NCBI GenBank assembly: GCA_013298845.1 | Contig: JAAFJN010000010.1 | Coordinates: 1 to 64,000 of the forward strand | Direction: 5' to 3' | Source of the DNA: Chitinophagales bacterium | GTDB lineage: Bacteria; Bacteroidota; Bacteroidia; Chitinophagales; Saprospiraceae | DNA length: 64,000 nt | Shown: piece by piece, positions 1 to 64,000 of the stretch | Numbering within the stretch: the stretch's first letter is position 1 | Layout of the letters: each line of letters opens with the position of its first letter | Program-made: the position numbers and the translations under genes | The notes under the pieces: generated by a model | What the model saw: the letters and a program-made list of their open reading frames with translations, nothing else | Told to the model about the DNA's origin: nothing | The model's database searches: none

Positions 1-977
1 AAACGATTGGGATCGAGGTAGTCGTAACGGTCGGTTAATTGTTGCCAAACGGCCACCAAACGGGGGATTTGAGAAGTATAATTGGCATCGCTCAGTTCGT
101 AGCCGTGATGGTTGTCAATGATCAATTTAAAATCGTAATCATTGGCCCACAAAATCATACTGTCCACCAAATCAAACGCCGTGTGGTTAAAATCGAGCAG
201 ATACGGTGCGGAGGTACTGCCGAGCCGTTCAAAAATGACGGGCAGGCGAAACGTGGTAAATCCGGCGTCGCGCAAGGCGCTCACTTTAGCGCGGTTGTAT
301 TTATTCACTTCAGGATACGCCCCAAATTGAATCAACCACCAGGCTTCCAGCCAATTAGAAGTATTCACCCCCAAACTCAGGGAACTGGCTCGGGCCATGG
401 TTTCGGGTGAAGCGGGTAATCCGCTGTTGCCGCCGCCGCCGGAGTTCACCAATTCAATGGCGTCAAAATACACCGTGCCGCTGCCGCTTTGGGTAGATGA
501 ACTCACGCCCAAATCAATTTCCCGGATGGCATTGGCGTTAATATTGCCATTGGCGGTGAGTGCGTTCATGGCAATATCTACTACGGTGTAGGCTCCGGCT
601 GTTCCGCCAATATCCACCTGATTGCCAAAATTTGCGCCGTTTCTCAGTTGAATCGTCAGGGTTTGACCCGACGAAAGGCCCCGGTACGCTATGCGCAAAT
701 GGGTATATCCCGATAAATTGCGGGCGCTGCTATTGCCCCAATTATCCATGTTTAGGCCAACGCCGGCCCACCAATTGGTAAAAGAATAAACAAATTTATA
801 GTGCTTGGTGCCTTCGTGCGGGGTTTCGCCCGTTACTTCGGACAAGGTCGCCGAACCACCGGTACCAGCCTCATCCCAGGTACCGGTGATGAGGGTTTGG
901 GTGTCGTTGTAAATAACGGGTTGGGCCGATACGAAAGACACCAGGAACAGGGCCAAAAAGAGGATAATTATACGCAT
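1..977 (-). CDS. Glycoside hydrolase family 5 (cellulase-like), C-terminus beyond window
   Basis: The minus strand reads open from an ATG at 977 to the left edge, about 325 codons. Residues 1-19 are a signal peptide (MRIIILFLALFLVSFVSAQ). Residues 20-180 form a beta-rich module resembling galactose-binding-like carbohydrate modules, ending in a Gly-rich linker. A GH5-type barrel then starts: GVNTSNWLEAWW, FTTFRLPVIFERL and KLIIDNHHGYEL match the family's first strands, including the conserved Arg and His. GH5 enzymes cleave beta-1,4-glucans or mannans with two catalytic Glu; both would lie beyond the edge, so activity cannot be judged. A T9SS tail would be expected but is also out of view. 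The neighbouring tgt (same strand, 52 bp away) is functionally unrelated. The GH5 call is from remembered motifs. Confidence 0.85.
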   Translation of the reverse strand, partial: MRIIILFLALFLVSFVSAQPVIYNDTQTLITGTWDEAGTGGSATLSEVTGETPHEGTKHYKFVYSFTNWWAGVGLNMDNWGNSSARNLSGYTHLRIAYRGLSSGQTLTIQLRNGANFGNQVDIGGTAGAYTVVDIAMNALTANGNINANAIREIDLGVSSSTQSGSGTVYFDAIELVNSGGGGNSGLPASPETMARASSLSLGVNTSNWLEAWWLIQFGAYPEVNKYNRAKVSALRDAGFTTFRLPVIFERLGSTSAPYLLDFNHTAFDLVDSMILWANDYDFKLIIDNHHGYELSDANYTSQIPRLVAVWQQLTDRYDYLDPNR

Positions 978-1029
978 ACGTTATTGGAATGTTTGGGGTG
1001 AAAACTTGAATTTTTGTTAAAAAAAATAC

Positions 1030-2160
1030 CTACAACCGAACACCTACTTTTTTAACCATTTCGTTTTTCCAGGTCATGTAGTCACCGGCCAAAATGTGTT
1101 TGCGGGCTTCTTTCACCAGCCAAAGGAAAAAACCGAGGTTTTGCAGGGTCGCAATTTGCATTCCCAAAATTTCATTGCTGATAAACAAGTGCCGCAAATA
1201 GGCTTTGCTGTGGGCGCTGCTGGTGGGCACGGTGTTGTTGGCATCAATGGGCGAAAAATCGCGTTGCCATTTTTGGTTGCGGATATTGATAATGCCTTCC
1301 GAGGTGTACAGGAGGCCGTGGCGGGCGTTCCGGGTGGGCAACACACAGTCGAACATGTCAATGCCGCGCTGAATGCCTTCCAGCAGGTTTTCCGGGGTGC
1401 CCACTCCCATGAGGTAACGCGGGCGGTGTTTGGGCAAAATATCGGTGACTATTTCGGTCATGGCGTACATTTCTTCGGCGGGTTCGCCCACCGATAAACC
1501 GCCAATGGCGTTGCCTTCGCGGTCGAAGGAGGCAATGGTTTCGGCCGATTCAACGCGCAAATCTTTGTAGGTACTGCCTTGCACAATGGGAAACAGGGTT
1601 TGGCTGTAACCGTACAAGGGCTGGGTATTGTCGAACTGCTCGATGCAGCGTTGGAGCCAGCGGTGGGTAAGCCCCAGCGATTTTTTGGCGTAAGCGTACT
1701 CGCAAGGGTAGGGCGTACATTCGTCAAACGCCATGATAATATCCGCCCCGATGACGCGCTGGATGTCCATTACGTTTTCGGGACTAAAAAAGTGTTTACT
1801 GCCGTCAATGTGGCTTTGAAAAGTAACCCCTTCTTCTTTGATTTTGCGGCGGTGCGCCAACGAATACACCTGAAAACCACCGCTATCGGTCAAAACCGGA
1901 CCCTTCCAGCCGTTAAAACCGTGGATGCCTCCGGCTTCGCGCAATACATCGAGGCCGGGGCGGAGGTACAAATGGTACGTGTTTCCGAGGCATATTTGGG
2001 CCTGAATATCGCGGGATAATTCGTGTTGGTGCACGGCTTTTACGGTTGCCGCCGTGCCAACGGGCATAAATATGGGGGTTTCAATGGTACCGTGATCGGT
2101 AGTGATCAGGCCCGCGCGAGCGCGCGAGCCTGAATCCGTATGTTGCAGGGAAAAATCCAT
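1030..2160 (-). CDS. tgt: Queuine/preQ1 tRNA-ribosyltransferase lacking the zinc cysteines
   Basis: This enzyme exchanges G34 for preQ1 in GUN-anticodon tRNAs, a step of queuosine synthesis. At 376 aa it has normal bacterial length. The active-site motif TDSGGFQ holds Asp92 and MFDCVLPTR holds the nucleophile Asp271. The usual zinc site (CxCxxC plus a later His) is not there: residues about 301-316 read DFSPIDANNTVPTSSA, with no Cys, although the His of YLRHL (about 324) remains. I believe other Bacteroidota TGTs share this, but that needs an alignment. The ATG overlaps the stop of the upstream PpiC gene as TAATG, so translation is probably coupled and the two genes form one transcript. Confidence 0.95.
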   Translation of the reverse strand: MDFSLQHTDSGSRARAGLITTDHGTIETPIFMPVGTAATVKAVHQHELSRDIQAQICLGNTYHLYLRPGLDVLREAGGIHGFNGWKGPVLTDSGGFQVYSLAHRRKIKEEGVTFQSHIDGSKHFFSPENVMDIQRVIGADIIMAFDECTPYPCEYAYAKKSLGLTHRWLQRCIEQFDNTQPLYGYSQTLFPIVQGSTYKDLRVESAETIASFDREGNAIGGLSVGEPAEEMYAMTEIVTDILPKHRPRYLMGVGTPENLLEGIQRGIDMFDCVLPTRNARHGLLYTSEGIINIRNQKWQRDFSPIDANNTVPTSSAHSKAYLRHLFISNEILGMQIATLQNLGFFLWLVKEARKHILAGDYMTWKNEMVKKVGVRL

Positions 2161-4130
2161 TACTTTTTAATCAAACTTTCAAGTACGTCTTTGTTAACCA
2201 CTACCTTATACTCCTGACGCAATTTTTCCACCCAGTTTTTTTCCAAAAAGTCTTGGTAATCGGCTACGGCGTAACCTTTTGCTTCCGTCAATTTTTTAGA
2301 AGTTGGGGGCATGATTTCTTCAATTTTCATGAAGTTGGCCGTTTTGGTACCTTCGTCGGTGCGGGGAGCGGTCAAAGAACCAGCTTTCCAAATGGCATCG
2401 AGGTCTTTGTTTTTACCTTTTTCGTACACGCGTTCCATAACGTTTACCATCTCTTCTTTTTTGTTGAATTTTTTCAACACGTCGGCGGATGGTTTTTTTG
2501 CGGCCATTTCGCGCACTTTTACCAATAATTGAGGATCGCTGGATTTGATGGTGTAAATGCTCACTTTAGCGCGCTCATCCCATTTGTATTTGTCTTTGAT
2601 GTTTTCGTTAAAAAACTTTTCCAAACCAATGGTATCGGTATTGGCGCGGTCCCACACTTCTACTTTAGCGGCTTCGAACAACAACATACCACCTTCGTAT
2701 TCGCGCATGAGGTCGCGGAATTCAGGGTATTTTTGGTCGAGTTGGGTTTCTTCAAAACGCAGGGTAGTTTCGTCTTTCCATTGTTTGTACAATTTTGAGA
2801 TGGTCTCTTCCACGGGATACCCTTTTCCACGCATGCGTTCGCGGCTGGCGTTGGCGCAATATTGTTCAAAATCGGTCAACGAGTAGGTTTTCATGCCAAA
2901 ACTAAAGAGTGGCGTCAACGGTTTGGCGGGGTCCATTTTCCATTTAAAGGTGTGAAAAACTGTATCGTGCTGCATGGCGGTCCATTTGGCCAATGCTTCG
3001 GGGAACTCTTTGAACTGACCTTCGCGCTGAATCCGGGCGATGATACTTTGTTTGGCGGCTTCGCTGCGGCTATCGCGCTTCACGCGGTCGCTCAAACCCC
3101 GTTTCATAGTTTCAAAGGACGCAATGGGGCGCGCCGATTTGCGGCGGATAATGTGCCAACCGATGGTCGTTTCCACCGGCGTTGAAAAATCACCGTCGTT
3201 TTTAAGGCCAAAAGCGGCATCTTCAAACCCTTTTTGGTAACGGTTAATGCCAAAAAAGCCAATGTCGCCATTTTTGCTTTTGGTCATGTTGTCTTCCGAA
3301 ACAACGGAGCAAAGGCTACTCCAATCGGCACCGGCTTTGAGGGCGTTGTACACGCTGTCAATGCGCGTTTTAGCCAATGCGGCTTTTTCCGGGGTATCGC
3401 CCTTGCGGATCAAAATTTGGGAAACTTCCACTTCGCCACGTGCGGGGCGGAAACCCTGTACTTTTACGATGTGGTAACCGCTATTGGTGCGTACCGGGCC
3501 GGTAATATCGCCCGCTTTAGCGCGATAAACGGCATTTTCGAGGTTGTAATAACCGTCGGGCAGCATGGCCGTCACAAAACCGACGTAACCTTTACTGTCT
3601 TTGGTGGCTTTGTCTTCGGTGTTGTCTAATAGTGCCTGGTCAAAGGATTTTCCACCTTTAATCTGCTTCATGATGTCCTGAATGCGGTTGAAGGCCACAA
3701 TTGTGTCTTTAGCCGCCGCATTTTTATCGAGCGGAATAAAGATATGGCTGATTTCAACGTCGCGGAGCATACGGTCGTGGGCTTCGCGCACCAGTTTTTC
3801 GGTCACTTCGCGGTCAACGAGGTACGAAGCGGCCAATTGGCGGCGATAACCATCCAATTCTGATTTGAGCGCGGGAACCGTATCAAGGTAAAGATCGCGG
3901 GCTTTTTGTACTTTTAATTTGAACTTTACGTACAAATCAAGGTATTCTTCCAACGAAGCGCGGCTAAAATCCGCTTTGTCCTGGTTGGTTTTTGTGTAAA
4001 TCCCTTTGAACTCGGATACATGAACGGGATTCCCTTTAACGGTAAAAAGGATGGGGTCGTTAGGCTGCGCGTATAAAGCGGCCATCGAGCCGATGAGGAG
4101 TATTAAAGAGGTTAAAATTTGTTTGAGCAT
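2160..4130 (-). CDS. Periplasmic peptidyl-prolyl isomerase, two parvulin domains
   Basis: 656 aa with a signal peptide (MLKQILTSLILLIGSMAALYA, cut before Q). It is a SurA/PrsA-like foldase that isomerises Xaa-Pro bonds in exported proteins. The N-terminal helical part (about 25-115) is followed by two parvulin repeats. The first starts at VEISHIFIPLD and ends in SGYHIVKVQGF. The second starts at VEVSQILIRKGD and ends in GWHIIRRKSARP. These are the typical opening and closing strands of the rotamase fold. The C-terminal 300 residues are chaperone-like and I recognise no named domain there. The gene is first in a two-gene operon with tgt, overlapping by one base (TAATG). A Bacteroidota -7 box TACCTTTG lies at 4195-4188. 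Confidence 0.9.
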   Translation of the reverse strand: MLKQILTSLILLIGSMAALYAQPNDPILFTVKGNPVHVSEFKGIYTKTNQDKADFSRASLEEYLDLYVKFKLKVQKARDLYLDTVPALKSELDGYRRQLAASYLVDREVTEKLVREAHDRMLRDVEISHIFIPLDKNAAAKDTIVAFNRIQDIMKQIKGGKSFDQALLDNTEDKATKDSKGYVGFVTAMLPDGYYNLENAVYRAKAGDITGPVRTNSGYHIVKVQGFRPARGEVEVSQILIRKGDTPEKAALAKTRIDSVYNALKAGADWSSLCSVVSEDNMTKSKNGDIGFFGINRYQKGFEDAAFGLKNDGDFSTPVETTIGWHIIRRKSARPIASFETMKRGLSDRVKRDSRSEAAKQSIIARIQREGQFKEFPEALAKWTAMQHDTVFHTFKWKMDPAKPLTPLFSFGMKTYSLTDFEQYCANASRERMRGKGYPVEETISKLYKQWKDETTLRFEETQLDQKYPEFRDLMREYEGGMLLFEAAKVEVWDRANTDTIGLEKFFNENIKDKYKWDERAKVSIYTIKSSDPQLLVKVREMAAKKPSADVLKKFNKKEEMVNVMERVYEKGKNKDLDAIWKAGSLTAPRTDEGTKTANFMKIEEIMPPTSKKLTEAKGYAVADYQDFLEKNWVEKLRQEYKVVVNKDVLESLIKK

Positions 4131-4187
4131 AAATGTTACGATTTACGTTATTTGTTAGAAAGAAAAGGTTTTGTGTAAAAAAACGTG

Positions 4188-4226
4188 CAAAGGTAGTTGG
4201 ATACTGCTTATTCCAGTCTAACTTTG
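4188..4226. promoter_or_regulatory. Back-to-back promoter elements for ppiC-tgt and the alpha/beta hydrolase
   Basis: On the plus strand GTTG (4196-4199), a 19-base spacer and TAACTTTG (4219-4226) fit the Bacteroidota form TTTG-N19..21-TAnnTTTG with one mismatch. On the minus strand TACCTTTG (4195-4188) is a perfect -7 box without a clear -33 partner. The two elements are adjacent, so the divergent genes probably share this control region. Confidence 0.5.
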
Positions 4227-4286
4227 ATTTAATTTTATGCAAGAATGCGACTTGAGCGCAATTATAGAGACAACAAATTTTTGAAA

Positions 4287-5114
4287 ATGATGAAAAAAAT
4301 ACTGCTGCTGGCCATAATTTTTTTTCCAATGGCCCTTTTTGCCCAATCGGTGAACTACGGAAAAAACAAATTGGGCAAATACGCTCCGGTCCGTGGGTTA
4401 CGGATGTATTATGAAGAATACGGAAAAGGCGAACCCCTATTATTTATTCACGGTAATGGTGGCTCTATCGCCGATTTTAAAGGGCAAATTCCGTATTTTT
4501 CTGAAAAATACCGGGTCATTGTCGCTGACAGCCGCGCCCAGGGTAAATCGTTTGACCCGCGTGATTCGCTCAGTTACGAAATGATGGCCGACGATTACGC
4601 CGCCTTATTGGACCATTTGGGCATTGATTCGTGCCGGATTGTGGGCTGGAGCGACGGCGGAATCAACGCCTTGCTACTAGCCCTGCGCCACCCGAAAAAA
4701 GTGTCGTCCATGGCTATTACCGGCGCTAATTTGTGGCCGGATACATCGGCGGTGGACAACGAAATCCACGATATGGTTAAGATGATGAACGACAGCCTCG
4801 CTAAAGTACCCCAAACCACCGATGTAAAGGCGTTTCGGAAACTTACCCGGCTCTTGTCGTACGAACCCCACATCAAAACGGGGCAATTGAGTGCGATTCA
4901 ATGCCCCGTTCTGGTGATTGGCGGTGATAACGATGTCATTAAACCGGAACATACGCTGCTGATTGCCAAATCAATTCCGCGTTCCTATTTGTGGATTCTG
5001 CCCAATTCAGGACATTCCACGCCCGTCGTTTACAAAGAAATATTCAACGCCGTTGTGGCCGATTTTTTTGCCAAACCGTACAAGCGATTCGTTGGTGAAG
5101 ACAAGTTTAAGTAA
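4287..5114 (+). CDS. Secreted alpha/beta-fold hydrolase
   Basis: 275 aa from the ATG at 4287, chosen because it puts a signal peptide (MMKKILLLAIIFFPMALFAQ) at the N-terminus; an upstream frame start at 4245 would bury it. The alpha/beta hydrolase elements are in order: oxyanion HGNGG (FIHGNGGSIADF), nucleophile elbow GWSDGG with the Ser, acid in GGDNDVI, and catalytic His in NSGHSTP. The family covers esterases, lipases, haloperoxidase-type and peptidase members, so the substrate cannot be named. It is exported, hence periplasmic or outer-surface. It is a single gene with its own promoter, convergent with the next gene. Confidence 0.88.
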   Translation: MMKKILLLAIIFFPMALFAQSVNYGKNKLGKYAPVRGLRMYYEEYGKGEPLLFIHGNGGSIADFKGQIPYFSEKYRVIVADSRAQGKSFDPRDSLSYEMMADDYAALLDHLGIDSCRIVGWSDGGINALLLALRHPKKVSSMAITGANLWPDTSAVDNEIHDMVKMMNDSLAKVPQTTDVKAFRKLTRLLSYEPHIKTGQLSAIQCPVLVIGGDNDVIKPEHTLLIAKSIPRSYLWILPNSGHSTPVVYKEIFNAVVADFFAKPYKRFVGEDKFK

Positions 5115-5116
5115 GT

Positions 5117-5151
5117 GAACACCGAACACCGAACGCCGAACATCGAGCACC
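5117..5151. repeat. Degenerate 7-bp tandem repeat (GAACACC x5)
   Basis: Five consecutive heptamers run from two bases after the hydrolase stop: GAACACC, GAACACC, GAACGCC, GAACATC, GAGCACC. An inverted copy of two units lies at 5208-5221 (CATGTTCGATGTTC on the plus strand); its reverse complement matches 5138-5151 at 11 of 14 bases. The array sits between two convergent genes and could form an imperfect hairpin. There is no T-run, so it is not a classical terminator. Confidence 0.75.
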
Positions 5152-5235
5152 GAAGTGTCAACTTATGAAAGAGCCTCATCGAATTCAGTCATCAGCACCC
5201 AGAAAACCATGTTCGATGTTCAAAACTCCGGTTGT

Positions 5236-6552
5236 CTAATTTTTCACCGTTTTAACCACCGAAACTCGGGTATAACGACCATGTTCATCCATTACCACGA
5301 CGTGGTACACCCCGGCGGCAAGTGCGGCTGAACCGCATTGGAAAGCAGTTGCACCCTCGGGAATCGAAATGTTTTGTACCGTTTTTCCCCAAGTGTTGAT
5401 GACCGTTGCCCGAGTGTATCCCGTACCGCACTCAATGGTCCAACTATTTGTCGAAACACTGGGAATGGCTTTGATGCCCGTGGTGTTTGTGGCGGCTATT
5501 TCTTCGTTGGACGAGGTGCATTCCAGCGCGTTAAGGTAATCCCACAGGTCTTTGTCGAAATCAATGGGTACAGGGCTGGCACTGGCACTTAGGCCCTGCC
5601 GGACGACTACCCATCCCTTGCTGGGAACAACGTGGATTTTCTGGTCATCTTTCCCGAGTGCCGAATACATATCGGCGGGGGCATTGGACAATAAAGGGCC
5701 GGGGAATACAAATTGAACGGTGGGTAACATAAAACTGGGTTCTCCGTTGAGCCACCACAGGTACCCGTAACTTTTGTTCAGGGTTTGTGAGGGGTTAATC
5801 ATATCGTTGTAGTAGTTTTGGTTGTGCAAAAGGGTATCGCCATTCCACACGCCCTTTGCCAGCGTTAATAACCCAAAACGCGCCATATCGCGGGCACGTC
5901 CGTACATGACATAATTGAACCAAAAACCGTTCATACCCACTTTTTCAAACAACCGGGTGCGGGTAAATTGTTGAAACGTTATCCCCGAAGCATTGGCCAC
6001 CACGTTGTGTGTCAGGTGGTAAGGCGCATTGTGATAGGCCCAGCGGGTACCGGCCGAGGCTTTAAACACCAGACAAGCGGGAGTGAGGCAATTGTCGTCG
6101 GGCACGCCGTCGTCGAGGCCGGTGGTCATGGTTAATTGGTGGCGAATGGTAATCAAATCCTCTTGGGCGGGTGTCAACGAAGTCCAGCCTTGTCCCAAAT
6201 ACGCCGAGGTTTTGTCATTAATATCCAACAAACCTTCATCCTGGGCCATGCCTACCAAAAAGGCGGCGAGGGATTTGCCCGCCGAAGCCCAATAAAAAAT
6301 AGAGTCTTTGGTATAGGTGCCGAAGTATTTTTCCAACACAATTTTGCCGTCTTTGAGCAGCACAAACGACTTGGTGTCGCGTTCGTCCAGAAAAGCGTAG
6401 AGGCTGTCAATTCGTTCCTGGCAAAAACCCAAATCCTGAGGTGGGGTAGTGGCCCAGGTGGAGCCGGTTAAAGGGGGGAAATAGAGGTTTTGCGCAGGGG
6501 CATTGCCGGAGAACAGACAATAAATTCCGAGAAGTAGTAGTAGTTTATTCAT
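5236..6552 (-). CDS. Secreted beta-lactamase-like serine hydrolase with T9SS tail
   Basis: 438 aa from the ATG at 6552, which begins a signal peptide (MNKLLLLLGIYCLFSGNAPAQ). The fold is class C beta-lactamase/penicillin-binding-protein-like (esterase EstB group). The SxxK motif is SAGK in YWASAGKSLAAFL, the YxN motif is YHN in WAYHNAPYHL, and a GYLWWLNG element lies further down. Such proteins are mostly esterases or peptidases rather than resistance enzymes. The last 80 residues (from about SVSTNSWTIECG to VSVVKTVKN) look like a T9SS sorting domain, so it is probably exported across the outer membrane. It lies downstream of the Rpn-like gene on the same strand with its own promoter-like sequence. 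Confidence 0.88.
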   Translation of the reverse strand: MNKLLLLLGIYCLFSGNAPAQNLYFPPLTGSTWATTPPQDLGFCQERIDSLYAFLDERDTKSFVLLKDGKIVLEKYFGTYTKDSIFYWASAGKSLAAFLVGMAQDEGLLDINDKTSAYLGQGWTSLTPAQEDLITIRHQLTMTTGLDDGVPDDNCLTPACLVFKASAGTRWAYHNAPYHLTHNVVANASGITFQQFTRTRLFEKVGMNGFWFNYVMYGRARDMARFGLLTLAKGVWNGDTLLHNQNYYNDMINPSQTLNKSYGYLWWLNGEPSFMLPTVQFVFPGPLLSNAPADMYSALGKDDQKIHVVPSKGWVVVRQGLSASASPVPIDFDKDLWDYLNALECTSSNEEIAATNTTGIKAIPSVSTNSWTIECGTGYTRATVINTWGKTVQNISIPEGATAFQCGSAALAAGVYHVVVMDEHGRYTRVSVVKTVKN

Positions 6553-6612
6553 GCGGGTTAAGACTGTTTGGAATGGGAAAAGTTTAATTTTGGAGCGCAA
6601 GATGGGCAATTT

Positions 6613-6642
6613 CAAAATTAGCAGTATTTTTACTGCCTCAAA
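6613..6642 (-). promoter_or_regulatory. Promoter of the beta-lactamase-like gene with palindromic spacer
   Basis: Reading the minus strand, TTTG (6642-6639), an 18-base spacer and TAATTTTG (6620-6613) nearly fit the Bacteroidota promoter. The spacer contains the perfect inverted repeat GCAGTA-TTTT-TACTGC (6621-6636). It could be an operator, or a weak terminator hairpin for the Rpn-like gene ending at 6652. Confidence 0.45.
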
Positions 6643-6651
6643 ACACACCCT

Positions 6652-7575
6652 TTATTTTTTCAACTGTTTGCGCAATTCTTCTAACTCTTTTAATAACTGC
6701 TCCGCTTTTTGTTTTTCGGCTTCTAATTCTTGTTCTTTAACCTCTAATTCTTGCTCCTTGGCTTCTGCTTTTTGCCGTTCTGCTTCTGCTTTTTGCCGTT
6801 CTAATGCGATAACTTTATCTTTTTCCGACGCTAATTTTGCCAGTTCTCGTTCAAATATCCGGTCAATTTCGTCTTCAACGTCCATTTTGTCCCGTATTTC
6901 CTCGCTGGCTATGGCTCTTTCCAATCGGGCAACCATCTTTTGCACCAAAGGCTCGTTCAAGTCCCCTTTGAAGTCTAATTGATGTTTATCCTGTGTCTTA
7001 AATTCGGGACTAAATACCTGTAATACCTTTTCAAGTTTTGTCCTTGATCTGCCAGCCAATAGTTTTAATTGAATTAGATAAGAATCATGGGTCAATAACT
7101 CCACAAAATCTTCTTTTACATCCAATACTTCCTGAGTTATTACGTCCTTGTAATCCCTGTTAACTTTGACAACGGCATTTTTGATATTGTCCAACGGGAA
7201 GCCAAGAAAATAAATAGTTACAATTGGTAAAGGAAGTTTTTTAGATATGCCATTTTCTTCCAAAACAACGTCTTCTTTTCGGTAGTTGTCGCCCAAATAA
7301 CGCCTGAATCGCATAACATCAAATACCTGTTTGGCTTTTTGTAATTCGATTAAGGCTTTTTTATGCTCACCCGACTTGGTTTTAATGATTGCTTTGAAAT
7401 CAAATCTTAAAATACTAACGCTGGAAGCCTGGCTTTCGGTGGAGGTTTCTTGTGGTTTTACCTCCAAACTGACGACTTCTTCCCCCAAAATAGTAGAAAG
7501 TAGTTCACGGGCAATTTCAATATCCTCTAAGAGATATTTGAAAACGACATCGTATATCGGATTGGCGATGATCAT
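6652..7575 (-). CDS. Rpn/PDDEXK_2-type PD-(D/E)XK nuclease-family protein with coiled-coil tail
   Basis: 307 aa. The N-terminus (ANPIYDVVFKYLLEDIEIARELLSTILG) and the nuclease core are typical of the Bacteroidota 'PD-(D/E)XK nuclease family transposase' group. FDFKAIIKTKSG supplies the Asp and ALIELQKAK supplies ExQ and Lys. Relatives of Rpn are DNA endonucleases linked to recombination and phage resistance; the transposase label is historical, and no inverted repeats or transposition signs are seen here. Residues about 245-307 are a long charged coiled coil of heptads rich in RQKAEAE/KEQELE, encoded by near-identical 21-bp DNA repeats. A -7 box TACTTTTG lies at 7613-7606. It is a single gene between the SET and beta-lactamase-like genes. 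Confidence 0.8.
   Translation of the reverse strand: MIIANPIYDVVFKYLLEDIEIARELLSTILGEEVVSLEVKPQETSTESQASSVSILRFDFKAIIKTKSGEHKKALIELQKAKQVFDVMRFRRYLGDNYRKEDVVLEENGISKKLPLPIVTIYFLGFPLDNIKNAVVKVNRDYKDVITQEVLDVKEDFVELLTHDSYLIQLKLLAGRSRTKLEKVLQVFSPEFKTQDKHQLDFKGDLNEPLVQKMVARLERAIASEEIRDKMDVEDEIDRIFERELAKLASEKDKVIALERQKAEAERQKAEAKEQELEVKEQELEAEKQKAEQLLKELEELRKQLKK
6722..6802 (-). repeat. 21-bp in-frame coding repeats in the coiled coil
   Basis: Two perfect 21-bp units lie at 6761-6781 and 6782-6802, and two diverged 21-bp units at 6722-6742 and 6743-6763. Each encodes seven residues, one coiled-coil heptad, so copy number can change by slippage without a frameshift. Confidence 0.8.
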
Positions 7576-7633
7576 GGATTTCTTTTTTATTTGAGTTTAT
7601 TACGGCAAAAGTAGGTCATTTTATGCAAAAATT

Positions 7634-8020
7634 CTACTCTTCAAACCAAACCTTTTCCCTGTTCCCGGGTTCGCCGTTGTAGTTTACCGTAATTTCGGTA
7701 CCGGCCGGAATATCTTTAACGGCGTAAAAATCAATGGTTTCGGCGGCGAAATCCATGCCGTATTCCGCGTTGGGTTCGTATTCGTGGTTGTACAAAGAGC
7801 CGTAACCCAAACACACGGCGTAAAAAGCCCCGTCGTCGCCCCAGTCAAAATAATAATCGTCGAGCATGGTTTGGCGAATATGTGGCAATTGACTTTGCGG
7901 AAAAATTAATACGGGACAAATTTCAATAATTTCACCAGCCTCAATGTCTCTGGCGGCAAAAACACCCCTTCCGTGTAATTCAGACGGGCCAAAATAGATC
8001 TCGGCGTGTTGTAATGACAT
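7634..8020 (-). CDS. Small stand-alone SET-domain protein
   Basis: 128 aa that are almost entirely a SET domain. The opening reads ELHGRGVFAARDIEAGEIIEICP, the cofactor/substrate motif SLYNHEYEPNAEY corresponds to NHxxxPN, and GTEITVNYNGEPGNR ends the fold. SET proteins transfer methyl from S-adenosylmethionine to lysine. The usual post-SET cysteines are absent, as is common in bacterial versions. Substrate unknown. The ATG at 8020 lies 6 bp after the stop of the LptF/G-like permease gene, so it is the last gene of that operon. Cytoplasmic, with no signal peptide. Confidence 0.85.
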   Translation of the reverse strand: MSLQHAEIYFGPSELHGRGVFAARDIEAGEIIEICPVLIFPQSQLPHIRQTMLDDYYFDWGDDGAFYAVCLGYGSLYNHEYEPNAEYGMDFAAETIDFYAVKDIPAGTEITVNYNGEPGNREKVWFEE

Positions 8021-8026
8021 GTAAAA

Positions 8027-9622
8027 TCAGGATTGAACCTCCTGTACTTTTTTCCGGGTGAAACGATTTTTTAGCCAACGTATTCCACTTTCGAGGCGGT
8101 CGGTGCTAAACAGGGCTTCGTCGTTGCTGGCCCTTTTGGTCAAAATAAAGGCAATGGGCATCATAATGATACAGGGTGCCATAGCCGCCCAAAATGGCTC
8201 CAAAACGAACGATTCAGCCAGTTTTCGGCATAAAATAGTCAAAAATACAAAGGTCACAAAAAATACAATGGATACCAGAATCGGGTAACCAAACCCGCCC
8301 TTGCGAATAATGGCCCCCATTGGCCCCCCGATGAACAAAAACACAATGCACACCAGTGCGGAACCGTGTTTGGAGTACAGTTCATAACCAATTTTGGCGT
8401 TTTCGAGGCGACGGTTGTCAATTTGCGCAGTGCGGTTTTCAATGGTCGTTAAATGCAATTTGACTTGCCGTACGCCATCTTCCAGCATGTCTTTGTGAAA
8501 TTTTTCGGGAAAAGTGGCGAGAAATTCTGGGTAATCTTTGAGTGGTTTGTTGATTTCCTGCAACGGCGTACCCGGCGGAACACCCAGTGCTTTAAATGCA
8601 TCGGAAGGGGGTATCTGCGCGGGTTGTTGGTTGCGTAACTTCTTTTTTGAACTCGATTTGAGCAAATTGGCCTTGTTGATGCTGTCTTGTTTGGCCGCAA
8701 CCGGGTTCATTTGCAGCATCGGTTTGCGTTTCAGGTTGATGAGCATGTCGCCCGCCATGTCTTGCCGACCGTTGTAAATCATGACGTTAATGGAGTCAAT
8801 ACTGGCATTGAGTTGGTCAACGCCGAGCATCGAACGCTGAGACTTGAACCGCTCCTGATCGGTGGGATTCATTTCAAATTCCTGCATGTCCCACACTTTG
8901 GTCCACGATTTAAAATTGGTGCGTATAAACGGATACTTTTGTTTTTGTTGCACCCCGTTGCCGCCCGGTTCCTGGTACTGCGCCCCGTCGAAAAGGTTCA
9001 TCACAAAATAACGTTTATCAACGGTCGTAAACATTTGGCCGCTGTCGGCGAGGATTTGGCTGAATTTGGTCCGACCATTGTTGGTTTGGTCTTCAATGAT
9101 GACATTTCCAATGGTTTCGCCGTCTTTGGATTTTTCGCCCACCCGAATGATAAATTGGCGAAAATCTTCGTTAAACGTGCCTTTTTCAATCGAAAGCGCG
9201 GGTTTTTGTTTGCGAATGTCAAACAACCGCGAGCGAAACTGCAAATTGGCTTTGGGAATCAGGTAGTCGGAACAAAAATAAGAAAACAACGCAATGCCGG
9301 TGCACACAACCATGAGCGGCACCATTACCCGCAAAAGGGCAACCCCGGCCGATTTGAGACTGGAAAGTTCGTAGCGCTCGGCCAGGTTACCCATTACCAT
9401 CACCGACGCAATCAGCACCCCAATGGGCAACGCCATGGGGAAAGTGGAAATCGAGAGGTAACCAATCAGTTCGAGCATAATAAAAATACTCACCCCTTTG
9501 CCCGCAATTTCATCAATGTACAGCCATAAAAACTGCATGATGAGTACGAACAACGCGACCCCAAAAGCCACGAAAAATGGCCCGATAAAACTCTTCAGCA
9601 GTAATTTGTCAATCTGTTTCAT
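8027..9622 (-). CDS. LptF/LptG family lipopolysaccharide export permease
   Basis: 531 aa, YjgP/YjgQ family. With LptB these permeases form the inner-membrane ABC transporter that extracts LPS toward LptC. Membrane segments lie near residues 13-35, 48-75 and 98-122, then a long periplasmic region (about 125-430) and three more segments (about 430-510, from HGSALVCIVFLFIGGPMGAIIRKGGFGYP to CIIMMPIAFIL). The protein is longer than E. coli LptF/G (about 360 aa) because of an insert at about 265-370, rich in Lys/Gln/Pro. Which of LptF or LptG it is cannot be told. It lies 27 bp after rpe and 6 bp before the SET gene in a minus-strand operon. Confidence 0.9.
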   Translation of the reverse strand: MKQIDKLLLKSFIGPFFVAFGVALFVLIMQFLWLYIDEIAGKGVSIFIMLELIGYLSISTFPMALPIGVLIASVMVMGNLAERYELSSLKSAGVALLRVMVPLMVVCTGIALFSYFCSDYLIPKANLQFRSRLFDIRKQKPALSIEKGTFNEDFRQFIIRVGEKSKDGETIGNVIIEDQTNNGRTKFSQILADSGQMFTTVDKRYFVMNLFDGAQYQEPGGNGVQQKQKYPFIRTNFKSWTKVWDMQEFEMNPTDQERFKSQRSMLGVDQLNASIDSINVMIYNGRQDMAGDMLINLKRKPMLQMNPVAAKQDSINKANLLKSSSKKKLRNQQPAQIPPSDAFKALGVPPGTPLQEINKPLKDYPEFLATFPEKFHKDMLEDGVRQVKLHLTTIENRTAQIDNRRLENAKIGYELYSKHGSALVCIVFLFIGGPMGAIIRKGGFGYPILVSIVFFVTFVFLTILCRKLAESFVLEPFWAAMAPCIIMMPIAFILTKRASNDEALFSTDRLESGIRWLKNRFTRKKVQEVQS

Positions 9623-9649
9623 GCGTGTGTTTTCCCGGCGAATATGCGC

Positions 9650-10318
9650 CTAAAATTGTAATCCACCTAACGCTTTCATGGCGCTGATCGTTGCCTCGGG
9701 GTCTTTGGACGCAAAAACACTGCTACCGGCGACTAATACGTTGGCCCCGGCTTTGAGCAAACTTTCGGCGTTTTGTAAACCCACGCCTCCGTCAATTTCG
9801 ATGAGCGTTGCGGCGTTGCGCTCTTCAATCATACTGCGGAGTTTTTGGGTTTTGGGCAAGGTTTGATAAATGAACTTTTGCCCGCCAAAACCCGGATTTA
9901 CCGACATCAAACACACCAAATCCAGGTCTTCGATGAGGTCTTCCAACACCGAAACGGGAGTGTGCGGATTGAGCGCCACACCGGCTTTGGCTCCGGTGGC
10001 TTTTATCTGCTGAATGGTGCGGTGCAAATGTGGACAAGCCTCGTAGTGAACCGTAATTACTTCGGCTCCGGCGGCCCTGAATTGTTCAATGTAACGCTCG
10101 GGTTCCACAATCATCAGGTGTACATCGAGGGGTTTTTGGGCCATTTTAGCCATTGCTTCCACGATAAACATCCCAAAAGTGATATTGGGAACAAAACGCC
10201 CGTCCATCACATCTACGTGAAACCAATCGGCTTCGCTGCGGTTTACCATCGCCATATCATCGGCGAGTTTGGTGAAATCGGCGGCCAGCAAAGAGGGCGC
10301 TATCAAGTGTTTTTTCAT
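9650..10318 (-). CDS. rpe: Ribulose-phosphate 3-epimerase
   Basis: 222 aa TIM barrel interconverting D-ribulose-5-phosphate and D-xylulose-5-phosphate in the pentose phosphate pathway. Family motifs are all present: PSLLAADF, FHVDVMDGRFVPNI (metal His and Asp), DVHLMI, SVNPGFGGQKFI (phosphate loop) and IEIDGGV. Length is standard. Its ATG overlaps the stop of the upstream hypothetical gene by four bases (ATGA), so the pair is coupled, and the LptF/G-like gene follows after 27 bp. Cytoplasmic. Confidence 0.96.
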   Translation of the reverse strand: MKKHLIAPSLLAADFTKLADDMAMVNRSEADWFHVDVMDGRFVPNITFGMFIVEAMAKMAQKPLDVHLMIVEPERYIEQFRAAGAEVITVHYEACPHLHRTIQQIKATGAKAGVALNPHTPVSVLEDLIEDLDLVCLMSVNPGFGGQKFIYQTLPKTQKLRSMIEERNAATLIEIDGGVGLQNAESLLKAGANVLVAGSSVFASKDPEATISAMKALGGLQF

Positions 10319-10866
10319 GCTTTATCTTTTGTTTCAAAATTCATTTTAAACCCGATGCGTTGGTTAGGTTCGGGTGCGTCGTCGTCGTAGTCTTCCCAAT
10401 TATTGACTTCGGTGACAAATGTTTCCAGGTGTCGGAGAATAAACGGTGTTTTTATTTCTTCGGGGCGGTAAATCGCGATGGTTTTGGGTGGCTGTGGCTG
10501 GCCGTATTTTTCAATAAAAGGATAGTTGATGAGCACCAGAATTTTGCCGTTGAACAGTTGCTGGTACACCAATGAACCATTCTGTTTGATAAGGTCGCGT
10601 TTGAGGCCATCACCCACGGGTTCACCCAAGCCGCTGCTGCCAACACCCAAGGAAAAAACAACCGCCTCCAGGTTTTGGATTTCGCGGCGATGCTCAATTT
10701 TGCCCGGCAAACCGACGATACTCACGGCTTCTTTTAATTGATTGATGATGGCTTGACAAAGTTCACCTTGCCACAAGTTGCGATAATTTACCGTGTTTTG
10801 GAGGGTTTCCTGGTATTTTTGAACCCTTTGTTTCAGGTTGTTGTAATCTGTGTCCTCTAGTGTCAT
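10315..10866 (-). CDS. Uncharacterised 183-aa cytoplasmic protein
   Basis: I do not recognise a family. The N-terminal 45 residues look like an amphipathic helix pair (LKQRVQKYQETLQNTVNYRNLW). The middle is alpha/beta, with LEAVVFSLGVGSSGLGEPVGDGLKR and the hydrophobic strand GKILVLINYPFIEKYG. The C-terminus is acidic (WEDYDDDAPEPNQ). No signal peptide or membrane segment. It is the first gene of the operon with rpe, the LptF/G-like gene and the SET gene, overlaps rpe by four bases, and has a good promoter at 10892-10923. The tight coupling argues it is a real gene. Confidence 0.75.
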   Translation of the reverse strand: MTLEDTDYNNLKQRVQKYQETLQNTVNYRNLWQGELCQAIINQLKEAVSIVGLPGKIEHRREIQNLEAVVFSLGVGSSGLGEPVGDGLKRDLIKQNGSLVYQQLFNGKILVLINYPFIEKYGQPQPPKTIAIYRPEEIKTPFILRHLETFVTEVNNWEDYDDDAPEPNQRIGFKMNFETKDKA

Positions 10867-10891
10867 AATTTTGTGGTGGATTTAGAGCGGG

Positions 10892-10923
10892 CAAACCTAC
10901 GATAAAAAAATGCACGCTCCAAT
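10892..10923 (-). promoter_or_regulatory. Promoter of the hypothetical-rpe-lptF/G-SET operon
   Basis: Minus strand: ATTG (10923-10920), a 20-base spacer and TAGGTTTG (10899-10892). The -7 box is perfect and the -33 box has one mismatch to the Bacteroidota consensus. The start codon at 10866 lies about 20 bases past the expected transcription start. Confidence 0.55.
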
Positions 10924-10938
10924 TTTTTGTTTATTACT

Positions 10939-10996
10939 ACGTTTTGCCCACGCAAAACGTTATCGTATTCACGTATAACATTGTACGGCAGTACAA
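10939..10996. promoter_or_regulatory. Two inverted repeats in the divergent region before the YceI gene
   Basis: The first is a perfect 9-bp palindrome, ACGTTTTGC (10939-10947), loop CCAC, GCAAAACGT (10952-10960). The second is TTGTAC (10981-10986), loop GGCA, GTACAA (10991-10996). They lie between the divergent operon at 10866 and the YceI gene at 11053 and are candidate operators. No T-run follows, which argues against termination. Confidence 0.6.
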
Positions 10997-11052
10997 CTTC
11001 ATTTTTACAAAAAAACAACCGCGCTGCCGATCGGTTCAACCTATTTTATTAA

Positions 11053-11733
11053 ATGTCAAAATCATTTTTAGTACTCAGCACTGTTGCTTTAATGGCGCTC
11101 GCCGCGTTTCCCGCTTGTAAAAACGAACCCAAAACCGCCGAGGCTGAAAAACCCGCCGCGCCGGAAAAAATCCAAATGACACCCACACCATCACCCGAAG
11201 GTGCCGCAGTTTATAATATTACCGAAGGAACGGTGTACTGGACCGGTCGCAAATCGGTAAAAGGCCAACACAATGGCAAAATGAACGTAAAAGCCGGTTC
11301 GGTTATCGTAAAAGAAGGCCGTATTTTGGGGGGTAAAATTCAGGTGGATATGACGTCGCTCGAAATTATGGACGAACTCGACGATACCCAAAAAGGACAG
11401 TTGTTGGGGCACCTCAAATCCGACGATTTTTTTGGAGCCAACCGTTACCCAACGGCCGAATTTACCATTCAGGAACAATTGCCCAGCAATACTCCCGATT
11501 TTAATAACGTCATTGCGGGGACTTTAACCATGAAAGACAAGACTAATCCGGTGAATATTCCGGTAAAACTCAAATTAGACGAGAACGAACTTTCGGCGGA
11601 ATCGGCCACTTTTATTATTAACCGCACCAAATGGGGCATCAACTTCGGTTCCGGCATTATTGGAACCGTAAAAGATAAAATGATTGACGATAACGTGTCG
11701 GTTGCTATTACAATCAAAGCAAAAAAGGGCTAA
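11053..11733 (+). CDS. YceI-family lipoprotein
   Basis: 226 aa. The N-terminus has a lipoprotein signal with lipobox AFPAC, so Cys22 is probably lipidated. A low-complexity Lys/Glu/Pro linker (about 25-50) leads into a YceI beta barrel, from YNITEGTVYWTGRKSVKGQHNG through HLKSDDFFGANRYPTAEFTI to INRTKWGINFGSG. YceI barrels bind isoprenoid or other long hydrophobic ligands in the periplasm; the ligand here is unknown. It is a single gene, and two inverted repeats lie upstream. No clear ribosome-binding site is visible, which is usual for Bacteroidota. Confidence 0.93.
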   Translation: MSKSFLVLSTVALMALAAFPACKNEPKTAEAEKPAAPEKIQMTPTPSPEGAAVYNITEGTVYWTGRKSVKGQHNGKMNVKAGSVIVKEGRILGGKIQVDMTSLEIMDELDDTQKGQLLGHLKSDDFFGANRYPTAEFTIQEQLPSNTPDFNNVIAGTLTMKDKTNPVNIPVKLKLDENELSAESATFIINRTKWGINFGSGIIGTVKDKMIDDNVSVAITIKAKKG

Positions 11734-11822
11734 ATCCGGCTCCGTGCGGCGGTTTGGATTTTGCTTTTGGGTTTCCCGGTACAAAACTCAAACCGCCCCG
11801 GAGTGTGCCCTGAACGCAGGTC

Positions 11823-14630
11823 TCATTGACCTCCTTCGCGGTGAGGCACAGTCTGTACCGCCGCATTAAACAATGTTAACTGTTGGATACGGGTACCAAC
11901 CAAACTGCCCAAACGAATTCCTTCTTCGCAATCCATTCGGTAATGTACCCCGTTATACAGCCGAGAAAGGGCATTTTCGTATGCCATACTTTTAAAATTG
12001 GAAAAAGAACGGGGCATCCCCAAAAGTTCTTTTCGATTGACATAACTGTTGTCGGTCATTTCAAAATTTTCTCCAAACACCTGCTCCAATACACCAATTG
12101 CCGCATACCCGAAAGTAGCGTGCCCCGATGGAAACGACGGAAACGGCGGCGCTTCGTGCAAGGGACTCCAGTTAGGCTCAATATTGCGTCGAATATAAGT
12201 GGCGGGCCTTTCGACATTGTACAGGTATTTGGAATACCAACACGTTACGGCGGCGTCGTTGAGGGCGATACCCAGTTTCAGATAAAGGCCCAATACCGTT
12301 TTGAGGGATGGCGGCTGCTGCTCTACGGCCTGGTGCGCAATGGAAATCCAGCGGGCAGTTGTGGTAAATGAAACACCGGAGAAATCATCGCTCCAAAAAT
12401 TCGCAATCCATTGTTTTTCGGGCGATAAGGGTTGCGAAATAGCGTAAACCTCCATCGCTTGTGCAAACATAACCGAGCCTTTATCTTCCGAAAAATGGGG
12501 CTTTACCGGGGGGATGCCTATTTCATCTACGTGCAAATAAAAAGTGCGCGCTTTCCCCCAATGCGGCAACAACGCCGGGTAACGTTCGTTGCTGTCCGGT
12601 TGCCACCCTCCGGCTTGTTGCGGCAGAATAAAATTGCGGTCGTAATTAAACAAGTGCGCCATGTGCCCAATCGAATCGGTGGCCGACCAGGCGCACACGG
12701 CCTGCGCTACGGTTTTGCCATATTGAGCGGAGGCATTGATTTCTTCTTCGGTGTATTCCTGGCTGAATTGGGCCAAAAAATGTTCCGAAAGTGCTAAATA
12801 GCGCTGTTTTGACGTCATTTCGGTTGTCGCGAAGAAGTAGTTCGTCATGACGGAATAGGCCGAATTTAAAGCAATTGCCGGAATAAATTTTTGATCCGAA
12901 CTCCAAATGGGCGGCACCAAACCACCCGTTTCTTTGGCAATGGACACCCCATTTTTATACAAAGGCAATCCGGTTTCCCACGCGGCAATACCCATGTACG
13001 CGAACATACGCGCGCTCACGGGAGGCCGATAACCTTCGGTGTTTTGGTCCAAATCCACCAGTAATTTATTCCACTCCTGAACTACGGTCACGGCATCTTT
13101 TGATTCGGAGGGTTCTTCTCCCGAGGGCCTGCAACCACTCCACACAACCGCCGCAACTACCAACGCGTAAAATAGCCGCGCGAGACTTTTGAGGCGCAAA
13201 TTGGTGGTGTGAAGGTGTTTTTGGGGTACGTGCATATTACTGTCGGGTACCGCCAACTCAACCGGCTCGTTGAGGGCAAAAAGCAGCGTAAAAGTGGTGC
13301 CATTATGTTCATCTGATTGGACGCGCAGATCAATTTGGTGCAATTTGACGATACTTTTTACCAGAGAAAGCCCCACGCCCGAGCCTTTTTGGCGGGTATG
13401 CTGGGTGCTCCGGTAAAAGGGTTCAAAAATGCGTTCTATTTCATCGGGAGGGATGGGTGCCCCGGCGTTAGATACGGCAATTTCCAGTTGGTTATCGGGT
13501 TGAAGGCCGATCCGGGCCACCACCGTTTTATCGGGTGAAAACTTGCACCCGTTTTCAAATAAATTTAAAAGAGCGGTGCGCAACAAGGCTTCATTGCCCT
13601 GTACACACATCAACGATTCGTCTTCGGGTAATTGGTCAATTTGGATTTTTACGGTGTATTCCGGGTGGTTTTTTAACAAAGCCGCCCGCGTTTGGTACAA
13701 GAGTTCATCGGGGCGGATGGGTTCCATCTCGATTGTGTTTTCCTGCGAGTGAATACGCGCCAATTGTAATAATTTATCGGCAGTATCGGTCATATTTTGC
13801 ACGTATTCTTGCAGCGAACGGAGTAGTGTATCTTGTTCTGAATGCAACCCGGTTTTGTTTTGAGCCAGTTGTAACTGAGCGTGCATGGCCGCAAGGGGGT
13901 TGCGTAATTCGTGCGACACATTGGAAATAAACCCTTTTTGCATGTAAAATGCGTATTCTATGCGGTCCAATAAGCGGTTAAAAGTAGCCGCCAAATGGGA
14001 AAGTTCGTCTTTTTGGTGTTCATTTTTGATCCGTTTACTCAAATCGGTGGGTAAAATATGTTCCACCTCGTGAACGATATGCGAAACTGGATACAAGGCT
14101 TGCCCGGCGTAAAACCACCCACCATAAGCCACCGCCAAAACGACCAGAACTAACGTTACCAAAAGGATGTTTTGCAGTTGGTATAATTTGGAAAAATCGG
14201 GCCGATCTTCCGAAATAACCAGGTAGTTACCACCCGACGATGACATAATATTGGTGGTAAAAATGGCAAAACCATCTTGTTGCAACTTGCAGGTGCCCGC
14301 TTTTCGGTACGTGGCCAACTGGCTGGGCGTAGGCAGGTTCCCCACGGTATTCAAGGCAAATACCAGTTGCATTTTAGGGTCGAGGATCAGGATATTCCCG
14401 GCATCGGGCAGGCGATCGGCGGGGTTACCCACGTTTACATCAATGGGTTTTAGTTCATCCTCGTGTTTTAGTACCATGTGCGCCGTCATTCGTGCTTTCC
14501 CCTCCAACAGCGTAAAGAACTCGTTTTCAACGTGATACTTAAATTGCTGGTAAATAAACACCAATGCCGCAATAAAAATGCAGGCCGTTAGCAACATGAA
14601 CTGAAGCGTAAGTCGTGTTCTTATTTTCAT
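11823..14630 (-). CDS. Histidine kinase fused to a vanadium haloperoxidase/PAP2 domain
   Basis: 935 aa in one uninterrupted frame. Segment 1 (1-452) is a standard sensor kinase: TM1 about 10-28, sensor loop 30-152, TM2 about 154-174, HAMP, phospho-acceptor His240 in SHELRNPL, N-box Asn360, G1 SNAGAPI, F-box FEPFYRS and G2 GSGVGLSLV. Segment 2 begins near Met466 with a basic stretch and a third hydrophobic helix (about 483-498, LARLFYALVVAAVVW) followed by SGC500, a lipobox-like site with an atypical Trp at -3. Segment 3 (510-935) has the full acid-phosphatase/haloperoxidase signature: K801-x6-R808-P809, PSGH at 834-837, and S889-R890-x5-H896-x3-D900. Predicted topology puts the kinase in the cytoplasm and the haloperoxidase in the periplasm. 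The start codon overlaps the response regulator stop (TAATG). Segment 3 is paralogous to the gene at 15459. An internal start at 13235 (Met466) would give a free lipoprotein. Confidence 0.85.
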   Translation of the reverse strand: MKIRTRLTLQFMLLTACIFIAALVFIYQQFKYHVENEFFTLLEGKARMTAHMVLKHEDELKPIDVNVGNPADRLPDAGNILILDPKMQLVFALNTVGNLPTPSQLATYRKAGTCKLQQDGFAIFTTNIMSSSGGNYLVISEDRPDFSKLYQLQNILLVTLVLVVLAVAYGGWFYAGQALYPVSHIVHEVEHILPTDLSKRIKNEHQKDELSHLAATFNRLLDRIEYAFYMQKGFISNVSHELRNPLAAMHAQLQLAQNKTGLHSEQDTLLRSLQEYVQNMTDTADKLLQLARIHSQENTIEMEPIRPDELLYQTRAALLKNHPEYTVKIQIDQLPEDESLMCVQGNEALLRTALLNLFENGCKFSPDKTVVARIGLQPDNQLEIAVSNAGAPIPPDEIERIFEPFYRSTQHTRQKGSGVGLSLVKSIVKLHQIDLRVQSDEHNGTTFTLLFALNEPVELAVPDSNMHVPQKHLHTTNLRLKSLARLFYALVVAAVVWSGCRPSGEEPSESKDAVTVVQEWNKLLVDLDQNTEGYRPPVSARMFAYMGIAAWETGLPLYKNGVSIAKETGGLVPPIWSSDQKFIPAIALNSAYSVMTNYFFATTEMTSKQRYLALSEHFLAQFSQEYTEEEINASAQYGKTVAQAVCAWSATDSIGHMAHLFNYDRNFILPQQAGGWQPDSNERYPALLPHWGKARTFYLHVDEIGIPPVKPHFSEDKGSVMFAQAMEVYAISQPLSPEKQWIANFWSDDFSGVSFTTTARWISIAHQAVEQQPPSLKTVLGLYLKLGIALNDAAVTCWYSKYLYNVERPATYIRRNIEPNWSPLHEAPPFPSFPSGHATFGYAAIGVLEQVFGENFEMTDNSYVNRKELLGMPRSFSNFKSMAYENALSRLYNGVHYRMDCEEGIRLGSLVGTRIQQLTLFNAAVQTVPHREGGQ

Positions 14631-15304
14631 TATTCTTTAACGATATAACCCACCCCGTGATGGGTATGAATTAGTTTTTTTTCAAACTTTTTATCAACTT
14701 TATTGCGGATATACCCGATGTAAACCTCAATAACGTTGGTGTTAATTTGTTCATCAATATTCCAAACCTGTTCCAATAACTCTGTTTTGGAAATAACCCG
14801 GCCCTGGTTGCGAACGAGGTAGGTCAGTAAGGCAAATTCGCGGGGGGTAAGGATAATTTTTTCATTGCTGCGCCATACTTCCAACGTTTGAAGGTCCATT
14901 TCCAGGTCTTGAAAAACCAGTTTACTGGACACTGATGAGATATTGTGCGCCCGGCGGACCAATGCCTGAATCCGCGCCAACAATTCGCGTAAATCAAATG
15001 GTTTGGAAAGGTAATCATCGGCACCGGACTCTAAACCCAAAACCTTGTCTTCGGGTTGATACAAAGCCGATAATAACAAAATTGGGGTGGTTATATGGGC
15101 ATTTCTTATTTTTTTACAGAGTTCGACGCCATTTAGTTGTGGCATAATTATATCGCTGACAATGACATCATATTCGCTTTTTTGGGCCATTTGAAGACCC
15201 GTCGCTCCGTCAAAAGCGCAATGAACGATTATTTGGGCGTCTTCCAAAAATGCCTTGACACTTTCGGCAACCTTCAATTCATCTTCAATTAATAATACCT
15301 TCAT
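14630..15304 (-). CDS. OmpR-family response regulator
   Basis: 224 aa. The receiver domain (1-115) has phospho-acceptor Asp51 in VIVSDIIMPQ, the acidic pocket in LLIEDE, the switch residue in LLLSA and Lys in YLSKPFD. The C-terminal winged helix (about 128-224) is OmpR/PhoB type: LTPREFALLTYLVRNQGRV and VIEVYIGYIRNKVDKKF, ending in HTHHGVGYIVKE. It acts as a DNA-binding regulator phosphorylated by the kinase whose ATG overlaps its stop codon. The divergent haloperoxidase-like gene (15459) is the obvious target. The 13-bp palindrome TGCGCGATGCGCA at 15328-15340 lies just upstream of its own start. Confidence 0.95.
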   Translation of the reverse strand: MKVLLIEDELKVAESVKAFLEDAQIIVHCAFDGATGLQMAQKSEYDVIVSDIIMPQLNGVELCKKIRNAHITTPILLLSALYQPEDKVLGLESGADDYLSKPFDLRELLARIQALVRRAHNISSVSSKLVFQDLEMDLQTLEVWRSNEKIILTPREFALLTYLVRNQGRVISKTELLEQVWNIDEQINTNVIEVYIGYIRNKVDKKFEKKLIHTHHGVGYIVKE

Positions 15305-15384
15305 GTAAGGGCAAATATCTAAACTATTGCGCGATGCGCAGCAGTTGCGTTGTATTTCTTAGAATTTTCTTATCGGTTTTTTTA

Positions 15385-15414
15385 TTTGCTCCGCCAATTT
15401 TGGCCTGAACTTTG
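15385..15414 (+). promoter_or_regulatory. Candidate promoter of the haloperoxidase-like lipoprotein gene
   Basis: TTTG (15385-15388), an 18-base spacer and GAACTTTG (15407-15414, one mismatch to TAnnTTTG) lie about 45 bases before the start codon. The spacing is one base short of the usual range, so this is a weaker match than others in the window. Confidence 0.4.
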
Positions 15415-15458
15415 TACCCGAAACTTTTAATACCATACATTCTTAATCAAGAACAAAC

Positions 15459-16841
15459 ATGAATTTTTTTAAACACAACTTTTTGTTGGGTTTTATGGCT
15501 TTCCTCTTGTTGGCTAGTATCATAATCCCCGCCTGTAAAACGAACGAAACGGACACCCCGGAGGCCGCACTGGTCAGTTCATTCGATAACGACGTTATTT
15601 ACGAATGGAACGAACTATTTCTCGAAATAGAACGCTACGCTGCTGGTTATCGGCCTGGCCCCGCACCCCGGGCTTTGGCTTATTTGGGGCTTTCGGCCTA
15701 TGAAGCCTGTTTGAAAGGTATGCCGGACCACAATTCGGTGGCTAATTTGTATGCTGGTCTCACCATTCCGGAGGCCGATAACACCGAGTACCACTGGCCT
15801 ACGGTGATTAATGCCTCTTATGGTTATCTTATGCCCCGTTTTTTCGCAAATGTAGATGAAAATTTGCGTCAAAAGATCCTGGTAATGGAAAATAAATGGA
15901 ACGAGCAAAGCCGGGAAACCCTCAGCACCGAGGTTTTTGAACGCTCGCGCAAGTACGGTATTGACGTAGCCGCTGCGGTGTGGGAATATTCAAAAACGGA
16001 CGTTATTGGCCACGATCACTACCTTGATCCATTTCAAAATTATAACTGGAATGAATTTTACGACAGTGAAGGCGATTGGCGCCCAACTTTCCCCGGCCCG
16101 GGCAAACCCATGGGCGGAGTTTGGGGCGGTGCCCGCACTTTTGCAATTACCGAAAAACTATGTCGTAAACCCCTGAATTATTCAGCAGCACCAACTTCTG
16201 AATTGTACGCCCAGGCATTGGAAGTGTACGCTCAAAATACCCCAACGCTTTCTTACGAAGATGAATGGGTGGGCGAATTTTGGAGCGACGACTTGCTCAA
16301 TCTTACATTCAGCCCGGGTCCACGCTGGTTGGCGGTTGGCGATCAGGTATTACGTTTGGAAAAAAGTAATCTCGAAATAGCACTGTTTATGACCATCAAA
16401 ATGGGTTTCACCCTTAACGATTCGGCCGTTGCTTGCTGGTTCTCTAAATTCTTTTACAACGTAGAACGCCCACAAACGTACATCAACCGCGTTATTGATC
16501 CTACTTGGAAACCTGCTTTGTATAACCCACTCACGGGTGAAGAAGGCGTAACGCCCTCGTTCCCGGCTTATCCTTCTGGCCACTCCACTATGGGTGCCGC
16601 CGGTGCCGAAATCCTGGGCGATCTTTTTGGGTATGCTTACGCCATGACCGATCGTTGCCACGAAAAGCGCGTTGAGTTTGAAGGCACTCCCCGTACTTTT
16701 GGTAGTTTCTTCGAAATGGCACAGGAAAATGCCTGGTCTCGCGTGCCACTGGGTGTGCACTTTCGCATGGATTGCGAAGAAGGTGTTCGCTTTGGTACCG
16801 AAATTGGTCGCAAGATTAATAACCTGCCCTGGAAAAAATAA
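15459..16841 (+). CDS. Vanadium-dependent haloperoxidase/PAP2-family lipoprotein
   Basis: 460 aa. Signal with lipobox IIPAC (Cys26) predicts lipidation and an extracytoplasmic site. The catalytic signature is complete: K330-x6-R337-P338, PSGH at 372-375, S427-R428-x5-H434-x3-D438. The same fold binds vanadate in haloperoxidases, which oxidise halides with H2O2, or acts as a phosphatase; sequence alone does not decide. It is clearly paralogous to the C-terminal half of the neighbouring histidine kinase: KFFYNVERPQTYI against KYLYNVERPATYI, and GVHFRMDCEEGVRFG against GVHYRMDCEEGIRLG. It is divergent from the response regulator gene and ends at a strong terminator. Confidence 0.9.
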   Translation: MNFFKHNFLLGFMAFLLLASIIIPACKTNETDTPEAALVSSFDNDVIYEWNELFLEIERYAAGYRPGPAPRALAYLGLSAYEACLKGMPDHNSVANLYAGLTIPEADNTEYHWPTVINASYGYLMPRFFANVDENLRQKILVMENKWNEQSRETLSTEVFERSRKYGIDVAAAVWEYSKTDVIGHDHYLDPFQNYNWNEFYDSEGDWRPTFPGPGKPMGGVWGGARTFAITEKLCRKPLNYSAAPTSELYAQALEVYAQNTPTLSYEDEWVGEFWSDDLLNLTFSPGPRWLAVGDQVLRLEKSNLEIALFMTIKMGFTLNDSAVACWFSKFFYNVERPQTYINRVIDPTWKPALYNPLTGEEGVTPSFPAYPSGHSTMGAAGAEILGDLFGYAYAMTDRCHEKRVEFEGTPRTFGSFFEMAQENAWSRVPLGVHFRMDCEEGVRFGTEIGRKINNLPWKK

Positions 16842-16866
16842 AAATTTTCAGCAGTAAAACAGTGCG

Positions 16867-16940
16867 ATAACCGCCCGACCGATGCGTGTATAGTTTAATG
16901 ATCAAACTATGGCGCATCGGCCGTGCGGTTATTGTTTTTT
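16867..16940 (+). terminator. Long-stem intrinsic terminator
   Basis: ATAACCGC (16867-16874) pairs with GCGGTTAT (16925-16932). CCGATGCG pairs with CGCATCGG inside it, and ATAGTTT with AAACTAT at the tip. The tail TGTTTTTT follows. It isolates the haloperoxidase-like gene from the downstream MORN/receptor pair. Confidence 0.85.
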
Positions 16941-16969
16941 AAACGAAATTGTTTAATGTTACATTTCTG

Positions 16970-17461
16970 ATGGACAAAATAATATTTCCGGTACTTCTTT
17001 TATTTGTTGCGGCCTGTACCGCCAATTCAAACAGTGACCGAAAGGAGTTTTTTGAAAATGGCCAAATCAAAAGCCAGGTGCCTTTGGTGAACGGAAAAAG
17101 AAATGGCAAAATGATTGATTATTATCCCGATGGGAAAATCAGGGCAGAACGGGCTTTTGCCGACGATGTCCAAATGGGAAAAACGGTGTTCTACTATCCC
17201 GATGGGCAGGTGCAGGAAATACAGTATTATCACAACGGTGCCCGGATCAACGGCGATTCTATTTGGTACCCCAATCGGGCATTACAATTTGCCGTAACCA
17301 TGCAGGCCGGTAAAAAAAACGGCTATTTGCGCAAATGGGACGAATCCGGCAACATGATTTATGAAGCCAAATATTCTATGGATACCTTAATTGAGGTAAA
17401 CGGAACGCCCTTATCTATTAAAAGAAATCCCACCCCAATTGACCCGCGAAGGGGGTATTAG
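16970..17461 (+). CDS. MORN-repeat (YwqK-type) lipoprotein
   Basis: 163 aa from the ATG at 16970, which gives a lipoprotein signal (MDKIIFPVLLLFVAAC). The body is a run of MORN-variant repeats of about 23 residues: FFENGQIKSQVPLVNGKRNG, YYPDGKIRAERAFADDVQMG, YYPDGQVQEIQYYHNGARIN, YPNRALQFAVTMQAGKKNG. The family is often called 'YwqK antitoxin', but nothing here supports a toxin-antitoxin role; it is a surface repeat protein of unknown function. It lies 42 bp before the FecA-like receptor on the same strand, and they are probably co-transcribed. Confidence 0.85.
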   Translation: MDKIIFPVLLLFVAACTANSNSDRKEFFENGQIKSQVPLVNGKRNGKMIDYYPDGKIRAERAFADDVQMGKTVFYYPDGQVQEIQYYHNGARINGDSIWYPNRALQFAVTMQAGKKNGYLRKWDESGNMIYEAKYSMDTLIEVNGTPLSIKRNPTPIDPRRGY

Positions 17462-17503
17462 TTAACTTTTGCATTTCAGAAACTACTATAAGATTTTGTA
17501 TTT

Positions 17504-19681
17504 ATGAGGCGTTTTTTATTTATATTTTTTATCTTTTTTAGTGCGGTTTTATCCGCCCAAGTCAATCAGGATTCTTTAAAAAATGTTCAACTGAAACAAA
17601 CTACAGTAACCGGATATAGACACGATCAATCCGTTAAAACCCTTCCCGGAATACACCAAACGTACATTATCGGGGGGCGCAAAAGTGAAGTGATTAATGT
17701 GCAGGATTTGCCCGCAAATATTGCCGAAAAAAACGGCCGACAAATTTTTGCAAAAATACCCGGCGTTTTTGTTTATGATATGGATGGCTCGGGAAATCAG
17801 GTGAATATTGCAACCCGCGGCCTCGACCCGCACCGCAGTTGGGAGTTTAATGTCCGCCAAAATGGCGTTGTGATTAACTCCGATATCTATGGTTATCCCG
17901 CCAGCCATTACAGCCCACCCATGGAATCGGTCAAAAATGTGGAGATGGTACGCGGTACTGCGGCTTTACAATACGGCGCGGAATTTGGTGGTATGATTAA
18001 TTACGTAACCAAAACGGCCGATACTACCCGCGCATTTTCCTTTGAAACCATGAATACTGTGGGGTCATTCGGACTACTCAGTTCGTATAATGCCGTTGGT
18101 GGGCGTAAAGGCAAATGGACGTATTATGGCTACATTCAAAGACGCACATCGGAGGGATACCGCGACAATGCCCGCTCTACTTCCGAAGCGCAATACGTTA
18201 ATATCCAATACCAAATTAACCGCCGGATGAACCTTACAATGGAATTGGGGCGCAATAGTTACGTGTACCAATCGCCCGGTCCCTTGACGGATAGTATGTT
18301 TTTTGCCAACCCTAGGCAAGCGACGCGCAACCGTAATTTTTACCAACCCAATATTTATGTGCCTTCCATTCATTTTAACTGGCAAATTAGCGACCATACA
18401 CAATTGAATTGGATCGTTTCCGGCTTGTACGGCAGTCGCAACAGCGTAGAATTTGAGGGGTTTGCCGACCGCGCCGATGCCATTGATCCGGCGACCAATC
18501 AATGGCGAAATCGGGTGGTAAATATTGATAATTTTGATTCAAAAACCTCCGAGTTGCGCTTGTTGCACCATTATCAAATTGGCCGGTTTAAAAATGTAGT
18601 GGCGGCGGGTATTCGTTATTTCAACAATGACATGCACCGCCGACAGCAGGGCAAAGGCACCAATGGCACCGATTTTGATTTGTCGATCACCGGCGATTGG
18701 GGCCGCAATATGTGGTACCGCAGCGAAAGTATCGCGTTCTCCGTCGAAAACATGATTTACCTCACGGACCGATTCATTGTCTCCCCCGGTTTCCGGTACG
18801 AATACGGAAAGACGGACATGACCGGTTTTATCAGTTATTTGGACCCGCAGGATATTCCCAACCGGATTAATCACAATATTCCCGCTTTGGGCATCAATAC
18901 GCAGTATCTCCTGACCGAAAATGCCCGTTTGTACGCGGGTATTTCGCAAGCCTATCGGCCGGTGTTGTTTAAAGATATTATCCCCGGTTCTACCCTGGAA
19001 CGCGCCAACAAAGACCTGAAAAATGCTTTTGGGTACAATCTTGAATTGGGCAGTAGTGGCCGCATCAAAGACGTGTTAAAGTACGATATCACCTTGTTTC
19101 GGGTACAGTACAATAACCGGCTGGGTAATATCGTCGTGAACGAAAATGGCACCAATTATATCCTAAAAACCAATATCGGCAACAGTTACACCAACGGGGT
19201 TGAGTTTTTTGCGGAAGCCTACGTTTACCGCTCGCCCATAAGCCAGGTTTCGGTCTTTTCCTCCACGTCTTTTATGGAGGCAAAATACCAGGATGCGCAA
19301 TTGGCCGTTGGTACCGAAAACCGGGATATTAGCGGCAATTCTGTGGAAAGTGTTCCGCGTTGGATCAGCCGCAACGGCCTCAATGCAGCCTACAAAAAAT
19401 GGAATGGTGTCCTCCAGTATAGTTACGTGGCCGAATCGTTCAGCGACCCTTTGAATACGGTAGCACCTACCGCCAACGGTGCGCGCGGAATTGTACCGGC
19501 CTACGGCGTTTGGGACTTCAACATGGCGTATCGGGTATTCCCCAATTTGGTGTTGCGTGCAGGTGTCAGTAATTTTTTGGACAACCAATATTTCACCAAA
19601 CGGCCTTTGTTTTATCCCGGGCCGGGTGTTTGGAGTTCGGACGGACGTGGCTGGAATATATCTATGAATTTAATATTGTAG
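17504..19681 (+). CDS. FecA-like TonB-dependent outer-membrane receptor
   Basis: 725 aa with signal peptide (MRRFLFIFFIFFSAVLSAQ). The TonB box region is short (LKQTTVTGYR), without the carboxypeptidase-like N-domain of SusC proteins. The plug domain follows (about 50-165: NGRQIFAKIPGVFVYDMDGSG, NIATRGLDPHRSWEF, VKNVEMVRGTAALQYG), then a 22-strand barrel ending in NISMNLIL. The plug resembles FecA/ferric-siderophore and other metal-chelate receptors, so it likely imports a metal complex by TonB energy. It follows the MORN lipoprotein and ends 5 bp from the convergent DsbA-like gene. A link to vanadate or iron supply for the nearby haloperoxidases is speculation. Confidence 0.92.
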   Translation: MRRFLFIFFIFFSAVLSAQVNQDSLKNVQLKQTTVTGYRHDQSVKTLPGIHQTYIIGGRKSEVINVQDLPANIAEKNGRQIFAKIPGVFVYDMDGSGNQVNIATRGLDPHRSWEFNVRQNGVVINSDIYGYPASHYSPPMESVKNVEMVRGTAALQYGAEFGGMINYVTKTADTTRAFSFETMNTVGSFGLLSSYNAVGGRKGKWTYYGYIQRRTSEGYRDNARSTSEAQYVNIQYQINRRMNLTMELGRNSYVYQSPGPLTDSMFFANPRQATRNRNFYQPNIYVPSIHFNWQISDHTQLNWIVSGLYGSRNSVEFEGFADRADAIDPATNQWRNRVVNIDNFDSKTSELRLLHHYQIGRFKNVVAAGIRYFNNDMHRRQQGKGTNGTDFDLSITGDWGRNMWYRSESIAFSVENMIYLTDRFIVSPGFRYEYGKTDMTGFISYLDPQDIPNRINHNIPALGINTQYLLTENARLYAGISQAYRPVLFKDIIPGSTLERANKDLKNAFGYNLELGSSGRIKDVLKYDITLFRVQYNNRLGNIVVNENGTNYILKTNIGNSYTNGVEFFAEAYVYRSPISQVSVFSSTSFMEAKYQDAQLAVGTENRDISGNSVESVPRWISRNGLNAAYKKWNGVLQYSYVAESFSDPLNTVAPTANGARGIVPAYGVWDFNMAYRVFPNLVLRAGVSNFLDNQYFTKRPLFYPGPGVWSSDGRGWNISMNLIL

Positions 19682-19686
19682 CCGAC

Positions 19687-20682
19687 CTACTTTACCCGCC
19701 AAAGGACGCCGTTTTTGGTCGAATAGCGGGTAATTTTCCCTTCTTGCTCCAAGGCTTCCAATTGTTGAGTGGCAAGGGCCTTATCCACGCCACTCAACAC
19801 GGCGTATTCGCGGGTAGTTAGGGTAGGGTATTGGGCGAAAAGACCCTTCCAGGTTTGCACGTATTGTATTTTGAGTGCTTCGGGGTGTAAAGCCATTACG
19901 GCATTTTCAAATTGCTGGTAGGGCTTTACACCGTACACTTTTACCTGATTCCCAGATGTATCGCTAAACAATAGGGTAGGGAAGCCCCTGACGCCCAGTT
20001 TACGACCCAGTTCGAGGTCTTGTTGGAATGCTTTTCGGGCGTCGTTTTCGTAGTCGTGTTTTAGTTGCGCGGTATCCAAACCGGTGGTAACGGCGGCGGC
20101 CGACAAATGCGCCCATTTGGTAATGTTCTTTTTTCCCAAAAACACCATGTGCCGTATCTCGCGCAAAAACAAAATGGCCTTGTGGGCATCCTGCATTTGG
20201 GCGGCTTTAAAAGCGATGGAGGGCGGGTACGAGGAATCCAGCGGATCTTCGAGCCACACATCGCCATCAATCGGCATATCGTAATGCAGACTCACCTCAT
20301 CCCAGTGGTGCGCCACGTCGGAGGGTTTACTAATGCCACCGCTGTTATAACTCCAATCGGGCAAAAGACCGCCCATGTGGTATTCAATTTCAATGCTGTT
20401 GGCGTATTCCAGTTTGAGTCGGCGCAATTGCGGCTCAATGCCCCAACACGATGAACAGATAGGATCGGTGTAATAAATAATTTTAACGGGTTTGGTCACT
20501 GCCGCAACCGAAGTAGTGCCGTTGGCGGCGTTGGTACCGGGTATTTCGCAAATTCCTACCTCCGGATCGCACAAAAGTGGATTTATTTTGTTGTTTTCCA
20601 TACCTTTACTGGTGTCCTGACTGTTACAATCACTTAATAAAACAAGCATTAACAGACTAAAAAAGGTGATTCGTACAGTCAT
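19687..20682 (-). CDS. DsbA/FrnE-type thioredoxin-fold lipoprotein with C-terminal winged-helix-like segment
   Basis: 331 aa. The N-terminus has a lipoprotein-like signal ending SDC19 (Asp at -1 is atypical). A CDPEVGIC pair (Cys38/Cys45) precedes the thioredoxin-fold redox centre C76-SS-C79 in YYTDPICSSCW. The helical insertion is typical of FrnE/SpxH-like proteins, and the cis-Pro loop is in VRGFPTLLFSD. Residues about 285-331 (LTTREYAVLSG, LEALEQEGKITRY) look like a winged helix, which is odd for an exported protein. It probably oxidises or isomerises disulfides. The gene is divergent from an HxlR regulator starting 73 bp away, which suggests redox-dependent control. Confidence 0.85.
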   Translation of the reverse strand: MTVRITFFSLLMLVLLSDCNSQDTSKGMENNKINPLLCDPEVGICEIPGTNAANGTTSVAAVTKPVKIIYYTDPICSSCWGIEPQLRRLKLEYANSIEIEYHMGGLLPDWSYNSGGISKPSDVAHHWDEVSLHYDMPIDGDVWLEDPLDSSYPPSIAFKAAQMQDAHKAILFLREIRHMVFLGKKNITKWAHLSAAAVTTGLDTAQLKHDYENDARKAFQQDLELGRKLGVRGFPTLLFSDTSGNQVKVYGVKPYQQFENAVMALHPEALKIQYVQTWKGLFAQYPTLTTREYAVLSGVDKALATQQLEALEQEGKITRYSTKNGVLWRVK

Positions 20683-20755
20683 TTTTAAAGTGTAAGTTTT
20701 AATTTCACCACAAAGTTCGGCCCAATTGGCGGAACAAACAATTAGTCAGAAAAAC

Positions 20756-21055
20756 ATGACTACACCACAATCGGAAAATTGCCCCGTGGAGGGACTGATA
20801 AAATCGCTGTCGGGGAAATGGAAACTGCAAATGTTTCGGCTCGCCCTCGAAGGACCATTGCGTTTTAACGCATTATTGCGCCAGTTAGAAGGTGCCAACA
20901 AGCAATCCGTGGCCATTGCGTTAAAAGAATTGGAAGAGCAGGGGCTTTTAATCAAAACTGTTGTTCGCCAAAAGCCCTTGCACATCGAGTATCATTTATC
21001 CGAAAAAGGGCACGCGCTGGTTCCCATTTTTCGACAATTGGAAACGGCTTCTTAA
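20756..21055 (+). CDS. HxlR-family transcriptional regulator
   Basis: 99 aa from the ATG at 20756; a TTG ten codons earlier is less likely. It is a compact winged helix of the MarR/DUF24 type: CPVEGLIKSLSGKWKLQMF, FNALLRQLEGANKQSVAIALKELEEQGLL, and the wing IEYHLSEKG. Cys9 sits where redox-sensing HxlR proteins (for example YodB and HypR) carry their reactive cysteine. It is the only Cys in the protein, so sensing would involve intersubunit disulfides or S-thiolation. It is divergent from the DsbA-like lipoprotein, its probable target. Its stop overlaps that of the convergent thioesterase gene. Confidence 0.92.
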   Translation: MTTPQSENCPVEGLIKSLSGKWKLQMFRLALEGPLRFNALLRQLEGANKQSVAIALKELEEQGLLIKTVVRQKPLHIEYHLSEKGHALVPIFRQLETAS

Positions 21056-21525
21056 AAAAACGGCTTCATTTCTACCTCAATCTGCTCGCGCAGTTTTTTG
21101 AGTTTTAATGCGTACATTTCCAATTGTTTGTCCTGCTCGGTTTCGGGTACCCATTTTTTTACGGGAACGGGTTTGCCATCGGCATCCACCGAAACAAAAA
21201 CAATAACGCAGTGGGTCTTTTTTTCAAACTCCGGCTCCGAAAAACTCCGCGAAAACACATCCACCGCGATGTGGATACTGGTACTGCCCGTGTGAATCAC
21301 GTGCGCATCAATGCGGATGACGTCGCCGATACTGATGGGTTTGTAAAAACGAATGCCGCCCACGTATACCGTTACGCAGTACGTGCCTGCCCACGTGCGC
21401 GCGCAAGTGTAGGCCGTTTGGTCAATCCATTTCATCACCATACCGCCGTGCACTTTTCCGCCGTAGTTGACATCGGAGGGTTCGCTGATGAATTGAAACG
21501 AAACTTTGTTGTTATTTTCTGTCAT
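21052..21525 (-). CDS. Acyl-CoA thioesterase (hotdog fold)
   Basis: 157 aa from the ATG at 21525. The hotdog motifs of the BFIT/YciA class are present: DVNYGGKVHGGMVMKWIDQTAY supplies the catalytic Asp and the hot-dog helix, VYVGGIRFYKPISIGDVIRI the central strands, and THCVIVFVSVD a late strand. The enzyme hydrolyses acyl-CoA to free acid and CoA in the cytoplasm; chain-length preference is unknown. The gene overlaps the 3' end of the upstream dinB-like gene by 14 bases, so both are one transcript. The stop codon is shared with the convergent HxlR gene. Confidence 0.92.
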   Translation of the reverse strand: MTENNNKVSFQFISEPSDVNYGGKVHGGMVMKWIDQTAYTCARTWAGTYCVTVYVGGIRFYKPISIGDVIRIDAHVIHTGSTSIHIAVDVFSRSFSEPEFEKKTHCVIVFVSVDADGKPVPVKKWVPETEQDKQLEMYALKLKKLREQIEVEMKPFF

Positions 21526-22087
21526 GTTGTGGGTACTGCGCGGCATTGCGGGCCATTTGGGCCAAATGCCTTTGAGCGTGCAAACTTAGGAAATAAATGT
21601 ACTGATACACGTCAATTTTTCCCAAATTATTTACCGTCATGGTGGTTTTGTACAAAGTGCCCTGGCCATCGGGTAGCCGGGTGAGCCAGTCTAAACAAAT
21701 TTGTTGCTGGGCGGCGAGTTTGGGCCGAAAATGCGACATAGGCAGTTGTTGCTGCGGTTCCATGTGTTCGGGGCGAATCCAGCGAAACGAAAGGTGCCGC
21801 CCAACTTCATCAAGTGCGGGTGTTTGCAGGGTGTAATCCGTTAATTCCGTTTCCCAGCCGGGTTTTTCGGCCAGTTTAAGTGCCTTGTTGCCGCCCTTGT
21901 CAATGAGTTTGAGCAGGAAAAAATTGGTGAGTGAAATGTGTTCCAGGATTTCGTTGATTGTCCAGCCGCCGTCGTTAGGCCGCCAGTTGCGAAGGGCTTC
22001 GGATTGGTCAAACCACTGGTCAACGGCATCAAAAGTATCTCTCAGATGGTTGTGAATGGAGTGAATAGTCGCTTTTATGGTCATCAT
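21512..22087 (-). CDS. DinB-superfamily protein
   Basis: 191 aa from the ATG at 22087 (MMTIKATIHS); an upstream frame start at 22147 is less likely. It is a four-helix DinB/YfiT-like bundle. EILEHISLTNFFLLKLID gives the first metal His and SLHAQRHLAQM the later ones, with WTINE and FDQS typical of the family. Many members are metal-dependent thiol S-transferases or hydrolases, and despite the name they are not DNA polymerase. Function here is unknown. It is coupled to the thioesterase gene by a 14-base overlap. Confidence 0.88.
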   Translation of the reverse strand: MMTIKATIHSIHNHLRDTFDAVDQWFDQSEALRNWRPNDGGWTINEILEHISLTNFFLLKLIDKGGNKALKLAEKPGWETELTDYTLQTPALDEVGRHLSFRWIRPEHMEPQQQLPMSHFRPKLAAQQQICLDWLTRLPDGQGTLYKTTMTVNNLGKIDVYQYIYFLSLHAQRHLAQMARNAAQYPQHDRK

Positions 22088-22175
22088 AATGGGTAAGAAA
22101 CTGTGGGCGATGCTGCATAGTTCCGATTTATTGCGTAATTTTGGCAAATATTTATGCTCTTAAAATCAAATAAAG

Positions 22176-22553
22176 ATGATACTACATTACATGAACACGG
22201 ATTTGGTGCTTTGTTCCGACCAAAATCACGCCGAATTAATTGATTTTTTGGCATCCAGCGGCTTTATAGTGCTATGGTCTGATTTAGCCGAAGATGGTTT
22301 TTGGTGGTCAAATCTTGAGATAGGCGACTCCTTTGACGACCCGGAAACAACTATTATGACGATGTTGAGCATTTTGGATCATTTGCCCGAACCACAACGG
22401 TTGCTTTGGGATGGACTGTTGCAGCGCACTTTAGACATTGGTTATGAATCCGGCACCGAACCCCGTTTACTGACGCAAGACTTATCCGTTGGAACCCTGA
22501 AACGGATTGCTGCCCTTGATACGGGCATAAAAATAACCCTGTACGCTATGTAG
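22176..22553 (+). CDS. Uncharacterised 125-aa protein
   Basis: I do not recognise a family. The protein is acidic, with no signal peptide. Residues 12-45 (SDQNHAELIDFLASSGFIVLWSDLAEDGFWWSN) look alpha/beta and Trp-rich, and the C-terminus (TLKRIAALDTGIKITLYAM) ends in a strand. A -7 promoter box TAATTTTG lies at 22136-22143, about 32 bases upstream of the ATG. The stop codon lies in the loop of a bidirectional terminator. An alternative start is Met6 at 22191. The promoter and terminator around it support a real monocistronic gene. Confidence 0.7.
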   Translation: MILHYMNTDLVLCSDQNHAELIDFLASSGFIVLWSDLAEDGFWWSNLEIGDSFDDPETTIMTMLSILDHLPEPQRLLWDGLLQRTLDIGYESGTEPRLLTQDLSVGTLKRIAALDTGIKITLYAM

Positions 22554-22569
22554 CCTACAGGGTTATTTT
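22530..22569. terminator. Bidirectional terminator hairpin overlapping a stop codon
   Basis: AAAATAACCCTGTA (22530-22543) pairs perfectly over 14 bases with TACAGGGTTATTTT (22556-22569), with a 12-base loop that holds the TAG of the hypothetical gene. A/T flanks on both sides suit termination of both convergent transcripts. Confidence 0.85.
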
Positions 22570-22587
22570 ATGTCAATTGGTGGGGCT

Positions 22588-23232
22588 TTATTTTTTGCTG
22601 AATTTGCTTCGTAAAAGTTCAAACACCATGGGTAACACCGAAATGCCAATGATACCAATGACCACGATTTCAAAATTCTCTTTTACAAAGGGCAATTTGC
22701 CAAAATAATAACCGGCGAGGGTCATACTGGTTACCCATAAAATGCCACCGGCAATGCAATAACCGATAAACCGGCGGTATGTCATGTCGCCAACTCCCGC
22801 CACAAATGGCGCAAATGTGCGTACAATGGGTACAAAACGCGCCATAACAAGCGTACGACCGCCGTATTTTTCGTAAAATTCCTGCGTTCTGGTGATATAC
22901 TCGCGTTTGAGGAACCAATAATCGCGGGTAAATACTTTTTTACCCAAGAAATCCCCAAAAAAGTAGTTGACATTATCGCCCAATATGGCGGCTCCCACCA
23001 AAATGGGAATCAAAATCCATACGTTTAAGGTGGGGCTGCTGGCGGCTACCGCGCCGGCAGCAAACAAAAGTGAGTCACCCGGCAAAAACGGCGTTATTAC
23101 CAAGCCGGTTTCACAAAAAATAATCAGCGCCAGAATGAGGTATGTCAGCGTTTGATATTCGGTAACCAGGTTCTGAAGATGTTCATCCAAATGGCGGATA
23201 AAATCCAAACCCTGCGAAAGTAAATCAATCAT
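22588..23232 (-). CDS. DedA-family membrane protein
   Basis: 214 aa with about five membrane segments: 28-48, 52-80, 130-160 (re-entrant), 163-185 and 190-208. Family motifs are ETGLVITPFLPGDSLLFAAG in the first re-entrant loop and MARFVPIVRTFAPFVAGVGDM with the conserved Arg and Pro pair. DedA proteins flip undecaprenyl phosphate or phospholipids and support proton-motive-force-dependent envelope functions. Which lipid applies here is unknown. It is third in the msrA-nifU-dedA operon (27 bp gap) and ends at the bidirectional terminator. Confidence 0.93.
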   Translation of the reverse strand: MIDLLSQGLDFIRHLDEHLQNLVTEYQTLTYLILALIIFCETGLVITPFLPGDSLLFAAGAVAASSPTLNVWILIPILVGAAILGDNVNYFFGDFLGKKVFTRDYWFLKREYITRTQEFYEKYGGRTLVMARFVPIVRTFAPFVAGVGDMTYRRFIGYCIAGGILWVTSMTLAGYYFGKLPFVKENFEIVVIGIIGISVLPMVFELLRSKFSKK

Positions 23233-23259
23233 TGTCAGATCGTCGTGTTGTCAATTTAT

Positions 23260-23523
23260 TTATACAAATACTACCCCATTTACGGCTTCTACGCCCATAA
23301 TTTCGGGTATTTTACCTTTAATGGCCTCCGTAATGCCGGCTCGAAGTGTCATAGCCGACATGGAACAGGATTCACACATGCCCGTCCAGCGGATAAGCAC
23401 ACGCATATCTTCGGTAATTTCCACTACTTCTACATTACCACCATCTACCTGAAGGTGCGGGCGCACTGTTTCCAATGCCTGCTCTACGCGAAGGGCTAAA
23501 TCTTTCTTTTCCTGATCATTCAT
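23260..23523 (-). CDS. NifU C-terminal-type Fe-S scaffold protein
   Basis: 87 aa from the ATG at 23523 (MNDQEKKDLALRVEQAL). A longer frame start at 23604 lies inside msrA and is rejected. The NifU/NfuA domain has VRPHLQVDGGNVEVVEI and the cluster-binding CxxC in WTGMCESCSMSAMTL, followed by LRAGITEAIKGKIPEI. It carries a [4Fe-4S] cluster for delivery to apo-proteins in the cytoplasm. It lies 14 bp after msrA in one operon, pairing oxidative repair with Fe-S delivery. Confidence 0.93.
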   Translation of the reverse strand: MNDQEKKDLALRVEQALETVRPHLQVDGGNVEVVEITEDMRVLIRWTGMCESCSMSAMTLRAGITEAIKGKIPEIMGVEAVNGVVFV

Positions 23524-23537
23524 GGCACAAAGGTATT

Positions 23538-24062
23538 TTATTTGAGACGATCTGCAAACTTTTGGCGGAATTTGCGAACTTTTGGCGAAATAACAAAGGA
23601 ACAATACGGCTGATGCGGATTGTCTTTGAAATAATTCTGGTGGTATTTTTCGGCGACGTAAAACTTGTCAAACGCCGTAATTTCGGTGACAATGGGGTTG
23701 GGCCAATCGGCTTGAGCGGCCGTTTTGGCGGCCCGGGCAATGGTTTCCTGTTCGGGCGTATGGTAATAAATCACCGAGCGGTATTGTGGACCACTATCGT
23801 TACCCTGTCGGTTAAGCGTGGTGGGGTCGTGTACTTCAAAAAAGATTTCCAAAATATCACTGTAAGAGATGATTTCGGGGTCAAAACTCACCTGAATCAC
23901 TTCCGCGTGTCCGGTAAGTCCCGAACAAATATCGTTGTAAGTGGGGTTGACTTCCTTTCCGCCCGAATATCCGCTTTCTACTTTGGTCACTCCTTTGAGG
24001 TCTTGAAAAACGGCTTCGACGCACCAAAAACAACCGCCACCTAATGTTGCTATTTCTTGCAT
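23538..24062 (-). CDS. msrA: Peptide methionine-S-sulfoxide reductase A
   Basis: 174 aa. The active-site motif GGCFWCVEAVF is at residues 9-19 with the nucleophilic Cys, and the family motif GYSGG follows. The segment GHAEVIQVSFDP and the region RSVIYYHTPEQE are characteristic. It reduces methionine-S-sulfoxide using thioredoxin. There is no signal peptide, so it acts in the cytoplasm. Candidate recycling Cys lie at NDICSG and PYCSF. It is first in the operon with nifU-like and dedA genes. A large hairpin lies upstream at 24094-24157. Confidence 0.96.
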   Translation of the reverse strand: MQEIATLGGGCFWCVEAVFQDLKGVTKVESGYSGGKEVNPTYNDICSGLTGHAEVIQVSFDPEIISYSDILEIFFEVHDPTTLNRQGNDSGPQYRSVIYYHTPEQETIARAAKTAAQADWPNPIVTEITAFDKFYVAEKYHQNYFKDNPHQPYCSFVISPKVRKFRQKFADRLK

Positions 24063-24093
24063 GGTAAATATTTACAAAATAAAACCCATAAAA

Positions 24094-24157
24094 AGGGCTG
24101 CTAAATAAACCCCATTTTTACAAAAAAGTTTGTAAAATGCAAGTATTTAGCAGCCCT
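24094..24157 (-). terminator. Terminator hairpin after the Oar-like receptor gene
   Basis: AGGGCTGCTAAATA (24094-24107) pairs perfectly with TATTTAGCAGCCCT (24144-24157). A nested 9-bp stem (TTTTACAAA/TTTGTAAAA) lies inside. On the minus strand a T-rich stretch (TTTTATGGGTTTTA) follows. It also separates the receptor gene from msrA. Confidence 0.8.
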
Positions 24158-24190
24158 AACGCTATTTAAACCTAAGTTTTACCCCGGTTT

Positions 24191-27100
24191 TTAGAAACTA
24201 TACCGCAAACCCAACTGCAACTGCCAGCGCGACGCCAGGCTGAAATCGTTGAAGAAGGTGGTCGTGGTGTTCGGGTCAAAACTGTACACCGGTGTGTTAG
24301 TAGTTGGATCAACACCCACACTGATTGGCTGGTACAAACCAGTTTGTGACGCAAACTGACGCACACCCCAGTTCGGGTTGACCAAGTTACCAAAGTTCAA
24401 CAAGTCAATGCTGAATTGTACTTTTTGGTCACCGGCAATGACAAAATCCTGCAAAATACGCATGTCCAAACGGCTAAACCAAGGGCTGAGTGCCGCGTAT
24501 TTTTCCGCAAATGCGCCCCGGTTTCCGCTCAAATAGTCGTCTTGCGCGATAAACGACTTGAGGGCAGTGCGTTGGCGGGCCGCGTCACCGGCAAATTCCA
24601 TCTGGTCAATTTCGTTGTCCGTTGGGATATACATTAAATCGTTCAGGGCCGAACCATCGCCGTTGAGGTCACCGCTGTACGTGTAACTGTAGCGTCCACC
24701 TTGAGCGGCTTCACCAAAAATGGAGATCGTGGTGGCCATTTTGCCGTAGCGGAAACGGTAGTTACCCGAACCCACAAAGCGGTGGCGGTTGCCGTACAAA
24801 GAAGGTTGCAATACACCCTGGTTGGTATTTAACACGTTGGCTGGGTTACGGTCGTACGCATCCGACGAAATTTCGGCGTCAATGGAAGCCGCGTCTTTGG
24901 CGTCAAGGTAGTTATAACCCAACGTTACCGCGTAATTTTCGCGGGTGTACGATAATGATGGTGTCAGGTTAAACGTGTAACCGAGGTTGGTATTGGTCAC
25001 CACGTAGGCGTTGGTAGAGCCGCCAAATGGACCAGCAGCGCGGTCGGAACCGAGGTAAATCGGGCGGGTATCAATGCCGTTCAAACGGCCCGTTGGACGG
25101 CGCAAACCGTAGTTTTGCACCATTACCGCGTTGATATCTTTGGTGTAAATAGCATCTACGGTAGCCGAGAAGCCATTACCAAATTTGTGGTCATAACCGA
25201 GGTTGGTGCGCCAAACCTGCGGGAATTTGAAGTTGGGGTCCGTTACGCAATAAAAGAAGAAATCGGGGTTGGCCACTTGGTTGCCAATCCAAACAAACGG
25301 GAAACGACCGGTAAACAAGCCGGAACCACCGCGAATCTGCGCGCTTCCGTCGCCTTTAGTGTCGTAGTTGAAACCAAAACGGGGCGAAAACAACGGTGTT
25401 TGCTTGGGCAATACCGTGTGGTCAAATTTGATCGGATTTTGATTGGCATCGTAATATTGAACGTCGGGGGCGTACGAGCCACCAGCACTGAGCAAACCAC
25501 CTTTACGGTCAATATTTTCTTGAATTTTCTTTGCCGTATCGAAATACAAAGGCATATCGGCGCGTAAACCAAAAGTCAATGATAAGCGGCGATTTACCAC
25601 AATTTCGTCTTGTGCATAAAATGCCGCCTGACCTAAATTGGTTTCGGCTAATGACCATGTATTGTTTTCGTTGTTGCTGGCAAACGCTGATTTTGCGGCG
25701 TTTACTTCACCATCAAATGCACCGGAGTTAATCCATTGTGCAAAAGTATCAATAGAAACGCCAACCGGGTCAAATACACGGAAGCCGTAAGAGGTCAGGT
25801 TAAATGAGTTATTGAAGGTGAAACGTTCAAAAGATGCACCCACTGTGAAGGTGTGACGACCAACGTACAGGTTCAGATTATCCGTTATCTGGAGTACATT
25901 TTGGTCCAAAACGTTATTTACAGAGAACGGCTCGTGTCCAGCAATGATGTAGCGCGTACCGTCTTTGTGGATATTCAACACCGGGAAGGGATCGGAGAAC
26001 GGGTTACGTGAATCGCGGAAAACGGTGGTTCCAACCTGCAATTTGTTCGATGCGCGGCTGCCAAACAACGATTTTAATTCCGCAATGCCACCGTACAATT
26101 TATTATTAATGGTGTAACCGGCGTTTTGCATTTGCAGGGTCAGTTGGTCGGGGCCACGGCGACCAATGGCCGACGGGTGCGCGGGTTTGTCTTTGGATGC
26201 ATCCATAAAATTACCCATGATGCTCAACGAGTGGTTGTTGTTGATGTTGTAATCCAACTTGAGCAACCCTTTTTGGTTATCGGTGCGGTGGCGGAAATTT
26301 TCGATTTCGCCCGACTCGTAACCATAACGTTGTTTTAATAAATCGCGTACCAATTCCATATCGCTGGCCAAAACGCGTGATTCATTGGACGCACCCGTTC
26401 CGCGATTGGGAACAAAATACGAACCCAAATCCGAGCGGCGCTCCACTTCGAGGTTGGCAAAAAAGAAAAGTTTGTTTTTGATAATTGGTCCACCGATGCT
26501 AAAACCGGTTTGCAATTGTTGCAAATCGCCGCGAGCGGCTTCGTCGTCACCCACTTTTACACCGTACATGTTTTTTTGACGGCCAAAACCAAATACTGTT
26601 CCGTGAAATTCATTGGTGCCCGATTTGGTAACGGCATTAATCGCCGCACCGGTAAAACCAGCCTGCGTCACGTCGTAAGGCGCAATGGCCACGCTGATTT
26701 GTTCAATGGCGTCCAGCGAAACGGGTTGGGCGTCGGCCTGTCCGCCGGGAGTAGCGGCATCCAAACCGAACGGGTTGTTAAAGATGGCACCATCAAGGGA
26801 GTAGTTGTTGAATTGGTCGTTGCGGCCACCAAAACTACCACCTTCCGAAGCCAGTGGATTGAGACGAGTAAAATCCTCCAAAGAACGGCGAATAGTGGGC
26901 ATGGTGCGGATTTGTTCGCTGTTCACGCCGGAAGAGCCGCCACTTTTGCGTTCACCGCTGAGTGCCACAATGTCAATGCCATTCATGGTGATGGAACTGG
27001 ACTCCAAGGCAAAATTGCGCACGGCTTTTTGTCCCAAAACAAGTGATTGAACGGTAGATTCCTGGCTGTTAAAACCAGTGTAAATCACTTTTACGGTGTA

Positions 27101-27328
27101 CGGACCACCTACGCGCATGTTCGGAATGGTGTAACTGCCATCGGTGCGGGTAATGGTACCATAAGTGGTGCCCGAAGGAACGTGAACAGCAATTACGGTA
27201 GCGCCAACCAGTGGTTCGCTCTCTTTGTCGGTTACGGTTCCGATGAGTGTCGAGGTGGTTACTTGCGCCAAAAGAGAAGTAGCCCCCACGACGCAGAGCA
27301 TCAGGAGTGATGTAAATAAACGCTTCAT
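24191..27328 (-). CDS. Oar-like TonB-dependent receptor with carboxypeptidase-like N-domain
   Basis: 1045 aa with signal peptide (MKRLFTSLLMLCVVGATSLLAQ). Residues 25-115 are a carboxypeptidase-regulatory-like beta sandwich (LIGTVTDKESEPLVGATVIAVH, GSYTIPNMRVGGPYTVKV). The plug follows, with NPFGLDAATPGGQ, ISVAIAPYDVTQAGFTGAAI and AVTKSGTNEFHGTVFGFGRQ typical of Myxococcus Oar-like receptors, then a long barrel ending WQLQLGLRYSF. There is no SusD partner, so it is not a SusC/D pair. Substrate unknown; Oar proteins have been linked to protease export and peptide-like substrates. A -7 box TAAGTTTG lies at 27371-27364. Confidence 0.92.
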   Translation of the reverse strand: MKRLFTSLLMLCVVGATSLLAQVTTSTLIGTVTDKESEPLVGATVIAVHVPSGTTYGTITRTDGSYTIPNMRVGGPYTVKVIYTGFNSQESTVQSLVLGQKAVRNFALESSSITMNGIDIVALSGERKSGGSSGVNSEQIRTMPTIRRSLEDFTRLNPLASEGGSFGGRNDQFNNYSLDGAIFNNPFGLDAATPGGQADAQPVSLDAIEQISVAIAPYDVTQAGFTGAAINAVTKSGTNEFHGTVFGFGRQKNMYGVKVGDDEAARGDLQQLQTGFSIGGPIIKNKLFFFANLEVERRSDLGSYFVPNRGTGASNESRVLASDMELVRDLLKQRYGYESGEIENFRHRTDNQKGLLKLDYNINNNHSLSIMGNFMDASKDKPAHPSAIGRRGPDQLTLQMQNAGYTINNKLYGGIAELKSLFGSRASNKLQVGTTVFRDSRNPFSDPFPVLNIHKDGTRYIIAGHEPFSVNNVLDQNVLQITDNLNLYVGRHTFTVGASFERFTFNNSFNLTSYGFRVFDPVGVSIDTFAQWINSGAFDGEVNAAKSAFASNNENNTWSLAETNLGQAAFYAQDEIVVNRRLSLTFGLRADMPLYFDTAKKIQENIDRKGGLLSAGGSYAPDVQYYDANQNPIKFDHTVLPKQTPLFSPRFGFNYDTKGDGSAQIRGGSGLFTGRFPFVWIGNQVANPDFFFYCVTDPNFKFPQVWRTNLGYDHKFGNGFSATVDAIYTKDINAVMVQNYGLRRPTGRLNGIDTRPIYLGSDRAAGPFGGSTNAYVVTNTNLGYTFNLTPSLSYTRENYAVTLGYNYLDAKDAASIDAEISSDAYDRNPANVLNTNQGVLQPSLYGNRHRFVGSGNYRFRYGKMATTISIFGEAAQGGRYSYTYSGDLNGDGSALNDLMYIPTDNEIDQMEFAGDAARQRTALKSFIAQDDYLSGNRGAFAEKYAALSPWFSRLDMRILQDFVIAGDQKVQFSIDLLNFGNLVNPNWGVRQFASQTGLYQPISVGVDPTTNTPVYSFDPNTTTTFFNDFSLASRWQLQLGLRYSF

Positions 27329-27466
27329 AAAATAGAATTAAAAATTTTGGTGAAAATTGGGCGCAAACTTAATACAAAAATAACATTCAGAATATTAAGT
27401 TTTGCTCATTCTATTTTGTGGTCGTCGTTTAAGAATAATTGGCAAGATAATTGGGTTTCGCCCGAA

Positions 27467-28231
27467 TTATTTTAATTCCATTATTCCAAAGTTATCGGCG
27501 TTTTGCCAGGCATTGTCTTTGGGTTCGCTGGTTGCCGGGAAACTTCCCATAACATGTTCTTTTTCGGAAGAGCGATCATTATCGTAATACGCCGCCGCAA
27601 ATTTCAATTTTTTACCTTGTTGGAGCATTTTGGGGATGTTTTCCCCGCCGTCGGTGTAGGTTTTGCCGTCGTATACTTTTACCCCTACCTCCCAAACGCT
27701 AATTTTTCCGGAAGTTGTCCGGCGCGAAATACAATGTTCGTCGAAGAATTGGTTGGAACTATCCGGTGCCATATCGGCTACTTTACCATCCAGGGCGATG
27801 TGGTAAGCAAAAGCATTGTAATTATAGGCGTGATCGCCACCGGAGGCATCTTCATCGAGGTATAAAACGAGGCAGTCGTCATCGTCGTACTGTATCAGGC
27901 CGTCAGGATGGATATCGGTCAGGGTATCGTCGGTGATTTCGGCCAGTACGTAGAGCATATTATCATCCCAAAGCACTTTAAAGCGGCCTTTGAAATCATT
28001 GGAATCGGGGGCGTTTTCTTTCCAAGAGTACGGAATGGGGTACCAGGCTGCATTTTCCCAGGCTTCGTCGGAGGCGGAGCCATCAAGAACCGGGGTGCCA
28101 TTAACAGCGTCCAGGTTTTTATTTTCGTTCTCCGGGCCTGTGTTTTTGGCCGGGTTTGTATCGCAAGCCAGGAAACCACCTAAAATACAGAGAAAGGAGA
28201 GTGTACGCGTAAATTGTAACAACATAGACAT
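27467..28231 (-). CDS. Lipoprotein with family 9 carbohydrate-binding-like domain
   Basis: 254 aa. Lipoprotein signal with lipobox GFLAC. An Asn/Glu/Lys linker is followed by a CBM9-like beta sandwich (about 45-254): PVLDGSASDEAWENAAWYPI, FKVLWDDNMLYVLAEITDDTL, and acidic calcium-type loops DDDDCLVLYLDEDASGGD, ending FGIMELK. CBM9 modules bind reducing ends of glucans or xylans; here the domain stands alone on the surface without a catalytic part. It has its own strong promoter at 28270-28300 and is divergent from the nuo operon. Confidence 0.88.
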   Translation of the reverse strand: MSMLLQFTRTLSFLCILGGFLACDTNPAKNTGPENENKNLDAVNGTPVLDGSASDEAWENAAWYPIPYSWKENAPDSNDFKGRFKVLWDDNMLYVLAEITDDTLTDIHPDGLIQYDDDDCLVLYLDEDASGGDHAYNYNAFAYHIALDGKVADMAPDSSNQFFDEHCISRRTTSGKISVWEVGVKVYDGKTYTDGGENIPKMLQQGKKLKFAAAYYDNDRSSEKEHVMGSFPATSEPKDNAWQNADNFGIMELK

Positions 28232-28269
28232 AAAACGTTGATTTTCTGTTAATAATAAAAAACTTGCGG

Positions 28270-28300
28270 CAAAAATACAATGGCTAATTTAATCAGCAAA
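28270..28300 (-). promoter_or_regulatory. Consensus promoter of the CBM9 lipoprotein gene
   Basis: On the minus strand TTTG (28300-28297), a 19-base spacer and TATTTTTG (28277-28270) fully match the Bacteroidota promoter TTTG-N19..21-TAnnTTTG. The start codon at 28231 lies about 30 bases beyond the expected start of transcription. Confidence 0.7.
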
Positions 28301-28361
28301 TAGATTTTTTATCTGGAACGACTCCAAATTTAGCATCAATTTTTAACAAACCGTTTGAAAT

Positions 28362-28393
28362 TTTAGTAAGACAATTAAAAAGTTCTACTTTTG
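28362..28393 (+). promoter_or_regulatory. Promoter of the nuo operon
   Basis: TTTA (28362-28365), a 20-base spacer and TACTTTTG (28386-28393) match the Bacteroidota consensus except for one base in the -33 box. The nuoA start at 28460 leaves a leader of about 60 bases. No other comparable element was seen in the 228-bp intergenic region on this strand. Confidence 0.55.
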
Positions 28394-28459
28394 CGCCGGA
28401 ATGTGATAGTGGTTAATGAACACTATCTCTAAATTACCGTTTAAAGTAAAACTTTCAAT

Positions 28460-28822
28460 ATGGATAGTAGCGCTTATTTACCCGTTGTTCTTCAATCTTT
28501 AGTTGCCATTGGCTTTGTGGTATTCGTGTTAGTGGTAACGCACATACTGGGACCAAATCGCAAAAGCAAAATCAAAAATGAAAACTTTGAATGTGGCATT
28601 GAATCGCAAGGTAATGCCCGTATCCCGGTTTCCATTAAATATTTTATGACCGCCATTCTTTTCGTCCTTTTTGACGTAGAGGTGATTTTCTTTTATCCTT
28701 ACGCCGAAAATTTCCGGGCGTTGGGTTGGAATGGATACATGGCTGTACTTATGTTCGTAGGCGTGTTCCTGCTGGGATTCGTGTACGTTTGGAAAAAAGG
28801 TGCCCTTGAATGGGATCGTTAA
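28460..28822 (+). CDS. nuoA: NADH-quinone oxidoreductase subunit A
   Basis: 120 aa with three membrane helices (about 8-30, 57-78 and 88-110). The long loop between helix 1 and 2 has the subunit signature FECGIESQGNARIPVSIKYFMTA, with the conserved Cys that lines the quinone-site region. DVEVIFFYPYA carries the family's acidic residues in helix 2. It is the first gene of the operon, and nuoB follows after 30 bp. Confidence 0.96.
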   Translation: MDSSAYLPVVLQSLVAIGFVVFVLVVTHILGPNRKSKIKNENFECGIESQGNARIPVSIKYFMTAILFVLFDVEVIFFYPYAENFRALGWNGYMAVLMFVGVFLLGFVYVWKKGALEWDR

Positions 28823-28852
28823 TTGTAAAAATACTCAAATCAAGTAAATAAT

Positions 28853-29389
28853 ATGGCAAAAATAGAAGAAATGCCTGAAGGTTACGGTGGCGAAGGCTTT
28901 TTCGCTACTTCTTTAGATAAAGCGGTTGGTTTGGCACGTGCTAACTCCATCTGGCCGTTGCCCTTTGCTACGTCCTGCTGCGGTATCGAATTTATGGCAA
29001 CCATGGGTACCAACTACGATTTGGCCCGCTTCGGGATGGAACGCCTGTCGTTTTCGCCCCGCCAAGCCGATTTGCTGATGGTCATGGGTACAATTGCTAA
29101 AAAAATGGGTCCGGTTTTGCGCCAGGTTTATATCCAAATGGCCGAACCCAAATGGGTAATTGCCGTGGGCGCTTGCGCCAGTTCGGGTGGTATTTTTGAT
29201 ACCTACTCCGTTTTACAAGGTATTGATAAGGTAATTCCGGTGGACGTGTACGTGCCCGGTTGCCCGCCTCGCCCCGAACAAATTATTGATGGCGTTATGA
29301 AAATTCAGGAACTGGTGAAAAATGAGCCGCTGCGCCGCCGCCATTCTCCCGAATACCAACATTTGCTCGAAAAATATCAGATTGCATAA
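28853..29389 (+). CDS. nuoB: NADH-quinone oxidoreductase subunit B (N2 cluster)
   Basis: 178 aa peripheral subunit that holds the terminal [4Fe-4S] cluster N2, which passes electrons to quinone. The ligands are visible: the tandem Cys pair in [10 protein letters not shown], Cys in [12 protein letters not shown] and Cys in [11 protein letters not shown]. The N-terminal 30 residues are unremarkable. The stop overlaps the nuoC start as TAATG, so the two are translationally coupled. Confidence 0.97.
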
Positions 29390-29922
29390 TGGCACTGACG
29401 AATGAATTGGCTTTTGCCAGAATAGAACAAAAAGGTGCTCATTTTATTAAGAGCAGCGAAACCGCTTACGATGGTATGTTAAACGTGGTGACTACCCGTG
29501 AACAAATCATCGAATTTTTGCGCTTTTTACGCGATGATGAACAATTGCAATGCAATTTTCTGACGTCGCTGTGCACAGTGCATTATCCGGAAAGCGCAGG
29601 CGAAGAATTCGCCATCGTTTATCACCTTCATAATTGGATGGATAATTTCAGAATCCGTGTGAAGGTATTTTTACCCGAAAGTGATCCTTCCATTCCTACC
29701 GCAACCACTCTTTGGCCTACCGCCAACTGGATGGAACGTCAGGAATTTGACTTTTTCGGTATTCAATTCACGGGACACCCCAACCTTACCCGCATCCTGA
29801 ATGTGGATGAAATGGACGTGTTCCCCATGCGTAAACAGTATCGCCTCGAAGATGGTACCCGTACCGATAAAGATGACCGCTACTTTGGTCGCGACGGTAA
29901 TTACGCCCAAACTTTTGATTAG
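29389..29922 (+). CDS. nuoC: NADH-quinone oxidoreductase subunit C
   Basis: 177 aa, a separate NuoC (not fused to NuoD as in E. coli). The 30-kDa subunit signature is WPTANWMERQEFDFFGIQFTGHPNLTRIL, followed by FPMRKQYRLED. It forms part of the connecting Q-module with NuoD, NuoB and NuoI. The start overlaps the nuoB stop by one base, and nuoD begins 3 bp after its stop. Confidence 0.96.
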   Translation: MALTNELAFARIEQKGAHFIKSSETAYDGMLNVVTTREQIIEFLRFLRDDEQLQCNFLTSLCTVHYPESAGEEFAIVYHLHNWMDNFRIRVKVFLPESDPSIPTATTLWPTANWMERQEFDFFGIQFTGHPNLTRILNVDEMDVFPMRKQYRLEDGTRTDKDDRYFGRDGNYAQTFD

Positions 29923-29925
29923 ACT

Positions 29926-31131
29926 ATGCAAGTACAATCATACTTTTCGCAAATTGATAGCCTGGAAGGTGAATTGGCAACCCTCAATCTGGGACCAACG
30001 CACCCCGCAACCCACGGAATTTTCCAAAACGTGATGAAAATGGACGGCGAGCGCATTGTTAGCGCCGAACCAACCATCGGATATATCCACCGCGCTTTTG
30101 AAAAATTGGCCGAACGCCGCCCGTACAACCAGATTACTCCAATTACCGACCGCCTCAACTATTGTTCCTCGCCCATTAATAATATGGGGTGGCACATGAC
30201 GGTCGAAAAACTGGCGAAAATTGAAGTGCCCAAACGCGCGCAATACATGCGCGTTATCATTATGGAATTGGCGCGTATTGCCGATCACCTCGTGTGCAAC
30301 GCTGTAATCGGGGTAGACACGGGTGCTTTGACGGGCTTTACGTACATGTTCCAGGAGCGCGAATTTATTTATGAACTGTACGAAGAGGTTTGCGGTGCTC
30401 GTCTGACGACCAATATCGGTCGTATCGGCGGGATGGAACGCGACTTTTCACCCACTTTCCACAAGAAGTTAAAACAGTTTTTGAACGAATTCCCCGCGAA
30501 ATTCGAGGAGTTTAACAACCTGTTGGAGCGCAACCGGATTTTTATGGACCGCACTATCGGTGCCGGCCCGATTGAAGGAAAACGCGCCATGGACTACGGT
30601 TTTACTGGTCCTAACCTGCGCGCTGCCGGTATTGACTACGATGTGCGCGTGATGAATCCTTATTCTTCTTACGAAGATTTCGATTTCATTGTACCGGTGG
30701 GCATTAATGGCGATACTTACGACCGCTTTATGGTACGTCAGGAAGAAATTCGCCAATCGCTCCGCATTATCCATCAAGCGTACAACAACCTGCCGGAAGG
30801 AGATTATCACGCCGATGTGCCAGATTTTTATCTGCCGTCCAAAGAGGATGTGTACACCAAAATGGAAGCCCTCATTTATCACTTCAAAGTTGTGATGGGC
30901 GAAACCCCGATCCCGGCGGGAGAAGTGTACCACGCGGTAGAAGGTGGTAACGGCGAATTGGGTTTTTACCTCGTGAGCGATGGCGGTCGTACGCCGTATC
31001 GTTTGCACTTCCGTCGTCCCTGCTTTATTTATTACCAGGCGTACCCGGAAATGATTAAAGGCTCCATGCTCTCGGATGCCATTTTAACCATGAGTTCGAT
31101 GAACGTGATTGCAGGAGAGTTGGATGCTTAA
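29926..31131 (+). CDS. nuoD: NADH-quinone oxidoreductase subunit D
   Basis: 401 aa, the 49-kDa subunit whose fold descends from the NiFe-hydrogenase large subunit. Signature LNLGPTHPATHGIFQNVMKMDGERI near the N-terminus contains the His loop at the quinone site, and GYIHRAFEKLAERRPYNQITPITDRLNYCSS continues the family pattern. The C-terminus DAILTMSSMNVIAGELDA carries the conserved Asp region. It binds quinone together with NuoB. Confidence 0.97.
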   Translation: MQVQSYFSQIDSLEGELATLNLGPTHPATHGIFQNVMKMDGERIVSAEPTIGYIHRAFEKLAERRPYNQITPITDRLNYCSSPINNMGWHMTVEKLAKIEVPKRAQYMRVIIMELARIADHLVCNAVIGVDTGALTGFTYMFQEREFIYELYEEVCGARLTTNIGRIGGMERDFSPTFHKKLKQFLNEFPAKFEEFNNLLERNRIFMDRTIGAGPIEGKRAMDYGFTGPNLRAAGIDYDVRVMNPYSSYEDFDFIVPVGINGDTYDRFMVRQEEIRQSLRIIHQAYNNLPEGDYHADVPDFYLPSKEDVYTKMEALIYHFKVVMGETPIPAGEVYHAVEGGNGELGFYLVSDGGRTPYRLHFRRPCFIYYQAYPEMIKGSMLSDAILTMSSMNVIAGELDA

Positions 31132-31165
31132 TTAAAAATTGAATTAAAAGAAATTTTTTCATAAA

Positions 31166-31708
31166 ATGCACGCAGTAACTGAAAATAGCGCACCTTTTAA
31201 CTATTCGGATGCTTCACTGAAAGAAGTAAAGGCGTTGATGAACAAATACCCCGAAGGCCGCGGTAAAAGCGCGCTGATTCGTGCGCTGCACATCGCGCAA
31301 GAGGAAAACAACGGTTGGCTGAGCGTTCCCGCTATGGATCACGTAGCCGAAGTATTAGGAATTACGCCCATCGAAGTGTACGAGGTAGCCACGTTTTATT
31401 CCATGTACAACCTGGAACCCGTGGGCAAATACGTGTTGGAGTTTTGCCAAACCGGCCCCTGTGCCATTGAAGGAGCGGAGCGTATTATTGAATATACAAA
31501 ATTGAAATTGGGCGTTGGCAAAAACCAAATAACCCCCGATGGTCTTTTTACCATTAAACAGGTAGAATGCCTCGGTGCTTGTGGTTATGCACCCATGATG
31601 CAAGTGGGAGAATTCTTTCACGAACACCTTGACGAAGCCAAAATTGACCAGTTTATTGAAGACTGTCGTGCAGGGAAGATTGATAAGGGGACGTGGAAAA
31701 TGCACTAA
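31166..31708 (+). CDS. nuoE: NADH-quinone oxidoreductase subunit E
   Basis: 180 aa, thioredoxin-like subunit with the [2Fe-2S] cluster N1a. Ligands are in FCQTGPCAIEGAE (C-x4-C) and ECLGACGYAPMMQV (C-x3-C). The N-terminal helical part contains ALIRALHIAQEENNGWLSVPAMDHVAEVL. It belongs to the NADH-input module with NuoF, which is normally the next gene. Here an MFS transporter, an SH3 lipoprotein and a DUF2750 gene separate them. Confidence 0.96.
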   Translation: MHAVTENSAPFNYSDASLKEVKALMNKYPEGRGKSALIRALHIAQEENNGWLSVPAMDHVAEVLGITPIEVYEVATFYSMYNLEPVGKYVLEFCQTGPCAIEGAERIIEYTKLKLGVGKNQITPDGLFTIKQVECLGACGYAPMMQVGEFFHEHLDEAKIDQFIEDCRAGKIDKGTWKMH

Positions 31709-31747
31709 TATATTTCTATACTTAACGACGACTAACTTTATTGATTT

Positions 31748-33271
31748 ATGGCTACAACATCTACCATTCTCGACAGTGATATGTCCGGGGGACCTACTCA
31801 GGAAGCCGATAATAAACCCAACCTTTCGTTGTGGCAAATTATCAGTATGAGTTTTGGTTTTTTGGGTATTCAGTACGGATTCGGTTTGCAACAGGCAAAC
31901 ATGAGTCCGATTTATCGTTATTTGGGAGCCGACGAAAGTTCGATTCCGGGTTTATGGCTCGCCGGGCCGTTAACGGGATTGTTGTTGCAGCCAATCATTG
32001 GTGCGTTATCCGACCGAAGTTGGTCGCCGCGTTGGGGCCGTCGTAAACCCTATATCTTCATTGGAGCCATAGTGGGTAGTATTGCTATGATTTTGATGCC
32101 TAACTCAAAATCGGTGTTTATGGCTGCCTGTCTTATGTGGCTTCTTGATGCGGGTTTGAACTCCGCAATGGAACCGTTCCGTGCGTTTGTAGGCGATATG
32201 TTGAACCGCAAACAACGCCCGGTTGGTTTTTCGGTACAATCCTTTATGGTAGGTTTTGGACAAACAGCCTCCAACCTGATGCCGTTTATTCTGCCTTTAA
32301 TTGGTATTTCAATGGCATTAACCAGCGATCAATTTGATTTGTCCAATGGTATTCCGAATTCCGTTCGTTATCCGTTTTACATCGGTGCAGCGGCCATTTT
32401 GTCCACGGTATTTTATACGATGTGGACAACTAAGGAATACCCGCCCGAGAATGAAGATTATAAAAAGCCCCACCAGTTTACCGCTGAACAAATTAAAAAT
32501 ATCGCTTTTTGGCGCTTGGCACTCACGGGTGGCGCGGCCTTAATGGCGGGATTGTTTGCGGCCAGAACGGGTGGCGCTACCAATGGTTTGATCTGGGCTT
32601 TTGGCATTTTGGTCATATTGTATTTGCTGCTGGGTTTAGGCGTATTTAAAGAAATTTTGGCATCACTTTCCGAAATGCCAGAAGTGATGAAGCAATTGTG
32701 GTGGGTAAAGTTTTTCACGTGGTACGGTTTGCCGCTTATGTGGCAATATTTATCTCTGGCTGCGGCAAAGTACGCGTTTAATGCGCCCAGCCCGGAGGCC
32801 AATCCAATGGGTTTTGAAGAAGGAAAAAACTGGGGCAGCCTTTGTTTTGGGATGTTCAGTATTTCCTGCTTCGTTATTTCGTTGTTTATCCCGCAAATCG
32901 TAAATCGCATTGGCAGCCGCCGACTCACCCACGCTATTTTTCTGGGTATCGGGGCGTTGGGCTTTTTTAGTGTTTTGATCAGCAATGATAAAATGGTATA
33001 CCTTGTTGGTATGACCTTAATTGGTTTGGCTTGGGGTTCTATCATGTCATTGCCTTATCTAATGCTCGCCAATTCGGTAAGCGCATCCCGAATGGGGGTT
33101 TACATGGGTATTTTTAATGGATTTATCTGCGTACCGCAATTTATTGGTATGCTGACAGTTCCGCTTTATTATAAATCAGTACTGGGCGACGATCCACGTA
33201 ACGCGCTTGTTTTGGCGGGTGTTTGTATGGTACTTGCTGCCGCCAGTTGTTTTTTGGTAAAGGAAAAATAA
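31748..33271 (+). CDS. SLC45/GPH-like MFS sugar transporter inside the nuo operon
   Basis: 507 aa with 12 predicted membrane helices. The first helix, [25 protein letters not shown], and [20 protein letters not shown]...[13 protein letters not shown] (the MFS loop 2-3 motif) closely resemble SLC45-type sucrose/maltose proton symporters. [20 protein letters not shown] in helix 4-5 fits too. It probably imports a disaccharide with protons. It starts 39 bp after nuoE and is followed by two small genes, then nuoF. Its composition resembles the nuo genes, so the insertion is not obviously recent. Confidence 0.88.
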
Positions 33272-33288
33272 CTTAAACTTTTTATACA

Positions 33289-33978
33289 ATGAGAACACTT
33301 TATTTTTTTATCGCTACGCTGTTGATTTTATCTTCTTGTCAGGAAGAAGCACCTGATTCAAGCAAAGAATTAACGCGTTTAAGAAAAGAACTGGAGCAGA
33401 AGCGGCAGGCGTTGACCGATCAAAAGGAGATTGCCAAATTGGAGGACGAACTTAACCGGATAGATCGGGAATTAAACCAGGTCAGCACAGGAACCGTTAC
33501 CAATCCTAAGGCCGCTGCCACAACCACAACGAATGACACCCCCGCCGCGTCCGGTTTTGCGACCGATGAAGAAGGTGCGGCGGTGATTAAAGGAAACAGC
33601 GTGAATATGCGCAGCAGCCCATCGGTGCAAGCCACTCGGATTGCCAGTTTTAATAACGGAGAAATTGTACGCGTACTCGAAGCCAAGCAGTCGGGAAAAA
33701 ATAATGAAGCCATTTTGACCAAAAATATTGAACTCTATGGCGACAATAATCAAACAGGGAAACCATTGGCAACCCTGAATAAAGGCAAAGCAGTTGTGAT
33801 TGAAGGGTATCAGGGAGATATGCTAAATGTATCTTACCAACACCCGGAACGCGGCAAACTTTTTGCCCAAATTAAAGAATCTGATGTCGAAAGCATCGAA
33901 AATGGAGCATGGTACAAGGTCACCCGAAGCAACGGACAAACCGGTTGGGTGTACGAAAAATTTATCTCCGTTAACTAA
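33289..33978 (+). CDS. Lipoprotein with split (nested) bacterial SH3 domain
   Basis: 229 aa. Lipoprotein signal with lipobox LILSSC (Cys17). A coiled coil follows (about 25-65: ELTRLRKELEQKRQALTDQKEI) with a Thr/Ala linker. Then comes an SH3b start (VIKGNSVNMRSSPSVQATRIASFNNGEIVRVLEA), whose closing half (AWYKVTRSNGQTGWVYEKFISVN) appears only about 70 residues later. The intervening piece looks like a second SH3-like barrel (IELYGDNNQTGKPLATLNKGKAVVIEGY). SH3b domains bind peptidoglycan peptides, so envelope attachment is plausible. It lies 17 bp after the MFS gene and 18 bp before the DUF2750 gene. Confidence 0.85.
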   Translation: MRTLYFFIATLLILSSCQEEAPDSSKELTRLRKELEQKRQALTDQKEIAKLEDELNRIDRELNQVSTGTVTNPKAAATTTTNDTPAASGFATDEEGAAVIKGNSVNMRSSPSVQATRIASFNNGEIVRVLEAKQSGKNNEAILTKNIELYGDNNQTGKPLATLNKGKAVVIEGYQGDMLNVSYQHPERGKLFAQIKESDVESIENGAWYKVTRSNGQTGWVYEKFISVN

Positions 33979-33996
33979 TATCAAATTTTTAAAGAC

Positions 33997-34419
33997 ATGG
34001 CTCAATTACGACCAGAAGAAATTGATAAACTATTCAAAAAACCGGGCGAAAAGCGCTACGATTACTTTATTAAAACTGTAGCCGATACGGAAGAAGTGTT
34101 CGGGCTGGCCGATGAAGAAGGTTGGCTGCTGCTGGGTGATGAAGACAACGAAGAAAGTGAAGACATTTTGCCGTTGTTTCCCGGTGCTGAATTTGCCGAG
34201 CGTTTCCGCGTTGAACACGGTTTTGAAGAGTACGGCATTGGAATCGTGGATGTGAACGAATTGCTCACTTGGCTCGATGAAATGGAAGAGGATAATATGG
34301 TAGTTGCCGTATTTCCCGATCTACAAGCCAGTGGGGTTGTGATTGCGCCCGCCGGTTTGAAACAGGATTTGGCCCAAGAGTTGGAGAAATACGACGAAGA
34401 GGGCAAAAAACTTAAATAA
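33997..34419 (+). CDS. DUF2750-like acidic protein
   Basis: 140 aa, strongly acidic, with no signal peptide. YDYFIKTVADTEEVFGLADEEGWLLLGDEDNE followed by ILPLFPGAEFAERFR and the C-terminal AVFPDLQASGVVIAP follows the DUF2750 layout (immunity/SUKH-like small proteins of unknown role). The assignment is from memory. It is the third gene of the cargo block between nuoE and nuoF. After an 88-bp gap, which contains a perfect -7 box TAACTTTG at 34487-34494, nuoF begins. Confidence 0.75.
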   Translation: MAQLRPEEIDKLFKKPGEKRYDYFIKTVADTEEVFGLADEEGWLLLGDEDNEESEDILPLFPGAEFAERFRVEHGFEEYGIGIVDVNELLTWLDEMEEDNMVVAVFPDLQASGVVIAPAGLKQDLAQELEKYDEEGKKLK

Positions 34420-34507
34420 AGTTGGCGATCATTTTTGAAAAATAAAATCTTAAAATAACAAGATCAAAGTACCGGTATTATCCAAATAACTTTGAATAAA
34501 GTAAAAT

Positions 34508-35851
34508 ATGGGACGTAAACTACTTTTGGAACACGCGCACGTAGAAGGTATCAATACCTACGAAGTCTATCGTAAGCACGGCGGATATCGTTCCGTGGAA
34601 AAGGCGCTCAAGTCCATGACGCCAGATGAAGTGGTAGAGGAAGTAAAAAAATCTGGCCTCCGTGGTCGTGGTGGTGCGGGCTTCCCAACGGGTATGAAAT
34701 GGTCGTTTTTGGCCAAACCCGAAGGTGTGCCGCGTTACCTGTTGTGCAATGCCGACGAATCGGAGCCAGGTACGTTTAAAGACCGTTACCTCATGGAAAA
34801 AATTCCCCACCTGCTCATCGAAGGGATGATTACCTCTTCTTATGCGCTGGGTGCCAATACCTCTTATATCTACATCCGGGGCGAATATTCGTGGATCGTT
34901 TTTATCCTCGAAAAAGCCATTCAGGAGGCTTACGATAAAGGTTGGTTGGGGAAAAATATCCTTGGAACGGGGTATAACCTCGATTTGTACGTCAATCCCG
35001 GTGCAGGTGCTTATATCTGCGGGGAAGAAACGGCACTCATCGAAAGTTTGGAAGGCAAACGCGGCAATCCGCGGATCAAACCTCCCTTCCCGGCGGTAAA
35101 AGGTTTGTGGCAGGCCCCAACGGTGGTCAATAACGTAGAAACTATTGCGGCGGTTGTTCCGATTGTGAACGACGGTGGCGACGAGTACGCTAAAATTGGC
35201 ATTGGCAAAAGTACCGGCACCAAATTGATTTCGGCCAGCGGCAACATCAACAAACCAGGTGTGTACGAAATTGAATTGGGTGTACCCGTGGAAGAATTTA
35301 TTTATTCGGATGAATGGTGCGGCGGCATTAAGCGTGGCAAACGCATCAAAGCCTGCGTTCCCGGCGGTTCTTCCGTTCCAATTTTGCCCCATTACCTCAT
35401 CAATAAAACAGCAGCCGGTGAGAGCCGCCTCATGACCTACGAAAGTCTCGCCGATGGCGGTTTTGCTTCGGGTTCCATGTTGGGTTCCGGTGGTTTTATC
35501 GTGTACGACGAAGATCAGTGCATTGTGCGTAACACCATGAATTTTGCGCGTTTTTACCACCACGAATCCTGCGGTCAGTGTTCGCCCTGCCGCGAAGGAA
35601 CCGGCTGGATGGAAAAAGTATTGCACCGCATGGAGTACGGACAAGGCAAAATGAGCGATATTGATTTATTGGCCGAAGTGGCTAAAAAAATTGAAGGAAA
35701 TACCATTTGCCCACTCGGCGATGCGGCGGCTTGGCCCGTTTCGGCGGCTATCCGCCACTTCCGCGAAGAGTTTGAATGGCACGTGAACGAACCCAAAGCC
35801 TGCCTGGAGCGGAATTATGGTTTGGTGAGCGAGCCGGTAGCAGCAGTATAG
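34508..35851 (+). CDS. nuoF: NADH-quinone oxidoreductase subunit F
   Basis: 447 aa, the 51-kDa subunit that oxidises NADH. The FMN/NADH site reads GLRGRGGAGFPTGMKWSFL and CNADESEPGTFKDR. Glycine-rich AYICGEETALIESLEGKRG follows. Cluster N3 ligands are ESCGQCSPCREGTGWM and the later Cys in NTICPLGDAAAWP. An in-frame -7-like TAACTTTG box just upstream may allow some internal initiation. The gene after it should be nuoG, but an ATPase/TOPRIM pair begins 12 bp downstream. Confidence 0.97.
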   Translation: MGRKLLLEHAHVEGINTYEVYRKHGGYRSVEKALKSMTPDEVVEEVKKSGLRGRGGAGFPTGMKWSFLAKPEGVPRYLLCNADESEPGTFKDRYLMEKIPHLLIEGMITSSYALGANTSYIYIRGEYSWIVFILEKAIQEAYDKGWLGKNILGTGYNLDLYVNPGAGAYICGEETALIESLEGKRGNPRIKPPFPAVKGLWQAPTVVNNVETIAAVVPIVNDGGDEYAKIGIGKSTGTKLISASGNINKPGVYEIELGVPVEEFIYSDEWCGGIKRGKRIKACVPGGSSVPILPHYLINKTAAGESRLMTYESLADGGFASGSMLGSGGFIVYDEDQCIVRNTMNFARFYHHESCGQCSPCREGTGWMEKVLHRMEYGQGKMSDIDLLAEVAKKIEGNTICPLGDAAAWPVSAAIRHFREEFEWHVNEPKACLERNYGLVSEPVAAV

Positions 35852-35863
35852 AGCCATAATAGA

Positions 35864-36892
35864 ATGAAAGATAACGGACATATCACTTATTTTGAGATTA
35901 AAAACTTTAAGCGTTTTGATGCTTTAGAGTTGACCGATATCGGTCAGTTCAATCTTATTGTGGGTGATAATAATGTGGGTAAAACTAGTTTGCTGGAAGC
36001 GTTATCGGTGCTAAACGATAAAAACGCTCCTTCTTCCTTGTCAATGTCGCGTGTGATTTTTCAAAATTTTGGTTTTACGCTTCATAGAAGAGGTATTCAG
36101 TTTGATCAAAATAAAGATCTTTATTTTAAGTATTTGGCTAAAGATGCTCGAAAAGAACTAAATATGCGATTTAAGTATCAAAATGATGATGCTTTTTTCA
36201 CTTACACGTTAATCAACGGCGAGAGAAGTGGCGATTCGGAAGTGAAGTTTTTAAGAGGGAGTGGGCTTATGGATCAGTTCAAGACAGCACTTGGTTATAC
36301 TACCCAGAATCCCTCATTCATTCCTGCCTCCATTGATTTTGGGCAGAATATGGTGAATGATTACCAAAGCGCATTGGTGGAATCAATGTCTAATAAACGG
36401 TTGATTATCAATAATTTAAAATCTATTGATAATCAAATTGAAGAGATAGAAGTGTTGCCATTGTTAGGAAAAAATCATGTTATGATAGGTTTTAATAATC
36501 ATGACTTGTACATTCCAATTACAGCAATGGGAGAAAGTGCGGTGCGGGTTTTTTATTATTTGCTACATTTAATAAAGAATGCAGATGGGATACTGCTTAT
36601 TGATGAAGTTGATACCGGGATTCATTATTCTCGGATGAAAAGTTTTATGAAGAATCTGGTATTATTGGCCCAAAAAAACAATGTGCAGTTATTTTTATCA
36701 ACGCATAGTTTAGAATGTCAGCAAGCATTTGTCGCGTTATTTGAGGATGAAGATATGCAATCCTTTCAGCCGCTTGTTCGACAGTTTTCATTAATCGAGA
36801 CACAGGAGAAAAGAGTAGTGGCAAGTGGCAGAAATTTTGAACAACTACAAAATGCCATTGAAATTGGCTATGAGACAAGAGGAGGGCGTTGA
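35864..36892 (+). CDS. AAA/ABC-type ATPase of a two-gene cassette inside nuo
   Basis: 342 aa. Walker A is GDNNVGKTS with Lys40, an ABC-signature-like AMGESAVR lies at about 221-228, Walker B is ILLIDEVD with Asp247 and Glu248, and the H-loop is LFLSTHSLE with His281. This is the OLD/RecF-type AAA_15/AAA_21 layout used by many phage-defence ATPases. The region is AT-rich: 36421-36480 has 17 G/C of 60, whereas 35041-35100 in nuoF has 34 of 60, a sign of transfer. It starts 12 bp after nuoF and its partner begins 3 bp after its stop. It probably senses or clamps DNA or protein and controls its TOPRIM partner. That role is inference. Confidence 0.88.
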   Translation: MKDNGHITYFEIKNFKRFDALELTDIGQFNLIVGDNNVGKTSLLEALSVLNDKNAPSSLSMSRVIFQNFGFTLHRRGIQFDQNKDLYFKYLAKDARKELNMRFKYQNDDAFFTYTLINGERSGDSEVKFLRGSGLMDQFKTALGYTTQNPSFIPASIDFGQNMVNDYQSALVESMSNKRLIINNLKSIDNQIEEIEVLPLLGKNHVMIGFNNHDLYIPITAMGESAVRVFYYLLHLIKNADGILLIDEVDTGIHYSRMKSFMKNLVLLAQKNNVQLFLSTHSLECQQAFVALFEDEDMQSFQPLVRQFSLIETQEKRVVASGRNFEQLQNAIEIGYETRGGR

Positions 36893-36895
36893 TTT

Positions 36896-37555
36896 ATGAT
36901 AAAAGTAGATATTTGGACTGAAGGTATCGCAGATCAAAAATTTATCGTTGATATCTTAAAAAAAGGTTTTGAGTTCGATTTCCCTTTACCAAAGAAAGGT
37001 ACCCGCGAAATTGTATTTGACTACGAAAGCGATGCGTATAAGATAAGAGTACTGGCGTTGGGTAGTGTTAGTGCGGTTACTACACTAAATGGGTGGGAAA
37101 AGAAGAAAAACGATTTTAAGGATAATACTTTAACGGGTATTAAAAACTTGGTGATTATTGATACTGATGATAGTTTTGAGCAACAGAAGCAAAAAGTAAA
37201 AGATACTCTTGTTGATGTTGGGTTTGATATTGATTCAGATATTTACCTTTGGCCTGATAATCAGCCACATGCGTCAAAATCTGATTTAGAATCATTGTTA
37301 ATTCAATTGGTACATGAGGATCATACAGGGGTTTTGAGTTGTTTTGAAAAATATGAAGAATGCCTTAATCAACAGCAGAAAGGTTATAATACGCCCGATA
37401 CAAAAGCAAAAATATATTCTTATGCACAAACAATTACTGGTGATGGTAATGAACGTTACCGGGATTACACAAATGATTTGCATTGGAATTTAGATTTTAC
37501 CCAACCGCCTTTGAAACAATTTTACGAATTTTTGAAAATACACTTGGATAAATAA
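36896..37555 (+). CDS. DUF3226 TOPRIM-like partner of the ATPase
   Basis: 219 aa. The TOPRIM motifs are readable: Glu9 in DIWTEGIADQKFIVDIL, then LVIIDTDDSFEQQ with Asp89 and Asp91. WPDNQPHASKSDLESLLIQL corresponds to the 'LPdn...G.lE.ll' block of DUF3226. TOPRIM folds bind Mg2+ and occur in nucleases of OLD, RloB and PARIS AriB type. The C-terminal part has no recognised domain. It is AT-rich like its partner. The spacing (3 bp to each neighbour, with nuoG starting at 37559) makes the pair part of the nuo transcript. Nuclease activity is inferred only from the motifs. Confidence 0.8.
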   Translation: MIKVDIWTEGIADQKFIVDILKKGFEFDFPLPKKGTREIVFDYESDAYKIRVLALGSVSAVTTLNGWEKKKNDFKDNTLTGIKNLVIIDTDDSFEQQKQKVKDTLVDVGFDIDSDIYLWPDNQPHASKSDLESLLIQLVHEDHTGVLSCFEKYEECLNQQQKGYNTPDTKAKIYSYAQTITGDGNERYRDYTNDLHWNLDFTQPPLKQFYEFLKIHLDK

Positions 37556-37558
37556 ATT

Positions 37559-38491
37559 ATGCCAAAAGTAACAATAGACGGACAAACAATTGAAGTAGCG
37601 GAAGGTACAAGTATCCTTCACGCTGCGCGTCAACTGGGTGGAGAATGCGTACCACCGGCCATGTGCTACTATACGCCTTTGAAAGGTTCCGGCGGAAAAT
37701 GCCGCACTTGCCTCGTTAAAGTCACTAAAGGGTCGGAAAAAGACCCACGCCCTATGCCTAAACTAGTGGCTTCGTGCCAAACAATGGTCATGGACGGTAT
37801 GGAAGTGGCCAGCAAAAGCGACCAAGCCGTGGTGGATGCCCGCAAAGGTGTAGTGGAGTTTCTGCTCCTCAACCACCCGCTGGATTGCCCCATTTGTGAC
37901 CAGGCGGGCGAGTGCCATTTGCAGGATTTGGCTTTTGAACACGGATCGGCGAATACCCGTTACGAGTTCGAGCGCCGGACTTTTGAAAAAATTGACATCG
38001 GGCCTTATATCAAATTGCACATGACGCGTTGCATCCTGTGCTACCGCTGCGTGTACACGGCTAACCAAATTACCGATAACCGCGTACACGGCATCATTGG
38101 TCGCGGCGACCACGCCGAAATTAGTACGTACATTGAGAAAGCCATTGATAATGATTTCTCCGGTAACGTTATTGATGTATGTCCAGTTGGTGCTTTGACC
38201 GACCGTACTTTCCGCTTTAAAAGCCGCGTGTGGTTCCTCAAACCGATGGATGCGCACCGCGATTGTGATAAATGCTGCGGGAAAACCACCGTTTGGGTTT
38301 CCGGCGAAGACATTTATCGCGTTACGGCCCGTAAAGATAAATACGGTGAAGTGGAAGAGTTCATTTGTAACACCTGCCGTTTTGAAAAGAAATCGGCGAG
38401 TGATTGGGTGATTGAAGGTCCACGCGCCATTGAACGCCATTCGGTAATTAGCCAAAACCATTACGCCAATGGGGCGACAACGGTGGTTTAG
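37559..38491 (+). CDS. nuoG: NADH-quinone oxidoreductase subunit G, short form
   Basis: 310 aa, far shorter than the roughly 700-900 aa of proteobacterial NuoG. The [2Fe-2S] domain has GGKCRTCLVKV. The His-Cys [4Fe-4S] site is HPLDCPICDQAGECHLQD, followed by a ferredoxin-like site CILCYRCV with its distal Cys in DVCPVGALT. The C-terminus stops after the first Cys-rich piece of the molybdopterin-type domain (CDKCCGKTTVWV, ICNTCRFE). I recall this shortened form as normal in Bacteroidota. It begins 3 bp after the TOPRIM gene. Confidence 0.93.
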   Translation: MPKVTIDGQTIEVAEGTSILHAARQLGGECVPPAMCYYTPLKGSGGKCRTCLVKVTKGSEKDPRPMPKLVASCQTMVMDGMEVASKSDQAVVDARKGVVEFLLLNHPLDCPICDQAGECHLQDLAFEHGSANTRYEFERRTFEKIDIGPYIKLHMTRCILCYRCVYTANQITDNRVHGIIGRGDHAEISTYIEKAIDNDFSGNVIDVCPVGALTDRTFRFKSRVWFLKPMDAHRDCDKCCGKTTVWVSGEDIYRVTARKDKYGEVEEFICNTCRFEKKSASDWVIEGPRAIERHSVISQNHYANGATTVV

Positions 38492-38521
38492 CACCTACCA
38501 TCTACTATTTAATAAACTATT

Positions 38522-39556
38522 ATGATAGATATATTACTATTTGACCTGGCGTTTATCCTCCAAAAAATGGGGTTGATTACCGTCGTTTTTTTGGTAACAT
38601 TGGGCATTGCGGCGTATTCAACGTACGGTGAGCGCAAAATTGCCGCTTTTTTGCAAGATCGCCTAGGGCCGGATCGCGCCGGTCCGTTTGGGTTGTTACA
38701 ACCAATTGCCGACGGGGTAAAAATGTTCATGAAAGAAGATTTTATCCCAACGGATTCCAATAAATGGCTGTTTATCCTCGCTCCGGGCATATTTATGTTC
38801 GTGGCTTGTATGACCAGCGCGGTCATTCCGTGGGGAACGACACTTACACTGGGTGGCCTAAACCTCGATCTTCAGGTAACCGATGTGAACATTGGTATTT
38901 TGTACATTATGGGATTTGTATCTCTCGGTGTGTACGGGATTATGATTGGCGGTTGGGCTTCTAACAATAAGTATTCGCTGTACGGTGCCATTCGTGCCAG
39001 TTCACAAATGATTTCTTACGAATTAGCGATGGGTTTGTCCCTGATTGCGGTGGTAATGATGACGGGTACGTTGAGTTTGCGCGAAATGGCCGCTCAGCAG
39101 ACCGGTTTTCAGTGGAACGTATTGTATCAACCGCTGGGCTTTATCATTTTCTTCATTTGTGCGCTTGCCGAGTGTAACCGCGCACCTTTTGATATGGCAG
39201 AATGCGAAACCGAGTTGATTGGTGGCTACCACACGGAATATGGCTCCATGAAACTGGGCTTTTTCCTTTTTGCGGAGTACATTAATATGTTTGTATCCTG
39301 CGCCGTCATTTCTACGGTCTTTTTTGGGGGATATAATTTCCCCGGTATTGACCCTAACTGGTTGGGTGGCCTTATGGGGCCAGCGGTTTTATTTGCCAAA
39401 ATTTTCTTTTTCATTTTTGTATTCATGTGGATTCGTTGGACCTTGCCGCGTTTCCGCTACGATCAGTTGATGCATTTGGGCTGGAAGGGTTTGATTCCTT
39501 TGGCCATCTTTAATATGTTATTGACGGGTGCTTTGACTTTGCTGTTGGAGAAGTAA
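38522..39556 (+). CDS. nuoH: NADH-quinone oxidoreductase subunit H
   Basis: 344 aa with eight membrane helices, the subunit that seats quinone between membrane and peripheral arm. Signatures are YGERKIAAFLQDRLGPDRAGPFGLLQPIADGVKMF and ECNRAPFDMAECETELIGGYHTEYG, the latter carrying the acidic residues of the proton path. The C-terminal helix has RWTLPRFRYDQLMHLGWKGLIPLA. A 48-bp gap to the antitoxin gene follows. Confidence 0.97.
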   Translation: MIDILLFDLAFILQKMGLITVVFLVTLGIAAYSTYGERKIAAFLQDRLGPDRAGPFGLLQPIADGVKMFMKEDFIPTDSNKWLFILAPGIFMFVACMTSAVIPWGTTLTLGGLNLDLQVTDVNIGILYIMGFVSLGVYGIMIGGWASNNKYSLYGAIRASSQMISYELAMGLSLIAVVMMTGTLSLREMAAQQTGFQWNVLYQPLGFIIFFICALAECNRAPFDMAECETELIGGYHTEYGSMKLGFFLFAEYINMFVSCAVISTVFFGGYNFPGIDPNWLGGLMGPAVLFAKIFFFIFVFMWIRWTLPRFRYDQLMHLGWKGLIPLAIFNMLLTGALTLLLEK

Positions 39557-39604
39557 AAGAACTTTATTTTTCTTTTTAGTGTTTGTCCAAAAAATGTCAA
39601 AATT

Positions 39605-39802
39605 ATGAAAAGTATTACTATTAACATTAATGATGAGATAAAAACGCTTCTGGAAAATGAAGTTAATGAGTCCAATACCAGTATGGACGAGTTAATCAAT
39701 AGCGTTTTGGAAGCACACTTTAAGGAAAAACAAAAGCGCTTTGAAGAGGCTCGGAAATACGTTCGAGGCAGGTATAAAGAATTATATAAAAGGTTGGCGT
39801 AA
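39605..39802 (+). CDS. Ribbon-helix-helix antitoxin of a Doc toxin
   Basis: 65 aa. Residues 1-37 (SITININDEIKTLLENEVNESN...MDELINSVLEAHF) have the beta-strand then two-helix pattern of MetJ/Arc-type ribbon-helix-helix proteins. The basic C-terminus (KEKQKRFEEARKYVRGRYKELYKRLA) is a typical toxin-wrapping tail. Its TAA overlaps the toxin ATG (TAATG). Antitoxins of this kind repress their own promoter, but here the pair sits inside the nuo operon. Doc toxins are classically paired with Phd, so the RHH partner is notable. Confidence 0.8.
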   Translation: MKSITININDEIKTLLENEVNESNTSMDELINSVLEAHFKEKQKRFEEARKYVRGRYKELYKRLA

Positions 39803-40197
39803 TGGATTTTGTTTTTTACCTCAGTTATGAAGATATAATTCAAATCCATGCGGATGTAGTAGACGATAGTGGAGGTGGCACTGGAGTAAGATTAGAGGCC
39901 GGAATTCATTCAGCCATTGTAGCACCGAGAGTTGTTTATTACGGTGCCGAATTGTACCCAACAATTGCTGAAAAAGGTGCTATAATCTGTTTTGAATTAG
40001 TGACACAACATCCCTTTGTGGATGGCAATAAACGTGTCGGCCATAGTGCAATGGCCCATTTTTTATTCATGAATGGCTATATCATTGATGCTAATGACGA
40101 GGAGCAGGAAGAAATTATATTGGCGTTAGCCGCTGGCGAAATAGACAAAGAAACCTTTACCAATTGGGTGAAAACTAAAATAACTGAATTCAAATAG
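39802..40197 (+). CDS. Doc/Fic-type toxin (death-on-curing family)
   Basis: 131 aa. The Doc version of the Fic motif is complete: HPFVDGNKRVG with His70, Asp74 and Lys77. The Lys in place of the Gly of AMP-transferring Fic enzymes marks Doc, which phosphorylates EF-Tu and stops translation. The segment GTGVRLEAGIHSAIVAPR upstream and FLFMNGYIIDANDEE downstream match the family. Local composition is low (39961-40020 has 21 G/C of 60). It is coupled to the antitoxin by TAATG and ends 8 bp before nuoI. Confidence 0.9.
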   Translation: MDFVFYLSYEDIIQIHADVVDDSGGGTGVRLEAGIHSAIVAPRVVYYGAELYPTIAEKGAIICFELVTQHPFVDGNKRVGHSAMAHFLFMNGYIIDANDEEQEEIILALAAGEIDKETFTNWVKTKITEFK

Positions 40198-40205
40198 CAA
40201 ATAAT

Positions 40206-40778
40206 ATGCAACTTACGAATCGTTCAAAACTTGTCGTAAATAAAGAAATGACCTTTTGGGAGCGGATTTACCTTCCGGCAATTCTGAAGGGGATGGCTAC
40301 TACGTTGAAGCACTTTATCAAATTAACCATTGGTAAATCCAACACACTTCGTTACCCGGAAGTACAACGCGAGTTTGCGCCCGTGTATCGCGGTTGGCAC
40401 GTGCTGAAACGGGATGAGCAGGGACGCGAAAACTGCACGGCCTGCGGTTTGTGCGCCGTGGCTTGTCCGGCCGAAGCCATTACGATGGTGGCGGAGGAAC
40501 GCAACAAAGGAGAAGAGCATTTGTACCGCGAAGAAAAATACGCGGCTACTTACGAAATTAATATGCTGCGCTGCATTTTCTGTGGTTTGTGCGAAGAAGC
40601 CTGCCCCAAAGAGGCTATTTTCCTGACCGATCGGATTGTTCCGAGCGACTATGTGCGGCAAGACTTTGTTTTTGGTAAAGATATGCTGGTGGAAAAATTA
40701 GACAACCGTATTGATGTAACGGTGCGCCAAAAGCACGTTCAGGAACGCCGGGAAGCCAAACAGGGGTTAGCGGGTTAA
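40206..40778 (+). CDS. nuoI: NADH-quinone oxidoreductase subunit I
   Basis: 190 aa ferredoxin-like subunit with two [4Fe-4S] clusters (N6a/N6b). The ligand runs are NCTACGLCAVACPAEAI and RCIFCGLCEEACPKEAI. An amphipathic N-terminus (about 15-40) docks to the membrane arm, and FAPVYRGWHVLKRDEQGRENC precedes the first cluster. It begins 8 bp after the Doc toxin gene, so it depends on the same transcript. Confidence 0.96.
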   Translation: MQLTNRSKLVVNKEMTFWERIYLPAILKGMATTLKHFIKLTIGKSNTLRYPEVQREFAPVYRGWHVLKRDEQGRENCTACGLCAVACPAEAITMVAEERNKGEEHLYREEKYAATYEINMLRCIFCGLCEEACPKEAIFLTDRIVPSDYVRQDFVFGKDMLVEKLDNRIDVTVRQKHVQERREAKQGLAG

Positions 40779-40829
40779 TTTTTTACAGGGCTTCTTTATT
40801 TAAATAATTCATCATTCATCACTAAAAAC

Positions 40830-41327
40830 ATGACTTTAGCGATATTTACAGTTCTTGCTGTTATTTCGGTGATTACCGCCTTGTTGGTGGTTTTTTCAAA
40901 AAATCCCGTGCACAGCGTTTTATACCTGATTGTTACCTTTTTTATTATAGCCGCGCAGTACATTTTGTTAAATGCGCAATTTTTGGCCGTGGTACACCTC
41001 ATTGTTTATGCGGGTGCCATTATGGTATTGTTCCTGTTCGTACTGATGTTACTCAACCTTAATCAGGACACTGAGCCGCAGAAATCATCGGCTTGGAAAT
41101 TGTCGGCGGCCGTTGCGTCGGGGTTGTTGTTTATCACACTTATTGGTGCTTTGAAAGGCAGTTCAGTGGCCATTGCGGCAAGCCCTAATCCAGAAGTGGG
41201 TTTGGTAAAAAACTTGGGTAATGTTCTTTTCAACGATTTTGTAGTACCTTTTGAAATTGCGGGTATTCTTTTCCTTGCTGCTATGGTTGGTGCCGTATTG
41301 GTGGGTAAAAAAGACATGGCTGTTTAA
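40830..41327 (+). CDS. nuoJ: NADH-quinone oxidoreductase subunit J
   Basis: 165 aa with five membrane helices. The typical N-terminal pattern ALLVVFSKNPVHSVLYLIVTFFIIAAQYILLNAQFLAVVHLIVYAGAIMVLFLFV includes the VYAGAIMVLFLFV helix, whose pi-bulge couples quinone chemistry to proton transfer. The C-terminus ends in FEIAGILFLAAMVGAVLVGKKD. It follows nuoI by 51 bp and precedes nuoK by 34 bp. Confidence 0.96.
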   Translation: MTLAIFTVLAVISVITALLVVFSKNPVHSVLYLIVTFFIIAAQYILLNAQFLAVVHLIVYAGAIMVLFLFVLMLLNLNQDTEPQKSSAWKLSAAVASGLLFITLIGALKGSSVAIAASPNPEVGLVKNLGNVLFNDFVVPFEIAGILFLAAMVGAVLVGKKDMAV

Positions 41328-41361
41328 TTCACCGGAGTATTTGAGTAAATAATTCTAAATT

Positions 41362-41682
41362 ATGTTAGAAATCATTAAAACTGTTCCCATTGAGTATTAC
41401 CTGCTGTACAGCACAGTGTTGTTTTGCATCGGGGTATTCGGGGTATTAACCCGCCGCAATGCCATCATCGTTTTGATGTGCGTGGAATTGATGCTGAACG
41501 CGGTTAACCTTTTGCTGGCCGCCTTTTCAACGTACCTGGGCGACGCGCAGGGCCAAATCATGGTATTTTTTATCATGGTCGTGGCCGCCGCCGAAGCCGC
41601 AGTAGGTTTAGGTATTTTGGTAATGATTTACCGCAATACCAAATCAACGGATATTTCATTGTTAGACCGACTTCGTAACTAA
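41362..41682 (+). CDS. nuoK: NADH-quinone oxidoreductase subunit K
   Basis: 106 aa, three membrane helices, homologous to MrpC. The second helix has VLMCVELMLNAVNLLLAAF with the conserved Glu needed for proton movement, and the third has FIMVVAAAEAAVGLGILVMIY with the second Glu. Length and motifs are standard. It lies between nuoJ and nuoL in the membrane-arm block. Confidence 0.97.
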   Translation: MLEIIKTVPIEYYLLYSTVLFCIGVFGVLTRRNAIIVLMCVELMLNAVNLLLAAFSTYLGDAQGQIMVFFIMVVAAAEAAVGLGILVMIYRNTKSTDISLLDRLRN

Positions 41683-41724
41683 TTTTACAATCTGCACCGG
41701 TTCGGCCGGTTAAAGACATATTTC

Positions 41725-43626
41725 ATGCAGCAATTAGTACCTTTAATACCATTTTTACCTTTTATCGGCTTTTTGATCAATGGCCTCATTGGTAAAAATT
41801 TGTCTAAATCAATGGTGGGTATCATTGGCGCGGGTTCACTTCTGGCGTCTTTCCTACTCACCGTTATGTGCTTGAATCAAGTGGGAGCAAGCGGACCAAT
41901 TCAGTCCACGTTGTACCATTTTATGAGCATTGATCGCCTCAGTCTCGACTTTGGCTTTTTGGTGGACCAACTTTCGGTGTGGATGATGATGATTATCACC
42001 GGCGTGGGTTTCCTTATTCATGTGTATTCTATCGGCTACATGCACGACGACGAGGGCTTTTACAAGTTTTTTGCGTACCTCAATCTCTTCGTGTTTTCGA
42101 TGCTGTTGCTCGTTATGGGCGATAACTTCCTGATGCTGTTCTTCGGCTGGGAAGGTGTAGGTTTATGCTCTTATCTGCTCATTGGTTTTTGGTACACCAA
42201 CCGCGACTATGGCACGGCTGCGCGTAAAGCGTTCATTATGAACCGCGTAGGTGACCTTGGTCTTTTGTTGGGGATGTTTTTTATCATCAAAACCTTCGGA
42301 AGCCTGGCTTACAAAGATGTATTTGCCCAGTTGGCAGGTGCTGATCCGGCGATGGTTACCGTTATTTGTTTGCTCCTTTTTGTGGGGGCAATGGGCAAAA
42401 GCGCTCAAATACCGTTGTACACCTGGTTACCCGATGCGATGGCGGGTCCAACGCCCGTTTCGGCGTTGATCCACGCCGCTACAATGGTAACCGCCGGGGT
42501 ATACCTGGTGACCCGTTGCAACGGCTTGTTCAGCATGTCGCCTGATGCTATGCACGTTGTTGCGATTGTTGGTTTGGTGACGGCAGTGTTTACGGCCATT
42601 ATTGGTTTGCGCCAAAACGACATAAAAAAAGTATTGGCGTACTCTACCGTTTCTCAATTGGGCCTAATGTTCCTTTCGCTGGGTATGGGCGCTTACGTGA
42701 GTGCCATGTTCCACGTTACGACACACGCATTTTTTAAAGCATTGTTGTTTCTTTCGGCGGGTAGTGTTATCCACGGAATGGGCGGCGAGCAAGATATCCG
42801 TAATATGGGTGGATTGCGCAAATACATGCCGGTAACTTTTTGGGTATTCCTGATTGGCACTTTTGCTATTAGTGGTTTCCCGTTGTTGTCGGGCTTTTTC
42901 TCTAAAGACGAAATTTTTGCCAACACTTACGCGCACGGTGGTGCCATTTGGTGGGCTATGGCGAGTGTAAGTGCCGTTTTGACGGCGGTGTACATGTGCC
43001 GTTTGTTGTACGTTACGTTCTTCGGCGAATTCCGGGGAACCGAAGAGCAGCGCCACCATATTCACGAAAGCCCCAGCGTCATGACGATTCCGTTGATGGT
43101 ATTGGCGGTATTGTCAGTAGTGGGTGGTTTGCTTAATACGCCCCACTTTATGCACCTCCCCGGTTCTCAGTGGATGGCGCATTGGTTGGCGGGTAATGGT
43201 GTAAACGGTACGCCGATTGTCCCAATGGCCGAAGTACATTTATCGGCCAGTACCGAGTGGTCTTTGATGTCATTTACAACTGCGTTGGCGTTGCTGGTGA
43301 TTGTTGCCTTGTATTTTGTGTACGGGAAAGTGGCCAATTTGCCGGTTTCGGACCAAAAACAAACCGGTTTCACCAAAGTTGTGGCGAATAAATTTTACGT
43401 GGATGAACTCTACAATTCCCTGTTTGTAAAACCAACGGAAGCATTGTCGAAATTCCTTTATCAATACGCCGATATTCAGGGTGTAGATGGAGTAGTGAAC
43501 GGGGTAGGAACGGGTGTATCCAAATTGGGTGCTATTTTCCGCCGCTTGCAAAATGGTAATATTGAATACTACCTGATTGGTATGGTGGTAGGTGCAGCCT
43601 TGTTGTTCCTGACCATTTTCATCTAA
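41725..43626 (+). CDS. nuoL: NADH-quinone oxidoreductase subunit L
   Basis: 633 aa antiporter-like subunit at the distal end of the membrane arm. Family features: LSVWMMMIITGVGFLIHVYSIGYM, FFGWEGVGLCSYLLIGFWY with the key Glu, LYTWLPDAMAGPTPVSALIHAATMVTAGVYL with the Lys/His path, and a long C-terminal region that forms the lateral helix (YNSLFVKPTEALSKFLYQYADI near 560-580). It pumps protons. 54 bp separate it from nuoM. Confidence 0.97.
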   Translation: MQQLVPLIPFLPFIGFLINGLIGKNLSKSMVGIIGAGSLLASFLLTVMCLNQVGASGPIQSTLYHFMSIDRLSLDFGFLVDQLSVWMMMIITGVGFLIHVYSIGYMHDDEGFYKFFAYLNLFVFSMLLLVMGDNFLMLFFGWEGVGLCSYLLIGFWYTNRDYGTAARKAFIMNRVGDLGLLLGMFFIIKTFGSLAYKDVFAQLAGADPAMVTVICLLLFVGAMGKSAQIPLYTWLPDAMAGPTPVSALIHAATMVTAGVYLVTRCNGLFSMSPDAMHVVAIVGLVTAVFTAIIGLRQNDIKKVLAYSTVSQLGLMFLSLGMGAYVSAMFHVTTHAFFKALLFLSAGSVIHGMGGEQDIRNMGGLRKYMPVTFWVFLIGTFAISGFPLLSGFFSKDEIFANTYAHGGAIWWAMASVSAVLTAVYMCRLLYVTFFGEFRGTEEQRHHIHESPSVMTIPLMVLAVLSVVGGLLNTPHFMHLPGSQWMAHWLAGNGVNGTPIVPMAEVHLSASTEWSLMSFTTALALLVIVALYFVYGKVANLPVSDQKQTGFTKVVANKFYVDELYNSLFVKPTEALSKFLYQYADIQGVDGVVNGVGTGVSKLGAIFRRLQNGNIEYYLIGMVVGAALLFLTIFI

Positions 43627-43680
43627 ATATTACGATTAGTATTCAACAAGATTTGAAAAACGAATAATCAAAGATAATAA

Positions 43681-45126
43681 ATGTCTTTTTTACTCATAAT
43701 TGTTCCTTTAATTGCATCGGCGCTCCTGTTACTGGCGCGTCCGTCGGGTGTACGCCAAATAGCGCTGGCTGTTGGGGTCGTCAACTTTGCAATTAGTATT
43801 TTTGCTGCCTATAGTGCCCTGTACGACGGCACGGTGAACCACGAAACCAACATTGCCTGGATAGAACAGGCGGGTATTCGTTTTAGCGTTGGGATGGATG
43901 GCATCGGTATTCTGATGATACTCTTAACCAATCTGCTCACTCCTTTGATTATTTTGAGCAGTCAAAGTCAACGTATCGACAACGAACCGCGTTATTACGG
44001 CCTCGTTTTGATGATGGTAGCGGCCCTCAACGGCGTTTTCCTCTCCACCGACGGCATGCTGTTTTATATTTTTTACGAATTGGCGCTCATTCCGATTTAT
44101 TTTATCTGCGCCATTTGGGGTGGAGAAAATCGCATTCGCGTAACCCTCAAATTTTTCATTTACACGTTTGTGGGTTCCTTGTTTATGCTGGTGTCTCTGT
44201 TGTATTTGTACCTCAAAACACCCGGCACCCACTCTTTTGCGTGGACGGATCTGGTGAATGTACAATTATCCACCGTTGAAGCCATTTGGGTGATGTTGGG
44301 TTTCTTTTTTGCCTTTGCGGTAAAAATGCCCGTTTTCCCTTTTCATACCTGGCAGCCGGATACTTATGTAACCTCCCCGACGGGCGGCACTATGTTGCTT
44401 TCCGGTATAATGTTAAAAATGGGGGTGTACGGTGCTATTCGCTGGATGATCCCCATGACTCCCGAAGCGTGGCACACGTTGACGCCTTATTTTATGGCAC
44501 TGGCCGTTACCGGTATTGTCTATGCGAGTATTATTGCGGTAAAACAAAGCGATTTTAAACGCCTGATTGCCTATTCATCCATTGCGCACGTTGGTTTGAT
44601 TGCCGCTGGTGTTATGGCCTGGAATAAAATGGGTTTGCAGGGCAGCCTGATTCAAATGCTCAACCACGGTATTAACGTAGTGGGTTTGTTTTTTGTGGTT
44701 GACTTGATCGAACGCCGTTTGGGCACACGCACATTGCGCCAAATGGGTGGTATTGCCAAAGTGGCACCCCGTTTTGCCGTTCTCTTTATGATAATTATGT
44801 TAGGCGCGGTGGCCGTACCATTAACCAACGGTTTTCCGGGTGAGTTTTTGTTGCTGAATGGCGTATGGCAATACAACAATTGGTTGGGTGCGATAGCGGG
44901 CCTGACAATTATTTTTGGTGCGGTGTATATGCTGCGCGCTTATGGAATGGCGATGTTTGGCGAAACAAACGCAGAGACCGCCGAATTTACTGATCTGGAT
45001 GGCAGAGAAACCGCCGTGTTGGGCATTGTTGCCGCTTTGGTGCTGGTGCTTGGCTTTTTCCCCAATATCATCCTTCAACTCACCGATGGCACGGTTAACC
45101 GCATCCTCGGTTCCGTACAGTTTTAA
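43681..45126 (+). CDS. nuoM: NADH-quinone oxidoreductase subunit M
   Basis: 481 aa antiporter-like proton pump with 14 helices. Motifs include FYELALIPIYFICAIWGGENR with the essential Glu, VKMPVFPFHTWQPDTYVTSPTGGTMLLSGIMLKMGVYGAIRW with the Lys and His path, and YSSIAHVGLIAAG. Length is standard. nuoN begins 11 bp downstream. Confidence 0.97.
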   Translation: MSFLLIIVPLIASALLLLARPSGVRQIALAVGVVNFAISIFAAYSALYDGTVNHETNIAWIEQAGIRFSVGMDGIGILMILLTNLLTPLIILSSQSQRIDNEPRYYGLVLMMVAALNGVFLSTDGMLFYIFYELALIPIYFICAIWGGENRIRVTLKFFIYTFVGSLFMLVSLLYLYLKTPGTHSFAWTDLVNVQLSTVEAIWVMLGFFFAFAVKMPVFPFHTWQPDTYVTSPTGGTMLLSGIMLKMGVYGAIRWMIPMTPEAWHTLTPYFMALAVTGIVYASIIAVKQSDFKRLIAYSSIAHVGLIAAGVMAWNKMGLQGSLIQMLNHGINVVGLFFVVDLIERRLGTRTLRQMGGIAKVAPRFAVLFMIIMLGAVAVPLTNGFPGEFLLLNGVWQYNNWLGAIAGLTIIFGAVYMLRAYGMAMFGETNAETAEFTDLDGRETAVLGIVAALVLVLGFFPNIILQLTDGTVNRILGSVQF

Positions 45127-45137
45127 TTGATTCAGAT

Positions 45138-46526
45138 ATGACAGCTCTACTAATACTTTTTATAACTGCTATCATTTGTATGTTTGCCGGTTTGTTTGGC
45201 AAACGTGACTTGTTGCTTCCCGTGACTTTATTGGGTTTGGCGGCGGCGCTTGGCGTGAGTGCAATGTCGCTTTCCACCGGTGATGCCGGTTGGGGGACGC
45301 AATACACTTCCATGTTTTCTTTTGATAAATACGCGCAATCTTTTACGGCCATAACCTTAACCAGTGTTTTGTTGCTGGCGGGTATGAGTAGTTGGGGATT
45401 CCGGACGTTGAATAGTTCGTTGGGTGATCACTACGCCCTCATTTTGTTTAGCCTGTGCGGGGCGGTGTGCATGTTTTCGTTTACCAATTTGGTGATGTTG
45501 TTCATCGGTATCGAGATTTTGAGTATTCCGTTGTACGTATTGGCCGGTAGTCGCCGCGATGATTTAGCCTCGAATGAAGCCGCCCTCAAATACTTTCTGA
45601 TGGGTGCCTTTGCAACGGGGATTTTATTGTTCGGTATGACACTGGTGTACGGCAGCACGGGCACGTTTAACACTGCTGCTATTGGTGCGGCGGTAGAACG
45701 CGGCGTTGCTTCACCGGGTATGCTTAAAATGGGTATTTTGTTGCTCGTAGTGGGTTTGTCGTTTAAAGTATCGGCGGTTCCATTCCACTTTTGGGCACCA
45801 GACGTGTATCAGGGTAGCCCGAACACGGTAACGGCATTCATGGCCACGGCGGTAAAAACGGCGGGTTTCGCGGCGTTTTATCGTTTATTTTCTACGTCCT
45901 TTTTGGGTGTAAATGAATTTTGGAGCGTCGGTATCGCGGCAATTGCGGGTCTTACCATGACCTTGTCCAATTTTACGGCCATTTTCCAAACCGAATTTAA
46001 ACGCATGATGGCCTATTCGTCCATTTCCCACGCGGGTTATTTGATGATGGCTATTTTGGTAGCCGGACAACCGGGCAGCGCAGGCGCTATTTTGTTGTAC
46101 ATGCTGACCTATTCCATTGCTACTATTTGCGCCTTTTCGGCGTATATCGTGGTGGCAGAGCCTAACGGTGACGGCTCTTTTGCGGCATTTAACGGCTTAA
46201 GCAAAAAGCAACCTTTAGTGGCTTTGGTAATGGCACTATCCATGTTGTCACTGGCGGGTATTCCTCCGCTTGCGGGCTTTTTTGGTAAATACTTCCTCTT
46301 TTCAACGGTGATGCAGCAATACCCTTGGTTGGTGGTGATTGCCGTAATTAACTCCGCAGTGTCGGTGTATTACTACCTGAAAGTGATTATTGCGATGTAT
46401 TTTACCAAGGAAGAAAATACCTACGAGGTGCTTATTCCATCGTCTATTCGGTGGGTTATGGTGGCAGGCGTGGTGATCATTACTTTGTTAACCGTATTGC
46501 CGGGTAATATTTTTGGTTTGATTTAA
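45138..46526 (+). CDS. nuoN: NADH-quinone oxidoreductase subunit N
   Basis: 462 aa antiporter-like subunit, last gene of the operon. The conserved Glu is in FIGIEILSIPLYVLAGSRR, the Lys path is in SFKVSAVPFHFWAPDVYQGSPNTVTAFMATAVKTAGFAAFYRL, and YSSISHAGYLMM follows. The gene is followed by a strong intrinsic terminator at 46549-46597, which closes the nuo transcript. Confidence 0.97.
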   Translation: MTALLILFITAIICMFAGLFGKRDLLLPVTLLGLAAALGVSAMSLSTGDAGWGTQYTSMFSFDKYAQSFTAITLTSVLLLAGMSSWGFRTLNSSLGDHYALILFSLCGAVCMFSFTNLVMLFIGIEILSIPLYVLAGSRRDDLASNEAALKYFLMGAFATGILLFGMTLVYGSTGTFNTAAIGAAVERGVASPGMLKMGILLLVVGLSFKVSAVPFHFWAPDVYQGSPNTVTAFMATAVKTAGFAAFYRLFSTSFLGVNEFWSVGIAAIAGLTMTLSNFTAIFQTEFKRMMAYSSISHAGYLMMAILVAGQPGSAGAILLYMLTYSIATICAFSAYIVVAEPNGDGSFAAFNGLSKKQPLVALVMALSMLSLAGIPPLAGFFGKYFLFSTVMQQYPWLVVIAVINSAVSVYYYLKVIIAMYFTKEENTYEVLIPSSIRWVMVAGVVIITLLTVLPGNIFGLI

Positions 46527-46548
46527 AAAATCACATAACCAATTGATT

Positions 46549-46597
46549 AAAACGGGTGTAAAGCGACTTTGGGTTGCTTTACACCCGTTTTTGTTTG
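46549..46597 (+). terminator. Intrinsic terminator of the nuo operon
   Basis: AAAACGGGTGTAAAGC (46549-46564) pairs perfectly with GCTTTACACCCGTTTT (46576-46591) around an 11-base loop. The right arm runs into TTTTTGTTT. This is a strong rho-independent terminator. Confidence 0.92.
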
Positions 46598-46669
46598 TCA
46601 ACCCAACCCGAATGTTTTAATTACCGTCTATAAGGTGATAACAATTCATTTTTTCAAAACCAATCTTAT

Positions 46670-48118
46670 ATGATACGGATTCGCACCCTTTTGTTCTTTG
46701 CCTTTGTAGCACTGGCCTCTTGTTCTGATTACAGTCGTTCTGATGGAAATTATGCCTTAGAAGCCGATCAAAACGCCGATCAATACAAAGAATACGGCGA
46801 AAATCCTTTTGTATTAGCCGATACCCAATCTGTTTCGACATTTTCGGTGGACGCAGACGGCGGCAGTTATGCCAATGTTAAACGTTTTATTTTGAATGAA
46901 AACACCCTTCCGCCTGAGGCTGCGGTGCGCGTGGAAGAGTTTTTGAATTATTTTCCAATGAATTATCCCGATCCCAACGACCAAACCCCCATTGCACTCA
47001 ATGGTGAGGTATCTGAGTGCCCCTGGAATACCAACCATCGCTTGGTCCGAATTGGGATTAAAGGAAAAACTTTGCCCGTTTTACCCCCGGCGAACTGGGT
47101 TTTAATGGTGGATGTTTCTGGCTCGATGGCCTCTGAAGATAAACTGGGGTTAGCCAAAAAAGGATTGGTTCGGTTTGTTAATGAAACAATGCGTTCCACG
47201 GATAAATTGGCCATAGTTACCTACGCCGGAGCCGTAAATGTAGCGCTGCCTTCTACATTTGGAAATGAAAAAAACAAAATCATAAACGCCATTAAATCAC
47301 TTAATTCCGGTGGTTCCACAGCGGGAGCCGCCGCCATCGTTCGGGCGTATGATATTGCGGTGGAAAATAAAATAGACAATGGCAATAACCGGATCATTAT
47401 GATTACCGATGGCGACTTTAACGTTGGTATCAGCAACACAGATGAATTGGTGAAATTGGTGGAAGAAAAACGCGATCAGGGCGTATTTTTAAGTACTATT
47501 GGCGTTGGACGTGGCAACTTTAACGATCAAATGATGGAACAAATAGCCAATAACGGCAACGGCACCTTTGAATATATCGGGGATGAAGAGCAAGCCGAAA
47601 AAGTATTTGTAACTGAATTTGGCAAGTTCTACACTGTTGTTAAAGATGTAAAAGTACAGGTCGAGTTTAACCCCGAAACTGTTTTGAAATACCGTTTAAT
47701 TGGCTACGAAAATCGCTTATTGGCGCAAAATGAGTTTGAAGACGACACCAAAGACGCCGGAGAAATTGGATCCGGACAAAATGTTACTGCCTTGTACGAA
47801 ATTGAGTTATTACCCAATGCGCAACTGAATCAGCGGTTATTTACCATTGATTTTCGATATAAAAACCCCGATTCAGATGTGAGTGAACCGCTTACGCTGC
47901 AAATTGCCAATCAAAATCAATCTTTTACGCAGGCTTCCAACAATATGCGTTTTGCGGCAAGTGTTGCTGCATTTGGCATGTTGCTCAAAAAATCGCAGTA
48001 CAGTGGCGATGCCACTTACGAAAAAGTATTGAATTGGCTAAACAACACGACTACCTACGATCCCTCAAATTATCGGGCGACATTTATTAATGTGGTCAAA
48101 AAAGCCAGTGAATTATAA
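46670..48118 (+). CDS. VWA-domain lipoprotein (YfbK-like)
   Basis: 482 aa. Lipoprotein signal with lipobox LASC (Cys18). An N-terminal segment (about 45-125; NPFVLADTQSVSTFSVDADGGSYANVKRF) typical of YfbK-type proteins precedes a von Willebrand A domain (about 135-315) with intact MIDAS: DVSGSM, then STAGAAAI and the late Asp in MITDGDFN. The C-terminal beta-rich region (VKVQVEFNPETVLKYRLIGYENR) is the DUF3520 extension. It is probably a metal-dependent protein-protein adhesion or scaffold at the envelope. The gene is single and convergent with hldE1, only 4 bp apart. Confidence 0.9.
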   Translation: MIRIRTLLFFAFVALASCSDYSRSDGNYALEADQNADQYKEYGENPFVLADTQSVSTFSVDADGGSYANVKRFILNENTLPPEAAVRVEEFLNYFPMNYPDPNDQTPIALNGEVSECPWNTNHRLVRIGIKGKTLPVLPPANWVLMVDVSGSMASEDKLGLAKKGLVRFVNETMRSTDKLAIVTYAGAVNVALPSTFGNEKNKIINAIKSLNSGGSTAGAAAIVRAYDIAVENKIDNGNNRIIMITDGDFNVGISNTDELVKLVEEKRDQGVFLSTIGVGRGNFNDQMMEQIANNGNGTFEYIGDEEQAEKVFVTEFGKFYTVVKDVKVQVEFNPETVLKYRLIGYENRLLAQNEFEDDTKDAGEIGSGQNVTALYEIELLPNAQLNQRLFTIDFRYKNPDSDVSEPLTLQIANQNQSFTQASNNMRFAASVAAFGMLLKKSQYSGDATYEKVLNWLNNTTTYDPSNYRATFINVVKKASEL

Positions 48119-48122
48119 CCTT

Positions 48123-49091
48123 TTACCCAAATTCCGCCAATTCTTTGGCCAATAACGCCTTATCAACCGGAACAACCCCCGGGGTTTCGCAAACTTGACC
48201 ACCCGCCAGGTTGGACAAAACGCTGATGTCGCGGGGCGATAGTCCGGCGGCTAATCCTAAAGCGGCAATGCTGATAACCGTATCGCCCGCGCCACTGACG
48301 TCAGCAACATTGCGGGGAATGGTAGGGTAAATTTGACTTTCGCCGTTGGCATCCATAAACAGACCTTTTTCCGAAAGGGTAATCATCGTCCAATCGTTCT
48401 GGAGGTGTTGGCGTAAAAAGTCGGAGGCTTGTTGCAACGATTCTGGCGTAGGTGCCACTGAAAACGGTGCGCTATCGCGAATTTCTTTTAAATTGGGCTT
48501 AAACAACGTTACGCCACGGTAAGCAAAAAAGTTCTTCTTTTTGGGGTCAACGGCCACCGGAATTCCCGCTTTTTTACTCTCAGCCAAAACGGCTTCAATC
48601 AAAGGGGGCGTAAGCACACCTTTGTTGTAATCCTGTAAGATAATGGCTCCAATCCGGTGCTGTTGCAGAAGGGATTTTACCCGGTGAAGAGTATCCTCCA
48701 TTTCATCGGTGGTGAGGTCAAATGTATCCTCCTTGTCAATGCGGAGCATTTGTTGGTTGTTACCAATAACGCGGGTTTTTACCGTCGTTGCACGGGCGTT
48801 AGAAAATACAATTCCTTCCGATGAAATGCCGTTTTCGGGCAAAATTCGGCTAAAAATACGCCCGTCTTCGTCGTTTCCGCACACACTACATAAAATGGGA
48901 ATACTGCCTAATGCTTTGATATTCAGTGCAACATTGGCCGCACCACCCAACCGGTCTTCGGTAGATTTAAAATGAACCACCGGCACGGGGGCTTCGGGCG
49001 AAATACGGGTAACCTGTCCCGCCAAATAACGATCCAACATGACGTCGCCCAGGATCAGAATTTTATGGTGTTCTAACTTGGAAAGCAGCAA
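48123..49091 (-). CDS. hldE1: D-glycero-D-manno-heptose-7-phosphate kinase (PfkB family)
   Basis: 322 aa, only the kinase half of HldE/RfaE, without the adenylyltransferase domain. It phosphorylates heptose-7-phosphate at C1 for LPS/heptose synthesis. Ribokinase-fold motifs: ILGDVMLDRYLAGQVTRISPEAPVPVV at the start, RLGGAANVALNI, the GNNQQMLRID substrate strand, VDPKKK, and the catalytic block ADVSGAGDTVISIAALGLA with the base Asp. Split kinase/adenylyltransferase genes are common outside enterobacteria; the second gene is not in the window. It lies 4 bp downstream of the MBL remnant on the same strand. Confidence 0.9.
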   Translation of the reverse strand: MLLSKLEHHKILILGDVMLDRYLAGQVTRISPEAPVPVVHFKSTEDRLGGAANVALNIKALGSIPILCSVCGNDEDGRIFSRILPENGISSEGIVFSNARATTVKTRVIGNNQQMLRIDKEDTFDLTTDEMEDTLHRVKSLLQQHRIGAIILQDYNKGVLTPPLIEAVLAESKKAGIPVAVDPKKKNFFAYRGVTLFKPNLKEIRDSAPFSVAPTPESLQQASDFLRQHLQNDWTMITLSEKGLFMDANGESQIYPTIPRNVADVSGAGDTVISIAALGLAAGLSPRDISVLSNLAGGQVCETPGVVPVDKALLAKELAEFG

Positions 49092-49095
49092 AATA

Positions 49096-49542
49096 TCAGG
49101 ATTGAGTTCTTTTTTTCCAATAACGTATCAAACCGGCTACCGACATGTACGCGGGATTAGCCTTGTTATAACGTTCAATATCGGCCTCATTAACGCCCTT
49201 AGAGCGCAGTTGTTGCTCGACCCAGACTTCAAATTGTGGCACAATTTCGGGTTGCGGGGTGTTGGCATCAAAATGGGGTTTTATCCAAGCGGCCCACTCC
49301 AGCAAACGCGCTGATAATTCCGCGAAGTGCGCTTTTTTATCGGTAATTAAACCATAATGAGTTAAAAACAAGTGATCTGAGGTCCGGGATTCCAGTAAAG
49401 CAATGGATTCCAACCAGTCCTCCACGTTAATATCCGGGGGAGGGCAGGGGGGCATGACGGGTGAGTCGGGGCCGATGCGAACCCCACCCACATCACCCGT
49501 AAAAATAACGGGCGCTGATGTTTCAAAATAAGAATGGGTCAT
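49096..49542 (-). pseudogene. N-terminally truncated metallo-beta-lactamase-fold hydrolase remnant
   Basis: 148 aa matching only the C-terminal half of MBL-fold hydrolases of about 300 aa. It keeps VIFTGDVGGVRIGPDSPVMPPCPPPDINVEDW, with the metal-bridging Asp, and FLTHYG with a late His. The HxHxDH motif and the first half are missing, so it cannot bind both metals. The ATG abuts the histidine kinase stop exactly (TAA then ATG), as if a deletion joined the kinase end to the middle of this gene. Translation is still possible by coupling, so a retained non-enzymatic role is not excluded. Confidence 0.65.
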
Positions 49543-52338
49543 TTATTCTTCCGTTTTTGCCAAAGGCAGTTCGAGGAAAAACTTAGTGCCTTCGTTGTCT
49601 ATGGTTTCAAAACGAATGTCGCCACTGTGTGCTTCCACAATTTTTTTACAAATGGCCAATCCCAATCCGCTACCGGAGGTTTTGGTGGTAAAATTAGGTT
49701 CAAAAACCCGTTCCCGAATTTCACCCGGTATGCCGCCGCCGTTGTCCGAAATGCGGATAACAGCGTTGTTTTTTTCCTTTAGTAAGGTAACGTTTACTTT
49801 ACCGCGACGATCCGACGGAATTGCCTGAATGGCATTGATGACCAGGTTGTTCAATACGCGCAATAAGTGGTTTTTATCGGCCAATACCATATACGTTTCA
49901 TCGGGCAGTTCCAAGGTCAAGTCAACGTCTTTTTGTTCGGTAAACAAGTCAAACACACTTTCTACCAGGTGGTTGATATTGACGGGGTATTTGGGTGTGC
50001 GGTCGAGACTGGCAAACATCGAAAACTCGGATGCGGTCTGGGCCAAAGAATCAATTTGTTCAATCAGTCGGCCAGTGGCACGTTTAAGGTAAGCCGCCGC
50101 CTGGTTGGGATCATTGGACACCCGTTCCAATTGTTGCATGGAGAGTTTCATGGTCGTCAACGGATTTTTGATATCGTGGGCAATTTGCCGCGCCATATCC
50201 CGCCAAGCCGATTCGCGCTCCAATTTCACCAATTGAAGTTTAGAGTCTTCTAATTTATCCACCATGCGGTTATACTCATCCACCAGGCCACTGATTTCAT
50301 CGGAAGCGTCACCATCGTAAGTGAGCATTTCGTTTTTGTCCACCAACTGCACTTCCTTGATTTTATCCGAAACGTTTTTCAGGGGTCGGGTGATGGTGTT
50401 CGAGACCACCCGCGTTACACCGGCGGCGAGCAACAACAAAAAGGCGTAAATACTGGCCAAAATGCCAATAAAATCCGAAATCTCCTGCTTGGTTTTGCTC
50501 AAATCATTTCGATACGGCAAGCCGATGTATGCAATCACCGACTGTCCGGCGTTTCTAATGGGCAGGTATTTGGTGGTAAAAGTTTGATTATCAATTTTTT
50601 CTTCGGTATCTACGCTGGACAAACCTTCGTTCAGTTCCGTGATGACCGGGGCGTCTATTTGTTGTTCCAAAACACCAATCCGCCGCAAATCATCGCGGGT
50701 GGAAGCGACCATTTGGCCTTTTGTATTGTACAAATTTGCGTCAACGTTCAGGCTTTGGGCAAATTGAATCAGGCGTATCCCCAAAACCTGTTGTGCCGAA
50801 TCCGGCTGAAGCCGACCCGATACCTGCCGCAAATGTGCCGCAACAGCCTGTGCGCGTTCCAGCGATATTTTTTCGGATTTTTCAAGCGCCGAAGCGGAGA
50901 AGTGCCGGTACGCAAAATAACCCAATGCGATAAATCCAATGCCTAAAACGCCAATGATCGCGTATTGAATACGGCGACCAAGGGAACCTCTGAAGGAGGG
51001 AAGCAACGTTGTTTTGGGTAAAAAGCCGGAAAAAAAGCCAACGACGATGAGCAGTGACGTGGATAAGGTGAACAGTGTTGAAAACAAATACATAAGCCGC
51101 AGAAGTCCAATTTCGGGCTGGCCTACAATGGCCACCGTTTTGCCGTCTTCCGAGGCGGTCATTTGTTCTATCTGGCCACCATCCGTTATTTCGGCGGTTG
51201 AATTTGGCGACAAACTCATTCCCAAACTTTTGGGACTGATGGTGCCTTGTTCTACAACAAGTTGTCGTTCCCGGGTAACTGCGTAATTGAACCGGGGCAA
51301 TAATGCCAGATTCTTAAACGCTTTATCCGTGTAAATCTGGCTGTATATTTGGGTGTTTTGTGGATAATTTTCTTCAAAAAAGCAAAATATTTCCACCGGG
51401 TGATTGGGGTCGCTCATGCGGTTAATGATCGCCCGAACGAGATAGCGATGCGCGCCGGAACCCGCATAATCTTGTTTTACGTTGGTAAAACCGGGTATGG
51501 CGGTTGCTTTTTCCCAAATGGCGTTGATCTCCAGCCGATCCTCCACCTGATCGAGTAAAAGCGGGGTGGTTTCGGTGCGGTCAAAGGCAAAGGTTTTAAT
51601 ATTGTAATATTTGAACAGGTATTTTTGTTCAAAACTCAGTTTACTCAGATACGTCCTAATGGAATCGGAGGAAGGTTTAATGGGCCAGGCCTTAAGCAGA
51701 AATGGCAAACGTTTGTCGCTTTGAAGCGCTTGTTCAAATTTGGCAAGTTCCGGTTCCGAATAAGCGGTATCGCGGGACATAGACAGCGCATTGGCGTATC
51801 CCTGCCGAATATTGGCATTTTGGGTTTTGTAATACAGCCAAAGGCCGGTAGCTGATAATAAATTAACCGTTAGCAATGCCAAAATGGTCCAACTAAAGGT
51901 AGTCTCTTTTTCTTCGGTAAAAATATCAAATAGCAGTGCGGTTAGCATTCCACCACCGACAAGCCAGGCGAGTGTGCTTTGTGCTGCCGCTGGCAGGAGC
52001 AAGGTGCCGCCAACGTACACCAGAATAGTGGCGACGATAAGCGCAATACCTTTATGGATTACCGGGGTTTCACCGCGACTAAGTTTACGAACGAGAAACT
52101 GGAAGCAGAGTAATAGTACAAATGGTATAAAGGCAATGGCGGAAAAAAGGAAAATATCGACGGACCGATTATCGAGCAAATTGCCCAAATCAATCCTGGA
52201 AGAAGCCCTTCTTATCCATTCTCCAAAAACAGTTACCGACGTAATCATTACCGCAAAGGCAACAAATACACCGATAGTTGGGGCGAAGGGGCGGTTCTTG
52301 CCGTCAGTTGAATATGTGTTATCTTTCAAATCAGACAT
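49543..52338 (-). CDS. NtrY-like membrane sensor histidine kinase
   Basis: 931 aa. Five N-terminal membrane helices (about 20-38, 60-82, 96-115, 122-140 and 150-170) precede a large extracytoplasmic part. Further helices follow at about 410-435 and 452-472. A last helix (about 640-662) leads into HAMP (TRPLKNVSDKIKEVQL). The kinase core is complete: His721 in AHDIKNPLTTMK, N-box NNLVINAIQAIP, G1 SDNGGGI, F-box VFEPNFTTKTSGSGLGLAI. No response regulator gene is adjacent. The signal is unknown. A -7 box TACATTTG lies at 52375-52368. The MBL remnant follows directly after its stop. Confidence 0.9.
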   Translation of the reverse strand: MSDLKDNTYSTDGKNRPFAPTIGVFVAFAVMITSVTVFGEWIRRASSRIDLGNLLDNRSVDIFLFSAIAFIPFVLLLCFQFLVRKLSRGETPVIHKGIALIVATILVYVGGTLLLPAAAQSTLAWLVGGGMLTALLFDIFTEEKETTFSWTILALLTVNLLSATGLWLYYKTQNANIRQGYANALSMSRDTAYSEPELAKFEQALQSDKRLPFLLKAWPIKPSSDSIRTYLSKLSFEQKYLFKYYNIKTFAFDRTETTPLLLDQVEDRLEINAIWEKATAIPGFTNVKQDYAGSGAHRYLVRAIINRMSDPNHPVEIFCFFEENYPQNTQIYSQIYTDKAFKNLALLPRFNYAVTRERQLVVEQGTISPKSLGMSLSPNSTAEITDGGQIEQMTASEDGKTVAIVGQPEIGLLRLMYLFSTLFTLSTSLLIVVGFFSGFLPKTTLLPSFRGSLGRRIQYAIIGVLGIGFIALGYFAYRHFSASALEKSEKISLERAQAVAAHLRQVSGRLQPDSAQQVLGIRLIQFAQSLNVDANLYNTKGQMVASTRDDLRRIGVLEQQIDAPVITELNEGLSSVDTEEKIDNQTFTTKYLPIRNAGQSVIAYIGLPYRNDLSKTKQEISDFIGILASIYAFLLLLAAGVTRVVSNTITRPLKNVSDKIKEVQLVDKNEMLTYDGDASDEISGLVDEYNRMVDKLEDSKLQLVKLERESAWRDMARQIAHDIKNPLTTMKLSMQQLERVSNDPNQAAAYLKRATGRLIEQIDSLAQTASEFSMFASLDRTPKYPVNINHLVESVFDLFTEQKDVDLTLELPDETYMVLADKNHLLRVLNNLVINAIQAIPSDRRGKVNVTLLKEKNNAVIRISDNGGGIPGEIRERVFEPNFTTKTSGSGLGLAICKKIVEAHSGDIRFETIDNEGTKFFLELPLAKTEE

Positions 52339-52496
52339 GGGAGGGAGTAAACACTCTGCACGTGGCGCAAATGTATTAACTTTGATTAAAAAACTTTGGT
52401 TTAATTGCGAATACCGTGCCGAAACTCAAAAATAACCCAAAAAAGGTAAAAAAAGTAAATTTTTGTCTTTTTGATGGCTGTAAATGAAAAAATAAA

Positions 52497-52524
52497 GCCT
52501 CCTCTGCGGCTAACGCAGGGAGGC
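52497..52524 (-). terminator. Terminator of the S24 repressor gene
   Basis: GCCTCC-T-CTGCG, loop GCTAA, CGCAG-GGAGGC form an 11-bp stem with one bulge. On the minus strand it is followed by TTTATTTTTTC. It lies 28 bp after the repressor stop and before the kinase promoter region. The remaining 52339-52496 holds only AT-rich sequence and the kinase -7 box. Confidence 0.85.
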
Positions 52525-52552
52525 GACGAAAACAATAAACAGCAGGTTATTC

Positions 52553-53281
52553 TTATATGGTCGAAATTTTCCGCACCACTTTAAAGAGGCGGGTTGTTTC
52601 GTTCACGTCTTCTTCAAATGGGTCATTGTCGAAGTAATTGGCCGAAATAAGTTTCAACCTACTTACCCGGCCTTTGCTGTTGTGCATACGTTGAACGTAT
52701 TTCACCCAAACGCTGCCACTACTTTTGACCGCATAGATTTCGTTATCTTTGATTTCATTAACGCTATCAATGGGTTTGCACACCACAATATCGTTGTGTT
52801 TGATCACCGGATCCATAGAATTACCTTCAATTTGGAAGGCAACCAAACCACTGCCCTTTACTCCGGGGATGGAGAACGTAGAGTAATCTTCGTCACTACC
52901 GGCCCCTAATGTGCTACCCGCGAAGGCTTTGATGGTGGTGAAAATAATGTTGCCTTTTTGGTTGATAGGCTCAGTCACGTTTGAAAAGTGTTGCGTTTCA
53001 AAACCAAATGGCTGACCAATTCCGTAAAGGAGATAGGCTTCGTTAATATCATAAGCACGTGCAAAGAGTTTAGCCTGGCCGTAGTCAATAACGCGTTTGT
53101 TATTGCCATTAAGGTATGCTCTAATTATGTGCCCGTATGATTTATTGCCCAAAACCTTTTCTGCCACATCACCTACGCCTTTGCCATTTCGGTCGTTTTT
53201 GACAATGGTGCCCTGCGATTCCAGCAGTTTGAAAACTTCAACGAATCTCTCGTTAAGTTCTATGCGATCATCTTTAATCAT
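52553..53281 (-). CDS. LexA-like self-cleaving repressor (S24 peptidase family)
   Basis: 242 aa from the ATG at 53281. The N-terminal 90 residues are a helix-turn-helix-like DNA-binding part (DVAEKVLGNKSYGHIIRAYLNGNN). The S24 peptidase has Ser155 in FQIEGNSMDPVIKHNDIVV and Lys194 in VWVKYVQ. An Ala121-Gly122 pair lies 34 residues before the Ser, close to the 35 in LexA, so RecA-stimulated self-cleavage is likely. No phage genes adjoin it, so it may be a host stress regulator. It has a textbook promoter at 53343-53374 and its own terminator. Confidence 0.88.
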   Translation of the reverse strand: MIKDDRIELNERFVEVFKLLESQGTIVKNDRNGKGVGDVAEKVLGNKSYGHIIRAYLNGNNKRVIDYGQAKLFARAYDINEAYLLYGIGQPFGFETQHFSNVTEPINQKGNIIFTTIKAFAGSTLGAGSDEDYSTFSIPGVKGSGLVAFQIEGNSMDPVIKHNDIVVCKPIDSVNEIKDNEIYAVKSSGSVWVKYVQRMHNSKGRVSRLKLISANYFDNDPFEEDVNETTRLFKVVRKISTI

Positions 53282-53342
53282 CGACAAATTGTTTTAAATG
53301 AATGAGAATATATTGTTCTTTCTGTTTTTGGTAATTTTGATG

Positions 53343-53374
53343 CAAATTTAAAACAAAAACTTTGAACAAACAAA
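53343..53374 (-). promoter_or_regulatory. Consensus promoter of the S24 repressor gene
   Basis: On the minus strand TTTG (53374-53371), exactly 20 bases, then TAAATTTG (53350-53343): a full match to the Bacteroidota vegetative promoter. The leader (53282-53336) is AT-rich and contains the palindrome ACAA-A-TTGT (53284-53292), a possible autoregulatory site. Confidence 0.75.
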
Positions 53375-53441
53375 ATATTTGACAGATTTTTTTTCAGAAA
53401 TTTTTTGTTTGCTTCTTTTTGCTGTTTTAAGTCACTGGTTT

Positions 53442-54224
53442 TTAAGAGTTTGTGTCAAATTGGTGCAAATCGTATCTGATAATAACTCCAATGAGTTTTT
53501 CTGCATATTTTTTATCCGTTGCATAACCCGCTTTTTCTAAACCTTTAGCCCAGGTTTCATAATTGCGCGATTTAAACAAATGACTGTACCGATTGGCTTT
53601 TTTTAAGAACTCACTGTGGGCACGGTAACTACTCCAGGCGTTGTTGTATTTCACAAAAAAGTCCTTGTGTGTATCGTCGGAGTAGTTCATACAATGCCCG
53701 CGTTTGCAGTGCCTCGAAAAACATTTGATTCCAAAATGGTTATTGGCTTTTTGGGCCAGACCACTGTTCCCGGCGCTACTTTCCAGCAAACCCTGAGCGA
53801 GAATAATACTCGCCGGGATGCCAAATTTTCGCATTTCGGCGATGGCCACGGGTGCAAAACGTTTGATGTACGTCTCGCTGCGTTCATCGCGGCGTACGGG
53901 CACATGGGTTGTTTTGGCGGCACTGTTACCGGAGACTTTTACAGCCTTCGTTGATCGGTTCTTACGGGTTGGCCCGTCAGTGTATTCATGGTGATCGGTA
54001 ATAGCCATCGAAACGGCATCTTGCGTTATTTCCTGGTCCTCTTTTGAACCCAATAATAACGTTAGTGAAAACTTTTCACTCCACACCATATAAGTTAATC
54101 CCAGTAATATGGCCGCTTTCCACAAGAAGCCATCGTTACGGTGCCAGATATTTACTGGCGTTGGTTGTATCCTGCTGTTGTAGGTTTTCGCCCACTCTGA
54201 AAAATTGGGTTGAGTTTGCGGCAT
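53442..54224 (-). CDS. Membrane-anchored GH73 glucosaminidase (FlgJ/LytB-like)
   Basis: 260 aa. A single membrane helix at about 34-50 (AAILLGLTYMVWSEKF) anchors it. A basic, Thr/Lys-rich linker (60-115) follows. The glucosaminidase domain (about 117-255) has FAPVAIAEMRKFGIPASIILAQGLLESSAGNSGLAQKANNHFGIKC with the catalytic Glu, and the later YRAHSEFLKKANRY and GLEKAGYATDKKYAEKLI blocks. It cleaves GlcNAc-MurNAc bonds in peptidoglycan during growth. It has a promoter at 54256-54288. Confidence 0.9.
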   Translation of the reverse strand: MPQTQPNFSEWAKTYNSRIQPTPVNIWHRNDGFLWKAAILLGLTYMVWSEKFSLTLLLGSKEDQEITQDAVSMAITDHHEYTDGPTRKNRSTKAVKVSGNSAAKTTHVPVRRDERSETYIKRFAPVAIAEMRKFGIPASIILAQGLLESSAGNSGLAQKANNHFGIKCFSRHCKRGHCMNYSDDTHKDFFVKYNNAWSSYRAHSEFLKKANRYSHLFKSRNYETWAKGLEKAGYATDKKYAEKLIGVIIRYDLHQFDTNS

Positions 54225-54255
54225 ATCCTTCGTATTTATTGGTTAAAAACTGATG

Positions 54256-54288
54256 CAAAGATAACACAAAAAGTTTTTCTTTTGCAAT
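54256..54288 (-). promoter_or_regulatory. Promoter of the glucosaminidase gene
   Basis: On the minus strand ATTG (54288-54285), a 21-base spacer and TATCTTTG (54263-54256) match the Bacteroidota consensus with one mismatch. The start codon at 54224 lies about 25 bases past the predicted start. Confidence 0.55.
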
Positions 54289-54305
54289 ATTTTTTCACAA
54301 TTTTG

Positions 54306-54327
54306 ACAAATAATTTGTTTTAAACAA
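54306..54327. promoter_or_regulatory. Overlapping AT-rich palindromes between divergent genes
   Basis: ACAAAT-A-ATTTGT (54306-54318) and TTGTTT-T-AAACAA (54315-54327) are perfect and overlapping. They lie between the glucosaminidase gene and the BadF-type kinase gene and resemble ACAA-A-TTGT in the S24 repressor leader. Operator function is a guess. The rest of 54225-54501 is AT-rich, with a -7-like TATTTTTG at 54422-54429 for the plus-strand gene. Confidence 0.4.
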
Positions 54328-54501
54328 TATAATCGCCTGAAAATCATTAAATTAGAATGCCCGTGCCGTAATTTTTTTTATTTAGTTCGTTTTTTCCTAC
54401 CTATTTGCCTGTTGAAAAATCTATTTTTGCACCGCACTTAGTTCGTGTATTTTTTACACCCTCTAGGTTTCTTATTTTTCAAATAATTAAACCATATTAT
54501 C

Positions 54502-55347
54502 ATGACCATTGTAGCAGATTGCGGTTCAACAAAATGCGACTGGCTGCTCGTTCATGGCGAACGCAACCATCAATTGGAAAATACCGTGGGTTTTAGCCCG
54601 TTTTTCCACACAGCCAAAGAAATCGAGGAGATTGTACGCACGCAACTGTTGCCCAAACTAAACCCTTCTGATGTAAAACACGTTTGGTTTTACGGAACCG
54701 GGGTGCACGACGAACACCGGGCGGATATCGTAAAAGCGGGTTTGGCTCCTTGTTTTCCTAATGCCGAACTCGAAGTGGAACACGACTTGTTGGGCGCGGC
54801 GCGTTCGGTGTGTGGCCACAGTGCGGGTATTGCCTGCATCCTCGGTACGGGTTCTAACTCTTGCTACTACGATGGCAAAAAAATTGTGGATAATGTTCCG
54901 TCCCTGGGGTGGTTATTGGGCGACGAAGGCAGCGGCACTCACCTCGGAAAAGCCTTGCTGCGTGCCTGGTTTTACCGCGAAATGCCCACCGACCTTAACG
55001 CTGCTTTTAACGAGGCTTACCCCGAAGGTGCACACGCCATTAAAGATAAGGCCTACGAAAAAGGCGCTAATGCTTATTTGGCTACTTTTACTAAATTCTT
55101 GGGCGAACACTTAGCCCATCCGTATATTCAATCGTTGGTGGCGGGTTGTTTGGGAGAATTCCTCGACCGCCAAGTACTCAAATACTCCGGTGCTCAATCG
55201 GTACCGGTGCATTTTGTAGGCTCCATTGCTCACCATTTTCAGGATGTTTTGCAAAAATGTATGGACGAACGTAAGTTGAAATTGGGTAATGTTGTGCGCA
55301 AGCCCATTTACCCACTTGCCGATTTCCATACCAAAAACCTGGATTAA
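54502..55347 (+). CDS. N-acetylglucosamine kinase-like (BadF/BadG ATPase family)
   Basis: 281 aa ASKHA-fold kinase. The phosphate-1 loop is VADCGSTKCDWLLV, phosphate-2 is CILGTGSNSCYYDG, the hinge is GWLLGDEGSGTHLGK, and the adenosine motif is VHFVGSIAHHF. Bacteroidota members of this group are annotated as N-acetylglucosamine kinases; benzoyl-CoA reductase activators share the fold but not the context. Here it lies between a peptidoglycan glucosaminidase and pfkA (7 bp gap), which fits amino-sugar recycling into glycolysis. The -7 box TATTTTTG lies at 54422-54429. Confidence 0.85.
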   Translation: MTIVADCGSTKCDWLLVHGERNHQLENTVGFSPFFHTAKEIEEIVRTQLLPKLNPSDVKHVWFYGTGVHDEHRADIVKAGLAPCFPNAELEVEHDLLGAARSVCGHSAGIACILGTGSNSCYYDGKKIVDNVPSLGWLLGDEGSGTHLGKALLRAWFYREMPTDLNAAFNEAYPEGAHAIKDKAYEKGANAYLATFTKFLGEHLAHPYIQSLVAGCLGEFLDRQVLKYSGAQSVPVHFVGSIAHHFQDVLQKCMDERKLKLGNVVRKPIYPLADFHTKNLD

Positions 55348-55354
55348 TGCTTTT

Positions 55355-56344
55355 ATGAAGAAAGACATCAAAAGAATTGCAGTGCTCACCTCTGGCGGTG
55401 ATGCACCCGGTATGAACGCTGCCGTGCGCGCAGTAGTCCGCAACGCCATTAATAACGACCTCCATATATATGGTATCATGCGCGGTTACGAGGGCATGAT
55501 TAACGGCGACTTTAAACGGCTGGAAACCAGCGACGTGAGTAATATTATTCACCGTGGTGGCACCATCCTGAAAACCGCCCGCAGTCAACGCTTTATGACT
55601 CCGGAAGGCCGTAAATTGGCTTACGAAAACCTGATTGACCACGATATTGATGGTTTGATTGTGATCGGGGGGAATGGTACGTTTACCGGCGCTCAAAAAT
55701 TTATTGAAGAATACCCGGACATTAATATCCTCGGCGTACCCGGCACCATTGATAATGACCTGTACGGCACCGACTTTACCATTGGTTTCGACACGGCCCT
55801 AAATACCGCCGTAGAAGCCGTGGACCGCATCCGCGATACGGCCGATTCCCACAATCGTTTGTTTTTTGTGGAGGTTATGGGTCGCCACTCGGGTTTTATT
55901 GCGCTCCAAACGGCCATTGCCGGTGGCGCAGGTGGTGTATTGATTCCGGAAGAAGATACCACCATCGAGGATTTGGTTAAATTGCTTAAAAAAGGCGCGA
56001 AACGCTCCAAATTGTTCAGTATCGTGATTGTTGCCGAAGGTAATAAATTGGGAACGGTGTACGATATTGCCCGCAAAGTGGAAGAGCACGTTGATATTTA
56101 CGACGATATTAAAGTAACGGTGATCGGGCACTTGCAGCGCGGTGGTTCTCCCACGACGCTCGACCGTGTATTGGCGAGTGTATTGGGTTTCCACGCCGTG
56201 GAGGCTTTGTTGGAAGGCAAAACGGGACAAACATTGGGTTTAAAAAACAACAATGTGCATTTCTGTTCGTTCCACGACGCCATCACCAAAAGTAAAACGT
56301 TGAACAAAGATATGCTCCGCATGGCGCATATTTTGGCGCAATAG
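55355..56344 (+). CDS. pfkA: ATP-dependent 6-phosphofructokinase
   Basis: 329 aa from the ATG at 55355; a longer frame reaches into the upstream gene and is rejected. It phosphorylates fructose-6-phosphate to fructose-1,6-bisphosphate. Motifs are AVLTSGGDAPGMNAAVRAVVRNA (ATP loop), GTIDNDLYGTDFTIGFDTALN (catalytic Asp), FVEVMGRHSGFIAL (Met-Gly-Arg substrate loop) and GHLQRGGSPTTLDRVLAS (C-terminal substrate site). It is in one transcript with the BadF-type kinase (7 bp gap) and ends at a bidirectional terminator. Confidence 0.97.
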   Translation: MKKDIKRIAVLTSGGDAPGMNAAVRAVVRNAINNDLHIYGIMRGYEGMINGDFKRLETSDVSNIIHRGGTILKTARSQRFMTPEGRKLAYENLIDHDIDGLIVIGGNGTFTGAQKFIEEYPDINILGVPGTIDNDLYGTDFTIGFDTALNTAVEAVDRIRDTADSHNRLFFVEVMGRHSGFIALQTAIAGGAGGVLIPEEDTTIEDLVKLLKKGAKRSKLFSIVIVAEGNKLGTVYDIARKVEEHVDIYDDIKVTVIGHLQRGGSPTTLDRVLASVLGFHAVEALLEGKTGQTLGLKNNNVHFCSFHDAITKSKTLNKDMLRMAHILAQ

Positions 56345-56378
56345 TTATCCGCTGCCGTCTATTTTTGGGTAAATAAAC

Positions 56379-56420
56379 AACCGCCATCCGAACAAGTGCC
56401 CTTGTTACCGGATGGCGGTT
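56379..56420. terminator. Bidirectional terminator between pfkA and the secreted hypothetical gene
   Basis: AACCGCCATCCG (56379-56390) pairs with CGGATGGCGGTT (56409-56420). AACAAG/CTTGTT extends the stem toward the loop. GGTATTTTATT follows on the plus strand and TTTATTTACC on the minus strand. Confidence 0.85.
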
Positions 56421-56440
56421 GGTATTTTATTGCTCCGCGA

Positions 56441-57403
56441 TTAGTCCGATTCAATATCCTGCCGTAAGGTCTTAAAATCCTTTGATTTAATGTTGTACGT
56501 CAGGCTGGAGCGTAGGCTGGATAAAATTACGCCCGATTTAGAGTTCATCACACTAATGGTTTTGTCCGCAACACTACGAACGTAAATCAAGTAGTGAATG
56601 CCCGTCTGGTCGGTTAGAATACGCCGATTCAATTCATCCATGGGGATAATTTTGTACGGATAGGGATATTCCCTCATCAATTCTTCCGGGTCGTCGCGTT
56701 CTGTCTCTTTACCGGTGAGTGGATTTATTTTGAGTAAAACATAATCTGGAATAAAGAGTGTATCTTTTTTTAGTTTTTTCAGCAATTTGGGCTGAAAAAT
56801 ATCCCTTGTCAGTGCTCTTTCTTCCTTTTTTTTGATAAAGTACATCACCGATTGCAGGTAGTTTTTTACAATGCCCGGCGACCAGTTTCGAATGTTTCCT
56901 TCGCCGTCCAGTTTGGTGGATGTAAATCTTTCGGTGTTGAAATAAGAAAGATGCGTAGTGTACAATTCAATGCGCGCAATTGGGATTTTATCATTCTCTT
57001 TTAGCCTTTTTCTTTTTTTGGAAAAATACGATTCATCGCAAATCCACAAATCAAAGTAGAAGGTAAATGTAGAATTGCCTTGTTTGATAAACCCATTACG
57101 ATCTGTTTTGGTCGTCGTGTTCTCCAGACAAGTGAACGAAAAAAAAGAACTTCCCGGTGCCAGGTATTCCTCCATTTCACTGGACTTGATGCATTTGACG
57201 GGCGACAAAGTCCAGGTTTGTTTAATGACATCAATGTATTCTTTGCAGGTTTTAGACGTGGTATCGTCGGTGACCAAATACGTAGTGCCTTTGCGTAAAC
57301 GGGCCATTTCGTCAATATCCCAAATGGCAATTTGGGCGCGAAGTGTACCGCCGAAGGCCAGGAAAAGGAACAAGATGCTTCTAAAAAAAGTGTTTTTTTG
57401 CAT
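56441..57403 (-). CDS. Uncharacterised secreted protein (320 aa)
   Basis: I do not recognise the family. A signal peptide (MQKNTFFRSILFLFLAFGGTLRAQ) predicts export. The mature part is mixed alpha/beta, with four Cys in the N-terminal half (KTCKEYIDVIKQTW, VKCIKSSEMEEYL, FTCLENTTT, WICDESYF) that could form disulfides. The C-terminal half has Lys/Arg-rich stretches and ends TLRQDIESD. It starts 12 bp after the GH9 cellulase stop, so it is the last gene of the glycan operon. A GldN gliding-motility assignment was considered and not supported. Confidence 0.8.
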   Translation of the reverse strand: MQKNTFFRSILFLFLAFGGTLRAQIAIWDIDEMARLRKGTTYLVTDDTTSKTCKEYIDVIKQTWTLSPVKCIKSSEMEEYLAPGSSFFSFTCLENTTTKTDRNGFIKQGNSTFTFYFDLWICDESYFSKKRKRLKENDKIPIARIELYTTHLSYFNTERFTSTKLDGEGNIRNWSPGIVKNYLQSVMYFIKKKEERALTRDIFQPKLLKKLKKDTLFIPDYVLLKINPLTGKETERDDPEELMREYPYPYKIIPMDELNRRILTDQTGIHYLIYVRSVADKTISVMNSKSGVILSSLRSSLTYNIKSKDFKTLRQDIESD

Positions 57404-57415
57404 GATGTAAGTTTG

Positions 57416-59563
57416 TTATTGTTTGATTAGTTTGTGCACCTGGATACCATTCCCATTACTACACCGCACCATGTACATTCCCGCCGTCCAGTCGTTGAGG
57501 TCGAATCTCAACTGGTTGGCTCCCGGTGCGCACGAATACGTTTGGGTACGAACGGTTTGCCCTTGGCTATTCACTACTTCTACCCGGAAGGATTCGGCTT
57601 TGGGGCAATCAATGGTGATGGTCACTTGACTGGTCATCGGATTGGGAGTGACCCAACTGATCCAGTTTTCTTTACCCGATGGGGTAGTGCTACTTACCAT
57701 TTCAGCGGGCATCAATCGGCTGAGCAGCAGAATGTAGGCGGCCTGATAATAAATGGCCGGTTCGGTAATTTCCCACGAAGATTCGGGCCAGCCGCTGTTG
57801 AATTGCAAATAAGCCTTTTGCGGGGGCTGGTTGGCCGGTGGCGAAAGTTGGGCGTACGAAAAATCTTTGTTAGGGCCGCCGGTGACGTAGCCCGGAGGCG
57901 GGCCTTTGGGCGATGTAAGCGCATTGTCGTACACCGTTCCGTTGGCAAACCAGGTGTGGTAAATTTCGTCCACGCAGGCATCGCCGCCGTAGTTATACAT
58001 ATTGGACAACATGGACATGCCCAGCGGATTGGTGCCGTGTAACCAGTGCAGGTATTGTTCGGCAACCTCGCGGTACAATGCGGTATTCGCCGGATTTATT
58101 TGAAATTGAATAAAATCCATGTTAAGGCTTCCGCAGTTGGCACGCACCAGATTACTGCCCCAATGGTGCGCCCAATCTTCCATAAATGCACGGTAAAGGT
58201 CTTTTTGCGCGGTATAATCATCCAGTGAATATTGATAATTCATATTGGCTTTTTGGTTGCGGATGAGTTGCACCGTGGATGCGCCTACCCCTGGCAGCGT
58301 GGCATATTCCAGCATCGCCCGCTCCAAAAACTGTTTGTAAGGCCCCCACCAAGTCGTACTGATGGTTTCCAAAGAAGGGAGGCGCGCTTCTACAAATTCG
58401 CGGTATTGGGTTTCGTCGGTGGCTTCGTAAAGGTAAATGGCCGCAATGACGGCACTTTCCATTTGGGCGTTTTTTTCCCGGTCGGCATCTCCCGATTTAA
58501 TGTCACCGTCGTCGCAGGCGGATTCAAAATTTTGAAAATTACCGGTTTTATCCTTGCCCCTGGCCCACGCGGCGGCGGCTCGTTGAATCAGGTCAGCCCC
58601 GTACGCCTGAAGGTCGGCGTTGTTGCTTTGCTGATAAACAATACCCGCCAGTGAAAACATAGCCGCTCCGGCCAAAGTAGCCGAGGTGCATTCAGGTAGA
58701 TAATAACGCGGCCGGGTATCCAAACTTAGCGGGGAGACCTCGTTGTAGTTATCAACGCCCACTTTCAGTACAAATCCATTGGTGCCGGTGGCATCCTGGC
58801 AACGTTTGAAAAAATCAAGTTCCCATTTTACTTCATCCAGCAAATCGGGGATACCGTTGCCCGATTCGGGGATATTAAAATCATCGGTAAAAACGGTGGG
58901 ATTATCCTGATACGCCTGCAAAAGTTGCAAAACCGGGCCTTCGGCAAAGGTGGTGTACTTATTGACATCTCCGGCGTCCATCCAACCACCGCGCAGGTCG
59001 CGGGCCGTAGCGGGGTCGTTTTTAGCCCATCGGCTGCGGGCGGCGGGATCTTGGTTGGCCCCCAAATAAGAAGCGCCATCGGTCCATCTATCACCGGCGA
59101 ACGCGGCGGTTTTTTCATACCCCAGTCGCTGGTAAAAAAAGACGCGCACGGCCTGTTTCAAAACGGCTTTGTAACAGTCATTACCAATGCGGAACGGGTG
59201 CGAGCGCACCTGATTTTGAACGTCGTAGAGGTAATATTCGCCCGGAGTCTCAACGGAAGAAAAATCGAGCCACCAGCCTTTATCCCCCGATTGGGTGTGG
59301 GTGCTACCCGTTTTCCACGAAATGGGACTACCACTCCACACGCTGGTGTTGTCACCGGTGCGGCGCAGTTCAAAGGTACTGCCGGGCGCATACGCCTGTA
59401 TGGCGTTAAAACCCGTTTGTGGGTCCGACAAAACGGCCACTTTTTTGCTGTTTTCTAAGTAACCAAATTGGTCAATGCGAATCAGCGGATTGACGGTTTG
59501 GGCTGTAGAAGTGGCCGAAAAAAGGAGAAAAAAGGCTGATAATAGTGTTAATAGGTGTTGCAT
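57416..59563 (-). CDS. Glycoside hydrolase family 9 endoglucanase with T9SS tail
   Basis: 715 aa with signal peptide (MQHLLTLLSAFFLLFSATSTAQ). Residues 25-125 are the CelD_N-type Ig-like domain (NPLIRIDQFGYLENSKKVAVLSDP). The GH9 catalytic (alpha/alpha)6 barrel (about 130-625) has GGWMDAGDVNKY with Asp196 and Asp199, and the acid Glu in SWEITEPAIYYQAAYI. The last 85 residues (WVTPNPMTSQVTITID to GIQVHKLIKQ) are a T9SS sorting domain, so the enzyme is surface-bound or secreted. It hydrolyses beta-1,4-glucans. It lies in the operon between the esterase and the hypothetical gene. Confidence 0.95.
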   Translation of the reverse strand: MQHLLTLLSAFFLLFSATSTAQTVNPLIRIDQFGYLENSKKVAVLSDPQTGFNAIQAYAPGSTFELRRTGDNTSVWSGSPISWKTGSTHTQSGDKGWWLDFSSVETPGEYYLYDVQNQVRSHPFRIGNDCYKAVLKQAVRVFFYQRLGYEKTAAFAGDRWTDGASYLGANQDPAARSRWAKNDPATARDLRGGWMDAGDVNKYTTFAEGPVLQLLQAYQDNPTVFTDDFNIPESGNGIPDLLDEVKWELDFFKRCQDATGTNGFVLKVGVDNYNEVSPLSLDTRPRYYLPECTSATLAGAAMFSLAGIVYQQSNNADLQAYGADLIQRAAAAWARGKDKTGNFQNFESACDDGDIKSGDADREKNAQMESAVIAAIYLYEATDETQYREFVEARLPSLETISTTWWGPYKQFLERAMLEYATLPGVGASTVQLIRNQKANMNYQYSLDDYTAQKDLYRAFMEDWAHHWGSNLVRANCGSLNMDFIQFQINPANTALYREVAEQYLHWLHGTNPLGMSMLSNMYNYGGDACVDEIYHTWFANGTVYDNALTSPKGPPPGYVTGGPNKDFSYAQLSPPANQPPQKAYLQFNSGWPESSWEITEPAIYYQAAYILLLSRLMPAEMVSSTTPSGKENWISWVTPNPMTSQVTITIDCPKAESFRVEVVNSQGQTVRTQTYSCAPGANQLRFDLNDWTAGMYMVRCSNGNGIQVHKLIKQ

Positions 59564-59579
59564 ATTGAAAAAATGTATT

Positions 59580-61010
59580 TTAGTCCAAAATTACCCGGCG
59601 GCTCACCCGAAATCCGGCTTCCATCTCTACCGTCACCTCATACATCCCCGCCGGAAAAGCCGCCGTACGCACTACCGCCGATGAGCCTGAAATACCACGC
59701 TGCGCCCAGAGAACCCTGCCCGTCATATCCCGAAGTGCGGCATTCCAAGTGCCCGGATAAGCGCACTGAATGTTCAATACCTCGCGGGCGGGATTAGGAA
59801 AAACCACCACCTGACCATCGCCGTTGCCCGGTTCAGCCGCGGCACCCACGGGTTGGCAAATGGGCGGGGTAGAAACCATTCCCGCAAAAAACTGGGCTAA
59901 ATTGGTTTCCCGCAGCGTAAAATTATCGTAAGCGTGGCAGGGCGTATTCACCTGATCGAGACAACTGCCCGGACCCAACAAAAAACTAAACGGGAAATTG
60001 ACCGCCGTGAATTCATCTTTAATATTGTAGCCGTAATTGCCCGCGCTGTTCCATTTACTGATGATTCGGCTGCCGTACACTTTGGGTGTATTGGCAATTC
60101 CGAAACAATTATAACCATTCGTAAAACACCACGATAAACCAGTGTACACCCGTCCACTGTCCATCGGAACTACCAAATCGCAGGGTTGGTGAAAGGAATA
60201 AATGGCGGGTTTGGGCTGGTTGGCCGGACTGTTTTTTAATAAATCTGACAACATCGCGCCGTACATATTACCCACCCCTTTGATGCTAAAAGACACATTG
60301 GAAGGTTCAATGGTGCCGTTAATGCCGCCCAAATCGGGTCGTGCTACCGCATTTCCGAACGTTTCACCCTGGTTATACGGGCACGATAAAGCATTAGCGG
60401 CTGGTTGGGGCGCATCGGGCAAGGCGAAAGTTTGGGTTGGACGCTCCACGTCAGCGTCCAGAAAAGCCGTTCCGAGGGCCACAAAAGCCCCGGCGCTTTC
60501 ACCGGCCACAAAAACGTTGTTGGGGTCAATGCCCAGATCCGCGTGCCGGCTCACCAAATACCGCAAAGCGCCCTTTCCATCTTGCACGGCGCGGTACCAG
60601 GCGCGGTACCATTCGGCGGTGTCGGTAGCAAAAACGCAGGAATAATTGGGGTAGTTACAGTTCCAGGCCGTTTCATCGGCGATAAACCCGAGGCGATAAT
60701 TAATGCTGGCGGTAACGTAGCCCCGCTGCGCAAACAGTTTGCAAAGGCGCGTGATACTTTGATCTTCTTTACTACCGGCCAAAAACGCGCCGCCGTGAAT
60801 CCACAGCAGCAACGGGCGCACGGACGTGTCGTTATCGCACACCGGCGTGTAAATATCCATCCGCAGTGTTTCGGTACTGCCATTAAAATTAATAGCAGTA
60901 CCGTACACAACGTTGAGCAGGCTGTCGTAGGGGTATTTTTTTTCGACCCATTGCTGGGCGTTTAATTCCCACGAGAAGAAGCTGAGTAGAATAATAATTT
61001 TAGCGTTCAT
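59580..61010 (-). CDS. Secreted carboxylesterase-like alpha/beta hydrolase with T9SS tail
   Basis: 476 aa from the ATG at 61010, which gives the signal peptide MNAKIIILLSFFSWELNAQ. The esterase features are PLLLWIHGGAFLAGSKEDQS (oxyanion HGGAF), FVAGESAGAFVALG (nucleophile GESAG) and a late acid/His region. The C-terminus (about 395-476, VVVFPNPAREVLNIQC to VEMEAGFRVSRRVILD) is a T9SS sorting domain. With two GH genes in the operon, a role in removing acetyl or feruloyl groups from polysaccharide is plausible but unproven. The gap to GH20 upstream is 48 bp and to GH9 downstream 16 bp. Confidence 0.9.
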   Translation of the reverse strand: MNAKIIILLSFFSWELNAQQWVEKKYPYDSLLNVVYGTAINFNGSTETLRMDIYTPVCDNDTSVRPLLLWIHGGAFLAGSKEDQSITRLCKLFAQRGYVTASINYRLGFIADETAWNCNYPNYSCVFATDTAEWYRAWYRAVQDGKGALRYLVSRHADLGIDPNNVFVAGESAGAFVALGTAFLDADVERPTQTFALPDAPQPAANALSCPYNQGETFGNAVARPDLGGINGTIEPSNVSFSIKGVGNMYGAMLSDLLKNSPANQPKPAIYSFHQPCDLVVPMDSGRVYTGLSWCFTNGYNCFGIANTPKVYGSRIISKWNSAGNYGYNIKDEFTAVNFPFSFLLGPGSCLDQVNTPCHAYDNFTLRETNLAQFFAGMVSTPPICQPVGAAAEPGNGDGQVVVFPNPAREVLNIQCAYPGTWNAALRDMTGRVLWAQRGISGSSAVVRTAAFPAGMYEVTVEMEAGFRVSRRVILD

Positions 61011-61058
61011 ATTTGTGATTTTGGGGCTTTTAGGCACTGAAATGGACTTATTCGTAGT

Positions 61059-63662
61059 TTAATTTGTCAACGTTACCGTCCGTCCGCCGCGACCACGGCT
61101 GTCAAATGCCCGGAAACGGAAATTACCTTTCGGGGCAATCGGGCGGGTATAAACGGCACTGTTGATGGTGGGTTCACTGCCGTCGGTGGTGTACCGGATG
61201 GTCAATCCCGGAAACTGCACGTTCGCCCACAGGGACAAGTTGGCACCATTATTAGGTTCCGGTACATTAAAACCGCCGCCATTGTCATTGATCAATTTTA
61301 AACCCACCGTTGGGATACGGAAATTAGCACCGTTTTGGTAATAATTTAGTTTTTTTAGTTCCCGTTTACCCAGCGTATTGGCAAATGTTGACCACGCTTT
61401 TTGGTACAAAATATCACGCTGCGCGGCGTCTTTGGTGGTCGCCCATTCCGGGTCGGGTGCCCAGGCGCGTTCCGCCAAACCCAATATTTTGGGAAAAGCC
61501 AAATACTCCAGTTCTTCCGCATTGTGGATATTTTCGCTCCATAAATGCCCCTGAATACCCACAATATTGGCTTTCCCGGCCTCGGTAAGTTGTTCTTTTC
61601 CTTTCAAAACCGCCGGATCAATCGGGTTGCCAAAACGATCAACTTTGGCATTTTTTAAATAATCCATCGGGATAAAGTAAAAGGGCTTGTCCACGTCGCA
61701 AAAACCGCCCCAATAGTAACCGGGTTCGTTAAAGTCTTTTTGGTACGCCAAATCAAAATAGAGATTAGAAACGGGGCAAAGCACTACTTTATACCCCAGA
61801 TTGGCGAGACGATAGGGCAAATCTTCGGTGCCCCAACCAATCACGGTATTCCAAACATAGGTATGGAAATTATTTTTGGCAAATGGCGGATACACATCCA
61901 TCGAGTAGTGGTCGTCTTTTTTCACCGAACGCATCCCAATTTCCTCCCAACCCGAAATGTAGAGGTTGCGTTGTTGGGCAATGGTTTGTACTTTTTCCCA
62001 ATAATACACCCACAAATCGCCGGTACTGTTGTAGTTCATTTTTTTCATCAAATCCTGGCAAAGGGGCGATTTTTCCCAAACGCCGCCGGGTACTTCATCG
62101 CCACCCATGTGGATGGTTTTGAGGGGCATTCCGGCCTCCCGGTGCATTTCCAACAGCGCATCTACCGTGGTTTCGATAAAGGTGTACACGGACGGCAAGG
62201 CCACGCACATCACGTTGTCGCGGAAGTTTTGGGCCGAACGATACACTGATTTGTCGTTAAAATCGGCGAGCAGATAGGCATTGGCTTCCTTCGTTTTACC
62301 GGCGGCCAATAACCGTTCGTACCGCGCATTCATGGCTTTTATGGCGGCACGGGCGTGACCCGGTGTTTCAATTTCGGGTATTACCTCGATGTGCAGTGCT
62401 TTGGCGTGGCGCAAAATTTCGATGTAATCCTGGCGGGTGTAAAAACCGCTTTGTGGGTTATTGATGTCGCCACCGGAGCCGTAAGTGGCGGGTACGTTGT
62501 TTTTGCTGTCCAGCGTGTGGCCGCGTTGTACGCCTACGGTGGTGAGTTCGGGCAAGGCCGGTATCTCGATGCGCCAGGCTTCGTCGTCGCTGAAGTGGAA
62601 GTGGAGGGTATTGAGTTTGTACATGGCCATCCAGTTGAGCATACGCATGACCTGGGCTTTCGACTGGAAATTACGCGCTACGTCGAGGTGTACGCCGCGG
62701 TACCCGAATCGGGGGGCGTCTTTGATTTCCACGCAGGGAATTTCGATGGTTTCGGCCGCCTGCCGCCAAACGTCGGTTGGGAACAAACCTTTTAGCGATT
62801 GAATGGCGTAAAACATCCCTTTTGGGGTAGAGGCCACCATGTCAATGCCATCTTTACGCACCGTTAATTCGTAGGCTTCGGGGTCTAACTTGGCATTTAA
62901 TCGCATAGAAATCAAGCGATTAGGGGAATCCGTGGCGTTGAATTGGCCTTTGAGAAAAATCCCCATTTCTTTGTTTAAATAAGCAAGTTCTTTGCCAAAA
63001 GACTGGTCGCCGGTTGCGCTGGTACGGCGGTCAATGACAAACGTGCCACCAGTTTCACGGTACGACACGGGCGTTGGAAACACCTTTACCAAATCCTTTT
63101 CGGGAATGTCCGCAATTTTGCTGTTTTGCTCAAAAACCATTTGTGGCGTAACCTGATCGTTTTTTTGTTGGCCGTGGCGCAAAAATTTTGTCAAATCGGC
63201 CGGGGGCATTGCCGTAGTTTGGGGAATGGCAAAGGATTGCGCCGGGGCGTTGTCCCACACCAGATAATACCCGGCGGGCGCATCGGAAATGTTGAAGGCC
63301 CAACTTTCGCACGCGACATTGAGCGTAATGGATGCTCCGGCGGCCAAACCTTTGAACTGGGCCGTGGGCCGCAAGTGAAACAAGTCGCCGTGCACGCGTT
63401 CCGTTTCGAGGCCGAAACCCGCGTTTTTATCTACCACGTCGCGGTTAAAATTGTAATAAATGACCCAGCCAGCGGCGGGTAGGGCATCGGTGGTGCTGGT
63501 ATTGGTGAGGGTAAAGGTGGCCAGAAACTGGTCTTTGTCCTGGTAATTATTGGTGACTAACTGCCAATCAATTTTGAGATTTTTAGGGACAAAATTTTCC
63601 TTTTTTTGGGAAAAACTGGTCAATGAAAGCAATAAACCGAGGATAGTAACAGGTAATTTCAT
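61059..63662 (-). CDS. Beta-N-acetylhexosaminidase, glycoside hydrolase family 20
   Basis: 867 aa with signal peptide (MKLPVTILGLLLSLTSFSQ). Domains in order: CHB_HEX carbohydrate-binding (about 22-165, LKIDWQLVTNNYQDKDQF), GH20b (about 185-305), GH20 catalytic barrel (about 310-690) with the Asp-Glu pair D522-E523 in HMGGDEVPGGVW, and a C-terminal CHB_HEX_C fold (LTIRYTTDGSEPTINSAVY). It releases GlcNAc/GalNAc from chitin or glycoproteins by substrate-assisted catalysis. No T9SS tail is seen, so it may be periplasmic or surface-anchored. It is the first gene of the four-gene operon. Confidence 0.95.
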   Translation of the reverse strand: MKLPVTILGLLLSLTSFSQKKENFVPKNLKIDWQLVTNNYQDKDQFLATFTLTNTSTTDALPAAGWVIYYNFNRDVVDKNAGFGLETERVHGDLFHLRPTAQFKGLAAGASITLNVACESWAFNISDAPAGYYLVWDNAPAQSFAIPQTTAMPPADLTKFLRHGQQKNDQVTPQMVFEQNSKIADIPEKDLVKVFPTPVSYRETGGTFVIDRRTSATGDQSFGKELAYLNKEMGIFLKGQFNATDSPNRLISMRLNAKLDPEAYELTVRKDGIDMVASTPKGMFYAIQSLKGLFPTDVWRQAAETIEIPCVEIKDAPRFGYRGVHLDVARNFQSKAQVMRMLNWMAMYKLNTLHFHFSDDEAWRIEIPALPELTTVGVQRGHTLDSKNNVPATYGSGGDINNPQSGFYTRQDYIEILRHAKALHIEVIPEIETPGHARAAIKAMNARYERLLAAGKTKEANAYLLADFNDKSVYRSAQNFRDNVMCVALPSVYTFIETTVDALLEMHREAGMPLKTIHMGGDEVPGGVWEKSPLCQDLMKKMNYNSTGDLWVYYWEKVQTIAQQRNLYISGWEEIGMRSVKKDDHYSMDVYPPFAKNNFHTYVWNTVIGWGTEDLPYRLANLGYKVVLCPVSNLYFDLAYQKDFNEPGYYWGGFCDVDKPFYFIPMDYLKNAKVDRFGNPIDPAVLKGKEQLTEAGKANIVGIQGHLWSENIHNAEELEYLAFPKILGLAERAWAPDPEWATTKDAAQRDILYQKAWSTFANTLGKRELKKLNYYQNGANFRIPTVGLKLINDNGGGFNVPEPNNGANLSLWANVQFPGLTIRYTTDGSEPTINSAVYTRPIAPKGNFRFRAFDSRGRGGRTVTLTN

Positions 63663-63688
63663 AACGAATGGTGCGTGTTTTTGAGCGC

Positions 63689-63725
63689 GTTTGGGACGTT
63701 TTTACGAATAAAAAACATCCCAAAC
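63689..63725. other. Hairpin between hscA and the GH20 gene
   Basis: GTTTGGGA (63689-63696) pairs with TCCCAAAC (63718-63725), and TTTTT/AAAAA extends the stem inside. No T-run follows on the minus strand. A -7 box TACGTTTG at 63747-63740 lies upstream of it, so it would be in the GH20 leader. It may be a weak terminator for hscA or a leader structure. Confidence 0.55.
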
Positions 63726-63773
63726 GGCATCTCGTAGCGCAAACGTAATGAATTTGCCGGAAAAAATACGTGC

Positions 63774-64000
63774 TTATCCCAAAGAAGCGCCTTTTAACGC
63801 CGCCCCGATATTCACGTCCATCGTGCGGTGGGCCAGTGGGGTAGTGTATTGGTTGAGCGCGTCCATGGCCGCGTGAATGGCATCTTTATCGTCCAGTTGA
63901 GTACTGGCGCGCAAGGCATCGAGGAGTTGCTGGGTGGTGGCTTTTTCCTCGTCCGACAAAATAGCGTCGTTTTGGACCAGGAACTTTTGGCCGCTCAGCA
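63774..64000 (-). CDS. hscA: Hsp70-family chaperone HscA, C-terminal end only
   Basis: The frame is open to the right edge and ends at TAA (63776-63774), about 75 residues. The text LSGQKFLVQNDAILSDEEK, LLDALRASTQLDDKDAIHAAMDALNQYT and LAHRTMDVNIGAALKGASLG matches the C-terminal lid of HscA rather than DnaK, as it ends without the acidic EEVD-like or Gly-rich tail. HscA with HscB transfers Fe-S clusters from IscU. Only the lid is visible, so a DnaK paralogue is not fully excluded. Confidence 0.8.
   Translation of the reverse strand, partial: LSGQKFLVQNDAILSDEEKATTQQLLDALRASTQLDDKDAIHAAMDALNQYTTPLAHRTMDVNIGAALKGASLG

Follow-up and report, generated by a model that had tools for sequence, protein, structure and literature searches.

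This locus raises the question of whether a histidine kinase and a VHPO/PAP2 enzyme domain encoded in one continuous frame form a genuine protein, and what such a domain would do behind a kinase. The frame lies in the 64,000-nucleotide stretch analysed here (the window). A sequence-only reading of the window had described a complete histidine kinase joined to a complete VHPO/PAP2 domain, and this was confirmed: no internal stop was found by ORF reading, and HAMP (residues 174–225), HisKA (231–295), HATPase_c (346–453) and PAP2 (783–915) all scored above gathering in the 935-residue protein (Table 1). In the kinase half, helix 1 (about residues 8–26), a sensor domain (about 29–152) and helix 2 (about 155–173) precede the HAMP, HisKA and HATPase domains. 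H240 in HisKA and N360 in HATPase are as first read, and both are invariant across the four fusions described below. Hydropathy peaks (19-residue hydropathy window) begin at residues 8, 155 and 482; because of the last of these, the third hydrophobic helix proposed earlier is present. It is preceded by a linker (residues 460–481) with pLDDT below 50 in the predicted model. The proposal that this helix places the VHPO half in the periplasm is thereby supported as to the helix, and a location outside the cytoplasm would follow.

Table 1. Features of the kinase–VHPO locus, with positions in the window.
Feature	Positions	Strand	Basis or remark
Fused sensor histidine kinase–VHPO/PAP2 protein	11823..14630	-	935 aa
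Kinase half, residues 1–457	13260..14630	-	Pfam domains, predicted model, hydropathy
Third hydrophobic helix, residues 481–499, then Cys500	13134..13190	-	Hydropathy, model
VHPO/PAP2 domain, about residues 508–920	11871..13109	-	Pfam, phmmer, predicted fold, active-site residues
OmpR/PhoB-type response regulator (224 aa), at the head of the operon	14630..15304	-	ORF, Pfam
Tandem repeat box TTCTTAG-AATT-TTCTTAT, 11-bp period	15356..15373	+	Putative site for the regulator, between the divergent genes
Divergent lipoprotein VHPO (effector, VDIV), 460 aa	15459..16841	+	ORF, Pfam, N-terminus, active site
MORN-repeat protein, lipoprotein-like N-terminus, next in divergent operon	16949..17461	+	ORF, Pfam
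TonB-dependent outer-membrane receptor, FecA-like	17504..19681	+	Pfam

Among solved structures, VIPO1 of Zobellia galactanivorans (PDB 4usz/4cit; phmmer E = 1.5e-44 over residues 40–421 of the 441-residue query) is closest to the VHPO half, and the predicted model of this half matched 4usz with a Foldseek E of 8.2e-22 and a TM of 0.86 by target length. In its predicted overall fold the VHPO half agrees with the bacterial VIPO1-like class, and its oxyanion-site residues align with those of VIPO1; however, VIPO1 is a stand-alone enzyme, whereas the domain here follows a kinase and is carried by a third membrane helix, and vanadate binding and halogenation are putative. The PAP2 match (PF01569) scored 47.7 bits, compared with a gathering score of 27.2. 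The K-x6-RP, PSGH and SR-x5-H signature, which is also common to acid phosphatases, is present, and the residues listed in the sequence-only reading (K801, R808, P809, PSGH 834–837, S889, R890, H896 and D900) are all where it had placed them.

A collinear fusion was also read in three other Saprospiraceae genomes from three other genera (four genera with the window), the proteins being collinear over 921–935 residues with 43–49% identity. The search for the same kinase–VHPO order proposed earlier has therefore yielded three further fused genes, and homologues do not always encode the two parts separately, which that reading had named as one of two findings that would count against it. The possibility that the fused frame is an assembly error, the organism really having two genes, was considered in view of three observations: the other kinase/VHPO pairs read in the window's genus are split in 24 of 24 cases, the genomes used here are mostly draft assemblies, and only the window fusion retains an ATG in frame (Met468) upstream of the third helix. 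Such a slip is nevertheless most improbable, because the same fusion occurs in three other genera, where no ATG or GTG precedes the third helix in frame (G368 has one TTG). Furthermore, these three frames group with the window fusion in the kinase tree, and two of them come from separately named public records. A single branch sets all fused rows apart, both in the kinase tree (100/98) and in the concatenated tree (96/93); two fused/split changes are needed in the V2-only tree and two in the regulator tree (V2 denotes the membrane-tethered VHPO of the sensor operon, fused or free). The split pairs of the genus had also suggested that a stop codon had been lost in this one case, an idea overturned by the order and family searches.

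The fusion is nonetheless the minority state: 51 of the 55 adjacent kinase/VHPO pairs read are separate neighbouring genes and four are fused. As a lasting design, the fusion thus stands as a genuine chain found in four genera and falls short as the usual arrangement; the lasting unit is therefore the operon encoding regulator (RR), kinase (HK) and VHPO. No V2 was read behind 15 of 70 kinases, some of which lie at contig ends. One of the fusions (G377) has neither a regulator nor a divergent VHPO nearby. Three further candidates were rejected: G279 and G362, chosen from open-frame lengths, have stops between the halves on translation, and a 998-residue frame in G016 crosses a stretch of N, with the halves in different frames. 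Among 2820 plasmid records, none covers 80% of the fused protein, i.e. no fused gene was found on plasmids. PADLOC matches of the fused protein were weak and restricted to the ATPase region, so that a defence role is not indicated.

A hydrophobic N-terminal stretch is present in all 51 split V2s, and ends in a cysteine in 33 of them and in 43 of 43 VDIVs. Since the stretch is universal and the cysteine is found in just 33, the membrane tether is what V2 keeps. The cysteine bears on the idea that the fused protein is a polyprotein, in which the third helix would act as a lipoprotein signal cut before Cys500, releasing a lipidated VHPO from the kinase. The helix does end in a cysteine in all four fusions (SGC, LGC, FSC, INC), three of which match a PS51257-like lipobox pattern. 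However, in the fourth an Asn precedes the Cys and the pattern is not matched, 18 of the 51 free V2s have no cysteine there and would remain uncleaved anchors, and internal lipoprotein signals are unusual; we consider cleavage improbable.

The active-site set of the fused domain (K801, R808, S835, G836, H837, R890, H896) is found in all four fusions and in 43 of the 48 split V2s that are complete at these positions (three of the 51 are incomplete there and lie outside the count); each of the seven residues is present in 43 of 43 VDIVs. V2 is, as judged from these residues, an enzyme-like domain whose oxyanion/vanadate-type active site is intact. Correlated evolution is expected anyway among the operon neighbours HK, RR and V2. 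Over 37 genomes, the correlations of pairwise identity were 0.90 for HK–V2, 0.68 for HK–VDIV, 0.65 for V2–VDIV and 0.92 for HK–RR: V2 tracks the sensor operon, not the effector VHPO.

The regulator is coupled to the kinase by TAATG, as first described; this junction was read. The two proteins belong to a two-component system by their domains, HisKA and HATPase_c in the kinase, receiver and Trans_reg_C in the regulator, all above gathering scores, and phosphotransfer between them is predicted. They resemble CusS/CopS/CzcS with CusR-type regulators in their best NCBIfam matches (TIGR01386 for the kinase, TIGR01387 for the regulator) and in the two-helix plan of the kinase. However, both matches miss the curated cut-offs (188.4 vs 292.55 bits and 211 vs 279 bits), and metal sensing is therefore not favoured. 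No match with E below 0.001 was obtained for the sensor-domain model, which has a weak fold likeness to CzcS (E 0.012). In contrast to these systems, the window kinase continues into a third helix and a VHPO domain, the putative targets here being a VHPO gene and a TonB receptor gene.

The cassette consists of response regulator, kinase and V2, divergent from a lipoprotein VHPO; often a MORN lipoprotein is also part of it, as is a TonB receptor of FecA-like type. In the window, the divergent operon extends past the lipoprotein VHPO to both of these genes. The sequence-only reading had called the divergent VHPO a close paralogue of the fused domain; "close" has to be dropped, the identity being 35–37%. 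Its proposal that the regulator controls this gene fares better. Of the 34 divergent intergenic regions, the only ones from which the pattern was learned, 26 contain the tandem repeat box without mismatch (0.15 in shuffles). Receptor promoters, which are out of sample, carry the box in 9 of 16 cases (0.02 in shuffles; 2 of 182 other ORFs), and MORN genes in 2 of 23. The regulator thus plausibly controls the divergent VHPO through this putative site. No good box precedes the receptor gene in the window (two mismatches at best), and no box was found upstream of three other VHPO copies tested in the window genome (two to three mismatches). As a genome-wide regulon finder the box was rejected, being not enriched over the reversed control (G000: 29 vs 49). 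In some Saprospiraceae the cassette probably turns on expression of a similar lipoprotein enzyme together with an uptake channel.

We lean towards a reading in which V2, fused or free, senses together with the kinase, and the effector VHPO and the receptor are under the control of the regulator. It builds on the architecture, the three further fusions, the synteny and the conservation of box and active site, all taken from the sequences. In this dedicated Saprospiraceae cassette, the membrane kinase would pair with V2 at the periplasmic side of the inner membrane, V2 being mostly a separate gene directly after the kinase and, in the window and three other genera, fused to the kinase C-terminus through a flexible linker and the third membrane helix. 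V2, most likely as co-sensor, would bind or turn over a substrate or product of the effector VHPO and relay its state to the kinase. Once phosphorylated, the regulator would bind the 11-bp-spaced tandem repeats before the lipoprotein VHPO, and in relatives also before the TonB receptor, and alter transcription of both, in a direction that we infer. We also infer the sensing by V2 and its ligand (halide, peroxide, vanadate or phosphate ester). The earlier suggestion of a kinase that may sense via a domain resembling the one it regulates is compatible with this. More tentatively, such proteins may form a class of sensor kinases with their own extracytoplasmic enzyme, in which the VHPO domain, working at the membrane surface, turns over halide/peroxide (or a phosphate ester); its product or the occupancy of its active site would set the kinase and so induce the paralogous lipoprotein VHPO and the TonB receptor.

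V2 need not sense, because the kinase has an N-terminal sensor domain of its own. The VHPO half could be a second periplasmic effector enzyme, co-expressed or tethered and giving no signal, with the kinase's own periplasmic domain as sensor. The intact active-site set agrees with this, as do the far greater number of free V2 genes than of fusions and the separate sensor domain, which evolves faster than any other kinase region (median identity 0.317 vs 0.48 for the core). Yet V2 stays behind the kinase and follows it rather than the other VHPO, the same fusion persists in four genera, and the lipoprotein cysteine is lost in many V2s and never in the effector VHPO; we regard a second effector as rather unlikely. 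The fused and split states point toward joint action of kinase and VHPO. A sensor that carries a folded enzyme domain behind its kinase core, anchored by a third membrane helix, would be unusual in plan.

In the parts of the literature covered by our search, no kinase of this design (histidine kinase plus VHPO) is described. A partial likeness is offered by VtrA/VtrC and ToxR/ToxS, which, in the portion of the source available (PMC9214523), are fast-evolving neighbouring genes, the second of which encodes a periplasmic protein that is tethered to the membrane and partners the first. The adjacency and the tether were both read in relatives of the window cassette, where physical partnership is putative. 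However, the first partner is there a DNA-binding protein and the second lipocalin-like, whereas the cassette pairs a histidine kinase with a VHPO fold, sometimes fused, and no homology was seen with the systems as that portion presents them. No VtrC-like fold was found in the V2 domain, the fold search of its model giving VHPO.

No inducer of VHPO/PAP2 genes was found in the literature searched. Because the cassette comes with its own regulator, a candidate operator and two putative target genes, one can test directly whether halide, peroxide, vanadate or phosphate esters act as inducers. VHPO/PAP2 genes are numerous in the window genome and in its family.

The continuous kinase-VHPO frame proposed by the sequence-only reading was found to be free of stops. 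Its product contains, in order, the Pfam domains HAMP, HisKA, HATPase_c and PAP2, and hydropathy places its three membrane segments around positions 8, 155 and 482. The proposed TAATG coupling was also borne out, the end of the regulator gene overlapping the kinase start by one base. An AlphaFold2 model (input alignment of 62 rows, the window plus named-record sequences) had a mean pLDDT of 86.7 and a pTM of 0.56, and does not fix how the kinase and VHPO halves are positioned towards each other; residues 460-481 (pLDDT <50) precede a helix (481-499) and then the VHPO domain. The top Foldseek match of this model was 4usz (E 8.2e-22, TM 0.86 by target length), kinase structures ranking lower.

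Features of the window and of two stretches (L-numbers) cut from other genomes (G-numbers)
Feature	Location	Strand	Remarks
Fused kinase-VHPO gene	window 11823-14630	-	935 aa
Response regulator gene	window 14630-15304	-	
Box upstream of effector gene	window 15356-15373		
Effector VHPO (divergent lipoprotein)	window 15459-16841	+	
Gene run with several complex I subunits	window 28460-48118	+	subunits at 29926, 34508, 37559, 41725, 43681
MFS transporter	window 31748-33271		within the complex I run
AAA_21 ATPase	window 35864-36892		within the complex I run
G377 fused kinase-VHPO gene	L111 7750-10515		921 aa; GTG start
Three tandem effector VHPO copies, G032	L032 3321-7727		upstream of MORN and receptor genes

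Within the window's genus, the window gene was the only stop-free frame spanning both halves among the matches listed (42 genomes). Stretches around kinases were then cut from this and other genera, and 70 kinase genes were read: four were fused, 51 were followed by a separate VHPO gene and 15, some of them at contig ends, had no VHPO behind them. The split pairs contain near-copies (e.g. G024/G032, G023/G008, G007/G009), and 24 of the 51 belong to the window's genus. The three other fusions, from G872 (930 aa), G368 (927 aa) and G377, represent three different genera of the same family, and two of them, matched by contig and ORF lengths, are also present in public records (JAEUUP010000167.1 and JAKQHS010000115.1). 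All four align end to end, the others being 49, 45 and 43% identical to that of the window. No in-frame ATG or GTG was found between kinase and third helix in the DNA of these three; G368 has one TTG there, G872 an ATG within the helix itself, and the window fusion Met468 ahead of it. The G377 gene is an orphan, with neither regulator nor divergent VHPO within its 18-kb stretch. No further fusion occurred among the matches listed for 396 order, 398 family and 295 class genomes (overlapping sets); the genomes searched thus contain at least four fusions, since just two or three candidates were scored per genome.

The membrane-tethered VHPO paired with the kinase, split or fused, is called V2 here. 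A hydrophobic N-terminal stretch was present in all 51 split V2s and ended in Cys in 33 of them, versus 43/43 effector VHPOs. A stricter lipobox pattern fitted 12/51 split V2s, 24/43 effectors and 3/4 fusions; the plain Cys count is preferred because these effectors commonly have a Pro ahead of the Cys, which the pattern does not allow. All four fusions have the full set of seven active-site residues, as do 43 of the 48 readable split V2s (exceptions G036, G404, G838, G963 and G985), and each of these residues was found in all 43 effectors. Over 37 genomes, V2 identities correlated better with those of the kinase (0.90) than with those of the effector (0.65), the kinase-regulator value being 0.92, and operon neighbours are expected to correlate anyway.

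We favour a role for V2 as co-sensor of the kinase: anchored at the inner membrane, and fused to the kinase in the window's lineage, it would read a small anion or a substrate of the effector pathway through its active site. The ligand is not readable from sequence, as this site is common to VHPOs and acid phosphatases. The strongest rival, because the kinase possesses its own sensor domain, is that V2 is an enzyme co-expressed with the kinase and has no signalling role. The nearest published idea that we found is the co-component system (PMC9214523); a kinase-VHPO fusion was not described in the titles and abstract openings searched, which left most subscription papers outside. In published work, vIPO3 of Zobellia galactanivorans is upregulated on Ascophyllum nodosum compared with alginate or maltose (PMC9296495), and 4USZ has at least five PAP2 homologues in the genome of Arenibacter sp. 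C-21 (PMC5064120).

A divergent VHPO gene adjoined the regulator in 43 of the 63 stretches with a regulator match. A MORN gene was present in at least 26/63 and the TonB receptor seen in the window, which among solved structures is closest to FecA (E 5e-22), in at least 19/63, many stretches stopping before such genes could appear.

OmpR/PhoB regulators commonly bind 11-bp direct repeats. The motif TTYTWAK-N4-TTYTWAK, oriented toward the effector gene, was exact in 26 and had one mismatch in five of 34 divergent intergenic regions (38 minus four near-copies; shuffles 0.15 and 2.44), counts that are in-sample, the motif having been learned from these regions. Out of sample, the exact box occurred in 9/16 receptor upstream regions of 260 bases (shuffles 0.02), near-copies and two cassette-less loci left out, and ahead of 2/182 other long ORFs in the same stretches. 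With all receptor rows kept the count was 10/21, the two cassette-less loci showing three mismatches each. The window receptor gene has no upstream box, its best candidate having two mismatches.

In the kinase tree, all fused rows lie on one side of a single branch (support 100/98); the corresponding branch of the concatenated tree (53 rows) has 96/93 but carries a caution, as G368 and G377, both long rows, are placed together. The V2 and regulator trees each require two changes between fused and split states, the split genomes G241 and G961 falling among the window and G872 in the latter. These trees thus indicate either one fusion, perhaps followed by one split, or two fusions. The window effector groups with its own genus (99/97), whereas the nearest relatives of its regulator and kinase are in other genera (G872 and G961); the sensor and divergent operons thus differ in history, which suggests that the sensor operon was exchanged while its presumed target, the effector VHPO, stayed.

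The window's own genome (G000) holds a sizeable VHPO/PAP2 family, with 18 profile matches at E up to 1e-5, nine of them at 2e-51 or better. Outside the window, on its contigs C2, C3 and C89, the 18-mer TTCTTAGTGTATTCTTAG occurs at three places, with a near-copy at a fourth, and seems to be part of a repeat that has no connection with VHPO genes.
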